Assembly: GCA_021292105.1 (NCBI GenBank)
Contig: CM037862.1
Location: 7,110,765 to 7,174,764 of the forward strand
Reading direction: 5' to 3'
DNA length: 64,000 bases
Source of the DNA: Anadara kagoshimensis
Taxonomy: Eukaryota > Mollusca > Bivalvia > Arcoida > Arcidae
Position numbers and translations under genes: made by a program. The notes beneath the pieces were generated by a model that saw only the letters and a program-made list of their open reading frames with translations, did not search any database and was not told the origin of the DNA. The first letter of the stretch is position 1. Each line of letters begins with the position of its first letter. Shown piece by piece: positions 1 through 64,000 of the stretch.

Positions 1-3000
1 TCAGGATTTAGTTTGCAAGCAACAAAAACATGCAAACCATCACACAACAACACACATCAGCACGCAACAACACACCATAACGCAACTACCAAGTCCTTTG
101 ACATCAATCGTGGTAATTTTGGAATTGTGCTCATACTTTAACGACGTAACTGATTTCGAGCACGACGTGCGTCAAGGTGACCTTTGTTACTGTACTGGTT
201 GATTTAAAATCATCCTTTCCACATTACAAATGGCAGTACTTAAACCTCTGATGAAACCATTTAATGTTATTTTTACTGTAAAGAACAAACTGGAAACTAA
301 TTTTGATCTATAGAGACCCGTTTTGATGTATAAAAACTCATTTTGATATATAAAAACTCATTTTGACATATAAAAACTCATTTTTATGTATAGAAACTCA
401 TTTTGATTCAGATACGTATTCCTGATTTACCTCATTGGATTTTTCTTATATAACATCTAAATAACTTATTTCTTTTAAGATATTAAGGTGAGTTTACACG
501 CAAAGTTGTCTACACGAACTAAATCTTGGCGGGTTTGGTACTAGTATTTCTATTTCTCATTTCACTGCAATAAGTTACAGCTGTCATTTAAAAAGTACTT
601 TTTACGTAAATATTTGTAGGATGCAAGGGTTTTTTTTTATTTTCACACATTTTTGGAAAGGGTGTAACCAAAACCACATACCGGTAGTTACATAAGGATG
701 TTGCTAAGCAACATTAGGGATTACATGGTGTTTAGAGAACAGAATTCTTACATAACAAAGAATAAATTCATTTTTTTTAAATTTAACTGAAGGTCGCATG
801 TGTTATCAGGATTTAGTTAGCAATACGTGACATTCAAAGCAACCAAGGGCAGGAAACAACATACAGACAACACGTACCAAAACACAGTCAGATGCTTATT
901 TAAAAGCTCCAATCTTCAGAAGGATGCTGGGCTTATGTTATCGAATGAAAGGGTTCAATGTTTGTAGGACATAATATCCACTCATTTTAAAACCATTAGC
1001 CCTTTAATTACACTTTAGCTTAATAATTTTAACAACATTCCTAGACATTTATTGAAATCAATGTTTCTATAAATAATATCGTACAAAAATTAAATTTGAT
1101 CTCGACAAAGTAATTCCGTCACCTGATTGTTTTGTACTCACCCTTTCGTCCAGTGAGACATGTTTATGTACAGGTAACTGAAGGCCAAGGTTGGTAACTT
1201 GACAAGGTTGGTAACTTGACATCGTATAATAAGCATGTCACAAATTCAAGGCAAATTCAAGACGAATTTATATCGTATTTCGAGTTATGAGCATTTTATT
1301 TTATGGTTTATGTGACGATCTTTTCTGTCATTGATATACAGTTAACTGAACACCAAGGTTGGTAACTAGACGACCTACATGTATAATAAGCATGTCACAA
1401 ATAAGAGGCAAATTCAAGACGAACATTTATTTTCTAGTTATGCGCTTATGATTTCATGGTTTGCTGCAGTTATATATTGAAATGTCTAGATATCTAATTT
1501 GTCTTCCTAATAAACATTTGACATGCAATAACCCAACTTTCAATTTTATTTATATGATAGCCATGGGAATGGATGCATCCAGAAAATATGTTATAAGTCT
1601 CTTCTTGTTTCAAAACCAAGAAATATGAATATGTTTATGGGGATTTATGTACCCGTTAAGAATGTTATTTTGGAAACAATCGTGGTGGTTTTGGAATTTT
1701 GCTCATATTTTAATGACGTAGTTGATTTCGATCATGAAGTGAGTCAGATGACCTTTGTTATCATACTCGCTTTATTTGAACCATTCTTTTTACATAACAC
1801 ATGTTGGTACATTCACCTTCGATGAAATCATTTAATGTTATGTTTACTATGAAGAAACTCATCTACAGATATATAGAAATTCATTTGATCAGAAGTTTAT
1901 AATTCAGATACGTATTACTGATATACCTCATTGAAATTTTCTTATGTAACATCTAAATATCTGATTTCTGAAGGTGGCTTTACACGCAAAGTTGTCTATA
2001 CGAACTAAATCTTGGTACTTCTAATCCTCATTTCATTGCAAAAAGTGTAACAGCTGCCATTTAAAAAAGTTTTACGTAAATATTTTAGGATACGAGATTT
2101 TCACGAATTTTTGGGAAGGGTGTAACCAAACCACATAGTTTACAAAAGGATTGTGTTACTAAGCAACATTATGAGTTAACATAATGATTAGAGGACAGAA
2201 CTCCTACATAACAAAGAAATAATCGACCATTTTCAAACTTAACTGAAGGTAGCACGTACTCTCAGGATTTAGGTAGCAATATCGTGACATTGAACGGTTC
2301 CTTCAAAGAAACCAAAGGCACAAAACAATAGACTACAACACGCGAAAACACAGCAATGCGCAATAACACAACAGCATGAAACAACACAACAGCAAACAAC
2401 AGCAACATACTACAGCATACGTCAAAAGCACAATCGAAATAGGATAAACGATAAACACAATTAGATAGCTGATTATAAAGCTTCAGACGGGCACTGGAAT
2501 TAATTTGATTGAGTGGTGTGGTTAACTTATGTTACAGGGCCTTAATAATCCTAATCATTTTACCGAAATGGCCATGGGTTTAAATATTCCATATCCCTGG
2601 TTTACTCGTTCAAATCAATATTTATCTATAACGTTATAATATCATATACAATTTCAATTTAATTTCGACATACTAATACTGCCATCTGAATGTTTTGTAC
2701 CAACATGTTTATAGGCAGTTAACGGAACACCAAGATTTGGTAACTAGACGGCGTATAATAAGTATGTCACTAATTCAAGGCAAACTCAAGACAAATTGAC
2801 ATTGTATTTTGAGTTATGAGCATATTATTTAATGGTTTATTGCCTTAACATATTGGACTGTCTTTCCTACAAAAATTCTGAATTTATGTCTTAATATCTT
2901 ATTTGTCTTCCAAACAGACATTTTACATGCAATAAGCCCACTTAAATTTCAATTTATATGATAGCCATGGAAATGGATGAATCCAGAAAATATGCCAGTA

Positions 3001-3160
3001 GTTTCTACTCATTTCACAAACGATGTATCCTACACAAAATAGGAATATATAAATGCGTTTTATGTACCCGTCAAGATTATTGCTTTGAAACCAACAGTGT
3101 TAGTTTTTTTGGAATTGTGGAGGAAACCAGACCACCCAGAGAAAAACGTCTTAGTTTAAA
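1..3160. repeat. Diverged tandem duplication, ~1.4-1.5 kb unit, about 2.1 copies
   Basis: The same series of blocks recurs in order. The block starting near 490 (acacgcaaagttgtct) recurs near 1980. The block near 1340 (gaacaccaaggttggtaact) recurs near 2720. The block near 1560 (tgatagccatggaaatgga type) recurs near 2957. A block beginning tcaggattta is seen at 1, 806 and 2262. A local duplication also links 1170-1300 with 1335-1445. Divergence is high and no reading frame is shared between copies, so this is old non-coding duplication. The left end lies outside the window. Confidence 0.7.
308..410. repeat. ~21-bp minisatellite
   Basis: About five imperfect copies of a unit like cattttgatatataaaaact lie head to tail. 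It occurs only in the first copy of the larger duplication, so it arose after that duplication or was lost from the second copy. Confidence 0.75.
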
Positions 3161-3179
3161 CAATATTTTATTTTAATTC

Positions 3180-4060
3180 ATAAATACATAAGTAAATAGA
3201 TAACATATACAAATATAGAAAATAGGATTCGGGAACAAGCCATGTGCTTATATTAACCCGTCTCCATATCTGAAAGTTACAATTATATATGCGTTTACTG
3301 TTATATAAATGCCATGTCATATTTTGTTTTTGAAAGAACTTGAATATTTAAACATGCAACAAAAGCTGGCTGTATAGACACATAATAGACCAATAATTGA
3401 TATTTGGGAAGACGTAGATATTTAATCAAAACTCATGCGCTAATATTTGGGATTCAATATTATATCACGATATACTGCTGTTTTTAAGACCTCAAAAAAT
3501 CTGACAATATCACGAATTACTGATGTTGTTTCCTCACAAAAATGATTTCACATCCATCAAACCACACTCTCCCCCTCATTCTACAACGACGGTCCTGTCT
3601 TATGAATCAAGAGTAACGGGCAATCCCCTTTCTAATAAATCAGACTTTGGTATTTCATTCATGAATGGTGCATTTCACTCAACATCTACATGTCTAGTAC
3701 ATGTTCCTCTACAGGATGTACAGATAAAGTGAAGTATGCAGACATGTGGATATTGTTTACCCAATTAAACTTTACATACATAAATATTTAGTTTGGAGTT
3801 AAGATTAAGTATTTGAAAATTGTTGCTGGAAGAATAATTTAAATTCAACGATTTCTTCAAAGATGTACTAAATGTACTTAAAATTGGCTAAATCTCCAAA
3901 TTTTCTAATTGGTCTCACTGCTGTAGTTTTTCTAAAGTTATCGGGACTTCTTGTATCAAATACCGATTCAAGGATTGTCCCTGGAAGTCCTAATTTCAGT
4001 TGTTCTGTTGACGTTAAAAAAACTCTTCCATGATTTGCGCTGGGGATAAGTTTAAAAACA
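3180..4060. other. No recognisable gene
   Basis: AT-rich sequence with only short open frames. A 69-codon frame at 3523-3732 has no recognisable domain or flanking splice pattern. Nothing else is supported here. Confidence 0.5.
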
Positions 4061-4215
4061 AAATTACTAATCCATGTTCAAATCACGCTCCCAATGCAAA
4101 GTAAAATCTTTGAAACTGAGCAATTATGTTACACGCGTGAACTTCCACCAGGGAAGTGAGGCTGGAAGGGTAAGCGCCTTCTGTTTAGCTAGCTACACCC
4201 GCCACGTCTAAAATA
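4061..4215 (-). mobile_element. 3' tail of the RT-element family (5'-truncated copy)
   Basis: Reverse-complement copy of the tail that follows the reverse-transcriptase fragment at 37690-38450. Landmarks are ccaatccatgtc-like sequence, acttccaccagggaagtgag, and tagctagctacac. The tail is found at about fifteen places in the window on both strands, mostly without coding sequence, as expected for 5'-truncated retroelement copies. Confidence 0.7.
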
Positions 4216-4410
4216 AAACTGAGAATGAAAGGAATCTAGTTGATTTTTAGCAAGCGAATTCCGTCTCCGAGTTTGTTTAGAAACAACGTTTTGCTGACAA
4301 GGACTCGAGTAAACATTTTAGTATTTGAATAAGCCAGAAGTTATTTACCTGACTTGATATTCATGATTGCTGGGGTTTTTAATGCACGTCTGAAATATGT
4401 ATTTACGAAA

Positions 4411-4619
4411 TACAGTATAGACCTGTCAGTATTTTAACACCAAGCTAACAAAAAGGAACCAAAGTTCGGATGCCGAGTGGCTAAGATATGGAGGACTAGG
4501 TTCCAATAAGCTGCCAGACGATAGATGTCGGCTGTCGAAGCACCAGGGGCTGAAATGAGTTGTCTTTTCGGCACTTATTCACATGATTAGTGTTAAACTT
4601 TTGACAGTTCTGTACCGTA
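4411..4619. mobile_element. MITE, CAGT-type termini, copy A
   Basis: Bounded by tacagtatagacctgtcag and its inverted counterpart ending ttgacagttctgtaccgta. Both ends continue into a tttaacac / gtgttaaa arm. Four copies of this family occur here (also 4821, 9474, 10922). TA at the edges and CAGT termini suggest mobilisation by a Tc1/mariner-like transposase. There is no coding capacity. Confidence 0.7.
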
Positions 4620-4820
4620 TATATGCTAGATACACATCTGTGATGCATCTGACGGGGTAATAACTATGATGATATAATAAGTAATATCTAAACTATACGG
4701 TGAGTTTGATAAAAAATAAAGTAAGAACTGCTAAAATAATCAAGAAGTACATATAGACATAAGGTAGGCGTTTTATAAAAGATATAACTCTTAAAAACAA
4801 AATACATAAATCCTACAAAT

Positions 4821-5021
4821 TACAGTACAGGCCTGTCAGAAGTTTAACACAAAGCTAACCAATTGATTTTGATACGGCAGCAGATCTCGTCTCCTCGTTG
4901 GCTTTATCTCGGCAGCTGTCTTTATATCTGTCGTTTTTCGGTCAATAGCTATCTATATCTCGGTCACTCGACAGTTGAGCTTTTTGTAATTCAGCGTTAC
5001 ACTTCGACATGTCCGTAGTGT
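4821..5021. mobile_element. MITE, CAGT-type termini, copy B
   Basis: The left end tacagtacaggcctgtcaga matches copies C and D. The right end (tcagcgttacacttcgacat) is a decayed inverted match. The interior is unlike copy A, as is usual for MITEs that share only their ends. Confidence 0.6.
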
Positions 5022-6288
5022 GCATCTAACAACGAGCCTATAGTTCGTAATAATTACCATTTGGTTCATTTTAGTATAAAATATATATGATATAGACATA
5101 ATTCTTATCTATTCTCATTTTTCATTTATCATGAATTCTGAAAGTTTGTGGTAAAAACACTTGTAAGTTAATGTTCTCGTACGGTTTTGTATAGAGTGAT
5201 TGTATTGTGGATAAATACGTACTTACATTAAGTCCTGATAAAACCACCTTTATATATATAACCATGGAAACACGTCATTGAAAATTTTTAAAATTCTAAA
5301 ACATCAGGGCGTTGTATTATGTACAATGTTGGATTATCTTCTATCTTTTTGATGTTCAAATACGTTTTAATGGACATTAGAGAAAGGAGTGTGTAATTCC
5401 TGGCTTTGCGATCACGATTTGGGTAGGACTCAACCAGACCCTTATATTCTGTTAAATTTTTGAAAAGTGGCAAAATGGACTGGTTCCCTGATGCTTTTTC
5501 AGTCATAATTAACATTTTTAATTTTAACGAATTGGACTTCGAAGTTTTCTTGTGCCCCAAGCGAGGAAGTCCGTGCCACTGTTGTCACTATACTGCTTGA
5601 AATTCAAAGTTTAGTAAATGTAGTTAGTTTTCTTTCAGTTCTATCTCAAGTTACTTATCTAAAATACGTCCTCATTCCAGCTACTAGTTCAGTTTTTCTA
5701 CTGGAAAAATTGCATGCTGTAAAAATGCTTTGGCTATAAGATTAGTGACGTAGAAGGTGATCGAGCTACAGGCTACCCCAATCTTCAGTTACTGAATAAA
5801 GCAATTGCCGTGTTCTTAAAAAAATACCCACTGGAAATAAATGGAACAGTGAGTATAGATTAGCTCTGTATGAGATGTAGATATAAATAACAAAACCACA
5901 AAACTCAGCGTATCGATTACGTCTCGGTGGGAATCAGAAATACCGTGAATCTCGGTTAATCGGATGTGCACATGACGTATCAAATGATTTCAATTCCACA
6001 AAGCATTGTTTTCGATTTGTTCTTGTCTAGAAAATTGACACGTTACACCCCCAGGGATATATAAATCATTACTGAATTAGAACTCTTAACTTCCATTGAA
6101 TATCAATAACGAGTTATGTTTATTATGACCAAGGTTTCTGTTTGCTTCTAATAGGGAATCTGACGTAGAGACCTGTATCAAAATACACGTAGTAGAATTG
6201 TGGCGTGTGTTAAAGACAATAAATAGAGGAAATATTTCCATTTCTGTGAAAAATGATTATTCAAAAATTATACATAGAATATAGGGGG
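5022..6288. other. Mostly featureless; one unrecognised minus-strand frame
   Basis: A 90-codon minus-strand frame (5288-5560) reads as a plausible polar protein ending in DVLEF, and it continues open-looking upstream in a different frame. I do not recognise it. It could be a fragment of an exon or of an old element, or chance. Nothing else is supported in this stretch. Confidence 0.3.
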
Positions 6289-6651
6289 GTACAAAAGGAG
6301 TTGAATAATGGTGTTTAACGTCCCAGTCAAGAATATTTCACTTATATTGAGACGTCGCCAGCTATAGGTGAAGGTGCAGAAATTTTGCCCATGCGTTGTG
6401 CTGATGGCATTATACAGCAGGGTTCTTTATCGTGCCAAGCCTACCAAGACACGGGACCTCGTTTATTTTAAGTTCCCATCCGAAAGAACTGTGACTTTCA
6501 TTTCGTAATGCCGAGTGCTTGGCGAAAGAACAGTCACTACCCACTTTTAAGTCTTGGGTCAGACCCGGCGGGGGTTCGAACCCACGACCTCCCACTTACG
6601 GAGCGAGCACTCTACCAACTGAGCTACCACAGTGGTTCGGGTACAAAAGGA
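6289..6651 (-). mobile_element. tRNA-derived SINE (full length, with target duplication)
   Basis: The minus strand reads a tRNA-like head (gtagctcagttggtagagtg, then an intact B box, ggttcgaacccc). A body follows and ends in cccagtcaagaat / gacgttaaacaccatt with a caactc tail. A 12-bp direct repeat, ggtacaaaagga, flanks it at 6289-6300 and 6640-6651, so this is a target-primed insertion. The head is part of a SINE, not a tRNA gene: the anticodon region is degenerate and ~260 bp of shared body follows. Confidence 0.9.
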
Positions 6652-7375
6652 AGTCTTACTTGAAGAGAAACGAGATAAGGGATTTGAGCAGATATGCCTA
6701 TTGTGATATAATAAAGTTTGTCAATTACTTGTCAGAAATTTTCTTTGGGCACTCCTGTTTCCTCTATCGCCCAGAACTGATATTTGACCGGGGTGTCAAA
6801 CACAGTTACTAAACTCAACTACAGTCACTCAACGTCAACAGCTAATCAGAATACTTCCTAACTTCAGGCATACTACAGATGTTCCACATTCTCAGACATT
6901 CTTTTCGTGTTGTTTTTGTCCGGTACGCGAGATAAAAATCTTCGGAATTACCAGAAACCAAGTCAGTAAACTTAGCCAATCTTACATATAAGTTAGCGTT
7001 TAATTTCTTTGTTGAAATCTTTAGATGTTTGTTGTCAGGGAGAGCCTGTCTGGTGGAGATTGACGTACGTCATGTTTGTATAATCAGTAATGAATCTAAA
7101 CATATGTTTATCTTGACCGTTTCTGTCCTGTCTATCTTACTGATCACGAGTTTTGTAATTACTCATTACCAGAAAAAAACATTACTATGTCCCTTTTCTA
7201 AGCTAGCAAAATACAACTAATTGAAGATGCAACAAATAATAATGATTTTTTTATCATGGCTAAGTTTAATGAAAACCACAGTATGTAAATATAAAAAAAT
7301 AAAGAAATAATAAAGATAATAAGAAAATGTAAACAAAAGTGATTGTTTTTAATATATTCGACTTTAATTTGTTAT
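6652..7375. other. No recognisable gene
   Basis: AT-rich. Short open frames at 6519-6812 (partly inside the SINE) and 7029-7220 have no domain. No repeat shared with other parts of the window was seen. Confidence 0.5.
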
Positions 7376-7445
7376 GAAATCAATCAAAAACAAACATACT
7401 AATCCATGTCCAATCATAATCCAGAAACTGAGCTTAACTAGATCG
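7376..7445 (-). mobile_element. RT-element tail, short fragment
   Basis: Contains atcaaaaacaaacatactaa followed by tccatgtccaatca, the reverse complement of the terminal part of the family tail. Confidence 0.65.
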
Positions 7446-8279
7446 GGCTTCTCTGGTTTTGAATGTCGATCTGGGAAAGATCGAGTGTCTCTGAATATCA
7501 TATCGGACTTCGTTTCTCTACATGTATAAGGATGTGGATTTGTTATTTTATTGCCCATCCTGTGCATTACAAAAACAAAACTATAACATACTTCTGTCGG
7601 GAATAGCAAGTTTAACACCAAATTGCACTTTCTGAAAAAATGAAAACGTTGTCACACCTTCGTCAAAGGTTATTTTCATTAAAACGTCTAATGTCATTAA
7701 TTGTTTCTTAAATAATATAAACCACAATGTTGTAAGTTTGCTGCATTCTCTGATTCAGAACCTATAGCTAAACCGGCAATATGACACTTTGAGATAATGT
7801 CTTCAACCATTTTTGTTTAAGTGTTTTCTCTTGTTCCTGCAGTTATAATGCCAAGTCATTTGATCTTAATTATACTTAAGATTCTTGACATAACAATGAT
7901 AATGTCGATTTTAAATGATAAGATTCTGACGGAGCTCGTAACATGAAATAATTTAGAAATAACATTTCGAATATTCGCAATAGTAATTTCGCACATTCGT
8001 TATTTCGTTATTTTGTCAAGCACCATATGGACTCCAAACATAAAACATTCTGAAGATACAAATAAAAATATTAGAGTTTTTAAGACAACATATTGGTTGT
8101 GTTGTGAAATATAATTTTCCAACAAACAATCGGTATACCAATGGGCACAGACTGTGCACCGCTGCTTGCTGTGATTTGATTTTTTTAATATGAAGCAGAA
8201 TATATGCAGAAAGAACCTTATTGAATCTGGAAAGAAAATTGACGCCAAATTATTCAACAACAGATGCAGACATATAAAT

Positions 8280-8900
8280 GACGCTATATATCTTTATAAT
8301 TCTAAATTTTGAAATTATGTGAATGTCATCTATCTTCGTGAGCTTGAAATAAAAGGTAAGACTGATTCTTCAAGTCCTGCTTTAAACTAATACCTCAATA
8401 ATGTTATTCATGAAAGACTACACCTGAAGCAGTATGACAAACGTGATGGCTTACCCGTTTCTATTGTCACATTTCCTTTTCTATGCTGCTTCTCGTGCTT
8501 CACAATGGAAGAGCTTGTTGCCACTACGGAAACTTTATACAACCATGGTTTGCCTGAAGCAAGCTGCTTACAAATAAATTGTGGGCGCAAGGATATTGCA
8601 ATCTTAGGCTTATCAAGGTCCTCAATTTTTATGGCTGTCATAACAATATTGTTGATGTAATAAGCGTTATGCCTTTATCCAGATTTTGTCTGGAGATATT
8701 CTGAGGTCCCATATTTCCGTGTCCTTACATTCTCAATTTTGAATTCACACACGTGACGGGATAAGCTTACCCTTCCAGAGCACTCAGTCGCACTTCCCTA
8801 GTGGAAGTTCGGCGGCGTGATTAACTTTATTTGCCAGTTTCTAAGTTTTTATCCTGCTTTTGGATTGGGATTTGGACAAGGGTTGGTATGTTTATTTTTT
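8280..8900 (+). mobile_element. Degenerate reverse-transcriptase element fragment with its 3' tail
   Basis: DNA from about 8290 to 8660 aligns block by block with the reverse-transcriptase fragment at 37690-38250 (for example gtgaatgtcatctatct, tatgacaaacgtgatggc, gcttacaaataaattgt, aggcttatcaaggtcctc). It is followed by the family tail (cacttccctagtggaagttc ... ggattgggatttggacaagg) to about 8890. It is decayed, with no long frame left. It is older than the 37690 copy. Confidence 0.75.
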
Positions 8901-9473
8901 TTATTCACAAAAGTTATTTCGTATTTTTAAAAGGCTATTTCGAGAGCTCGATATAGTTATTGAAAGTATATGAAATAGTATTTCGATATAGAAAAACATT
9001 TTTAAAAATGTCACATTACAGGCTTTGTAGATACTGGCCTATAAACGCTACAATACAATATTATCATTACAGACAATAAGCTCAAGAAAATAAAACTTTT
9101 CAGAAAGTCTGATAACCTTATTTTTACAACACGCATAAACATGTAGTTTTAATTATGATTTGGCGATGCATGCACACATTTTGCAAGTTTTAACCATATG
9201 TTTTCTTTATTATTTTCTTTATATTTCAATTTAATCTCATCAGATGACAAATTATTACAGTTTATGTTCCATATAGTACTTGACTTCAAACCTAGAAATT
9301 ATATAAAGGGAATAAAAAGAGTATTAAATGCAATAAAATGCAAAATTTTATTTTAAAGAATTTAGAGCAATGGGATATAAAAATTTGTTTTTAAATTGAA
9401 ATTGTTATACATAGATATGTAATGGTTTATGTAGGGTTATTATTTTATCACTGACATAAAACCTGGAGAAATA
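8901..9473. other. No recognisable gene
   Basis: AT-rich sequence with no long frames and no repeat shared with other parts of the window. Confidence 0.5.
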
Positions 9474-9688
9474 AAGTACAGGCCTGTCGAAAGTTTAACA
9501 CTAAGCTAACGAAAATAAGGCGAAGTTCGACTGCCAAGTGACAGCTATTGTACCGAAAGCTACAGGGAGAGAGATGACAGCTGTCGCCGAAAAGATGTCG
9601 GGATATATAAAAGAGAGACCGAGATAACCTACCGATTTGGTACTAATTCGTCAGCTTAGTGTTAAACGTTCGACAGGCCTGTACTGTA
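9474..9688. mobile_element. MITE, CAGT-type termini, copy C (best preserved ends)
   Basis: The left end agtacaggcctgtcgaaagt and the right end acgttcgacaggcctgtact are inverted copies. Both continue through the ttaacac(t) / agtgttaa arm to give an inverted repeat of roughly 35 bp. The interior holds several short GA-rich and hairpin-like motifs and no frame. Confidence 0.8.
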
Positions 9689-10254
9689 GCATGTAAATAT
9701 ACAATAATTCAGAGCAAAAAAGCAGTTAAATAAATTGTTTTAATTAAAATTATCATCTTACATCATAACTAAGAACTCGGTTTTTTCGAGTTTAGAGCCA
9801 ACGTAAGGTTAAGGTCAACACTAAAACATTTTTATATCACATTTGCCATGCAGATAAGTAACGTTTGCGCCAATTTACAAGACTGATGTAACATTGCTGT
9901 TAGACTAAATGCTATATCATTGTTGTTCGCTTATTAAAACATTGGTTAAAATAATTGTCCCTTAGTTCGTAATCTATAACTAAAAAAATATGCAAAATGT
10001 TGCTGCACTTCAGGTATAAAAATCTTCTCATTGAAGAAAAAACGGGCATTACATGCTTATCATAAACACCCTTGTTCAAAGCTCAGGTCCCAATTTTAAT
10101 ACGTTATGCCGTTCTGTCTCTTGACATTGGTTTTAGGTTTCTTTACAGAGGTTACTTATGATAGGAGATCATTTTGGAATAGATTTTTCAGGTCTCTTTG
10201 TCAAAATCAAGGTCACAGGTATTATGAAATTAAAATCGGTTTCCACGCAATAAC
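9689..10254. other. No recognisable gene
   Basis: AT-rich. Nothing supported. Confidence 0.5.
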
Positions 10255-10395
10255 TTAAGTTCAATGAAGTTACCAATAGGTCTCACTTCCCTGATAAAAG
10301 TTCACGTGTTTAACTTTGCAAGTTTCAACGTTTACGTTTTTACTTTGTTTTTAGATTGTGATTTGGACATAGATTGGTATATTTGTTTTTGATTA
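10255..10395 (+). mobile_element. RT-element tail copy
   Basis: Reads tctcacttccctgataaaag, then a cacgtgtttaactttgcaag block, then gattgtgatttggacataga and a ttggtatatttgtttttga end. This is the same order as the tail after the reverse-transcriptase fragment at 37690-38450. Confidence 0.7.
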
Positions 10396-10659
10396 AGACA
10401 TATATTGTAGATTGGGATTGATTGTAGGGTCGATAGGTCAAAGGTCATGGTGGTTTTAAAAAGTGCGTTTGTAAATGGGTTCGGTTGCCGAACAACTAAA
10501 AATGTTGAAATTCTACAGAAATGTTTTATTCCTTGAAATAAAAACGATGTAATACATAGAGCTATAAAGAATTCAAATACTGTGTCAAATTATTATTATA
10601 CTAAAAAATCTATTCACGGAAAGAAAGAAAAGATCATATGTGTTATGTATAGAAATGGG

Positions 10660-10722
10660 ACTGCCATGTGCTACTTTTGATTGGTATCGCTTTATGAAAA
10701 TTCAAAAGTAGTACATGACAGG
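10660..10722. mobile_element. Short palindromic MITE
   Basis: A ~20-bp inverted repeat (ctgccatgtgctacttttga against tcaaaagtagtacatgacag) encloses about 20 bp. A larger relative with the same ends lies at 62217-62351. Confidence 0.65.
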
Positions 10723-10921
10723 GCGATAACCTTTAAGTACTGTACTCAAATGGTACAACAATCGTGCTGGGAATTTTACTTGTTTCACAAAAACTTGTCA
10801 TTTTTCTTATAGCATAATAAATCATACTATCGTGAACACATATAGCGTTTTTGATGAAACATACTAGTCTCAATCTGATATGAACATACCAAGAATGGAA
10901 TTATGATAAGTGTCTCATAAC

Positions 10922-11152
10922 ATTACAGGCCTCTCAAAAGTTTAACACAAGCTAAGGAATCGAAATTGAACCTCGACAGCGGGGTGGCCGCGATATGAAT
11001 AGTTAGTTGCAGAAAAATCAGCTAAGAGATAGGTTTAAAAATAGATAACGTCTGCCGAATAATAGCCAACTTGACATCAAGACGAGCTGTATTCTCGGTA
11101 GTACGTGTAATTCTTAAGGTTAGTGTTAAACTTTCGACAGGCCTGTACTGTA
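10922..11152. mobile_element. MITE, CAGT-type termini, copy D
   Basis: The left end is ttacaggcctctcaaaagtt. The right end is tttcgacaggcctgtactgt, preceded by tagtgttaaac. Same family as copies A-C, with another interior. Confidence 0.75.
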
Positions 11153-11454
11153 CAGTACATTCATAAGCCAACAGTTTTAATTCTCTTGATAAATTTCCTA
11201 CTTAGACCCCTAGTAGCCAAGTTTGTTTGATCCCCAGTCGGGGCCTGTGGGGGAGACGTATTTAATAACTATTAAATCGGCGTGGTAAAAGATTATCTTA
11301 ATTATACTTACAATGATAAAAATCATATAATAAAATTATAGTTACAAGAAGTTAATATAATGCTTAGAAGGATTGGCCTATGCATTTCTTATATTTAAAA
11401 TAAATCCCACAGTTTTAAACAAGTGTTACGTGCATAAAGAACGTTTGGGGAGCG

Positions 11455-11590
11455 TAATGTCTAAACGGGAGGCGCTTACTCTTCCGGAGCACCCGGTCTC
11501 ACTTCTCTGGAGGAAGTTCACATGTTACTTTAAAGTTTTTACTTTGCTTTGGGATTGTGCCATTGTGTTTTGGACTTGGAATGACATATT
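11455..11590 (+). mobile_element. RT-element tail copy
   Basis: Contains ggaggcgcttactcttccgg, agcacccggtctcacttctc and gaggaagttcacatgtta, followed by the tttactttgctttgggattg block, in tail order. A poly-T run follows at 11591-11610. A second short echo of the tail end lies at 11660-11690. Confidence 0.75.
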
Positions 11591-11719
11591 TCTTTTTTTT
11601 TTTTTTTTTTGCAAATGCATGCAAATATGTTGGCATTATAAAGATAACTTGTATTGTGGATCTTCTACTTTGGGATTGGGATTTGGGAATTCAACGATCA
11701 TTTTTAATTTTTTAACAAG

Positions 11720-12688
11720 AAATATATTCATTTTTCAAATATAGATGTCGGGTTAAAAACTGTAAATAACAAAAGACGCGTAAACCACAACACTAGAGTA
11801 CTGCCAATGTTTTAGGTTTGCAATTGTTTTGTCGTGACGTGGTCTTGACGACAGCGATTTTTTTTGCGACATAAGGCTAGGTGTCCAAATTGTATGTAAT
11901 TATTTTTATACTTTTTGATATTTATAATATTTCATATTCTTTTTTTTAAATTTTACATGAAAATCGTGTAGCGATCCAAAAAGCGAAAAATATACAGATA
12001 TCTTGAAAAATGCAAAGCATTTCCTTCCATCAAATATGAGTATGTTAAACAATGCATTTATATAGACGTTAGACACAAACATTTTACAACCCTATAGTAC
12101 CTTTACCTACTATTAGAGTTTATGTATCTGGTTTTTATAATAAAAAAACTTAAACTAAACAAAAAAAAATCATAAGAATAATCTCATGAAATTTGATCAA
12201 AAATCGGTCAAGGAGTAAAGTCAGAATCACTTAAAAAAAGGTTAATTTAACATAATTATAAACTCTATGAAACACGTCAACAATAACGTAAGCGTGTGAA
12301 TACTTTTGTGCAACGTCTTGGGGAAATGTCGGTCTCATTTTATGAAACTCTCTGCTAACATTAACAGTTATATACACATCACAATTCCTTCAATACTGGA
12401 TATCAATCTATCACAGTGGTGTATACCACTTGGTGTTTTCTCTCTGAAAGCTAATTCGGAGTGGGGTTTTTTCAATATGAGCATTTTTTTTTTTGGTAAA
12501 CACCGATAAATTATAGTATTTAAGAGATGGACTACGTGAGTTTTTGCATGGTTATGTCTACGCCTCGTCCATTTCTATTTATATATAATAAATTTATTTA
12601 AACAATTGTTTGAACAGACTTCATAAAAGCAACAGTAAGCAACAGTTGTTCTGTACGAAAGCATATTAAGCTCATGAATAAAAAAATT
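11720..12688. other. No recognisable gene
   Basis: AT-rich, with poly-T and poly-A runs. Only short open frames, none with recognisable features. Confidence 0.5.
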
Positions 12689-12904
12689 AAAAGGCGTAAT
12701 AACGCGAAATAAAGGCGGTATAATACACAAAAAGGCGTAATAACGCGAATTGAAAGGCGTTATAACGCGAAATAAAGGCGTAATAACGCGAATTGAAAGG
12801 CATTATAACGCGAATTAAAATGCGTAATAACGCGAAGTGAAAGGCGTTATAATGCGAATTAAAAGGCGTTATAACGCAAAATAAAGGCGTTATAATGCAA
12901 AAAA
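12689..12904. repeat. ~21-bp minisatellite with a self-complementary core
   Basis: About ten imperfect units of the form aaaggcgttataacgcgaat. Each holds the palindrome gcgttataacgc (or the gcgtaataacgc variant) and brings CpG into an AT-rich setting. Units differ by a few bases and one is longer. Confidence 0.85.
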
Positions 12905-13139
12905 GTCGTTTGACAATTATACAGGAATGTTTATCAATGTTTATATTTCAGATTACTTAAAAGATTTCCATCCCCATATATAAAATGATACTCTTTATAA
13001 AAAACTTTAACATTGTAAAGAAACCTTTCTTTATGTTTTACTGAAATAGTATGTTCATTTCGGCGCAGGATCGGATGATGTGCAGTTTTTGTATTTTCAT
13101 AGGTAATTAGTTAGATCCCTTCAAAAATACTACAACAAC

Positions 13140-13335
13140 ACTACTGGACACGACATCGTCAAAATCACCGAACCACGTAACTTGACTTGGTGTTATAATG
13201 TCCGAGCCATCCAACTTGACACACATTTGTAAAAATGCCAGAAACACACCGGTTGACACGATTAAATGCTTTAACCACACAATTTGATATGATTTCGTCA
13301 AAATATCAGAAGCACACAACTTGACATGATAAAAG
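13140..13335. repeat. ~36-bp degenerate minisatellite
   Basis: Roughly six units beginning (c/t)ttgacacgat-like and ending agaaccacacaa-like. They are too diverged for exact copy number. A further repeat-like patch (caggcgaaaaag / aagtcgacaataaaag) continues to about 13460. Confidence 0.55.
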
Positions 13336-13460
13336 GTGACTATTCCAGGCGAAAAAGCGAAAATTTCAGGCTATACAGGTGGCAACTCTAGTTGAAAAGT
13401 CGACAATAAAAGGCGACAAATCACAAGGCAAAAAAATGACAATTCCACCAGAAAAGTCTT

Positions 13461-14958
13461 CCAGGAATACACTATATATTATCGTCCCTCGACACGAGCT
13501 GTTTAAAGTGGTTTAAGTAATGGAGAGACACTGTTGTAATATCGTATGGTTTTCTCTAAATCTAAAATTAAAATTCACAAGAGGATTTAAAGTGTACTAT
13601 CGCCGTTAAAAGGTTTTTAATGGGTAAGAATTAGACTTTAATGATGAACAAGAAAAATCTCCACATGGAATTGCTACACCAGCAGTTTTCAAGCAATTCT
13701 TATTACAAGAGTCTTTATTTGGTCTTAAGGGTGTTATATGTTATGTAATAATGTAACCAGTTAAAGGTTCTTAAATTATAAAATGATTGTAAAGATATTG
13801 GCAGTTGATATAAATATGGAATATTGAAATCGCAAATTGTAATTGATGTTCTATTGAATTCCACCGCCGTTGCCAAGAGACGACCTTTTAACTTTCGCCG
13901 TTATAAGACCCTTGTGTCATTTGGAACTTTTAAATTGTAACCAAACAACAATATATACGTTTCGATGACAAATCGTACGACGCCAACTGAAAAAAAATAT
14001 TAAGCAAGTAATCTTTATTACCGTTCGTACATGGATTAATAACAACAATGAAGAGAAGAGATCTGAAAGGGGTTTTTAAAATGTTAAACTTATGAATTCG
14101 AAATTGTTTGAATTTTATTTCAATTTCAACGTTAATTATTTTGCAATAACATAAACAATTAAATAAAAAACGAAAACATTAGAACCAATACACCAATTAA
14201 TACATGATGCTGAGGTCAATGTTTTAAGAGGAAACCGGATATAACGCCAAAATTGCGGAAGCAGTCCGGTTGTACTAGAACTTGTGTGAACCAACTCGCA
14301 ATTTAATGCCAATGCAATGCTAAAAATATGAATGTTAATATAAATTAACGGACTAAATTCCTGTATATTTGTATAGAATTGCGGACTAGCTAGTAGCTTC
14401 ACTACGGTGCAAAGGCTATGTGTATTAAATGCAATGATCATCTAGTAAAGCAGCTGAACAGCGTGACTAAAAAAGCGGGAAATTGTTGTAAACAGCGTGG
14501 ATGCTAACTTAAGGAGTATCAATATTTCAAAGACAATTTTTTCAAATGTTTTGACAGAACAGTTTAGCGTTTTGGAATCCGAATCATATAAGTACGAGTG
14601 TCAAATTTAACCCAATGATTGGTGTGAAATAATGTTAAACGTTATGTAGTTTTAATTAGCAATGTTATCTCACTGGTGGTATTGATGTTCTTCTTATAGA
14701 TTGCTTAAATTGTAACAGACATTTTTGTCGATTGACCTAAATTATAGATGAGTTTTGTAGTTTTTTACAGGAAACGCACCAGTTTCATAGCCATTCCTTG
14801 ACTAAGATTTTCCAGACCGACTGACCAAAAAAGGACAGGTTTCTTTTCAAGGATCTAGAAATTTGATTGCCTCGTACTTTTGTTAAATCTGAATTACTAG
14901 AGCCAAAAATCTCAAAACAAACGAATCCCTGTCATCTGGGATTTAACTTGACTCGATT
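13461..14958. other. No recognisable gene
   Basis: AT-rich. The minus-strand frame at 14136-14441 has no recognisable domain or splice context. Nothing supported. Confidence 0.45.
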
Positions 14959-15046
14959 TGTCATATACCATTTTTTGAATGTATTTTATATATACTATTT
15001 TTTTTAATGTATTTTATGATTAAATTCAAAGAAATGGTATATGACA
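14959..15046. mobile_element. Palindromic element related to the 21417 double palindrome
   Basis: Begins tgtcataccattt-like (tgtcatataccattttttga) and ends aaatggtatatgaca, with inner block gtattttatgattaaattca. It differs from the 21417 copies by an inner duplication around tatatactattttttttaat. Confidence 0.75.
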
Positions 15047-15285
15047 GATTGAATATTTATCATGACTAATGCCTGCTCAATGTCCAGCGCTCGTTCAAGA
15101 TATTATCAATGTTTCCTTATGTTGTGTTTTGCGATTTTTCTTACTATTTTATTTTTTTTTTACTAATTTTGTTATTTTGTCGGTCTTGGGTTTGGTGTTC
15201 AACGAGAGCAAATTTGCAACACAGGAAAGCTAATGGCCAATAATGTCAATTGTTAAAATGGAATTAGAGTAAAATTGATTCATTG

Positions 15286-15485
15286 CGTGGCTTTTAAGCC
15301 CCCATCAAGAGTATTTCACTTATATTGAGACCTCACCAGCTATTATTGAAGTGGCAGACATGTTTATCTTTTAGTGCGCTCAAAGGGTTCTTAAACATGC
15401 CCTGCCTGTCGTGACACGGGACATCGGTTTTTAAGGTCTCTTCCGAAGGACCAACCTTAGAGTAAAGCATGTACTCTCCCCTTTA
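15286..15485 (-). mobile_element. Diverged tRNA-SINE body fragment
   Basis: Matches the SINE body in reverse orientation (caagagtatttcacttatat, gacctcaccagctatt, cgtgacacgggacatcgg). The tRNA head is missing. Confidence 0.65.
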
Positions 15486-15489
15486 AAAA

Positions 15490-16092
15490 GTAGATGTTTG
15501 AAATAGAAGTAAAGGAATATTGATGCTTTAAATAATGGTTAAGATATAGGAGTATACAGAATAATTTAATTTAAACCGTGTCATTAGCTTTCTGGATAAC
15601 AGAAGCATTTTAGGTCGTTTCCTAATTAACAACGAAGAAGTTTACTTTCAATTTTAAGATAAAATAAAATTCCCCGTGTTTAAATTACACAATCTATTGA
15701 TTACATCAAGGAAAGTCATTAATTTAAGCGGTTTTGTTTAGTGAATTAGAAACATCTTGTAACTTAAATTATAACCATTGAGTTTGTATCCATTAAGATT
15801 CAATTTAAGATTTGAAGTCAAATCGCTATGTAGTGCGCTAATGATGATTCTTTTGCTTTAACATTCTCATCATTTCCACTTATTTTAATCAAAGAATACT
15901 AGGTTTTTCCATTATATGATCATTTTTAATAGAAAATTTCGAAATTAGATAACTTGTTCTAATTCAGAGGCCAAGAACAGCCAACTAAACCGGTGAAATT
16001 CTTATTTGGCTAATAACAAGTTTATTGTCATTTTTATGCCATGAAACGTTTCATATAAACTTATGATTTATAAAACACTGCAATATCAAAAG
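15490..16092. other. No recognisable gene
   Basis: AT-rich. Nothing supported. Confidence 0.5.
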
Positions 16093-16160
16093 TAAAATTT
16101 AGTTTCAAGATTTTTACTTTGCTTTTGAGGTTGTGATTTTGGACATGGATCGGTATGAAC
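16093..16160 (+). mobile_element. RT-element tail, terminal fragment
   Basis: Reads tttactttgcttttgaggtt, gtgattttggacatggatcg, then gtatg. This is only the last part of the tail. Confidence 0.65.
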
Positions 16161-16376
16161 AATATACATTTTAGTAGTACGGAAGAAATAGGCTACACTT
16201 TACTGCCCATGTATAATGCTTTGCATTAAAAAAAAGTTTCGACGGCTGTACCGAAACGAACACACTCTGTATTTAATTGAAATTTGGACTAAGGTGAGTT
16301 AAGAAAGTTGACTGTTAATGCACAAATCAATGCTAGAACCCTAGTCTGGGTCTTCGACATAGCGAAAGATATTTCT

Positions 16377-16747
16377 ACCCATTTAATGAGTTGAGTTGAG
16401 TAATGGCTGTTTAACGTCCCAGTCAAGAATATTTCACTTATATCGAGACGTCGCCAGCTATAGGCGAAGGTGCAGAAATTTTGCTTGTATGTTGCGCTGA
16501 TGGCATTATACAGCAGGGTTCTTTTTTGTGCCAAGCCTACCAAGACATGGGACCTCGTTTATTTTAAGTTTCCATTCGAAAGAACCGTGACTTTCATTTC
16601 ACAATGCCGAGTGCTTGGCGAAAGAACAATCATTACCCACTTTCAAGTCTTGGGCCATACCCGGCCGGGGCTCGAACCCACGACCTCCCACTTACGGAGC
16701 GAGTACTCTACCAACTTAGTTACCGCAGTGGTCCACCCATTTAATGA
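16377..16747 (-). mobile_element. tRNA-derived SINE (full length, with target duplication)
   Basis: Same family and orientation as the copy at 6289. A 13-bp target duplication, acccatttaatga, flanks it at 16377-16389 and 16735-16747. The B box (ggttcgagccccgg on the minus strand) is present. The gttgag tail at the left is the expected simple 3' end of the SINE. Confidence 0.9.
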
Positions 16748-17145
16748 AATTTAGCAAATATTACTACTAGGAAGTATGTCTCTACAAATAACTTATTCTT
16801 TTAATGAACAAAACCATGGTTATTCAAAACATGGAATTACCATAACATGTGAAAGGGCAAGAAAAGGTAGTCCTAGCGTATATTTTATTTAATCAAAACA
16901 CACACAGTAAGCAGACGATGGTGTTGCTAGACGTTAAAATCGAAAAGCTGGCGTCATGAAAAAAAGTTTCAAGCTATAAAGCTTCTTATAAAAACTTATG
17001 ATATTAATTTCATATAAAAAGTAAAATATAACATCAACAATCAAATGATGGATATGGTAAATAGATTTAGCTTCGGAAAAAATTAATAATATTGTACAAG
17101 GTACAAATATATTAGATAAGCTTACATAAGTTTTCAAAAAGGGGA
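16748..17145. other. No recognisable gene
   Basis: AT-rich left flank of the ribozyme array. Nothing supported. Confidence 0.5.
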
Positions 17146-17246
17146 ATGCAAAGTATTTCCTTAGCTTAATTTGGTAAAATATATATTTGGTCCTTTGGAT
17201 AGCTTTTCAACATCTTTAAAATAATTTTGGTTTCATAACTTTGGTC

Positions 17247-17295
17247 CAAGCACTACTGATGAGGAATTGTATTCCGAAACGGCCGTCTAGTGTTG
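17247..17295 (+). ncRNA. Type I hammerhead ribozyme, unit 1
   Basis: Stem I is CAA-(G)-CACTA pairing with TAGTG-TTG. The core CTGATGA is at 17256-17262. Stem II GGAAT-TGT-ATTCC is a perfect 5-bp hairpin. GAAA is at 17276-17279. Stem III is the palindrome ACGGCCGT, counting the last A of GAAA. The cleavage triplet GTC ends at 17287. All invariant core positions are present, so it should be active in cis or as a dimer. Confidence 0.93.
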
Positions 17296-17586
17296 TAAAA
17301 TTCAAACTGGTATAATATGTAATTTAAACCCCTGAGCCGATATCTCTGCTGGTGGCTGGTGCCCCGAGGATATCACCAACTCAGTAGGCAATAATTTCGT
17401 ATTATTGTCAGAAATATACTATATTTGTCTAAATTTCCTGCAAGTTAAAATTTGAAATTTCTCAAAAACTAAGGTATATTCCCTCATGCAAAGTATTTCC
17501 TTAGCTTAATTTGGTAAAATATATATTTGGTCCTTTGGATAGCTTTTCAACATCTTTAAAATAATTTTGGTTTCATAACTTTGGTC

Positions 17587-17635
17587 CAAGCACTACTGAT
17601 GAGGAATTGTATTCCGAAACGGCCGTCTAGTGTTG
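17587..17635 (+). ncRNA. Type I hammerhead ribozyme, unit 2
   Basis: Identical to unit 1 in core, stems and cleavage site. It lies exactly 340 bp downstream, with predicted cleavage after 17627. Confidence 0.93.
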
Positions 17636-17926
17636 TAAAATTCAAACTGGTATAATATGTAATTTAAACCCCTGAGCCGATATCTCTGCTGGTGGCTGGT
17701 GCCCCGAGGATATCACCAACTCAGTAGGCAATAATTTCGTATTATTGTCAGAAATATACTATATTTGTCTAAATTTCCTGCAAGTTAAAATTTGAAATTT
17801 CTCAAAAACTAAGGTATATTCCCTCATGCAAAGTATTTCCTTAGCTTAATTTGGTAAAATATATATTTGGTCCTTTGGATAGCTTTTCAACATCTTTAAA
17901 ATAATTTTGGTTTCATAACTTTGGTC

Positions 17927-17975
17927 CAAGCACTACTGATGAGGAATTGTATTCCGAAACGGCCGTCTGGTGTTG
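17927..17975 (+). ncRNA. Type I hammerhead ribozyme, unit 3 (stem I wobble)
   Basis: The stem I 3' strand is TGGTG instead of TAGTG, which turns one U-A pair into a U-G wobble and keeps the helix. Core and GTC site are intact. Confidence 0.9.
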
Positions 17976-18266
17976 TAAAATTCAAACTGGTATAATATGT
18001 AATTTAAACCCCTGAGCCGATATCTCTGCTGGTGGCTGGTGCCCCGAGGATATCACCAACTCAGTAGGCAATAATTTCGTATTATTGTCAGAAATATACT
18101 ATATTTGTCTAAATTTCCTGCAAGTTAAAATTTGAAATTTCTCAAAAACTAAGGTATATTCCCTCATGCAAAGTATTTCCTTAGCTTAATTTGGTAAAAT
18201 ATATATTTGGTCCTTTGGATAGCTTTTCAACATCTTTAAAATAATTTTGGTTTCATAACTTTGGTC

Positions 18267-18315
18267 CAAGCACAACTGATGAGGAATTGTATTCCGAAAC
18301 GGCCGTCTAGTGTTG
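18267..18315 (+). ncRNA. Type I hammerhead ribozyme, unit 4 (stem I mismatch)
   Basis: The stem I 5' strand is CACAA instead of CACTA, giving one A-A mismatch next to the core-proximal pair. Core, stem II, stem III and GTC are intact. It is probably weakened rather than dead. Confidence 0.88.
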
Positions 18316-18606
18316 TAAAATTCAAACTGGTATAATATGTAATTTAAACCCCTGAGCCGATATCTCTGCTGGTGGCTGGTGCCCCGAGGATATCACCAAC
18401 TCAGTAGGCAATAATTTCGTATTATTGTCAGAAATATACTATATTTGTCTAAATTTCCTGCAAGTTAAAATTTGAAATTTCTCAAAAACTAAGGTATATT
18501 CCCTCATGCAAAGTATTTCCTTAGCTTAATTTGGTAAAATATATATTTGGTCCTTTGGATAGCTTTTCAACATCTTTAAAATAATTTTGGTTTCATAACT
18601 TTGGTC

Positions 18607-18655
18607 CAAGCACTACTGATGAGGAATTGTATTCCGAAACGGCCGTCTAGTGTTG
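18607..18655 (+). ncRNA. Type I hammerhead ribozyme, unit 5
   Basis: Identical to unit 1 throughout the motif. Predicted cleavage after 18647. Confidence 0.93.
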
Positions 18656-18946
18656 TAAAATTCAAACTGGTATAATATGTAATTTAAACCCCTGAGCCGA
18701 TATCTCTGCTGGTGGCTGGTGCCCCGAGGATATCACCAACTCAGTAGGCAATAATTTCGTATTATTGTCAGAAATATACTATATTTGTCTAAATTTCCTG
18801 CAAGTTAAAATTTGAAATTTCTCAAAAACTAAGGTATATTCCCTCATGCAAAGTATTTCCTTAGCTTAATTTGGTAAAATATATATTTGGTCCTTTGGAT
18901 AGCTTTTCAACATCTTTAAAATAATTTTGGTTTCATAACTTTGGTC

Positions 18947-18995
18947 CAAGCACTACTGATGAGGAATTGTATTCCGAAACGGCCGTCTAGTGTTG
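18947..18995 (+). ncRNA. Type I hammerhead ribozyme, unit 6
   Basis: Identical to unit 1 throughout the motif. Predicted cleavage after 18987. Confidence 0.93.
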
Positions 18996-19285
18996 TAAAA
19001 TTCAAACTGGTATAATATGTAATTTAAACCCCTGAGCCGATATCTCTGCTGGTGGCTGGTGCCCCGAGGATATCACCAACTCAGTAGGCAATAATTTCGT
19101 ATTATTGTCAGAAATATACTATATTTGTCTAAATTTCCTGCAAGTTAAAATTTGAAATTTCTCAAAAACTAAGGTATATTCCCTCATGCAAAGTATTTCC
19201 TTAGCTTAATTTGGTAAAATTATATTTGGTCCTTTGGATAGCTTTTCAACATCTTTAAAATAATTTTGGTTCCATAACTTTGGTC

Positions 19286-19334
19286 CAAGCACTACTGATG
19301 AGGAATTGTATTCCGAAACGGCCGTCTAGTGTTG
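19286..19334 (+). ncRNA. Type I hammerhead ribozyme, unit 7 (last, partial unit)
   Basis: Motif identical to unit 1 but 339 bp after unit 6, because of a small deletion in the preceding AT run. The array ends about 30 bp further on, so this ribozyme would define the 3' end of the last full monomer. Confidence 0.92.
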
Positions 19335-19366
19335 TAAAATTCAAACTGGTATAATATGTAATATAA

Positions 19367-21416
19367 AAACAAAATTAGAAAAAAATATTCATAGATTTAT
19401 TTTTGCGATTATTGTCACGATCTACATATTTGTGTTAACTATAAGTTATTGCAACAAAGGGACAAAAACGTCAACTTCGAAATAACCGAGTTTCGAAACC
19501 AGTTTCCTAAAAACATTTGCTACATATTCATCTGATTAATTACAGCCTTATCTCAATATTTTAGGTTATTAGCACACGCTAGCAGAAAAAAAAATGAAAA
19601 CACGCGCGTGACCACCTACACACAGTATTTGTAGTTTTAAAGTGGAAACTAAATATACAAACATCATAAAACAGTCCAAACCAACATCTAGTGTAGCGTT
19701 TGACTTTTGATTTCATTAAGGTTTCATGTTTTCTGGTAATCGTATTCTAATTTCGTGCTTAGCGCTAGAATACTTAAATGTTAGCCATGATGCCGATACA
19801 CATAGCTTCCGAGAAGTTGACAAGATTTTCTCATTAGCCCTCTTATGTGTAATTAACGAACATTTCCCGCCTTGTTTACCGTCCACTACTTCCGTAATTA
19901 TTCTCACGAAAGCTCGTTCGACCATACGGTTCTATTTTAAATATATTACCATGGAAACCAGAAAAATAAGGTGTTTTTATCTTTTGAAATTCTCCTTGTT
20001 CATTTTATGATGGTTAATTAATTTGTGTTGAAAGTACTTCTAGAGTGTTTAATAAACAACACACACAGTTGTTTTTTAAAGCAATTACCATGTGCTGTGT
20101 GTTAATTCGCCCGATTATTTTGATTAAACAAAAACATGATAAAGTATTTTGTGAAAATGCAGAGGAAACAGTCAATTGTCATACAAAATGTCAGAGTGAA
20201 ATGGTTTCTTGTGACAATGTCACATGCTGGTTTAGGAGCCTAATAAGCAATTTTAATTAAAACAGGACAAGAAAAAGACAACTTAATAGTATTGTCAAAC
20301 TGATGTCGTTTTACTTCACTTCATTGTGTTCTCGTAATGAAAATGGGGTCAATGTGTTCATGAAGTATGTATTTCAACATAACCTCGAATTTTATGGAAA
20401 TACTGCAATGATGACATTGCTTTTAAAAAGTTACAATGATGACGCAGAATGAAGGCCTATGCCAGACAATATTTCTTGCCGGGAGTTAAAAGCAAACATA
20501 CCAAACCGAACTAAACCCATTTGTTTAAAAATGTTATTATATAATTTAATCTATTTGTTACCAAAATCCGTCTATTTTAAAACACCTGTCCTTTAAAATT
20601 AAATCGTAAAAATCTCCAAAATTTAATTTATCATGTAAAAATCACGTTAAATTTATTCTCGAGTCGTAAATTTGATGTAAGTTACCATCTTAAATTCTAA
20701 TTTAAGATCCATCTACCAATAACTTGCCATGTTTTGATTTTAACATTGTTACACCACTTAAAATCAACAATGAATGTTCACAATGGGTCCTTGTCAAATT
20801 GAAATCATTTTAATTTGATCGAGTTTTCCATCACCATCTGAAGCCTTATTAAATGCACACGTGCTTCCCATTTTTATGTGAATATTCAATTTAGACATAA
20901 AGCATTAAACAATTGAATCGATCCATTGATACCTAATTGTCTTGAAACTTTACAGCAAGAAATCTTGGTCCAGTTTGTTTGGAACAATTTCTCAATGTCC
21001 TACTGTTGTGTCAACTGGAATAATCTGATTTAGTATATGGCAAAATTCTTTATGCATAGTGCGTGTTTTTTAAACCAAAGTATTACTTAAATTTTGCAAT
21101 ATGTAACATGGTTTTTATAGAAGCTGTAGGAGAAATATAGACAGAATCCATTGACATCGTCTGCTTTGTAGATATAATAGCTACTAAGACAAATGAACAT
21201 AGCGTGCTGTATTTGATTTTGGTTGCTTTTTGATCTTCGCGGTAAGGCTTTTTATGATAGACATCCCAATTCTTCATTGCACTTTTTTATGTATAAGGCA
21301 ATTTTGATTTACAACACGCAAATGTGAAAAGCTGCAAAAGGGGCCGTTTAGCTCCTAAAATAAATCACGATACGCTAACATTATTCTCTGATGTCTAAAC
21401 GGCTCATTAATGGTGG
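19367..21416. other. No recognisable gene
   Basis: AT-rich, with a slightly GC-richer island at 19700-19930. The overlapping plus and minus frames there (19726-20010, 19716-19925) have no domain. No repeat shared with other parts of the window was found. Confidence 0.45.
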
Positions 21417-21540
21417 TGTCATATACCATTTTTTGAATTTAATCATAAAATACATTCAAAAAATGGTATATGACAATATATTGTCATATACCATTTTTTG
21501 AATGTATTTTATGATTAAATTCAAAAAATGGTATATGACA
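21417..21540. mobile_element. Perfect ~124-bp palindrome made of two inverted palindromic units
   Basis: Unit 1 (21417-21475) and unit 2 (21482-21540) both begin tgtcatataccatttttt and end aaaaaatggtatatgaca. Unit 2 is the exact reverse complement of unit 1, joined by atatat. Each unit is also nearly self-complementary. A related single unit lies at 14959-15046. Confidence 0.85.
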
Positions 21541-22039
21541 GTGGTATGACGTAATTAAATCCTCGTCCTCGGACTCTATTTAATTTTGATGCTGAAAATT
21601 GGAATAAAATACGAATTGAACTCTATGTTTTCGTCGGGGAAAATAAAAGAAAAAAGATATATTTCATGTTTTAACTTGTCTCAGTTGATTGTCTTTTGGA
21701 GATGTGTCACTGAAAATGTCTCCTTTGATCTAACGAATGTGGTGTATTGAATAATTTTGCATGTGGTAACAAATCTGTATTGGCGCTTTTACGGATTCAA
21801 CAGAAACAATAGGGAATCTATCGCTCACCTGAGACCTTATTAGCTTATTTCACCTAGACTGCGTGGCATAATCTATACCATTTAATCAAAATCGGTTAAA
21901 ATAAGCAGCATCTTTTACAAAATAATCCTCCGTGTTCATAAAAGCAATTCTATGCGCTCCTTGAAGCAAGCATAGTGCACCTTCTTAAAATGATAATACA
22001 TGTAATAAAGTCAACATCAAAATAATGTATTGTTCTTTA
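21541..22039. other. No recognisable gene
   Basis: AT-rich. Contains a cgctcacctgagacctta motif like that found in dispersed bivalve repeats, but no full element can be delimited. Confidence 0.4.
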
Positions 22040-22390
22040 CTGGATAATATATATGACTCGGAGCGCTTCCTTTCTTTGCTCTCTTGGAAATCTCGATTCT
22101 CATACTCTAAAGTGAAGCTGTAACCAAAGCATGCCCATAATACTTCCTATTTTTGCTCTCTTGGAAATGTCGGTATTTTCATGTTCTCTGAATGAAAATT
22201 CAAGAAATGAAGCTGTAACCAAAGTATGCACAGAACGCTTCTTTGTTATTTTGAAAATGCCGATTTTCATGTTCCCCGAATGGAAGGTTCTAGAAGTGAA
22301 GCCGTAAAACCAGGACGTTTCACTTTCCTTCCTCTCTTGGAAATGTCGATTGTCACGTTCTAATGGGAAGTTAAAAAAGTGAAGCACACA
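22040..22390. repeat. ~95-100-bp tandem repeat, about 3.5 copies
   Basis: Units contain gctctcttggaaatgtcgat, a ttcatgttctctgaatg block and agtgaagctgtaaccaaag-like blocks, in the same order each time. They are imperfect. A 109-codon minus-strand frame here simply reads through the repeat. Confidence 0.75.
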
Positions 22391-22656
22391 AACATTTCTA
22401 GTCTGACATAAATTTAAATCGACATACAATTAATCATCATATCATTATCTCTTCAGAAATTCTTGGCATATAACATATAAACAAGAAGAAGATAAACTCA
22501 CAAAAATTGAAATTTTACATTACTAGATATTAGGTCATTATATCTAATGTCATGTTGAGAAATGATCTAGAAATTATCAGATCGTCTGCTTCTAAATGAT
22601 GAAGTTAATTTACTATATAAAGACACGAAAAGCGAGATTACAAAACCTTCAATCTC

Positions 22657-23020
22657 TAAAGGCAAACCTGCGGTAGCTCAGTTGGTAGAGTGCTCGCTCC
22701 GTAGGTGGGAGGTCGTGGGTTCGAACCCCGGCCGCGTCTGACCCAAGACTTAAAAGTGGGTAGTGACTGTTCTTTCGCCAAGCACTCGGCATTACGAAAT
22801 GAAAGTCACGGTTCTTTCGGATGGGAACTTAAAATAACCGAGGTCTCGTGTCTTGGTAGGCTTGGCACGATAAAGAACCCTGTTGTATAATGCCATCAGC
22901 GCAATGCACAGGCAAAATTTCTGCACATTTGCCTATAGCTGGCGACGTCTCGATATAAGTGAAATATTCTTGACTGGGACGTTAAACCCCATTACTCACT
23001 CACTCACTCTTAAGGCAAAC
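22657..23020 (+). mobile_element. tRNA-derived SINE (full length, plus strand)
   Basis: The head at 22670-22735 has an A-box-like tagctcagttggtagagtg and a B-box ggttcgaacccc. A body of about 250 bp follows, ending gactgggacgttaaacccc and a cactcactcact tail. The target duplication is ctaaaggcaaac / cttaaggcaaac (22656-22667, 23009-23020). It is the best reference copy for the family in this window. Confidence 0.92.
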
Positions 23021-23046
23021 AATCAAGGGGGTTTAAAGGCATTCTC

Positions 23047-23290
23047 AACTACTACTCGGGTCATCGGTGGCCGGGTGGTCTTAATCAGTCACTTACGGAT
23101 CACAGTGCTTGTCAACGCTTAGGTTCGAACCCAGCCAGGACAGATCCTAATGTGTGAGTTTGTCATCTCGCTTACTGAAGGTTAGTGGTTTTCTCAGGGT
23201 ACACTGGTTATCTCCGCCATACTTGAACTGGCCACCTCGATATCTGTGAAGAGTCGAGTTTACTTGCGCGTAAAAACCATTACTACGTAT
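23047..23290 (+). mobile_element. Second tRNA-related SINE family (diverged)
   Basis: Head-like ggccgggtggtcttaatcag and ttcgaacccagccaggacag, then ggttttctcagggtacactg and a taaaaaccattact end. It has the layout of a molluscan tRNA-SINE but shares no body with the first family. Confidence 0.6.
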
Positions 23291-23299
23291 ACCCTCTCC

Positions 23300-24394
23300 T
23301 GCACTCACTCTGAACACACATAGTTATACATTTTGTGTTGATATTTTACCTTGTTTCGACCTCAGTGCTATATATCAAGAATGTCAGTTTTCAGAACGGG
23401 GAGATCATTGTTATTTGAGTCAAAGGATAGTTGTTCCAACATTGCCGAAGGCCTTTCTAAACCTAACCTAATTTCAGTTTATGATCGTACAATTGCCATG
23501 TAACATTTTTGAATGTGCTAAATAATATATTTTTTAAAATGATAAAATATATAGCACATCGAACTCTCGCCTCATTTCCTACAACACGTAGCTATTTTGG
23601 CATGGATATATATTAGTACATGCGTTTGTATACGAGTGATACTCGCAGATGTATTTATACAAAATACAGTTGATTCGACAAAGCAAGAAGTAAGGTTCCA
23701 CAAAGTACACATTTCTAACCCTTAAACAGAACTGTATAGAAACCTAACGAACAAGATAAGACCATGATGACTTCTTTTGTGTCTACAGCAATTGCACCAC
23801 CAAACTATAACATGTTTTAATGTACATTATTGTTATTTAAAACACATGACAGTAATTAGAGGGAATCTAGTAGCTATATATAGCTTGTAATGAACTTCAA
23901 TCTCATGTAAGTTTGTCATTTTTGCGAATTAACGAATTTATTGTTATGATTCATTCTAAAACAACAAGTAGTGTTACAGTGTAAGTAATTGCAGAGCGGG
24001 AGGAGGAGTTCCCTGTAATTTGTCAGTAAATCCATAAAACGATAATGCTGACAGTGATTTCGAAACAAACTACTTAGAACAAGTATTCCTGTCTGTAATT
24101 GTTTTACACTCTATAAAACCCGAAAACGCCCTGAATGGATCATCACATCATAATTATAACTGTGTACCATTATTGTAAAGTTAATAAGTTAATTACATGC
24201 ATTACATAACTCATATTGCTCGTATTTCGAGGCTTGTGATAACAAATGTAAATGCCATCAACGAAGGACACAATGATTGTCTTCTTTTAAGGCCGATTCT
24301 TTAATTGGCGCCATTTTTTTTACCTCGATTCTAGGGCATATACAGGCATTGCGAAAGCACCTTTATTGAAATCAAAGATAAAGGGTCCACTTTC
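23300..24394. other. No recognisable gene
   Basis: AT-rich. Only very short frames. Nothing supported. Confidence 0.5.
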
Positions 24395-24495
24395 TTATGA
24401 AAACTCACGTGTTTAACCTAATTTTCTAGCTTCAAAGTGTTTTACTTTGGTTTGAAATTGTGGTTTGGACATAGATTGGTATATTTGTTTTTAAT
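24395..24495 (+). mobile_element. RT-element tail fragment
   Basis: Contains tcacgtgtttaacctaattt, then gttttactttggtttgaaat and tgtggtttggacatagattg. Confidence 0.65.
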
Positions 24496-24499
24496 TTGG

Positions 24500-25004
24500 A
24501 AACTTGAGGAATCACCCTTGTTAAACTTGGAATAAAGAGACTTGAATTGAACAAATGTTACAGACACAAAGCATGAGTATGTTTATGAGAGGCGTAAGGT
24601 TGCTGTTTATAACATCTGTTTGTAACGGCGTGTAAATGGGGAGTAATTTAACAGAAAACTTATACAAAATATTAAGTAATTGGGCGTGTCTGGAGTATTA
24701 ACTAACGGAAATTTAATTCAAGATAAATCTGGTTCTCAGGGGAGATGATAGATGTGTTTATTTATTGATTCTGTCATCTATTACATCAACGATTAGCGAT
24801 TAAACTGTAACTTACACTCTTGTACATTCATTAAAAAGCGATTTCGAGAAATAATGAAAACTATTTAAGTTAAAGGCAATAGAGGAAGGATTTTTTGAAT
24901 ATTTAAAACTGTATAGACCTTATATGGTATATATTTGGAAACTTGGAATTGAAAATAGGGGTTTGGACTCTGGAATTTGAAGCAATCTTAGAGGCGATAT
25001 ATGA
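24500..25004. other. No recognisable gene
   Basis: AT-rich. Nothing supported. Confidence 0.5.
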
Positions 25005-25155
25005 AACTAATCAAAAACAAACATACTAATCCATGTCCGAATCACAATCCAGAAGCAAAGTAAAAACTTTGGAACTGAGTTAGGTTAGACACGTAAACTT
25101 CCCCACCAGGGAAGTGAGGCCGGGTGCTCCGGAAGGGTAAGCACCTCCTTCACTA
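25005..25155 (-). mobile_element. RT-element tail copy
   Basis: Reads aatcaaaaacaaacatacta, atccatgtccgaatcacaat, then ccaccagggaagtgaggccg and ggtgctccggaagggtaagc. This is the tail in reverse complement and close to the consensus. Confidence 0.8.
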
Positions 25156-25485
25156 AATGTGAAATTATTAGCCTGTGTTTCTACTTAACATGTGTATTTT
25201 TAAAACTGTTATTTTATAAAAATTCAAAAATTAAACACATGCGACCAGTGTACAGCCAGTCGGTGGTTTCCTTTACATAAGTACAAACATTATTTTGCAT
25301 TGCATAGCAAATTAACAAATCTTCATTTACAAAATAAACCAGTATATACAAATACCCTTATTGATTTTAAAATCGTTTTCTCTATTTACCTTTACGTATC
25401 TAACAAAAATCTTAACATCCGTTCAAATTCGACACCGCTGTCGTTCACATTCACGTCAAGTATATAATGACAGTTAAGTCCTTTT

Positions 25486-25487
25486 AC

Positions 25488-25551
<64 letters not shown>
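25486..25551. repeat. (TA)n then (GA)n microsatellite
   Basis: About 11 TA units run into about 22 GA units. The minus-strand open frame here is an artefact of the repeat. Confidence 0.9.
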
Positions 25552-25554
<3 letters not shown>

Positions 25555-25684
25555 ATACATGGTGAAATCCATATCATATGCCATATCAGACCGAGAACCC
25601 AATATCAGACCGAGGGCTTTAGCCCGAGGTTTGATATTGGTCGAGGTCTGATATGGTATATGATATGGATTTCATCATGTTTTA
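25552..25684. mobile_element. Hairpin element end, tcagaccga-type
   Basis: An inverted repeat with arms of about 55 bp: tgaaatccatatcatatgcc against ggtatatgatatggatttca, with repeated atatcagaccgag inside and gctttagc at the centre. A relative lies at 38798-38920. Confidence 0.7.
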
Positions 25685-26559
25685 TTCTGTTTATCATATA
25701 CTTAAACTTTCACCATGTAGAACAAATACATTCGATAACAGACACTGAAAATGACAAAATTGGCCGACTTGAACTTACAAGAAAGTTACTTTTGAAATAA
25801 TATAACTGTTGTGTACGGGTTTTCTTGCCAGAGTTTTCTCAATCTTATGAAATTAATGTCAAATTTCTTGTTCATCTAGTCAGTCATGAATACCAGCAAA
25901 GTAAAATATATATCAATATAATTTCACACATAGCAACAATACTTCATCATTAACCACCTGGGTGGCTCAGTGGTAGTGTTGATAATGTTGATGCAACATT
26001 AAACAAGATATCAACTACTTATTTTCATTACTGTAATTGTACTTATTTTGGTGGGTACATATTTGATAATTTATATTTCTGTTTTTGTTTTACTGGAGTT
26101 TCTCAAATGCCAATGGTGCAGGTTATTTTTGTCTTTCAATGCAGGTAATGCATTGAGAATAAAACTAGTTAAAATCAGTGCATTGCCAAAATATGTACAA
26201 TTACAGTGCATGAAAAATAAAATAAAAAAGTCATCAAACTATCGTCCATTCTAATTGAAACTTCATTAATGCATACAGTTTTATTGAGGATTCAAGAGTC
26301 ATAATTTATTAGTTACACTTTTTTTATATAAACATATTACAACAAATATAGTTTTCAATTATAGATCTAAATTTAATCTGAATCAGAATCAATTACACGG
26401 ATTCTTTACCTTTTTTTTCACCATAATAATTGTTAAAAATAATGTTTCCATGAATTGTTGCTCCATTAAACATGCCAGTGTTGTGAAGGGGGCGAAAAGA
26501 AGCATTGTGAACATTAAGGATGCCGTCCGAGGAGTTTCAAAACGATAAAGTAATTTGTT

Positions 26560-26700
26560 CCGAGTAGCCGGTCTGATATGCATATCAGACCAGCGGTGAT
26601 ACGGCTTTTCCGACCGGGCACGTGCGGTCGGTGATATGGATGACGTCATTTTAGCCGTATCGGGTATGCAGAAACTACGTAATTAGTTCTAAGTATATGA
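26560..26700. mobile_element. Partner end of the tcagaccga-type element
   Basis: Contains ggtctgatatgcatatcaga, then ccgaccgggcacgtgcggtc and gcagaaactacgtaatta. The reverse complement of the same blocks occurs at 38452-38560, next to the other hairpin. The two ends at 25552 and 26700 may therefore bound one ~1.15-kb element. Confidence 0.55.
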
Positions 26701-26754
26701 TAAATATATATATATAGCTAGCTTAGCAAGTATTGTTTAACCAATTTGATAATA

Positions 26755-26890
26755 TTCCATAGCCTTTAGATTATGAATTGAACATGGATTGGTATGTTTG
26801 TTTTTGATTGCTTTATATACGATTGGCACGCGTGAACCTCCACCAGGGAAGTGAGGCCGGGTGCTCAAGAAGGGTAAACACCTTCGAGTA
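26755..26890. mobile_element. Two RT-element tail pieces in opposite orientation
   Basis: 26770-26810 holds the plus-oriented terminal piece (aacatggattggtatgtttg, tttttgatt). 26826-26890 holds a minus-oriented inner piece (ctccaccagggaagtgaggc, gggtgctcaagaagggtaaa). The arrangement looks like a rearrangement or twin-primed insertion. Confidence 0.6.
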
Positions 26891-27754
26891 AAATGGGAAG
26901 GAAAGGAACATGGAGCTATAGGATGTCAATTATATCTAGGATAATTTTTATACTCAAGTTATACTTTTTTCGTATTTATAAATAATATCGTGATTACGAC
27001 CATAAGTCTTTTCCAGGGTCTCGATAAGCCTGGGCTTGCAATATACCAGCGTCAACAAAAAGAATGGAATAAAGCACGTGCGTATTAACAAATTGCATTC
27101 CATTACGTCTGTTTACACGATATACAGACAGTGAAAGAGAGTTCAATCAGATACCGTGATGTGTATCTCTCACCAGGCCCGTCAGTTGATATCAAAGACA
27201 CGACAGATATAGACTGTTTGTATACTTCCATTGTGAAGCAAGAAAGTCGAGATTTCTATATAATTAGCAGAACAAACCGTTTGTTTTAGTCAGAGAACAG
27301 AAAGCTTTCTATGTCAAGTACACAAGATATGTGTGTTCTGTCGGCTTATTACGAGTAATACGAATTATTTTGAGGTGTATTTACACGTTTCTATTATTTA
27401 TCTGTAAGGCAATCAGTGGGACTGGCTAGTCTCAAAAATGGACAGAAAATATAGAAATTATTTTCAATAGTTCATTCTATATATCTGAAAAATATATAAG
27501 CATAAGTGTTTAATTTTTTAGAAAAAAAGAAGAAATTTATTACTCTTATTTGAGTTTATGATAGTATAATTGACGTCATTTATATAAAAATAAAACAAGT
27601 GTTAAAAGAGAATCATTATCATAAATCGGTGCTTATTACTTAGTATTAGGTTGACCTCGCCCTTAATGTTACACCGCGAAGATTAGAAGATATGGCTAAC
27701 AACAACTGAATCATTAAAGTTTTATATGTTATGTTACACGTGTTGTAACTACAT
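26891..27754. other. No recognisable gene
   Basis: AT-rich. Nothing supported. Confidence 0.5.
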
Positions 27755-27975
27755 ATTATACCAGCTTTAATTTCACAGCACTAGACGGCCGTTTCGGTAT
27801 ACAATTCCTCATCATTAGTGCTTGAAAAACAATTGTGAAGCTAAATGTTTAAGGTGTTGAAAAAATATCCAAAGTACAAATAGAACATAAGTATTTTATA
27901 TGTATACATTTTTGATGTATTGATGACGTGACATTTATCTAAGGAAATACTTTGCATGAGGGAGTATATCTTATA
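27755..27975 (-). repeat. Solitary decayed copy of the hammerhead repeat unit
   Basis: The reverse complement of 27755-27975 follows the 340-bp unit from ccctcatgcaaagtatttcc through the hammerhead to actggtataat, but with much divergence between. It is a single copy with no neighbouring units. Confidence 0.75.
27776..27824 (-). ncRNA. Decayed hammerhead motif
   Basis: On the minus strand the core reads ATGATGA where CTGATGA is needed. Stem II reads GGAAT-TGT-ATACC, with one mismatch. GAAAC, GGCCGTC and stem I remain. Loss of the core C should abolish cleavage. Confidence 0.8.
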
Positions 27976-29194
27976 TTTTGAAAACAACACAAACCATTCG
28001 TAAACGTATTTTAGTTTTAGCAATCTACCGACAACTACAACATGTTAAAACATCCTATACTACCTATAATTTTATGTGCAGTTGTAGCATGTTGTTGACC
28101 GTTTCCATCTTAAATTTCTGTCGAGTTTAGTCAACATTAAAACAAATCCCTTTACTTATAACAATTGCATACCATTGGAAAAAGATAAAGATAATATGTT
28201 CAATGGCATTAAAAGGATGTCCATATTTTTGCTAACATACGTCCATGTGCGTCTTTTCTAACGAAGATGCATTTATTACTAAACCTGTTTCAAATCCACG
28301 ACACCAAACGACTGCCACGGAACATAATTCCCACCAGCAGTACCCGGACCAAAACTGCGAAAATCCAAATATCTCACGATGTTAAAATGAGAAAGCAGAA
28401 GAGCCAAAGTGTATTTGCCACGCCCAAGGCGATACGTAAAACGTATTCGTTTTTGAGGAATTTTAAAATTTAAGAAACAATTAATTTTGATAAACAATGT
28501 TTATATGACAATAAAACAATAATTCCTAGGTTCATGATATCCTCGGGTATGTTTAGTTCACCAGCAAAGATACCATTCCAGTAGTTGCTATTATTATTAA
28601 ACTTGATTCAACTTCACAACACCTTAATTATGTGCAACACTCTCTTCACCAATGTTATACGTTTACACAGGCTTTTGTAACAAAAAAAATCTGAGATGGA
28701 ATGTTTGAACCTCACCATGGACACAATATTCATTATGAATCATTCATGAATTTTATCATTGTCGTGTAATCTGTATTTTGTGTTTTTCTTAATTTCTTTT
28801 ATTCTATTCTGCTGTCAGTCTTATTTTATATTATATTTTTATATTTTTGTACACAATTTCGCAACTATTGCAATAATTAACTTTTTAAGGCATCTTCAAT
28901 ATTAAACCTGGCAAACAAGACCACAGTGTTGTCTTATTGTAAGGGAATTAACTCTAAATGGAAACATAATGGAATAACTCTACATTGTTTATCTCTCTTT
29001 ATTGGCAGTAGATGAAATGGGCAATTGCAATAAAGAACGCGATAAAAAAAAGAAAAGAAGAAACAAAACAAACAATACATTTTATACAAGACTTGGACTC
29101 AACGGACATTTGACAAAGAAGTCAGTCGAATGCTGTTCAGTACTCCTTTCATTTACAATAAATGAAGATGATGTACGAAAATTGTAAAATAAAA
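27976..29194. other. No recognisable gene
   Basis: A GC-richer patch at 28290-28445 has frames on both strands (28267-28473 plus, 28279-28497 minus) but no domain or clear splice sites. The remainder is AT-rich. Confidence 0.4.
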
Positions 29195-29632
29195 AAACTA
29201 CATTTGAAGCTATAGGGCAAACGTGATAACTTCAATATTTCTATTGTCAATTTTTATTGTTTTTGCAGCAATATATCCGATTCTCTTGCTTGTGGTTATT
29301 TGTTTGATAGTAAATACGATGATAGAGCTTGTTCCCATTGCAGGAACTTTATACAGCGAGGCTAACATCTTTCAAATAAATGTTGATTCTGGGATATTGT
29401 AAGCTTAGGCTTATTTAAGCTCATAAATACTATGGCCGTCAGCACAATTATATTGATAAGTATAATGCTCTATATCCGAAATTATCCTGGGCATATTAGT
29501 CATTCCGTAGTTTCATGTTCTTTTTATTCTCAATTTGGATTTTACACATGACGGATCGAGCTACCTAGACCGGAAATGATTAATCTTTCCGGGGCACCCG
29601 TCATCATTTTACTACTGCAAAATCACGTGTTT
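29195..29632 (+). mobile_element. Decayed RT-element fragment and first part of its tail
   Basis: Blocks aaacgtgataacttcaatat, cttgttcccattgcaggaac, taagcttaggcttatttaag and cccgtcatcattttactact line up with the element at 37690-38450. The tail stops at cacgtgttt (about 29632), where the hammerhead repeat begins. It resumes at 30380. Confidence 0.7.
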
Positions 29633-29673
29633 GATGATGAGGAATTGTATTCCGAAACGGCCGTCTAGTGCTG
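29633..29673 (+). ncRNA. Hammerhead motif with its 5' stem I strand replaced
   Basis: The left junction cuts the motif. TGATGA, stem II, GAAA, stem III and GTC are present, but the base before TGATGA is A and the stem I 5' strand is lost to tail sequence. It is expected to be inactive. Confidence 0.8.
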
Positions 29674-29961
29674 TAAAATTAAAACTGGTATAATATGTAA
29701 TTTAAACCCCTGAGCCGATATCTCTGCTGGTGGCTGGTGCCCCGAGGATATCACCAACTCAGTAGGCAATAATTTCGTATTATTGTCAGAAATGTACTAT
29801 AATTGTCTAAATTTCCTGCGAGTTAAAATTTGAAATTTCTCAAAAACTAAGATATACTACCTCATGCAAAGTATTTCCTTAGCTTAATTTGGTAAAATAT
29901 TTTGGTCCTTTGGGTAGCTTTTCAACATCTTCAAAATAATTTTGGTTTCATAATTTTGGTC

Positions 29962-30010
29962 CAAGCACTACTGATGAGGAATTGTATTCCGAAACGGCCG
30001 TTTAGTGCTG
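29962..30010 (+). ncRNA. Type I hammerhead ribozyme with a GUU cleavage triplet
   Basis: Core CTGATGA (29971-29977), perfect stem II and GAAA are present. The triplet is GTT rather than GTC. Stem I pairs CA(A)G-CACTA with TAGTG-CTG. GUU is permitted in the NUH rule but is slower. Confidence 0.85.
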
Positions 30011-30300
30011 TAAAATTAAAACTGGTATAATATGTAATTTAAACCCCTGAGCCGATATCTCTGTTGGTGGCTGGTGCCCCGAGGATATCACCAACTCAGT
30101 AGGCAATAATTTCGTATTATTGTCAGAAATGTACTATAATTGTCTAAATTTCCTGCAAGTTATAATTTGAAATTTCTCAAAAACTAAGATATACTCCCTC
30201 ATGCAAAGTATTTCCTTAGCTTAATTTGGTAAAATATATTTTGGTCCTTTGGGTAGCTTTTAAACATCTTCAAAATAATTTTGGTGTCATGATTTTGGTC

Positions 30301-30349
30301 CAAGCACTACTGATGAGGAATTGTATTCCGAAACGGCCGTCTAGTGCTG
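30301..30349 (+). ncRNA. Type I hammerhead ribozyme, intact
   Basis: CTGATGA at 30310-30316, GGAAT-TGT-ATTCC, GAAA, CGGCC and GTC, with cleavage predicted after 30341. Stem I has the CACTA / TAGTG pairing plus CAAG / CTG. Confidence 0.92.
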
Positions 30350-30379
30350 TAAAATTAAAACTGGTATAATATGTAATTT

Positions 30380-30455
30380 AACGATTTCAAAGTTTTTATT
30401 TTTATTTTAGGATTGTGATTTCGACATAGACTGATATTTTTGTTTTTAGTATATT
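30380..30455 (+). mobile_element. Resumed terminal part of the interrupted RT-element tail
   Basis: Begins aacgatttcaaagtttttat and continues through aggattgtgatttcgacata and a gttttta end. This is the piece that follows cacgtgttt in uninterrupted copies. Confidence 0.75.
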
Positions 30456-30514
30456 TTAATTTTCAAATCTAATATAATTAAGATATTGATTCTCAAGTTT
30501 AAATTCTTTAATTT

Positions 30515-30655
30515 CACACGCGAAGCGTGTAGCTAGAAAAACCTTAGGAACTTACCTTTCTGGAGCATCGGTCTCACTTATCAGGTGGGAGTTCAAATTC
30601 CTCAAAGTTTTACTCTCTTTAGGGATTGTAATTTGGACATGGATCGATATTTGTG
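30515..30655 (+). mobile_element. RT-element tail copy
   Basis: Contains gtgtagctagaaaaacctta, cttacctttctggagcatcg, gtctcacttatcaggtggga and gtaatttggacatggatcga in tail order. Confidence 0.7.
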
Positions 30656-32019
30656 TGGTGATATAAAATGTATCTGGGAAATGACGTGATGTGTTGTCAG
30701 ATTATTGTATACTGTTTGTCGTATGCCTTCATAATAATTTACAATCAACATCTACCCATGGGTTTCACGGACCGGAGTCACCAAGTGATACTAGTACACT
30801 CGCCTAAATGTAACGACGACCGGCGTTTTATTCGACGATATACCACGGACGAATGTTGAGTATTTCTAAATCAACCTCCACCCCTGGTATATCGTGGAAT
30901 ATTACTCGGTTCGGAGTTCACATGCGAAAGAATGTATATCACGAGGCGGCGAAGCCATCGCTATTATTTCTAAATATCTGCGTGACGTAAAACATCTTGT
31001 AAAATGTTACGTCAAGTGCTTATTTACGTTTTGTTTAAAGGCCGGGGTGACTTATGTAAATATCCCATCTCTTATATGGCCAAAAAGGTGTGTCTGAGGT
31101 GACCTTATGTTAAATTAAATTTGTAAATAAATCCGCATGGCGTGTGTTTCATCTAAAATAACGCTAATGTAGAATAACAGTCATTTGTAGATGTTTGGAT
31201 TCCTTCAATTTAAATAGCCATTTACTCCATATACACATTATATCAATGTATAATCAAACACAGTTTATGTATACATGTCTATTGAATAGCTTCCAAACTT
31301 TGAATCTTGTTAGGAAATTTAATTTCTTTTATGTTTTTCTGATTGGTTTCCTTTTATAGTTGAGTCAAGGCCTTTAAGATATTACAATTAATTAATGTAC
31401 ATTACACTTCTACATGTATACTGGTAACACTGCAAGCAACACTATATTGAGCTTTTATGGTGATGATTATAAATAGATGTCTCTAAATAGACAAGCAAGA
31501 CTCTTGAATGCAATACATTCTCTTATGCCAGCACAAAGAAAAAACAAATCTTTGAAATTTCTTTACAACTGCAAGGTTTTAACACTTTTTGTCTGGTTTC
31601 TTTTAACAGGCAGAGCACGAAGCAGCAATACACCTTTGTTTATGTATATACAAATATTAATAACGTCATTATTTGTTTACGTACTTTAAGTTACACAATT
31701 GTGTTGTGTGACTCGCCTACTTAATCAACGGTCTTTAAAATTATTCTTTGATAGAGGAAAATCAATATATATTCCAAAGCATGTCGATGCACTTTATCTT
31801 TTGTGTGAGGTTAAGTAGTTTTATTATCATAATATATTCAGTCATTTGAACGAACCGGCTTCAAAATGTTTTGTACGGGTATAATTTTGTAACTTAAAGT
31901 ACGTAAACACGACAGACACGTGGTAAGACAATAAAGAAGTGACTTAAAATATAATTTACTTCCTTGTTAGGATTCTCAGAAAGACATACATAGCCATTTT
32001 CAAAATATCTCTTCCGCAG
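30656..32019. other. No recognisable gene
   Basis: Short open frames at 30668-30859, 30894-31097 and 31477-31689 show no domain. It may include the promoter region of the HSPA12-like gene, but no element can be defended. Confidence 0.4.
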
Positions 32020-32066
32020 GTTTACCTCAGTGCAGTTGGTTGGGTATCGCCGTTCCTTAATTCCAT
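32020..32066 (+). other. Candidate non-coding first or second exon of the HSPA12-like gene
   Basis: A 47-nt segment is framed by a good acceptor (tatctcttccgcag) and a strong donor (gtaagtag) about 1.4 kb upstream of the start codon. It has no usable start codon, so if spliced it would be 5' UTR joined to an acceptor near 33426 or 33453. This rests on splice-site appearance only. Confidence 0.3.
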
Positions 32067-32544
32067 GTAAGTAGACATTATGATAAAACTATGTGTTTCA
32101 GATATTATATATTATCCTTTAATTTTTAATGAAAAGATTTTGAAAGCAAAAAAGATTATCTAAATTTTTTTATCGTAGCAGGCCTTACAATTGAACGCAG
32201 TGCAGTCATATAACTTCATAACCTCATTTTTATTTAAAAACCAACACTCAGGCCATATCTGTGAAACAAATGCACTGTAAGAATGAAAAGCTGGTATATT
32301 GCTGCATCAACAGCAATATATAAAATAAAAGTTAAATAGTTGGTCATACAGCTTCAAATGAAGCCTTTCGTAGGTAAAGATGCCATGTTATTATACTGTC
32401 ATATAAGTTGATTTTTGTTGGGTTTTTTTCAAAGTTTCTTCAGCTGAATTTTAACTTATTTTTATGGTCGTCGTTACATAATTGTTGGAAATATGACGTC
32501 TCTCTATCCAAGGTGACCCTGGATATTGACATCACTTAGTCACA

Positions 32545-32648
32545 CATTCTTACATTCCAATTTAGGATCTCTCATGTGAAAGATGTAGCTAGCAAGCAAA
32601 AATACCCAGTCTCATTTCCCTGGTAAAATTATACTAAATTTACCAGTT
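32545..32648 (+). mobile_element. RT-element tail fragment
   Basis: Reads attccaatttaggatctctc, agatgtagctagcaagcaaa and cccagtctcatttccctggt. It is cut off by the MITE that starts at 32649. Confidence 0.55.
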
Positions 32649-33327
32649 TTAATAGGATACTGAAGTCTAGGGTATTATGACCAAAATCGATAGTTATAAG
32701 TACAATATTAATAATAAAATTTAAAAAAAAAAATTATTCCATTAAGATATATATTTCGCTATTTGAAAATTCCCGAAAATCATCGCCGCAGCTCTTTGTG
32801 TTGGAGGTGAGAAGAACACGCTGTGACGTCAGTGTGATCAAACCTCGCCATGCTATCAATAGTGTGGTTACAGTATATGTGTGAAAATTGTTAAAATATT
32901 GTTTAAGTATGGTTACATGTGCGTAATAAACTCTTAATTACCTGTATGCGAGAAAGGGATGTAAATTCTACTTTTAAGAAATTGAAATCTTATCGATTTA
33001 TCGTGAAAAAATAAAAGAATATTTTATCATTTTAGGTCAGTTGATGCATAGATCACTGTGCACATGATTTAGCCGATATTGGTCATTATTCAATTTAAAA
33101 TAAGTCTAAATAGAGACAAGTTCTAAGTTATTATAATTTTTGAATTATTTTTACAATCAACGTTCGCACACAAAAGAGCTGCGGCGATGATTTTCGTGAA
33201 TTGTTAAATAGCGAAATATATATTTTAATGGAAGAGTAATTTTTAATTTTTGTTTAATTTATTATTAATATTGTACTTATAACTATCGATTTTGGTCATA
33301 GTCCCCTAGACTTCAGTATCCCTTTAA
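32649..33327. mobile_element. TTAA-flanked MITE with ~140-bp inverted repeats
   Basis: TTAA at 32649-32652 and 33324-33327 flank ends tgggatactgaagtct-like on the left (taggatactgaagtctaggg) and its inverted match cctagacttcagtatccc on the right. The arms run through atcgatagttataagtacaa, atatatatttcgctattt and aaatcatcgccgcagctctt. A TTAA target suggests mobilisation by a piggyBac-like transposase. It ends 128 bp before the HSPA12 start codon. Confidence 0.85.
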
Positions 33328-33362
33328 ATACATTGTCATCGTGAACGAGCCATACAGCAGTT

Positions 33363-33368
33363 TATAAA
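33363..33368 (+). promoter_or_regulatory. Possible TATA box
   Basis: TATAAA about 87 bp upstream of the HSPA12-like start codon, with CCAAT close by at 33375. It is only plausible if transcription starts here rather than at an upstream exon. No heat-shock element was seen next to it. Confidence 0.25.
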
Positions 33369-33454
33369 TGTTCAACCAATATCAACAATGCTAATAAAAA
33401 ATAAACACACTTATTTGCATTTATAGTGACTGGTATAGACGCTATGTGTGCAGA

Positions 33455-33760
33455 ATGGCAAGTGGATGCGATTACCTGTTGGTAGCGGCAATTGATATCG
33501 GAACCACCTTCTCCGGTTATGCGTTTTCCTTCCGTTACGAATACGAAAGTGACCCAACACATGTCTGTACCAACAGTTGGATGGCTGGAACGCTTATTTC
33601 ACATAAAACGTCAACCTGTGCCTTATTTAAGCCGGACGGGACATTCCATTCTTTTGGGTATGAAGCTGAAGACACCTATTCCAACTTAGTTTTAGATGAT
33701 GATGATTATAAGGATTGGTACTACTTTAGAAGGTTTAAAATGAAGTTGTACGAGGAACAA
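33455..33760 (+). CDS. HSPA12-like exon 1
   Basis: Codes 102 residues, from MASGCDYLL to KLYEEQ. It contains the N-terminal ATP phosphate-binding loop and the WYYFRRFKMKLY block typical of the family. It ends on a codon boundary at donor gtatgt. Confidence 0.88.
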
Positions 33761-36700
33761 GTATGTATTATTGTTATATGTTCAAATGTTAGATCAGTAG
33801 TCAAGTCCATCAAAGATGAGAAGAAACGCATATTTTTATGTTTTCTGTTTTATTGACTATATAGTACAAAGATAATGATGTAACATGTTTTAGTGTTTAG
33901 AATCTTAGTTGATAAATATGATGTTTCTGTATCCGAAATTATTCGGGACCTATTTGATATCCCATAGTTCCATGTTCCTTTTTACTCGATTTTTCATGTT
34001 ACTGGTGTAACTTTTTGATCAGGAAGAACATGTTTTAATTGTGGAAGTACGCAATTTAAGCTTACTTTAACTTTTTACTTTAAAGTTTATAACTTGACTT
34101 AGGAAGTAGACATGCTTTTTTTAGTTTTGTTACGATTATTCATATATTGGACTTTTAAATTGAGAATCGGACTGGTCGAATGTTAACATGTTACATAAAC
34201 TTTTATATTTCAGCATCTAAAGCGAGGATTAGTCCTAGAGGAAGACAATGGTAAAACAAAACGGCAATAGATGTTATCTCAAATTCAATTTGCTATTTAA
34301 AAGATCACTTGATGGAAACTTGTAGAAAGCAGCAAACTGATTTAAGTGACTCTGATGTTCTTTGGGTATTGACAGTTCCTGCTATCTGGAGTGACCCGGC
34401 CAAACAGTTTATGAGAGAGGCAGCAGAAAAGGTTTTTTTCTTTTTTGTTTTCAATTTCATTTTTCCATTTTGTCTTTATTCTATTTTGAAGATACAACCC
34501 GTATCACGGGCTATATACATTTCGGAAATATTTTCTTGTAAATTGATTATATTTTTTTGTATTTTAGGAACCGATGTACACAGCCAATTTTTGTTCACAT
34601 GAAATTAACGTGAATTTCACATGAAAAATTTCACGTGAAATTAACGTTAATCGAGCTTATACGTTAAACTCACGTGAATGTCGCGTGAAATTCACGTGAT
34701 TCACGTTAATTTTTTCACGTGAATTTAACGTATAAGCTCGATTAACGTTAATTTCACACGAAATGAGCTATCATATCAAACTTTAATTGATAGGAATTCC
34801 AAGTTTATATTACTTTAGATTGCTCACTAGTACACTTGTTAAAGACTTCTTGCTACATTCTCCATTAACCCTGGCCCTAGTTTCACAATTGTTCCTTAGC
34901 TAAGATTTACCTTAAAGCTATTTTAATGTGAAAATGTCTTAAACATGATACCTTAAATTCCTGAATATCTTAAAACGTAACAAAATTATAAAGATTTAAA
35001 ATTTTGAAAGATTTAAGTTAAAGACAATCCTGACAAAGGAATGATTGTGAAACCGGGGCTTGTACATGATGATAGAACCAGTTCATTTAAATGCAGTGCA
35101 TTTTAAGTACTTCTTTCAATTCAGATTACATTGTAATCTGAAAATAGAGTAAATGATGTCTCAATATCAAACAAAGACAACTGTAATTTTCAAATGTTTT
35201 ATATATAAATAATACACTTCATAAAAAAATCATAAAATTCATTTTACTACATTCTTGTGAGTGCCTGTGGGACCCCTATATGAAGTAACTACCACAAATG
35301 TAGTAACGGTCACAAATGTAATAAAATTGTGTCACATATGTAGTAACGAACCACAAATGTAGTAAGGTTTGTCACAAATGTAGTAAATGTGGTCACAAAT
35401 GTAGCAACAAAATTTTACCACAAATGTAACAACTTAATTTTACTACAAACGTAATAAAAATTAAAAAATGATAAAATAGTTATATATATTTTTTTAATAT
35501 GGGTAATATATTGGCTAGTGTTATTTAATGACAAGCACTTTTAAGATTCTTCAGTTCTAAGCTACTCATAACGATGTGAAATGTCACGGTTCATGTGAAC
35601 AGTCATTTTCAGCTCTGACAAGGCTACTACAAGAAAGTCCCGAGATGAATTTCACGTCCCCAGGACATTTATTGGTCGCTGATTTATTTAGAGTTGAGTA
35701 ATGGTGTTTAACGTCCCAGTCAAGAATATTTCACTTACATCGAGACGTCGCCAGCTGTAGGCGAATGTGCAGAAATTTTGCCTGTGCGTTGCGTTGATGG
35801 CATTATACAGCAGGGTTCTTTAGCGTGCCAAGCCCACCGTGACACGTGACCTCGTTTTTTGAGTTCCCATCCAAAGGAACGGGACTTTCATTTCGTAATG
35901 CCGAGTGCTTGGCGAAAGAACAAGATACACCATACACGATTACAGACGTTCTATTTTACAGACCAACACATCTTATAAAATGCAGTTCATATACTTCAAT
36001 AACGATATTTACGAAGTATTGTAAATGCAACAGAGAGAGAAAGAGAGAGAGAGAGAGAATAAAAAGCAGCAAATATTACAAAAACTTTTGTGAGATTGCT
36101 CCCACATACTGGTCCAAATCAAGTGTTGTCATCGTAAAAACGTAAATTCAGCGGCGAAGCAAAATGAAACGCGAACTTGATCTGTAACAAATTGTTGTAG
36201 ACCTACATGCCAAATCAGTTCAATATGTGCAAGCTATTACGAAAAAAACCTGCAGAAGAAAACTCTTATTTCAATATTATCAAAGACAATTGCAAAGGAT
36301 CGGATTCAAAGCAAAACAAACGTTAACTTGATTTGCAACTCATTGTTGTTGATTCGCATTCAAAAACTCAGCCTAGTATCTGAAAGTGTTTAGGAAACAA
36401 TGCGGAAAACTTAAAATTGACTGATGGACGGACGGACGACCAACAGCATTATACTTCCTACATCTTAAGTTTCGTGGAGTATAATTTAATTTAATTTAAT
36501 TTAATTTAATTTAATTTAATTTAAAAAAATTTTATTCAAAATATAGTAGTATATAATAAATACATGTACCTTACTAAAATCTGCCAAAATACAGAAAACC
36601 CAGAAACTTCTAGTAAATTTAAAAACTGAACTTAACATGTAATTCACAAACCGAAATATAATAAAAATAAGAGGCCAATTGGCATTATCGCTCATTGTAT

Positions 36701-39700
36701 AATGCATAACATACGTACAGGGGTAACACCCTTACAAGGATTATCAGATACAAGTAGTTATTTATTACATTTATATCTGAATTACTACTATTAGATGTTA
36801 TGTTAATCATTTTGTAATGTGCCGATTTATGTGACACTAATAGTTTTCAAGTAAATAGAAAAAAACCAGTAAAATTAACAATTTATATTTTCTTTGGTAT
36901 TTTAGTATTTAATAAAGTCACTTATATTAGAATCATAACCACTTCTATCGGGATAGAATTTCCTTCTATCGTGTTAAAAGTCACTTCTAACGCGTTTTAA
37001 AGTCACTTCTTTTCGGAACAACAGTCGCTTCTATCGGGTTAGAACGTACCTTGAATGTTGGTTTCTAACGTTCAGATTTCAATATTTTCGTTACTACATA
37101 TAGCGTTTTCATTTACTACATTTGCGGTAACAAAAATTGTTACTACATTTCTGGTAACGGTCGTTCCTACATTTGTGGTTCGTTACTACATATGTGAGAC
37201 AATTTTATTACATTTGTGACTGTTACTACATCGGTGGTAGTTACTACATATAGGTATATAACTTATTGTTTTGAGATAAACTACTAAAACAACATTCACT
37301 AGCCCTGACCAATTTTCACTAGCCTAAGGCTAGCAGGCTAGTATAAGTGTCCACCCCTGCCTGTGTCACAATTGGCATGACCCTGCAGTATAATGCTATA
37401 ACTGGCAATAGCGCAACACACAGGCAAAATTTCTACATCTTTGCCTATAGCTGGTGATGTCTCCATATAAGTGAAATGTTCTTGACTGGGACGTTAAACA
37501 CCATTACTCAACTCAACTCCTTGCTCCTAAAATGTACTGATATACATGTATTTGCATATTTATGAGAGACATTGTTGAGGACCGCAAATAGTTCTATTTC
37601 AACACCTCAAGGCATTATTTTGTAAATAAATCTAGTGTTCTACTGTTCAATGCACGTTCAAAATCGGTAGTTTTATAATCAGTAGTCTAAATATGTGTTT
37701 GTCTTATATTGTTTTTTTATCATATACTTCATATACAGAGAAGACTGTCGCCAAATCGTTCAACTCAACTTACAGATATATAGATGACGTTCTGTCTCTT
37801 GACAATCCTAAATTTGGAGACTATGTAAATGTCATCTATCCTAGTGAGCTTGAAATAAAAAACACGACTGATTCCTCAAGTTTTGCTTCATATTTAGACT
37901 TATACCTGAATTATGACGCACACAAAAGGCTACATATGAAACTTTATGACAAACGTGATGATTTAAATTTTTTTATTGTCAACTTTCCGTTTTTATGCAG
38001 CAATATACCTGCTTCTCCTGCTTATGGTGTATTTGTTTCCCAATTAATACACTATGGTAAAGCTTGTTCCCACTACGGGGACATTGTACAACGAAGTAGG
38101 CTGCTTGCAAATAAATTGTTGACTCAGGGATATTGCAAGCCTAGGCTTATCAAGGCCCTCAAAAATTTTATGGGCCGTCATCACACTATTGTTGATAAGT
38201 TTGATGTTTCTGTGTCCAGGATTGCCTGGATATATTTGACGTCTCATAGTTCCATGTTCCTTTCACACAATTTTGATTTAACACGTGGCGGGTGAAGCTA
38301 GCTAAACAGGAGGTGCTTACCCTTTCGGAGCACCCGGCCTCACTTCCCTGGTGGAAGTTTACGTGTCTAACCAAACTTGTCAGTTCCAAAGTTTACTTTG
38401 CTTCTGGATTGTGATTCGGACATGGATTAGAGTTTGTTTTTTGATTGTATTAACGTAGTTTCTGCATACTTTGATACGGCTAAAATCATGTCATCCATAT
38501 CACCGACCGCACGTGCCTGATCGGAAAATCTGTTTCACGGTCTGATATCAGACCGGTTTCTTGGAACAGATAGATTTAACCACCTTATCATTTGAGAAAT
38601 TTTGACGGCATCAAGGCCTTACAAATGTTCGTACTGATCAGAAATATGTGATGTCGGGATTGAAGTACCGGTATTTGGAGTAATGTGTTTTTTGTCTAAT
38701 TGCGTAGGGTTACTTTTTTGTCATATTTAAGGCAAATGTCTGTATAAATTATTATTCTACAATTATGGTGAAATTTTAGTATATGATAAACAAAATAAAA
38801 CATGGTGAAATCCATAGCATATGCCATACTTTACCTCGACCGATAGCAGAAGCCCGAGGTCTGATATAGGTAGTCTCCGTAAGATATGACGTATGATATG
38901 GATTCCATCATGTATTATTCTATATATAATTATTTGCTGTTTCTGTTAAAAAATTCATCCAATTCTAGATTTGAACTTTGTTTTTGTTATTTGCTTTTTA
39001 TTTTAACCTACAGTAAAAATTGCTACGACCTATGAAGATATATTATGCACAAAACTTGTTTAACTCTCGATTATTCTGTATTCACAGAAAAGATTATGCT
39101 TGGCTAAGGTCAGTTATATCTTTGGACACTCCAGTTTCCTCCAACATCCATGAATTGACCATTGCAATATAAGTAGAAGAGTCTTCACTGGAATGTAAAA
39201 CTTACTCCACTCCAAACAAATGAAGATATATATGGTTAAGGGACAGGAAGGGATCTTAAAAGTTTTAAAGTTACATTTTAAATAGAGTGTAGTCACTAGT
39301 CAGTAATAATAATAATAAATTAAATAAAACTTTATTTAAAACAAAATTTTAAAACTTACAACATAAGCTTTTAGAGAGTTTTTGATTGGTACCATAGCAT
39401 ATGGTCCTCACATTGGGAGAGACCAAAAAGCATATTGTCTGATTGCATTCTATCGTATAAAATGAATAGATCTTCATATTGTGAACACATGTACGATTCC
39501 AAGTTTACAGCTTTACTTGCTGTATAGCAGTTGAACTGTTCACTAAAATGACCCAGCATACCGGTCCATGGTGCAATAAATTTTAGAAAAAAATTGTACC
39601 TTCTTTGCATATCCTGCCAAGTGTTATGAAGATCATGCAATCAAGTTGTCTTCGAGAAGAACTCTGCTAATAGATATTAGAACCAGTGAAAATAAAAAAC

Positions 39701-41864
39701 AAACTGTGAACATACTAATACTTGTCCGAATCACAATCCAGAAGCATTTAGTAAAAACATTTAAATGACAACCACGTGAACTTCAATTAGGGAAGTGAAG
39801 CTGTGCACTATAGAAGGGTAACCACCTTCTGTTTAGCTAGCTACACTGCCATGTAAACAAATACTGGTAACATCTTTCCTATAAACAATAAAAATCCAAG
39901 TCCATCAATACCTAAAAAGATTCTTGGACCAACTTGATTTTTTCTAAAGGTGAATAAAAATTATGAATGTCGACACATACACTGTATTATAAACATTGTT
40001 TTAGTATTCATTGGTTCAACTTATCATTGTTATCTTGATGTTTGGGCCATTAATGATCTTCAGGCTAAGTCTCACTGCTTACCAATGGCAAACAAATGGC
40101 AATCATTAGTCCTGTAGTCGTCTGCTAAAAACCATTGCTGGTACTGACCAGTCCAGCTTGATTAGTTTTTTTGGGGTTTCAGTTCAAAACAAGCAATACA
40201 TTTGTATGAAATTTCCCCATGCATACTAGTCTACACTACTGTTACATTATATCCTCTGATTTTTCATTGAAAGTCCCATTTCAAACTGAAAATTCACTGC
40301 AACCTAAAACTGCTGCATCATTTTGCAATGGTGAAATTTCCTCTCCTCAAAAATTAAAGAGCGAACTTGCTGTTATCATAAGTAGTTTCTGTAGACATCA
40401 TGAGCACCCAAATGTATATGCTTTAATTACTTAACGTTTGTGTGTTTTCTACTTTATTGGAATAAGAGATTATTATTATTATTATCATCATTATTAAAAT
40501 AATAATAATAATAACTAGAGATTGTAACTGGGATACCAGTTACGTATAATTCCCCACCATCCATAAATAATTTATGGCATATATCTGGTGAAAAGACCCT
40601 AGCAGGGTTAGCGCTTGGTTGTACAAGTCTGTCGTCAAGGAAATCGACAGTTGTAAAATTTTGTTGCCAATTTCATTACTGTGTCACCAAAAAGGGTACT
40701 TTTTGACACATACAATATTTGACGTAAAACACTGGTCGAGTCGGGTACCTGCATGTGCAGGTAGTCTTTCATCAAAGTTACGGCCCTTCATATATGAATT
40801 ACAAGAATGAATAAAACAATAAATGAACAAGAGGTGTTGTTGTTTAGTTTTTAATCAACAGGTAAATTTTGTGATTTTCACGTCACATGCGTTTTTAATG
40901 TTGTGTATATATTGCCTTGATGAACGGTTACATTCTAAAGGCAGTTGTGTATGAAGTACATTTGTACAGCGCCGACCTGGTAAACTAAAAAAATAAAAAA
41001 AATCATACCTTGATTACTTTTTTAAATTTCTTTCAAAGCTAAAGTAGATTTGAATTAAAGTTTTCGATTGAGAAAAATCGTACATTGGAATACCTTCTCG
41101 GCATAGGAAGTGACGTTTTCAATGAATTTCATTGAATGAGAAAACTCGTAGAACCCCTTTCAGGCCTCTGATTCGGCATCGCCGCGTGTTACAATAAATG
41201 AACACGTATGCGAGGGTTTGCGCTGGGCATCGCAACGTCGCCAATTGCGATTTTTTTCTTTAACTGGCGACAAAAAACGGCGCTTTGCGATTTTTCTGGC
41301 CACAAGTTTTCAAAGTTCACCGGTATCTTGGTCACCAGTAATGAACAGGTGATAACACATTGAAGCCAGTGACGGATCGGCGAGTGTCACTGAATAAGCA
41401 CAGAAATTAACGACTGGTCTTAAAGAATGAGTTGATTAAGATCGTTGTCTTAGGTGTGAATGTAAGACCTTCTAATTATGGGCAGGTAGATCCAGGTAAT
41501 ATAGGAGCGTGTCGACATTGCATGAGGATATACCCAGGTGCCCTCCCGATGCCGTCAGACAGTATAAACACCGATGGACTCGGAATTATTGTAAAATCCT
41601 AAATAAAATATAAAAAAGTTACCCTTTGTGATGTTTATTTAATATTTTTTTTAAAAGTTTATTGATTATTAATCGTGATTCAATGCGCAATACACATCGT
41701 AGGAGGCCATTTGTTTGTATTTTAATCACGCGACTTATATCGGTTATTCCTATATGTTTAAGGTTCAAGATCATAACGATATATCTACACAGTCAAAATA
41801 TATGAATTTTTGTAATCATAGTTAAGAAGATTTCGTCTCGGTCAAGAATATTCCTCATTTTTTC

Positions 41865-41916
<52 letters not shown>

Positions 41917-44900
41917 TTCACTGAAAGTTTTACAACTTATGAGTGTATATACAATATAGTACAATATTTTGGCAATGTTCATGGAAATGGTACATTAAAT
42001 TGAAATGTTTACAACAAAATATTTATCCTATAATATACAAAATGGTAGTTATAATAACATAATTTTATTTACAATTTTTGCCTTAATTTTACGAGTATGA
42101 TTTCGGGATAAATAAATATTGATGCCTCATAGATCGGGATCACGACTAAGGGAACAAAATAGTTTTTAAAAAAATGTTCTAAATTTCATTTCAAATTTTA
42201 ATATAATTCTCATCTTATGCATCACCATAGCGTCAATTTTCCAATATATTTCAACACACTATATAAAGTCCGGTTAAAGGAAAAAACGACATACCGGTCA
42301 TTAGGAAAGTGTCAGTCAGTAAAAGGAGAAATTTCATTGTGTTAACTTAAAAAGTGGGCAGTCTTCTACTTCCACAGTCAGTGATTAACAGAATACCCTG
42401 AAGCCATTTCGACACGATCTATCAAGGCAAATTGTATACACCATTCAGCTCATTGTGTAATGTTTTAATAACAGGCGTGTGACGCGACAAGCTGTGGTTT
42501 TTTATGGTCACTAATCGGATTAACTCATTGGTGAAAGCACTTGCTCGGTATGATTAGTGTCGTAACCAGCTTATGTCCATTCAGAAATAATTTCCCCATG
42601 TATTTAACTACGTATTCATTTAAGCAATTTACACCCACCCACCCACCTTCAAGATAACGAAAATGAACACGTCTTGATTATCTACACAGACAACAGATTA
42701 CTGGTACCAAATTTCATCTAAATCCATCAAGCCGTTCCCGAGATATGTTTCAGCATATGGTCCTGACGGAATAATAATAATAATAAAAATAAAAAAAATA
42801 ATAATAAGAAGAAACAGAATGAAAACAATATGATTACCCACCTTCAGTGGTGTGGAATCATAATAATAAAAATAATAATAAGAAGAAGAAACAGAACGAA
42901 AACAATATGATTCCCAACCTTCGGTGGTGGGAATCATTATTATTATAGGAGTGAAAAATACAGATTATGAACAGCTAGAAACCCCAATTGAAAATATGCA
43001 GTGTTGCTTTCAGGCTATGTATAATTATACAAGATCACAGTTTTATTTTTCTTCTCTATTAAACACCCTACTACATTACATTCCTACAAGTTTTTCTTCC
43101 TGGTAGTGTTCTTCAGCAAACAGTGATTGGTATGATTATTTTTTACGATATTCCATTTAAACTGTCATGGAGGTAAAATGATGATCCGCCATTAATTTTG
43201 AAAGTTACTTTTACAAGCAAACCTGTTGTACTGACTTTTTAATCATAATGCATAAATACCACTGGGAAAATGCCCAATGATCAAATACTTTCATTTTTAG
43301 CAATGTAAATTTACATAATTTACCATACCTACCCCCTATCTGTTTACTCTCTGTAATAGAAATTCCAGATATAGACATACAATTCAGACGGCATCAAACA
43401 ATGTTTTTTACATATTATATCTACTTGAAGTTTTTATGTAAATTGAACGTGAAATATTTCACAATAGTTTCATTTAAATTGAACGTGAAATTTTTCATGT
43501 GAACTTCACGTGAAAAAACAAATTTTAGAAAAATGTGTGCATTTACAAGAAAACATCTAATATTTGTATTATAAGATACCAATTTATAACAAAAGTTTAT
43601 GCATAGTGATATTTTTTTTCCATTCGCATATCATTTATATTTTTTCACGTGAAATGTTCACATGAAAGAATTAACGTGAAATTCACGTGAACTCAAATTC
43701 ATATGAAATTCACGTGAAATTCATGTGAATATCACGTGAATAGATTCACGTGAGCAAAATTTGGCTGTGTACATCAAAAACAAAAATATCATATTATACA
43801 TGTGTTAATTAATCAAACCACACTTATATCGTTCACTATCTGGTTTTTAGCTCACCTGACCGCAGGTCATGTGAGCTTATGGCATAGCGCAGCGTGTGTA
43901 TGTGCGTGCGTGCGTGTGTGTGCGTGCGTGCGTCGTTAACACCTATTTAAGCTTCTCCTCTGAAACTACTGGACAGATTTCATTGAAACTTAGAGGCATG
44001 TATAGGGTTATGCAATTCAGATATGTTTGTGGCGTTGCCATGGCAACAAAAACTAGGTCATGGTCACCTTGGGGTGCAAAATACTTAAAAAATCTTTTTC
44101 TCCGAAACCGAACATTGGCGTTTTGCGTTTAATTTTGAAAAAATCGTAAAATAGCTTCAAATTGTCATAACTTAACTATTTGACCAGATAATGACATGGG
44201 GTTTTCTGTTTTGACATAGTCTTGTTATTATCTTTAAAATGAGTCAAGGTCAATTGTAAAGGTCATGACCTATTTTTTACCTCTGATTTTAATTATTATC
44301 TGGAAAATTATAAACTTTTTGTATAGGGATGTATATTAGAATGTTGTAGATATTGATACAACGATCATTTTGATGTATAGAAAAAGGTCATGAGTTATGA
44401 GTTCAAAGGTCAAGATAGCAGATGAAAAACAATACCGAAATGGTAAATTATCTCGAAAACTATAAACTTTTTGTATAGACAATATTGTTAGTATTTATGT
44501 AACGATCATTTTTATATACTAATTAAGGTCATGGGTTCATAGGTCAAGGTCACAGATCCAAAAGGTATTGGCATCACAACTATAAATTCTTTATATAGGC
44601 ATGTATATTAGACTGTTAGGTATTGGTATAACAATCATTTTGATATGATAATAAAGGTCATACATTCAAGGGTCAGGGTCACAGATACCAAAAAATGCCA
44701 AAATGGCCTAGTATTTTTACTTTTGTACATTTGTTTTCACAATTTAGCCTCAAATTGTTACATTATGAAAGATTTTGACATTTGACATGCGAGCTATTAT
44801 TTATCAGGTGGGCGTATCAGGCCCAATGGCCTCTTGTTCTGTGTTGAATTGTATTCATGATCACTTTTGTGCTGAAATTTATATACATGTACTAGCATTC

Positions 44901-47153
44901 GAAATTCCATATTGACACTGAAGTTTGTTCAGATTAAAAATTGAAAACGCGCATTGGACGGAGCATATGTATAACTTCAGAGTTGCAACAAATGAATTGA
45001 TATACCATGTGGTCATATCTTTATGATTTTAATTTAAACCATATTGCTGGATGCACCATACAACCAAAATATAGGCAAACGACCCTGTGAGTGACTTAAG
45101 ACGTTTATTTATTAAATTTAAAGAACATAACCCAAATTCATTTATGCCAGCTTTGTAAAGTTATAATATTGCATCTTATTCAACTGCAACTGATTTCCAT
45201 TTGTCAAAAATCTGCATTATGCAACGAACGGAAAGGATTTCACTATTCCACAAAATTATTCAGGCAGGAATCAAAAGCAACAGACTGATACTAGCTCTGG
45301 AACCAGAAGCAGCATCCTTGTTTTGTATGAGACTTCCTCTAGAAAAAATTAGTGGTGGGATGCAAAAAGGATTATCAGCCTTTCAGCCAGGATCAAAATA
45401 TATTGTATTAGATGCAGGAGGTCTGTTATATTTTTATTCTAAAAATTATATTATTCTTTATATTTCTTGTACTGTTACTAAATATGAACTTTATAAAAAT
45501 ATGTAGCTGCGATGATAATTTAGCATTTCACGGCGAAATCTACAATTTATGCACATTTTGTTTTGTAACTTCGTTAAACTAGATTGAAATATCGTGAATT
45601 TTATTTCATTATTTCACACGTAACTACTACACCGGAGCTGCTTACTCTTATGAAGAACCGACATCTCTTTCTTGGTGGACATTCTCGTATTTTATTTCAT
45701 TTAAGTTTCAAAATTATGTTTTCATTTTGTATTGTGGTTTAGATAAGGGTTGCTATGTTTATTTTTTATTATGCTCCAAACAGAAGGACCAGAAGATTTC
45801 TTATAAAGGTTATAAATGTTCGCTTCTTCTATACTAACTGCCTTCCCCATCTTGTTGGTTGCGATATAGTCATTTTCCTCGATACAAGTTGTTACAGATA
45901 CTGTAATACTACACTAGGACAATGTAATTTTTCATACAATCTAAAATGTTATCTCAATAAAACTTTTCATGAATATAATCATTAGTGGATGTCATACAAA
46001 ACATCCAGTTAACTATTTCAAAGTGGACTTATAATCTAAGTACACCGAGTCTTCAAAACTGCAAACCTAACATATCAGATTCATTTCATTTTCAGGAGGT
46101 ACTATTGATATAACAGTACATGAAGTACAACCTGGCAATAGCCTGAAAGAATTACACAAAGCAAATGGAGGTGACTGGGGTGGCACGAAGGTCGATGAGG
46201 CATTCCGAGTGCTTCTTGCGGAAATAGTTGGCAATGACGTCATGGATGTTTTTTGTAAAGATCACACATCTGATATGCTGGATTTGTACAGAGAGTTTGA
46301 AGTTAAAAAGAGAACAATTACTCCAAAATTAGATGCCAAGATAACATTCAAAGTACCTATCTCTTTGAACGAAACACACAAAGGTCTGAATTCAGGTAAG
46401 GAAATAAAGGATTCCCTGGCTTCTAAACAAAAATACAGTAAAAAAGTATCATGGGTTAGCGACAAGTTACGAATAGACGCAGATATTGCCAAAGGACTAT
46501 ATGATTTTTCGATAAAGGAAATAGTTTCTCACCTGAGAGAGTTGCTGACACATGTTTCCGTTCAAGGCTGCAGTGCTATTCTAATGGTTGGTGGATTTTC
46601 TGAGTCACCGATGCTGCAGGAAGCGATAAAGTCAAATTTCAAACATTTACGCGTCATTGTTCCAAGTGAGACAGGGTTATCAGTGCTAAAAGGAGCAGTA
46701 GTGTATGGTCACGATCCATCTACAATCAAATACAGAGTCTGTAAATACACATATGGAGTGAACACCAGTGTCAAATTTGATCCGTCCATTCATGACCAAG
46801 CAAAAAAAGATTCAGACGAAACAGGTGCTCTGTATTGCAACGATATTTTCAGTAAGCATGTAACAATTGGCCAGACAGTTGTCGTCGGAGAACCACAAGT
46901 AGAAAAACCATACTTTGTTTTTAAAGCAAATCAGTCATTCCTTAGATTCAAAATTTATATATCAACGGAACCAGACCCAAAGTACATCACCGATCCGTCT
47001 TGCAAGTTACTCGGAACAATGCGTGTTGAAATGCCTGATGTTCATTTAGGATTACAGAAGTGTATCGTGTCTTTACATTTAGCGGCGGAATTGCAGGTCA
47101 AAGCTACAAATGAACAAGATGGAAATCAACCATGGCAACGTTTGACTTGTTAG
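33455..47153 (+). CDS. HSPA12-like HSP70 family protein, four coding exons, one frame break
   Basis: Exons 33455-33760, 34215-34431, 45264-45420 and 46096-47153 join with GT-AG introns in phases 0, 0 and 1. The length is 578 codons if one extra base in exon 2 is discounted. The phosphate-1 motif AAIDIGTTFSGYAFS lies near residues 11-25. VLTVPAIWSDPAKQFMREAA is in exon 2, ALEPEAASLFC and the phosphate-2 motif VLDAGGGTIDITVHEV (222-237) span exons 3-4, WGGTKVDEAF is early in exon 4, and the adenosine motif ILMVGGFSESP is near 388. As in HSPA12, there is no classical substrate-binding domain or EEVD tail. The expected role is a cytosolic ATP-binding chaperone-like protein; in bivalves the clade is expanded and linked to stress and immunity. 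The break between about 34251 and 34263 could be a sequence error or a young pseudogene. The upstream GTG at 33446 is not used; ATG at 33455 is the natural start. Confidence 0.88.
33895..34110 (+). mobile_element. RT-element end and tail, diverged, in HSPA12 intron 1
   Basis: Reads gataaatatgatgtttctgt, then tatttgatatcccatagttc, catgttcctttttactcg and the tactttaaagtttataact region. This is the order of the element end at 38200-38400, at low identity. Confidence 0.6.
34215..34431 (+). CDS. HSPA12-like exon 2 (contains the frame break)
   Basis: The acceptor is tttatatttcag. The first part reads HLKRGLVLEEDNGK. From about 34264 the family sequence AIDVISNSICYLKDHLMETC ... MREAAEK is in another frame. 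The two are reconciled by one surplus A in the run aaaacaaac. Read straight through, the frame meets TAG at 34323. A 25-nt intron cannot explain this. The donor follows AAG at 34432. Confidence 0.85.
34593..34765. repeat. CACGTG-rich large hairpin
   Basis: The left arm gtgaaattaacgttaatcga, gcttatacgttaaa and cacgtgaa is mirrored by ttcacgtgaatttaacgtat, aagctcgattaacgttaatt and cac. It is packed with the palindromes TTCACGTGAA and AACGTT. Confidence 0.8.
35694..35922 (-). mobile_element. tRNA-SINE, head missing
   Basis: The body and gttgag tail match the copy at 6289 closely. It stops at ccgagtgcttggcgaaagaa, so the tRNA-like head is absent (5' truncation). Confidence 0.85.
36032..36059. 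repeat. (GA)n microsatellite
   Basis: An imperfect GA run inside the foldback element. Confidence 0.85.
36481..36526. repeat. (TTTAA)n microsatellite
   Basis: About nine pentamer units. Confidence 0.9.
36938..37060. repeat. ~27-bp repeat, cttctatcggg type
   Basis: Four to five imperfect units with agtcacttctatcgggttag-like sequence, next to the right arm of the foldback element. Confidence 0.65.
37360..37519 (+). mobile_element. tRNA-SINE, 3' part only
   Basis: Contains acacacaggcaaaatttcta, ttgcctatagctggtgatgt and cttgactgggacgttaaaca with a caactcaactc tail. It is a plus-strand 5'-truncated copy. Confidence 0.85.
37690..38450 (+). mobile_element. Reverse-transcriptase element, C-terminal coding part plus 3' tail
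   Basis: An open frame (37693-38295) contains STYRYIDDVLSLDNPKFGDYV with the YIDD catalytic box near residue 29. It then reads ELEIKNTTDSSSFASYLDLY, KLYDKRDDLNFFIVNFPFLC and FMGRHHTIVDKFDVSVSRI. This resembles a widespread invertebrate non-LTR or Penelope-like reverse transcriptase; the family name is uncertain and no endonuclease is present. The tail follows: cacgtggcgggtgaagctag, gagcacccggcctcacttcc, ggaagtttacgtgtctaacc, gattgtgattcggacatgga. The copy is 5'-truncated, is the best preserved in the window, and lies in HSPA12 intron 2. Confidence 0.85.
38452..38930. mobile_element. tcagaccga-type hairpin element, second copy
   Basis: Holds the reverse complement of the 26560-26700 end (acgtagtttctgcatacttt, atcaccgaccgcacgtgcct) and, 300 bp on, the hairpin end tgaaatccatagcatatgcc ... 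tgatatggattccatcatgt. It abuts the RT-element tail directly. Confidence 0.65.
39685..39850 (-). mobile_element. RT-element tail copy
   Basis: Contains acatactaatacttgtccga, atcacaatccagaagcattt, tcaattagggaagtgaagct and tctgtttagctagctacac. It has the reverse orientation. Confidence 0.75.
39860..41865. other. No recognisable gene
   Basis: Intronic. It includes a (TTA)n/(AAT)n mirror at 40469-40515 and an unusually CpG-rich patch at 41170-41300 (gcgatttttctggcc, ggcgacaaaaaacggcgc). No frame with a recognisable domain was seen. Confidence 0.45.
41866..41912. repeat. (TA)n microsatellite
   Basis: About 23 TA units. Confidence 0.95.
42690..42960. repeat. Dispersed repeat with duplicated A-rich segment
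   Basis: Starts ggtaccaaatttcatctaaa with cgttcccgagatatg. It is followed by two copies of a (aat)n / agaagaaacagaa / aaacaatatgatt / ccaccttc(a/g)gtggtg block about 85 bp apart. Each ends in a small hairpin. The minus-strand frame through it is a repeat artefact. Confidence 0.7.
43440..43769. repeat. CACGTGAA-rich segment at right end of the candidate 9.2-kb structure
   Basis: Repeated gaacgtgaaat, ttcacgtgaa and ttcatgtgaa motifs lead to the terminal repeat agcaaaatttggctgtg. It mirrors the content of 34593-34765. Confidence 0.75.
43852..44838 (+). repeat. ~1-kb dispersed repeat with internal ~120-bp subrepeats and AGGTCA motifs
   Basis: Opens agctcacctgaccgcaggtc and atgtgagcttatgg, and closes ggtgggcgtatcaggcccaa and tggcctcttgttc. 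Inside are a gtgcgtgc run and several diverged copies of a block (aactataaactttttgtata ... aacgatcattttgat ... aaggtcatg). It resembles a repeat common in bivalve genomes. There is no coding capacity. Confidence 0.65.
44034..44047. promoter_or_regulatory. RFX X-box palindrome
   Basis: GTTGCCATGGCAAC is a perfect 14-bp palindrome matching the RFX-factor X-box consensus. It lies inside the dispersed repeat at 43852. Whether it is bound is unknown. Confidence 0.5.
45264..45420 (+). CDS. HSPA12-like exon 3
   Basis: The acceptor is aaaattattcag. It codes AGIKSNRLILALEPEAASLFC through SKYIVLDAG, plus one base. It is phase 1 at its 3' end, which completes the DAGGGT motif with exon 4. Donor gtctgt. 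Confidence 0.9.
45595..45765 (+). mobile_element. RT-element tail, diverged, in HSPA12 intron 3
   Basis: Contains gagctgcttactcttatgaa, ctctttcttggtggacattc and attgtggtttagataagggt with gctatgttta. The order matches the tail. Confidence 0.55.
46096..47153 (+). CDS. HSPA12-like exon 4 (terminal)
   Basis: The acceptor is tttcattttcag. It codes GGTIDITVHEV, the WGGTKVDEAF segment, the REFEVKKR block, the adenosine motif ILMVGGFSESP, VPSETGLSVLKGAVVYGHDP and a C-terminal lobe ending RLTC. It has one uninterrupted frame of 351 codons and then TAG. Confidence 0.93.
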
Positions 47154-47223
47154 AATAATTCACAGGACTTGCGCAATAGATTGCTCTTCTGACACGACAA
47201 AATATAGTTTGCAACAAGAAGTG

Positions 47224-47229
47224 AATAAA
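47224..47229 (+). terminator. Polyadenylation signal of the HSPA12-like gene
   Basis: AATAAA 71 bp after the stop codon, the first in the 3' flank. Confidence 0.6.
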
Positions 47230-47477
47230 TTCTAATAGTGGTTGATCGTGAACTTGAATATTAACACAACTTAGGCTTTTATGGCAACCTTAACATTTGT
47301 CACTGCACGGAATGAAGTACTCTTATACATGTACTATTTTACTCTTTTTTCCAGACAAGGAGAATCTTTCTGTCCGCAGTACAAATATATGTTTTGTTGT
47401 GAATTGAAAATCATTTTATTATTTATCATAGTTTATTATGTTGTTTCTAAGCCAAATATAGATTGACGGATTAAATG

Positions 47478-47770
47478 ATTTAATGGGGTTTTACAGTCAA
47501 CAATATTTCACTTATATCCGGACGTTACCATCTACGTTGCAGTACACACAGACATGGTTCCCATGCGTGCCGCGTCTGCTGTGACACGGAACATCGGGTT
47601 AAATGTCTCTTTTAAAGGACTACGTGACTTATTTCTAAATGCCTAGCAAAAGAACAGTCACTGCCTATTTTTAGGTCTTAATTAGACCCTGCCGTGTTTC
47701 GAATTTCGAACGTACACTATGTCACATACTATACGAACATTCTACAGACTGAGCTACCATTGCGGTACCA
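47478..47770 (-). mobile_element. Diverged tRNA-SINE
   Basis: caatatttcacttatatccg, then gctgtgacacggaacatcgg, aagaacagtcactgcctatt and a head remnant ctacagactgagctaccatt. It covers the full layout in reverse but is old. Confidence 0.8.
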
Positions 47771-48226
47771 AAGAAATTTTTTGTTTTATTAGAGGTAAGT
47801 GCCGACACCAAGGGTAGTAACTCTGTTCAACACTAGTCAACAGCACATAATAATCGATCAGCCAATGTAATTAACATTTCCTGTCAAATCTGCAATCGAT
47901 ATACTAATATTTGTCCATTAACAGTTGTGTGTTAATTCATATTTTTAAAAACATTATTACACCCAGAAAATATTTCAAATTTATCGTTTAGTTTTGTAAA
48001 CACAGTTGTAATAACGTGACAATGGGTTGATTTCAATGATTTGGTAATTTTGATGGTTTTAACCCCTTAACCCCCGCTATTTTTTGTGGCTTTTTACAAA
48101 ACCAATACCTGGTTTTCAAAGCAATTTTTCGGGCATTTAGACTAAAAGTTGTAAATACCAACCCATATATATTTAATATCCCTATATACCATACTTCACT
48201 TATAGGTGCATAAAATCTAAATATCA

Positions 48227-48240
48227 GTTACCATGGCAAC
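48227..48240. promoter_or_regulatory. RFX X-box-like motif 1
   Basis: GTTACCATGGCAAC, preceded by aatatca. First of three spaced copies. Confidence 0.45.
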
Positions 48241-48614
48241 GTAACCATCGATTTTACCAAGAAAATGAGTAATATTTTGCACATTTTTGCATTTGTTTCA
48301 ATAAATTGCTTATATCCTAATTTGACACATTAGAAAAATATCTATTCGAGTCCATATTAAATTTAAATATTACGCAAAGATGCTGTATAAAAATTATATC
48401 CAATTTTTCATGTTTTCCCAAAAAATAAAATCAGCAAATTTTGTGCATTTTCAGCCAAATACTGAAAACAAACACTATATATTTGTGCCAAATTGATCGC
48501 AGTTTTGACTCCATTTTTTTTAAATTATCGTTGGAGTTTCATGTATTAAAAGGTAAAACCATAAATATATTTTTAACTGATTATACTAAATAAGAATTTT
48601 TTCGACAAATATCG

Positions 48615-48628
48615 GTTACCATGGCAAC
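48615..48628. promoter_or_regulatory. RFX X-box-like motif 2
   Basis: GTTACCATGGCAAC, preceded by aaatatcg and 388 bp after motif 1. Confidence 0.45.
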
Positions 48629-49978
48629 AGAAACCGGAAATCCTTAAAAAACACAAAAGCGGGAATTTCTGTTAAAAACTTAAAACATTTCGCCTATTTA
48701 TATATACCAGCAAGTGAAAAATATGCTGAATTTCTATAAATAAAATCAGTTTCAAGCATCTAATAACAATTTATACGACGTATAGTCCTTAAAGGGATAC
48801 TGAAGTCTGGCGGATTATGATCAAAATCGATAGTTATAAGTACAATATTAATAATAAAATTTAAAAAAATAAATAATTATTCCATTAAGATATATATTTT
48901 GCTATTTGAAAATTGCCGAAAATCATCGCTGCAGCTCTTTTGTGTTGGAGGTGAGAAGAACACCCTGTGACGTCATGTGTGAACAAACCTCGCCATGCTA
49001 TCAATAGTGTGGTTACAGTATAGTGTAAAAATTGTTAAAATTATTGTTTAAGTATGGTTTTGTGTGCGACCCTTGGTTGTAAATATACTTAAAAAGTTAT
49101 AATAACTTAGAACTTGTCTCTATTTAAATTAGACCTATTTTAAATTGAATAATGACCAATATCGGCAAAATAACTCGGGGATCTATGCATCAACTGACCT
49201 AAAATTATAATTTTTTTTTTTTATTTTTTTTTTCACGATAAATCGATTAGATCTCAATTTATTTAAAATAGAATTTACATCCCTTTCTCGCATACAGGTA
49301 ATTAAGAGATTATCAGTAACCTACAGTACCTTTAGATCCTGTTTATTAGACATTCCATCGCCGGTAATCAAGAGGTAGATATACTTTACAATATACAACA
49401 TAGATCTGTAGATTGATAGGTGTTAATAAATTAAGTGATCTAAAGTCTTCATGATATCCCATATTAAATGTACGTGTCCTTTTTTTGGAATTTTGGAAAG
49501 ATGGGTTAAAAATTATTTAAATACTTCAAAAGATTGATGTTCGAACGTATGAATTGATGGATTGACTGGCGGTATGAAATTAAAATGATTTAAATTAATG
49601 AAATATTCCTATTCGTAAATTCAATTTTAAACATAAAAAACTCTATAAAAAATTTAATCCCCCCGCTTCTTATGTCATGACGCGCAGAAAAAAAAGAAGA
49701 AGAAAAGTCATTTTGAATGCTGACGGCGAGAGTCCACCGAGACCCGTAAAAATTTGTATAAATTTACTTTTAAATTAAGTTTTTAATTTTTAAATCATTC
49801 CATCCATATGATAACGTTTTCAATTAGAATTGACTACAAAATTCATGAAAATCGCTGAAAAAACTAAAATAAAGAATAATATCCACGGTAAATGTTAGTA
49901 CATTTGTATCATCTACTATGCTATACAGCTGTTTGTGTTCACCGTATCATTCATAATTTCTGCTTCTTCGTCGGTTTC

Positions 49979-50210
49979 ACATCTTGATATAAATAGAATT
50001 ATCTTGACTACGGTTTTGTCTCACAAGTTATAACATCTTGATATAAATGAAATCATCAAAGACATGGATTATACAATTCAAGAAATAATTATAGCAAGTG
50101 ACATCTTGATATAAATGAAATAATCTTGATGCATATAATACAATCCAAGTAATATTTATTGGAATGGCCGATGACATTTTGATATAAGTGAAATTATTGT
50201 GAGATGTGAA
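49979..50210. repeat. ~64-bp tandem repeat, four copies
   Basis: The motif acatcttgatataaatgaaa (with small changes) recurs near 49980, 50034, 50102 and 50174. The spacer is variable. Confidence 0.65.
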
Positions 50211-50727
50211 GATGTTTGTAGCAATAACTTAAGTAAAAATAATTATTTCATGTATAAACTAAAGAGAATGCATTGTCAACTTTTCAATAGTTTTAAAAAT
50301 ACAGCTTATTTCCATTCAATAGTACATATAAAGAAATAGGGAAAAATTATAGATTTAGAATTTCTCATTTTGCTTGTTTCTGCACAATTAGTGATTACAA
50401 GTCTGGTTGTTATCCTTAAAACCCAACATAATTCCTATCTTCTGAAAGAAGCACGTCTTTTATTTTCCAAACTATACACAGGATGGAATGGCTCTAGATC
50501 TTCTGTTTATTGTGTAACCAGAAGGTGATCTCACGATGAAACGCATTGAAATTAAAAATTAAAAAGTGAAATTATATTCTTTGCTGCATTTTTCCCTTTC
50601 CTGTTACATTTGGGGGATCGTACGACCATGGGCATTGGCTGGCCGACAAGTTGGTCCCAGGGATTGGAACCTGGTGGTTTCGATTCAAGCGAGACTAATA
50701 GAAAAAAAAAACGATAAGAGGAATGTG

Positions 50728-50805
50728 GCGGACCGGGTATCTCAATCGGAAGAGCGTCCAGCTAGTGTTAGAATGCTCTCGGGTTCGGGTCCCGGTTTAG
50801 CAGCT
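50728..50805 (+). mobile_element. tRNA-like SINE head (third type)
   Basis: ggaccgggtatctcaatcgg, aagagcgtccagctagtg and a B-box-like cgggttcgggtcccggt. A second tRNA-like or direct-repeat segment (cccagggattggaacctggt) lies just upstream. Both are followed by ctttcctgttac (50590s and 50812), hinting at a dimeric SINE. It is unlikely to be a working tRNA gene because the anticodon stem is poor. Confidence 0.5.
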
Positions 50806-51542
50806 GCATTTACCCTTTCCTGTTAGTACATAAAAAGTATCTATCCCCTCTTCCGATTTATAAATGTTTGTTATTATTTTTTCATATAATTATTATAATT
50901 ATTATTAATATTATTTTAATGCATATTAACACCATTTTCTGGATGGACCTATTTATCTATTTATTTAAATTAAATAAATTATTAATTATTTATTATAAAT
51001 AAATAAATAATAAATATAAGTAAAAGTCTGAATTAGTTATTGTGAAAAATGATGTTTTGAAAATTCTCTCAAAATGATTCAATAAATATTTATAAATTAT
51101 GAGACTATCACCTTCTTAAAACAAGGTGTGTATATAATACACAACCACTGAAGCATAATAGGGTTGCTTGATATACAGGAAGCGTCAATATACATGTTAG
51201 TTAATTAATAACTGGATTAAGTACACTCCGACATATAACTAGTCAGTCAATTAAGGGCTTAATTACAGGTAACTCGTAAGTACAGGGTATATAATGCGAC
51301 ACTTCCGTATATATATAAGCAGTAGTTCTGAAGTTTGTTTGTTCACACATGACGTCACAGCCTGTTTTCGTACCTCCCGATTGAAGAGTTCCAAAATGGC
51401 CCAAGGTTACGAATTTTGATTTTTTAAACTTTAATATCTTTTTTATTTCGGCGAATAAAATTGTGAAATTTTCAATATTATAATAATTTACCATGAATTA
51501 TCATATTTTGGTCAAATTGGCTAGACTTCAGTATCCCTTTAA

Positions 51543-52639
51543 ATTGTTAAAATATTACAAATTTCACTTAAAATAAGCATGCTTTATTCTCAACAAAAAC
51601 ATCCATATTCTGTTAGTTTCAATGTTGATCTAGAACGTACTTGAAGGGTTCTTACTTTCAACAATTTAAAACAGAATGGTTAGCAATATATATTGTAAAC
51701 ACTTATATGATGATTTTCACTTGATTTATATTTTGTCATAACTTTAATCAAATATCCGTTACCATGGCAACGGAAACTCGAAAAACTGAGAAATACCGGG
51801 TATAAGTGAAAAGTAGTATAAATTTGCTATTCTCACATTTTTCCAGATGGTAGAGTATAGGTTCTGTCGAATTTTATAAGTATTAATGATATTTATAAAA
51901 AGAGGGAACTGGTTTTTAAAATTGTCTCATCTTCGCTAGAATTAGGACTTAAATTTGATTGATTGATTGATTAGGGTTTTACCTTCAAGCCAAGTATATT
52001 CCAGTTATATGTTATGGTGCAAAATTAACAGATTTTCTTTTGGACTTTTTTTCATCATTTGACTTTTCAAATATAAATTAAAACATTAATAAATAATTAA
52101 AGAATAAAAATGAAATTTAATATTTTAAAAGGGAAGTGATTCTTAATATTAATTTATCGTTTGGACGACAATTTCAAAATGTTGTGTTAATTTATTAATC
52201 TGATTTAAGGACACTAATATTTAAGTGACTGTGACACCTTGAGTCAGACGGATTATAGTAAGCCATCTATTAGCGGACACGGTGGATAATGAAACACGAA
52301 AATGAGTTATTGACTTCCGTCTCAACTTAAAGAAATGTTGTTTCACCTATTATGTTAATTATTGTTATTCAATGTACCTGTATTTTGTATGACATTTTGT
52401 TTATACTGACCAACTGTTAGGCAGTTGGAGTCGGACGTTCAAACCGACAACACCCAACTTATTTTAGATCTGAATAAATTGTTGAAACTGGTTTGCATCT
52501 TATTGCGTATTTAGTAGTAATTAAGTTTAAAAAAAATAGCAAATATAAAAAGTGCGAGCTAAGGTCAAAAGAGAACCTAAGTTAAAATATATGCCCAGAT
52601 AGTGGCATAATAGATATCGGGATAAAGATGAAGCGACAG
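51543..52639. other. No recognisable gene
   Basis: AT-rich interior of the candidate TTAA structure. It contains X-box motif 3 and a tgattgattgatt run near 51957. Nothing else supported. Confidence 0.4.
51758..51771. promoter_or_regulatory. RFX X-box-like motif 3
   Basis: GTTACCATGGCAAC, preceded by aaatatcc. It lies ~390 bp after motif 2 once the inserted 2.75 kb between them is ignored. Confidence 0.45.
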
Positions 52640-52850
52640 TGCGCACAGTGCAATCTGCTAGGTTCCTTATCATGACATGGTCATTGTTTTTTACCCGAAA
52701 ACTTGTGGTTTGAGTGCCAAGTTCTTGAGGAAAATAAAGTCACTATTGTATTTCTAAGCAGTGGTCAGACCTAGTCAGTATTCGGACCCCAACTTCCCAT
52801 AAACAACACTAGTACTCTACCGACTAAGCTACAGTAGTAGTGAAAAAGTG
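52640..52850 (-). mobile_element. Old tRNA-SINE copy
   Basis: Reverse orientation with ggttccttatcatgacatgg, agtgccaagttcttgaggaa and head remnant ctaccgactaagctacag. Strongly diverged. Confidence 0.65.
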
Positions 52851-53101
52851 TGTGTAAAACATGCACTTTTGTAATATTCAAAAATAAAATGCACACATAA
52901 AAATAACAGAAATATTTGCAGTTAATAATAAAGTAAAAAAGCTTTGATGAACACAGAATGCATGAAACACATTACTACAGCTGGGTTGTCCGATTTTTTA
53001 ATTGGGAAAAGATCGCTGTTTGAAAATTCTATTGGAATGCCATTCTACTAGTAATTAAATTTACCGAATGCTTGACGAAATAACGGTTATGTAGCAGCCT
53101 A

Positions 53102-53461
53102 TTTTCAGACTAACGAGTTGAGTTGAGTAATGGTGTTTAACGTCCCAGTCAAGAATATTTCATTTATATCGACACCTCGCCAGCTATAGACGAAGATGCA
53201 GAAATTTTGCCTGTACGTTGCGCTGAAGGCATTGTATAGCGGGGTTCTTTAGCGTGCCAAGCCCACCGTGACACGGGACCTCGTTTATTTTAAGTTCCAA
53301 TCCAAAAGAACCGTGACTTTCGTTTTGTAATGGCTAGTGCTTGGCCAAAAAACAGTCTCTACCTTTGGTCAGACCCGTCCGGGGATCAAACTCACGACCT
53401 CCCACTTACGGAGCAAGTACTCTACCAACTGAGCTACCGCAGTGGTTAAATTTTTAGACTA
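53102..53461 (-). mobile_element. tRNA-derived SINE (full length)
   Basis: Body and head match the 6289 copy. The target duplication is ttttcagacta / tttttagacta (53102-53112, 53451-53461). The gttgagttgag tail is on the left. Confidence 0.88.
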
Positions 53462-54445
53462 GGTCGGGTAAGAGAGAATAAGTGAACACTTTTTACCATT
53501 TGTATTTGACGACAAATTGAAGGTGCATTAGGAGCACAAGTGATACAGTGATCTTTCAAGAGAGAATCATCTATCGCGCCTGGCTTATACAGCACATTGC
53601 AGGTTTGAATTGCAACTGAGGCAGATCCTAGTTTGCCAGGCCACTGACCATAAATCGGTTGTTTGTAAGAACACTTTTTTTCTCCAGTAGCCACAATCTT
53701 ACCACTCTGATAATATAAGAATCAAGACTGAAATATATGTCGAAAAATACCCGTTACAGTTTTAAATGGAACTTAGGAAATATTTGAAAAGTGGTTGATC
53801 CCATCGGGACTGGAGATCACTGGAAAAAAGGAAGGACAAATATTCTGACGTCAATGTTTTTTGTATGATTGTCAATGATTAATTGATAGTTAAGAAGAGC
53901 AGACGGCCGATACCATTAAGCGATAGTACAAAGCACCACCATCTAGCCTTACAAATTCTTTCAAGCTACATTCTTCTAACGCACCATCAGGGAATATAAC
54001 TATAGAACTCTTTATCAACAAACAACCGTGGTCTTCAAAATTCAGGCATTTTAGGTGTTAATCCTTGTGTTCCCCAGTACACGACAGTAGACAGTATTCA
54101 GTCAGCTGAACAATAGCACATGTATATTGTGATCAATATTAGACAGAAACAACACTGAGAAACTTATTTGCATTGCATATGCTAAAACTGGTTACTATAC
54201 CCTCAAAATATATGTGATCTTTGTAACAGATTGTCAATACACACTTCTATACTACTGGTTTACTCATTTGTGTCATATTGTCTCACTTACATCGATGCAT
54301 CACTTGCTATATTCCTCTACTTTCAAAGCATTTATGGAAGTTTTTTCCTTACTGTGGAATAAGACTTCATTATTTGTGTTCCAAACTAAAGAATAGGGCT
54401 ATTTCGGAAATTCTAGCTCTGCACTTTTACTTACCGTAGCAGCAT
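53462..54445. other. No recognisable gene
   Basis: The minus-strand frame 53446-53694 has no recognisable domain. Nothing supported. Confidence 0.4.
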
Positions 54446-54452
54446 GAGAGAG

Positions 54453-54487
<35 letters not shown>
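54446..54487. repeat. (GA)n microsatellite
   Basis: About 19 GA units. The minus-strand Ser/Leu-rich frame is an artefact. Confidence 0.9.
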
Positions 54488-54491
<4 letters not shown>

Positions 54492-56375
54492 ATCAAGGTG
54501 GTTATTTCTTTCTGGTATGGTGGAGAAAACCGAAGCACATAGCCCTGGAAACCACTTTTTGAACTGACGAACTTTCTCATGCAATTCTGTGAAAGTGCAG
54601 TTCTATTCAAGGTACCGTGACTTCCACATGAAGTGGAAGGAACACTTCAATAACCTTCAATCTTCAAAGAAGGATTTTTAAAAAATATATATTACAATAC
54701 TGGATATGTTGTGGATTTTTAAAAGCACATTTTTTTTACTTTATTGACAGCAAAAAGCGTACCATCATCATCATGAATAAGTGTAATACAATGCAACCTT
54801 TGCAAAAATAAAAAAATTAATAAATCAATAAATCAAAACAAACCAGATGCATACGGTCTCTGTAACTGAATTTCTTTAGAACCCCATCATTTTTTGTAAA
54901 TTTTTATATTATAAATAATTGATTATTATTTCTATTTCTCCGTTAGCTTTAGCAGGAGTTATTGATCAGTAACTTATTTTGTTTTGAACTCAAACGTTCG
55001 TAGAATTGTACCTCACAGATATTGAACTTTTAATATTGAACTTCACGTATATTTCTCAACTTCTGCTCATAAAAAGTGTGCCAGCAATCATTTATCTAGA
55101 TTATTTACATTATACTTACACTCATGATGAATACAAAAAAATATATATAAATTTAAAAAATAACTGATCTAAATATAAAATAAAACCCGATGCAAGCCCG
55201 CGCCGGGCCCCTATATTTTAGATACACTGTACGGACGTAGTAGAAGACAGTTCTTAGACGGATAAAGTTTGTGCGCAGGACGTGTAGAGTACAATAAATC
55301 TATGTCAAGAGTTCGAATGATAAAAGTTTTTAAGAAATAGATATGTAGCATATTTTAACACAAATCTTCCAAACTCACTCAATATTTTTGTATATACTGA
55401 TATAGCTTACAGATGCACAATGAACAATAAAAACTAGAATTGACCCATGATGATTACTTCTTGCTGTTTACACAGACCTGCCTGTCGATGCAAAACGTGA
55501 TGAATCAACTGACAAGATCTTTTTTTAGTCAACCATGTATAATAAACATAAATTCTTAGAAGCACCAACTTTAATATATGATACAATATTTGATTGTGAA
55601 AATAAAAAAGTATTCGAAATTGAAAATAGATTTTGAAAAGTTCCCGTAAACATCGATACAAAAGATCGACCGAGTTGCACCTTGTAGACGTTGACATGTA
55701 AAAATAGGTTGAAAGTTTCACATCGGATGCACCTGTTGAAGATTTCGAATAGCTAAATTGATATCATGCCTAGAATATAAGTATTTTATATGTGTATAAA
55801 CCGGAGGAAAAAAAGCTTTCTAACGGCATAGATTTTGTGAATTATATAGTGACTGTTGTAGAATTTTAAATGCTTCAAACTCGACATTGTGTAAAAATAA
55901 AAAAGAATACACGTTTTTCGCGGATGAAGGTAAAAACGTCAAAGTGAAACGTTATGAACACAAAAAGTGGTAATTGTTCAGTGTGATAAATTTTATACTA
56001 TTTATATCTCTATAACTGATTTCTTTACATGAAACAAACAATCTTTTCCTGCTTTTTATAAAAATCTGAATTGTAACGAAATTGATAAACTATTTCAAAA
56101 GTTTGAACGAGTTATTTTTTCTCTAGAAAAAACGGAGGAAAATCAACTCAAAATTTTAATCACGTAAAAAATGAAACCGTTCACAAATTTCAAATAAAAC
56201 ATTCGAACTAAAGTATTCTTTCTATCAAAAAACCCGAAGAACACTATTTGTAGGTAATGTTCTGTAGTTTCCTATGATACCAAGTTCATGTCGATCCGTC
56301 AATATTTACGATTTTTACATCAAAATATGTACGACACACTGCCTGGAAATCCGGTTGGCGCTCTATGGCGCTTAC
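54488..56375. other. No recognisable gene
   Basis: AT-rich. Frames at 55434-55721 (minus) and elsewhere lack domains. A short GC-rich patch (gcccgcgccgggcccc) lies at 55195-55212 without a clear context. Confidence 0.4.
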
Positions 56376-56392
56376 GGGGGTTAAGGGGTTAA

Positions 56393-57059
56393 AGAGTTTT
56401 CGGGTCTTTTATTAAACATTTGCATGCATCCCTGACAATGTCAATGCAGAAATAAAAAACAAGGATTTTGGAAGTATGATTTACCTCTGACCCCGCCGCT
56501 CGGTACTGGATATTTACACGGTTTTCCACAGTTAACCGATGATAGCAACAAAGTAACGATGATTTGGATATAAGCATATCACAATAAGCTTGTTAAAGGT
56601 CACCGGTCACCAAAAACCGAATTTTTTTTAGTACTATTTTCCGAAAGATTATATCATAAAAAGTCGATTTAGCCACAAATAACATTTTTTAATCATTTCT
56701 ATCCTTTTCTACAGCGTAAATTAAAGTCCTGAAACTGTTGAAAAACTGTGTTATCTCCCTTTGGTAGTAAAAGGGCACAAAACCGGAAGTGACACAGAAG
56801 GTGTTATCCCAGCTCTTTAGTAAATGAAGCTTGTATAGTGAACTGCATTTATTACCCAGATTTATCGGAAATAACTTCTAGTGTTTTTACATATTTATTT
56901 ATTTTTTAGCATTGGGTATTTCAGTTGACTTCAGCAGATAAAAATTAATAAAAAATAAACATAATAATAAGAAATAAATAAGGAAAAAAACTATATTTGT
57001 GTTTGCTCTAAGTATGATATACTATTTACTAATACAAAACATAATTTTACATTTCTTTT
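56393..57059. other. No recognisable gene
   Basis: Nothing supported. Includes ggtcaccggtcacc near 56598, an isolated short repeat. Confidence 0.4.
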
Positions 57060-57092
57060 GATATTTATTTAATTATGTATTTATTTATTCGT

Positions 57093-57155
<63 letters not shown>

Positions 57156-57586
57156 TTTTATTTATTTATTTATTTATATCCATTTATCACAACAAATCAT
57201 AACAGAACCCCAATTTCCGTTTTTTATTTAAAATATTGTTCTATTAATTTTCATTAATATTTAATATCATTTTAATCTTTACATATCTCTGAGTTATTTA
57301 TTTATTTATCTATTTATTTATTTATTTATTTATTTATCACAACAGATAATAAAAGAACCCAAATTTCCGTTTTTATTCAAAGTAGTGTTCACATTAATTT
57401 TCATTAATATTTAATATCATTTTAATTATCTTTACATATCTCTTTGAGTTATGTATTTATTTATTTATATTTATTTATCACAACAAATATTAAAATAACC
57501 CAAATTTCCGTTTTTTATTTAACATATTGTTCACATTAATTTTTATTTATATTTATTATCATTTTAATTATCTTTAGATATATCTG

Positions 57587-57636
<50 letters not shown>

Positions 57637-57690
57637 TCTATTTATCCTAAGGAATAATAAAAAGAACCCAATTTCTTGTTTTTTATTTTT
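57060..57690. repeat. (ATTT)n microsatellite in a ~150-bp higher-order repeat, four copies
   Basis: Each unit is an ATTT run followed by tcacaacaaat-like, aacccaaatttccgtttttt and ttaatatcattttaat blocks (near 57180, 57338, 57478 and 57645). The apparent Leu/Ile/Tyr/Phe-rich frame is the microsatellite read through. Confidence 0.85.
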
Positions 57691-58043
57691 AAACAAATCT
57701 GTTTTTCTCTCTAGTACAGCCATATCATGACCTCAAATTGATTTTAACTTATATTTGTTTTAGAAAGTGTCCCATTTTTAATTTCTTTAGAATAGATTAA
57801 AATCAATGATTTATTATTATTATCATTATTATTGTTATTTACTAATGTAATTAACCAAAAGAACACGTTTTCGGATAGAATCTAGATCCAAGACCTGCAG
57901 TTTTTTGTACAACGAAAATATCAAAATACAGGTTTAAAAAATAACTTCTTATTGTCTCTCAAATAAAGTATTTCATCCCAGGATTACTTAAATATGAAAG
58001 TAATTTCAATTCAATAGCTTCTTATTCCTTATTTGCAGTAAGT

Positions 58044-58044
<1 letters not shown>

Positions 58045-58084
<40 letters not shown>
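58045..58084. repeat. (TAA)n microsatellite
   Basis: About 13 TAA units. Confidence 0.93.
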
Positions 58085-58149
58085 TGAAATCTGAATACAT
58101 TCAAAACAATAAGAAAGCTGCATGAAGGACTTGTGTAAATCTGGCTATA

Positions 58150-60810
58150 CAGTCAAACCTGTCTATAAAGGCCACCCAAGGGAAACAGTAAAAGTGGCCT
58201 TAATGGGCAGGTGGTCTTTATATACAGGTTCAAATAATATAAATAAAGAACAATTGGGATATGATTATGCTGGCCTTTATAAGCAGGTGGCCTTTATATA
58301 GAGGTGGCCTTTAAGGCAGGTTGGACTATAATTTGTTCTGAAATTTGTGGAAAAAACATGTTTATCGGTTATTGTGATTTTATTATCTCCAAACGTCACA
58401 AAATATAGCATTTTGACTTGAAATCAAACTTTAAAACCCGTCAAAACGCCACACAAACCCACATGTAATATATGGGTAATGTGTCTTTCCTCAGCAGCTT
58501 AACACCATGTACGTCATCAATTAGTTCGCCGGAAAGTTACGAGCTGTGTCGGAAACTACCGAGTATTAGCAGTTCGTTCAGGTAAGGTTTTAGTGTATTA
58601 CAGGTAAATGTAAGGCGTGGGGAACCGTCAGACACATCAATATTGACTATTCTACCCATTGCAATGCAAAATACAAAATTGTTGTCAATTATTTAACCAA
58701 AAAACACCAGTCCATTCATTATCTAAACACAAACTTTCGAGAATATATAGCTATTAGTTGATCCTATAAAAATCTAGATAAATGTACGAGGGAAGGTCAA
58801 AAAGATCATAGAACGGGATATACAGGGGAAACGCCAAGAGCAAATTGTGTTTCGGTTTTGTTTTTTGAAACCTTCCGCGGTCGAAAAAACGGGATTATTT
58901 TTTGTCAAGTGTCCGACACCGGAAAACAATCGGTCACATTCAGTTTCTTATTTTAACGGTAAAATTTGCATGTATGGGTGAAAACGCAATATAAGCACAT
59001 GTATCATAAACTTAAAATTTCGTATGTATTATAAAATTTTAGATGACATATCATACTTATAAAAAATTCGCGATTTTCTGACGGCACCCGATTTCTCTTG
59101 AAAATCAGCACGAAATTTAACTCGATTTTTAAAACTTGTACGTTTTTTGTACCATGAATATTTCTCTTTGAAATTTTGACATAACATTACAATAGTATTG
59201 TTATTTATTTCCTTAAAGTATTATGCCTGGTGCATAAAGTGTAGATATCTGAAAAAAGCAAAAAACCAAGAGCCTCCATTCGTCGTCAATGAAAACAAAT
59301 ATGGCCGCGAGCTTCAGTGTACAGTAAATTCAGTGTCGTGTTTGAACGGTAAAGTTTGCATTTATGGGTGTGAACGCATTATAAGCAGATTTGTCATGAA
59401 CTTAGAATTTCGCAGTATGAAAAAATCCGAGATGACATGCATACTTACAAAAAAATTCGCGATTTTCTGACGGCACCTGGTTTCTCTTGAAAATCACTGT
59501 TCGTCAGCATGACTCGATTTTTAAAACTTGTACGTTTTTTGTATCATGAATATTTCTCTTTGAAATTTTGACATAACATTACAATACTATTGTTATTTAT
59601 TTTCGCAAAATATTATACCTGGTGCATACGGTGTGGATATCTGAAAAAAGCAAAAAACCAAGATCCTTCATTCGTCGTCAATGAAAACAAATATGGCCGC
59701 GAGCTTCAGTGTACACTAAATTCAGTGTCGTATTTTAACGGTAAAATTTGCATTTATGGGTGTAAACGCATTATCAGCAGATTTGTTATGAACTTAAAAT
59801 TACGCATGTATAAAAAAATTCTGGATGACACGCATACTTGCAAAAACCCTCTATTTTCTGACGACCTGATTTCTCTTAAAAATCACTGTAGCCTAATCAG
59901 CATGAAACTCGACTCGATTTTTAAAACTTGTACGTTTTTTGTACCATGGTCTTTTCTCTTTGAAATTTTGACATAGTATTACAATATTATTGTAATTTAT
60001 TTTAACAAAGTATTATACCTGGTGCATGCGGTGTCAATATCTGAAAAAAGCAAAAAACCAAGAGCCTTCATTTGTCGTCAATGAAAACAAATATGGCCGT
60101 GACCTTCAATGTACTCATACATTGTACATACATCTGACGTAGTGACGTCAATATCGTGTTTCGCTTCATCACACAGTCGAGTCATGACTGTTGCATGCAT
60201 TATCGATTTTTCTACCTACATGCACTGTCAGCTGCCCATCATGTTTACATATTGCGCTGACTTCTAATCGTTACATGTTGCGGGATCCTACCATTTTGAG
60301 GTCCAAAATATAGGAAAAATAGGAATGTGGCATCAAAATTATAGGAGTTTTTAGAAAATTATAGGAGTTTCCACTAAAATTATAGGAATGTTTTTAAATA
60401 ATTTGCACAAAAATATACATCCATGGCCTCTCCTACAGCCATTCTGTTCCCCCTTTTACTAACAAACATAAAATATTGGCAACTGCAATGTATACTTACT
60501 GGTTTAAAAGTACATAAACTGAATGTTGTTTCATATATGTACTAAATGCAAGAAAATGTCCCCATTCTGAATTCCAGTAACAAAAATCATGATAGGAAAA
60601 TATAAGAAAAGGGTAAAAAAATTATAGGAAATACAGCCCAACCTGCCCTCAGGCCACATCTATATAATGGTCACCTGCCTATAAAGGCCAGTATAATTGT
60701 ATCCTAATTGTTCTTTATTCATATTATTTGAACCTGTATACAAAGGTCACCTGTCCATTAAGGCCACTTTTACTGGTCCTTTGGGTGGCCTTGATAGACA
60801 GGTTTAACTG
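58150..60810. mobile_element. 2.66-kb element with ~175-bp inverted repeats, CAGTCAAACCTGTC ends
   Basis: The left arm 58150-58327 (cagtcaaacctgtctataaa, ggccacccaaggga, aaagaacaattgggat) is mirrored at 60634-60810 (ttgttctttattcatatt, cctttgggtggccttgatag, acaggtttaactg). TA lies outside the left end. No transposase remains. The interior holds a ~395-bp tandem repeat. Confidence 0.8.
58950..60110 (+). repeat. ~392-400-bp tandem repeat, about three copies
   Basis: tattatgcctggtgcataaa recurs at 59219, 59611 and 60011. Units share aaaacttgtacgttttttgt and gaaaacaaatatggccgcga. Each has an open frame (59198-59470, 59590-59976) reading WCI(K/R)C..YLKKAKNQ..FVVNENKYGRELQCT. The copies differ at many amino-acid positions, which does not look like conserved coding sequence. 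Confidence 0.8.
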
Positions 60811-60897
60811 TGTAGGAAAACATAGAAATGGTAGGATCTCTGATGTTGACCTCCACTCAAAGCAATATGTCTTGCTGGTCCAAATAATCAGCATTAA

Positions 60898-60898
<1 letters not shown>

Positions 60899-60945
<47 letters not shown>
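60899..60945. repeat. (GT)n(GA)n compound microsatellite
   Basis: About 11 GT then 12 GA units. Confidence 0.93.
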
Positions 60946-60959
60946 CATATGTGTGATGG

Positions 60960-62216
60960 GAGGGTAGGATTTGAGGAATTTTAAAACTGCATGATTATGT
61001 ACAACATATTTGCCCATTACAAGCCATATGTGTTATATACATGTACATAGTAGTCTACTACAATATTTGACTTATTTCAAACCAACACCAGAATATGCAG
61101 GTGTGCAATAAAGTATTTATAAATTGAAAATGAAATGCATACATTAAATAATTAGAATGCTGCATCAAAACTAACCAAAGATAAATCTCTTTTTTTTAAA
61201 TTTTAAAATTAATTGTACATGTGAAATAGTCATGGACTTGACATTTTAATGAGGGAAAAAGCATAAACTATATTATGTTGAGGCAGTGCTTGTGAAAACA
61301 ATATTCATTAACTTGGGTTTGAGCTTAGCTGTGGATTAACATCTTTAGACATTGCTTCAATATTTCATATCACAAAATTTCATATACATACATGCATGTA
61401 TTTTAGTTGTTTAATGTGTAATTTCAGTGTTCAATCATGAATTTTACTCTTTCCTGATCATTTTCAGCTTATGAGGGTTAATTTGAGGTTGAATGTTACA
61501 CAAATGAAAGTGTAAATAAGATTTACATCAAATACTTATTATAATTCCACATCAATTTAGTTTATTTTATATAGTTTTAATTTTAATACTAATTTTACCA
61601 GTCTAAAAATGGGTTTTATCATAATTATAAATGAAAAAAAGCACAAGTCATGAGTTATCAGTGAAAACTTGTTAAATCCATGGACTGAAACAAAATCAGC
61701 AAGGAATAATATAACTACCAGATGTGAAATAAGGTGTTTGTTGCTGAATAAGAGAAAGTTTATAAGTGCCTTACATTGCATGTCCAAATTTCACAAAAAG
61801 TGAAATCATTTTTCATATTGAAATAATCAGTATGGGGGTCTTTCTCTGGTTCCATACTTGTTCATCATCTGAATTAAATGACAACTTATGATGGGCCATG
61901 TTAGCTTAAATTTGAATTACTCTGGCTTTTAAGTCAACATCAGATGATGGACATATGCATTGTAGGTATGGTTGTCTATGTGTTTGTAACTCGCATCTAA
62001 ACACATCTGTCAAACTGAATTAAGCAAAGTGACTTTAATGACTTGGCTCAGTTGTGGGTGTTGAATCAAGATTACAATGGACAATTTGCAATGTTTTAGA
62101 CCTATCTGTTTATGGTTTAAGTTAAATTATAATTTCATTTCATTATTTAGCAATTTCAATTATTACATTAGCAAAAAGATGCTGTCTCCTCTAAAGTTTT
62201 AGAGCAAAAACAGTAG
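60960..62216. other. No recognisable gene
   Basis: AT-rich, few repeats. Nothing supported. Confidence 0.5.
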
Positions 62217-62351
62217 AGCTGTCATGTGCTACTGAAATAATATAATTCAAATGTTCTGACTTTGAATGCATTATTTTAATAAAAATTCAAAATCACTTTA
62301 ATCAGCACATGACAATTTCATAAAAATTCAATAGTAGCACATGCCAGAGCT
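62217..62351. mobile_element. Palindromic MITE, atgtgctact ends
   Basis: agctgtcatgtgctact at the left, tagtagcacatgccagagct at the right. A middle inverted piece (gcacatgacaatttcat) shows an inner partial copy. It is a relative of 10660-10722. Confidence 0.7.
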
Positions 62352-62985
62352 AATTACAATAAAAATAACTTAGTAGCTTAGATCATAGATGTATACACAC
62401 TGTATGAGTCAGTTTTTATGCAAATTTTCAATTTGTATAGGATTTCAAATGAATTTTTTTCTGTTAAAATTTGATTAAACAATTAAATGGGACTGTATAA
62501 TAAACCATGAGTTCATGCTTTGTACCAAAGTAAGGAAGGTGGTTTTTATTACATTAGAATTTGAAAAAATATATAATTAAGACCAGTGCCAATCTTGTGA
62601 TGAAATTCAAAATGTACATATTTATGAATTGAGAGCTAAATCTAAGTTGAAAGATGTTCCTCATCTAAGGAATATTTTATGTAGAAATCCACACTCCTGG
62701 TCAAATATTAATGGTAAATATTTTGAGTAAACCCATTCCCCATGTATTTAAAATAAAATAAATAAAATAAGACAGTTGAATGTTATTTAGCAGCCAAATA
62801 AATTGAAGGCCTACAAAGCATACAGGCCAATGTGTCCCGAGTACATGCAGGCCAGTGTATTGGTATCCATGCAAACTTCATATATTCAGTGGTACCACAA
62901 ATCAATCCTGCATGTTATATGGTGTAAAAACCGTGGCTACCATGTACAAAATACAAAAGGATCATTCGGGAATGCAAAAAATAAC
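62352..62985. other. No recognisable gene
   Basis: Nothing supported. The frame at 62803-63012 has no recognisable domain. Confidence 0.4.
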
Positions 62986-63450
62986 TTTGAGGCGGTGACG
63001 GCACTTTTCTAAGATGGCTGCCTGAAAGTAGACCCAAATTTCCGGCAAAATCGGCTTGAAGTGTGAAGAAAATTACTATTTAAATGGTAAAACTTACTTT
63101 ATTTCAGCAAATAAATCCAAACAGCGTCTCTGGACTATCAAATTTACACATGGTGTACCATGAGGAAGCTGCCGTTGCATTATTTATGGGTCAAATGAGC
63201 CGGAAAAGGGACCGACCCATGATCACATATCCGACATTTTCATCGATTTTTTCGACTTTAAAACTTGTACGTTTTTTGTACCAGAAAATTTAACAGTCGA
63301 ATTATACATCAAAATAAACACGGGAAAAAGTTCTTTCCATTCATATTAAAACATCTTTGGTGCATAGCAAATGATTGAAAGAGATCACATTTTTCAAAAA
63401 AAATTTTCATTTTAGGCAAGTGTCTCACATTCAATCGGTATTTAAATGGT
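62986..63450 (+). repeat. Fragment related to the 58950 tandem repeat
   Basis: tttaaaacttgtacgttttt at 63256-63275, together with ggtgacggcac and aaatggtaaaa motifs, echoes that unit. The frame 63084-63293 has an acceptor-like tttatttcag just inside but no recognised domain. Confidence 0.4.
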
Positions 63451-63699
63451 AAAATTGCCACCAAATTAGAGTAAATCTGCTTTAATCAATTACAATTATC
63501 CAGAAATTTTAATAAAATGCCATTTGGTCAGTAAAACAGTCGGTAAGACAAATATTTCATTATTTCCATGCCTCGAGTGTATGCCGTTTTTGGCCATTTT
63601 TTTCACCCCTTCTGCGCGTGCAAACTTGTTTAATGAATCAATGCGTAGGCCGGGTTGGCGTTTCCCCTGATATACTGCCGCAACAAACCATACATATTA

Positions 63700-64000
63700 T
63701 TATTTTTCAATATAGTCCCTATTTACCCCAATGCACTTAGCCCACTTTTCTTTCAGTCTGAATATACCTTTGAAATAGAAGTCTTCGGTTTGGTTCTGAA
63801 ACCATGCATCTGTGGCAACCTTATGTCCATCATCATCAGGAAATCTGATTCCCCGTAAATGGGATTTCAAATTTCTAAATAGGAAATAATCACTGGGTGC
63901 CAAATCGGGACTGTAGGGTGGGTGATTAAGTTGTTCGAACTTGCATTCGCGAATCGCTGCTTATGCAATCCTTGACTTGTGCACAGGAGCAATGTCGTAA
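63700..64000 (-). pseudogene. mariner-family transposase, C-terminal part (cut by window edge)
   Basis: The minus strand reads YDIAPVHKSRIA, a stop, AAIRECKFEQLNHPPYSPDL, then APSDYFLFRNLKSHLRGIRF, FYFKGIFRLKEKWAKCIGVN and RDYIEK before the natural stop. The spacing of the two aspartates (YDxAP and SPDLAPSDY) fits the DD34D catalytic core of mariner transposases, which cut and paste DNA at TA. One in-frame TAA (63961-63963 on the plus strand) sits where Gln is usual, so the copy is probably dead. The N-terminal part lies beyond the window. Confidence 0.9.

Follow-up and report, generated by a model that had tools for sequence, protein, structure and literature searches.

Tandem repeats of animals that carry a type I hammerhead ribozyme (HHR) have been described as non-autonomous, non-LTR retrozymes, and in the passages of Cervera & de la Pena 2020 (PMC7229834) cited here, metazoan retrozymes have units of 150-450 bp with a GC content below 50%. 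Circular RNA of such repeats has been demonstrated in a coral, the mussel Mytilus galloprovincialis and the axolotl, and the circles are abundant in the animals tested; enzymes of LINE or Penelope-like elements, making tandem cDNA from the circles, have been suggested (PMC7229834). The mussel repeats, about 350-390 bp long, make circular RNAs, the mussel retrozyme RNA being mostly circular, and the mussel HHRs lack most of the conserved nucleotides of the loop 1-loop 2 contact (PMC7229834). The circles of animal retrozymes mostly leave the ribozyme free, some mussel circles excepted, and target-site duplications, when present, are longer than 4 bp (PMC7229834). According to the part of a 2020 review cited here, animal repeats show no conserved motif revealing the mobilising retrotransposon (PMC7761336).

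A further system of relevance is PAc, the Penelope-like protein of an anole, which starts reverse transcription internally, downstream of the HHR, and the genomic ends lie at those sites (PMC11167929). HHR cleavage is not needed in vitro, as HHR mutants left PAc insertion unaffected, and the PAc mRNA is described as multimeric (PMC11167929).

The window, i.e. the whole 64-kb stretch of DNA analysed here, contains four dispersed insertions of one HHR-bearing repeat, distributed over both strands; three of these (B, C and D) are additional to the array (A) reported in the sequence-only reading of this DNA. Taken as a whole, the arrays are very probably insertions of a metazoan non-LTR retrozyme. 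Good support for placing them among the animal type I HHR retrozymes comes from the unit size (tandem units of 337-340 bp), the GC content of below 50%, the presence of a type I HHR in each repeat, the tandem form and the dispersed copies, and the repeats are non-coding.

Array A (17146..19367, forward strand) consists of 6.5 tandem 340-bp units with seven HHR motifs and ends at unit position 183. Tandem Repeats Finder reports a period of 340, 6.5 copies and 99% matches, and the GC content of the unit is 33.8%. The seven HHR cores, CTGATGAGGAAT, lie at 17256, 17596, 17936, 18276, 18616, 18956 and 19295. The 340-bp array with seven HHR motifs described earlier is confirmed by Tandem Repeats Finder and by these core positions, while the exact 340-bp step claimed for it applies to five of the six steps, the last being 339 bp. 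Stop-to-stop frames of at least 90 aa are absent from the interior of arrays A and B, and one minus-strand frame overlaps the edge of array A by 61 bp. The word ATGCAAAG, present at 17146-17153 and at every unit start, resembles the octamer promoter word; newt satellite 2 is said to use a snRNA-type promoter.

In array A, no differences separate units 1, 2, 5 and 6, whereas a single substitution distinguishes each of units 3 and 4; the partial unit 7 shows two substitutions, of which one is at the array edge, together with a 1-bp deletion. Four substitution sites vary within the array, including the one at the edge. The near-identity of the units, as asserted by the sequence-only reading, is borne out by these counts, whereas its ascription to retro-copying is one option among others. 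Two of the four non-edge changes fall in the 3'-most unit, which makes up 180 of 2220 bp (8%; P = 0.035, with n = 4 changes), a pattern that weakly favours homogenisation at a later stage. An origin as a retrozyme, followed by unequal crossing-over or gene conversion that gave array A its near-identity and its length after a shorter insertion, is an account to which we attach almost even credence. It agrees with the internal units being identical or one change apart and with the concentration of changes in the terminal partial unit, and coral arrays of up to 62-mers have been reported (PMC7229834). Against it, the test depends on the four changes mentioned, and direct insertion would yield short products such as B, with its 2.2 units, and D, with about one.

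Array B (29634..30381, forward strand) comprises approximately 2.2 units of 337-339 bp, ends at unit position 182, and is 95.6-96.5% identical to array A. It contains two full HHRs (cores at 29971 and 30310) and one without its 5' side, and eight substitution sites vary within it. At nine sites, each covered by 2-3 B units, a substitution sets every covered unit of A apart from every covered unit of B, which is the pattern to be expected had each array derived from one template unit. Copy C (27739..27984, reverse strand) is a decayed partial unit, 82-83% identical, with a fuzzy 3' end and an altered first base of the HHR core. Copy D (28275..28622, reverse strand) amounts to about one unit and is strongly decayed, with an identity of 67-72% depending on the alignment and a broken HHR core; it begins at unit position 145, adjoining the HHR cut, and its 3' end lies at 174 or a few nucleotides later. 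Within arrays A and B, the full motifs preserve the HHR core.

The positions of the insertion ends, mapped with unphased single-sequence queries in two different phases, point to the manner in which these copies may have been made. The 3' ends are at unit positions 183 (A), 182 (B), 187-189 (C) and 174 (D), a 15-nt spread over n = 4 loci in which the ends of C and D are fuzzy; the 5' ends are at 340/1 (A), 111 (B), 314-316 (C) and 145 (D). For uniform ends, the probability of three further loci lying within 15 nt of the first is P = 7.6e-4, a value calculated once the data had been seen. In unit coordinates the HHR cut lies at 142/143, and the insertion 3' ends are about 30-45 nt beyond it. 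A near-common 3' end combined with differing 5' ends speaks for reverse transcription that began at a specific site. Had the 3' end of a cleaved linear monomer served as the priming site, the insertions would end at 142, as seen in none of the four loci, which argues against such priming. The start of copy D (28622) lies 2-3 nt from the HHR cut and, at this one locus, could represent a reverse transcription stop at a cleaved RNA end. At the four loci no convincing target-site duplication was found, the longest shared words being 6-7 nt at unmatched offsets. The AT content of the 100 nt 3' of the four insertions ranges from 0.66 to 0.82, as compared to 0.67 for the window, and two of the four stand out.

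These ends also bear on the nature of the template. That the template was a linear multimeric RNA, copied from an internal or 3' site close to unit position 182 and with HHR cleavage incidental, is unlikely. Such a template would account for a near-common 3' end lying past an uncut HHR in all four loci, and for the start of D at unit position 145 near the cut, which fits a cleaved 5' end; the multimeric mRNA of PAc and the lack of effect of HHR mutants on its insertion (PMC11167929) point in the same direction. On the other hand, the nine fixed A/B differences fit a single-unit template, even if homogenisation would look alike, and the predominance of circles in mussel retrozyme RNA (PMC7229834) favours a circular template.

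The HHR of unit 1 extends over 17249..17294 (forward strand), with a predicted cut at 17287/17288, after GTC. Its equivalents on the same strand in array A are at 17589-17634, 17929-17974, 18269-18314 (with a stem I mismatch), 18609-18654, 18949-18994 and 19288-19333, the stem I ends of these intervals being obtained by arithmetic from the cores. The motif is of type I, open at stem I, which has 7 bp including one G.U pair; the HHR of unit 3 has a second G.U in this stem, and that of unit 4 (18274) has a mismatch and fails the strict descriptor. The strict descriptor is passed by six of the seven motifs of array A and by both full motifs of array B. A paired stem I, claimed for every motif, is free of mismatches in six of seven. 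Of the complete hammerhead claimed for each unit, CTGATGA, the stem II GGAAT-TGT-ATTCC, GAAA and GTC are all present, but stem III has just 2 bp (A-U and C-G), closed by a GGCC tetraloop, and the monomeric fold is predicted to be disfavoured. The GAAACGGCCGTC stretch (17276..17287, forward strand) holds the 2-bp stem III and the GGCC tetraloop within a perfect palindrome, ACGGCCGT.

Structure prediction with ViennaRNA gives the monomeric HHR fold -6.5 kcal/mol as against -11.0 for the local minimum. When two motifs are folded together, the predicted minimum is a dimeric type I HHR (-31.9 kcal/mol) with an 8-bp stem III built from the palindrome. The HHR probably works as a dimer, because its stem III is of 2 bp and lies inside a palindrome. 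In the predicted circle of unit A, every HHR pair has a probability of at most 2.1e-4 and forcing the HHR fold costs 10.8 kcal/mol above the minimum, while the pairs of the minimum fold average a probability of 0.83. By these predictions, the HHR is a disfavoured fold both in the monomer and in the circle, where the ribozyme is hidden. The stability of the whole unit is ordinary (z -0.98, 19 of 100 shuffles), as is that of the HHR region (z -1.26, with 26 of 200 shuffles as stable). Two predicted stem-loops (17326..17412, forward strand) are located at and just 3' of the common insertion end and are repeated in each full unit. This 87-nt block is moderately stable (z -2.27, with 4 of 200 shuffles as stable), and a 64-nt part of it is of ordinary stability (z -0.81, 34 of 200 shuffles).

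A descriptor demanding at least 14 pairs gave eight matches on the forward strand of the 64-kb window (six in A and two in B) and none on the reverse strand, as compared to five matches in total, on both strands, in 300 first-order-Markov random windows; the eight are copies of one motif and are non-independent. The HHR anatomy is above chance. A relaxed scan of the whole window for minimal HHRs found nothing beyond the known eight of A and B. The Rfam hammerhead models, to which the sequence-only reading had looked for support, gave no match at the gathering score nor even at E<=10, in a search run without a positive control; this null result is read as reflecting the poor fit of the models to a 2-bp stem III. 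Viral contigs contained no match to an exact 30-mer or to near-exact HHR patterns, and contigs of prokaryote genomes contained none to the exact 30-mer. One viral contig shares an 18-mer with the stem-loop block; this was taken as chance, because the alignment covers those 18 bases alone. That the repeats are an ordinary satellite, and the hammerhead-like motif a functionless relic, is very improbable: the Rfam result, the weak monomeric stem III and the competing folds would suit it, but not the excess of descriptor matches over random windows, the dispersed insertions with a near-common 3' end and the intact core of the full A and B motifs.

The 5' flank of array B (29192..29630, forward strand) is a 439-bp decayed copy of the 3' region of a reverse transcriptase (RT) element, 73% identical to 37924-38366, a segment covering the end of an RT ORF fragment and its 3' region. 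The RT-element 3' region resumes 3' of array B at about 30382, and the flanks of B match an uninterrupted related site. Array B is, on this alignment, a nested insertion interrupting an RT-element copy, rather than a pseudo-LTR, because the RT-element sequence continues past it. An explanation of the arrays as pseudo-LTRs belonging to an autonomous Penelope-like element is very improbable: the position of B in an RT-element copy would suit it, but it is largely contradicted by the resumption of that copy beyond B, by the lack of frames of at least 90 aa in the arrays and by the relaxed descriptor, which finds HHRs in A and B only. The related idea that B is joined to the 3' end of the RT element, in the manner of a pseudo-LTR, was dropped on account of this resumption.

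Two related sites (about 38366 and 24431) retain 13 bp that are absent at the B junction, and a small target deletion at B first looked likely. A third related site (about 30507), which holds no retrozyme, is equally without the 13 bp, so that the gap at B may be older than the insertion.

The RT ORF fragment itself (37636..38295, forward strand) shows a YIDDV motif by eye. Its best match is at 85%, and its best named relative is a protein of the blood clam Tegillarca granosa (75% identity, 74% query coverage), and its matches include a Patella protein as well. These relatives suggest a bivalve, possibly an ark clam, as the source of the window. Against Pfam the fragment gave no match, and among its relatives P0001 matches RVT_1 below the curated cut-off and P0048 does not match RVT_1; P0001 has no relative in the PDB. 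There are 12 other matches to 37636-38500 within the window. Six of the seven inspected ends of RT-element fragments are near a T-rich, (T)TTGTTTTT-like stretch, and this family, too, may have a common 3' end.

Other repeats and genes were also recorded in the window. A 392-bp tandem array (58938-60114; three copies, 86% matches) was considered as a second retrozyme and rejected, as it gave no HHR descriptor match. Four related stretches (6550-6636, 16646-16732, 22668-22750 and 53363-53446; 88-91% identical to the second) look like a tRNA-derived SINE family, because three of the four overlap tRNA-model matches. Exon-like frames at 33398-34602 and 45159-47153 look like an Hsp70-family gene, presumably of HSPA12 type, with a sub-threshold Pfam HSP70 match at 46071-47150 only. 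MITE-like repeats composed of TGTCATATACCATTTTTTGAATGT and of the reverse complement of this word are present at 21417-21540 and 14956-15017, of which the former scores as MIR2593 below the family cut-off.

Returning to the retrozyme reading, we infer self-cleavage, circularisation and retro-copying of the units from their sequence. Multimeric transcripts would self-cleave, probably as dimeric HHRs, and the monomers would be ligated into circles. The target-primed reverse transcriptase of a Penelope-like or LINE element would then begin synthesis at a fixed internal position, some 40 nt downstream of the HHR junction, and would run one or more turns round the circle to give tandem copies truncated at the 5' end; later unequal exchange possibly homogenised or expanded array A. 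As a tentative generalisation, which we hold to be possible rather than probable, reverse transcription of animal retrozymes may begin at a fixed internal point that lies about 40 nt beyond the HHR junction, at the foot of the predicted stem-loop block, and these elements may be inserted by Penelope-type internal initiation on circular RNA copied for more than one turn. If this is true, insertion ends would identify the partner machinery. Insertions with a near-common 3' end, differing 5' ends and an identifiable uninterrupted site make the question of the partner accessible to a simple count across the genome and to biochemical testing. The one new element here is the common 3' end, seen at four loci. 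The passages of PMC7229834, PMC7761336 and PMC11167929 cited here make no mention of such an end in animal retrozymes, nor do the titles or opening lines of the abstracts among the matches listed. For bivalve, ark-clam and target-primed retrozyme literature, nothing closer than PMC7229834 was found among the matches listed, which is weak evidence of absence.

As compared to the known systems, the arrays share with plant LTR retrozymes the character of HHR-bearing, non-autonomous retroelements with circular RNA (the circles being a proposal here), but the plant elements are larger and have a type III HHR, LTRs and 4-bp duplications (PMC7229834, PMC7761336), whereas the HHR of the present arrays is of type I. 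The satellite-like W elements of schistosomes, likened here by description, are hammerhead repeats with functional HHRs and evidence of mobility (PMC8490949), for which the word retrozyme is not used in the passages of that source cited here. Newt satellite 2 and the axolotl retrozymes, again likened by description, have repeats of about 330-350 bp with a type I HHR that is best as a dimer, and one axolotl family has a palindromic stem III loop, as found here (PMC7229834); they belong to a phylum different from that of the window if the latter is molluscan, and stem III here has two pairs.

The insertions of the Penelope-like PAc resemble those described here in having an internal end downstream of the HHR cut. 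The cut and the insertion end are about 30-45 nt apart in the present arrays as compared to 85-92 nt for PAc (by arithmetic from the figures in PMC11167929), and the targets of PAc are AT-rich (PMC11167929), while here two of the four 3' flanks stand out in AT. PAc-type HHRs are minimal; the arrays have a short stem III and no ORF, and the RT and GIY-YIG endonuclease ORF of Penelope-like elements is absent from them, as evident from the lack of any frame of at least 90 aa.

The 2-bp stem III with its tetraloop is of a form called similar to invertebrate HHRs (PMC7229834). The retrozymes of Mytilus galloprovincialis, to which the arrays are likened by description, have longer units (about 350-390 bp, PMC7229834) than the 337-340 bp found here, and they share with the arrays a tandem arrangement of units that measure a few hundred base pairs, each bearing a type I HHR, are low in GC and are free of coding frames.
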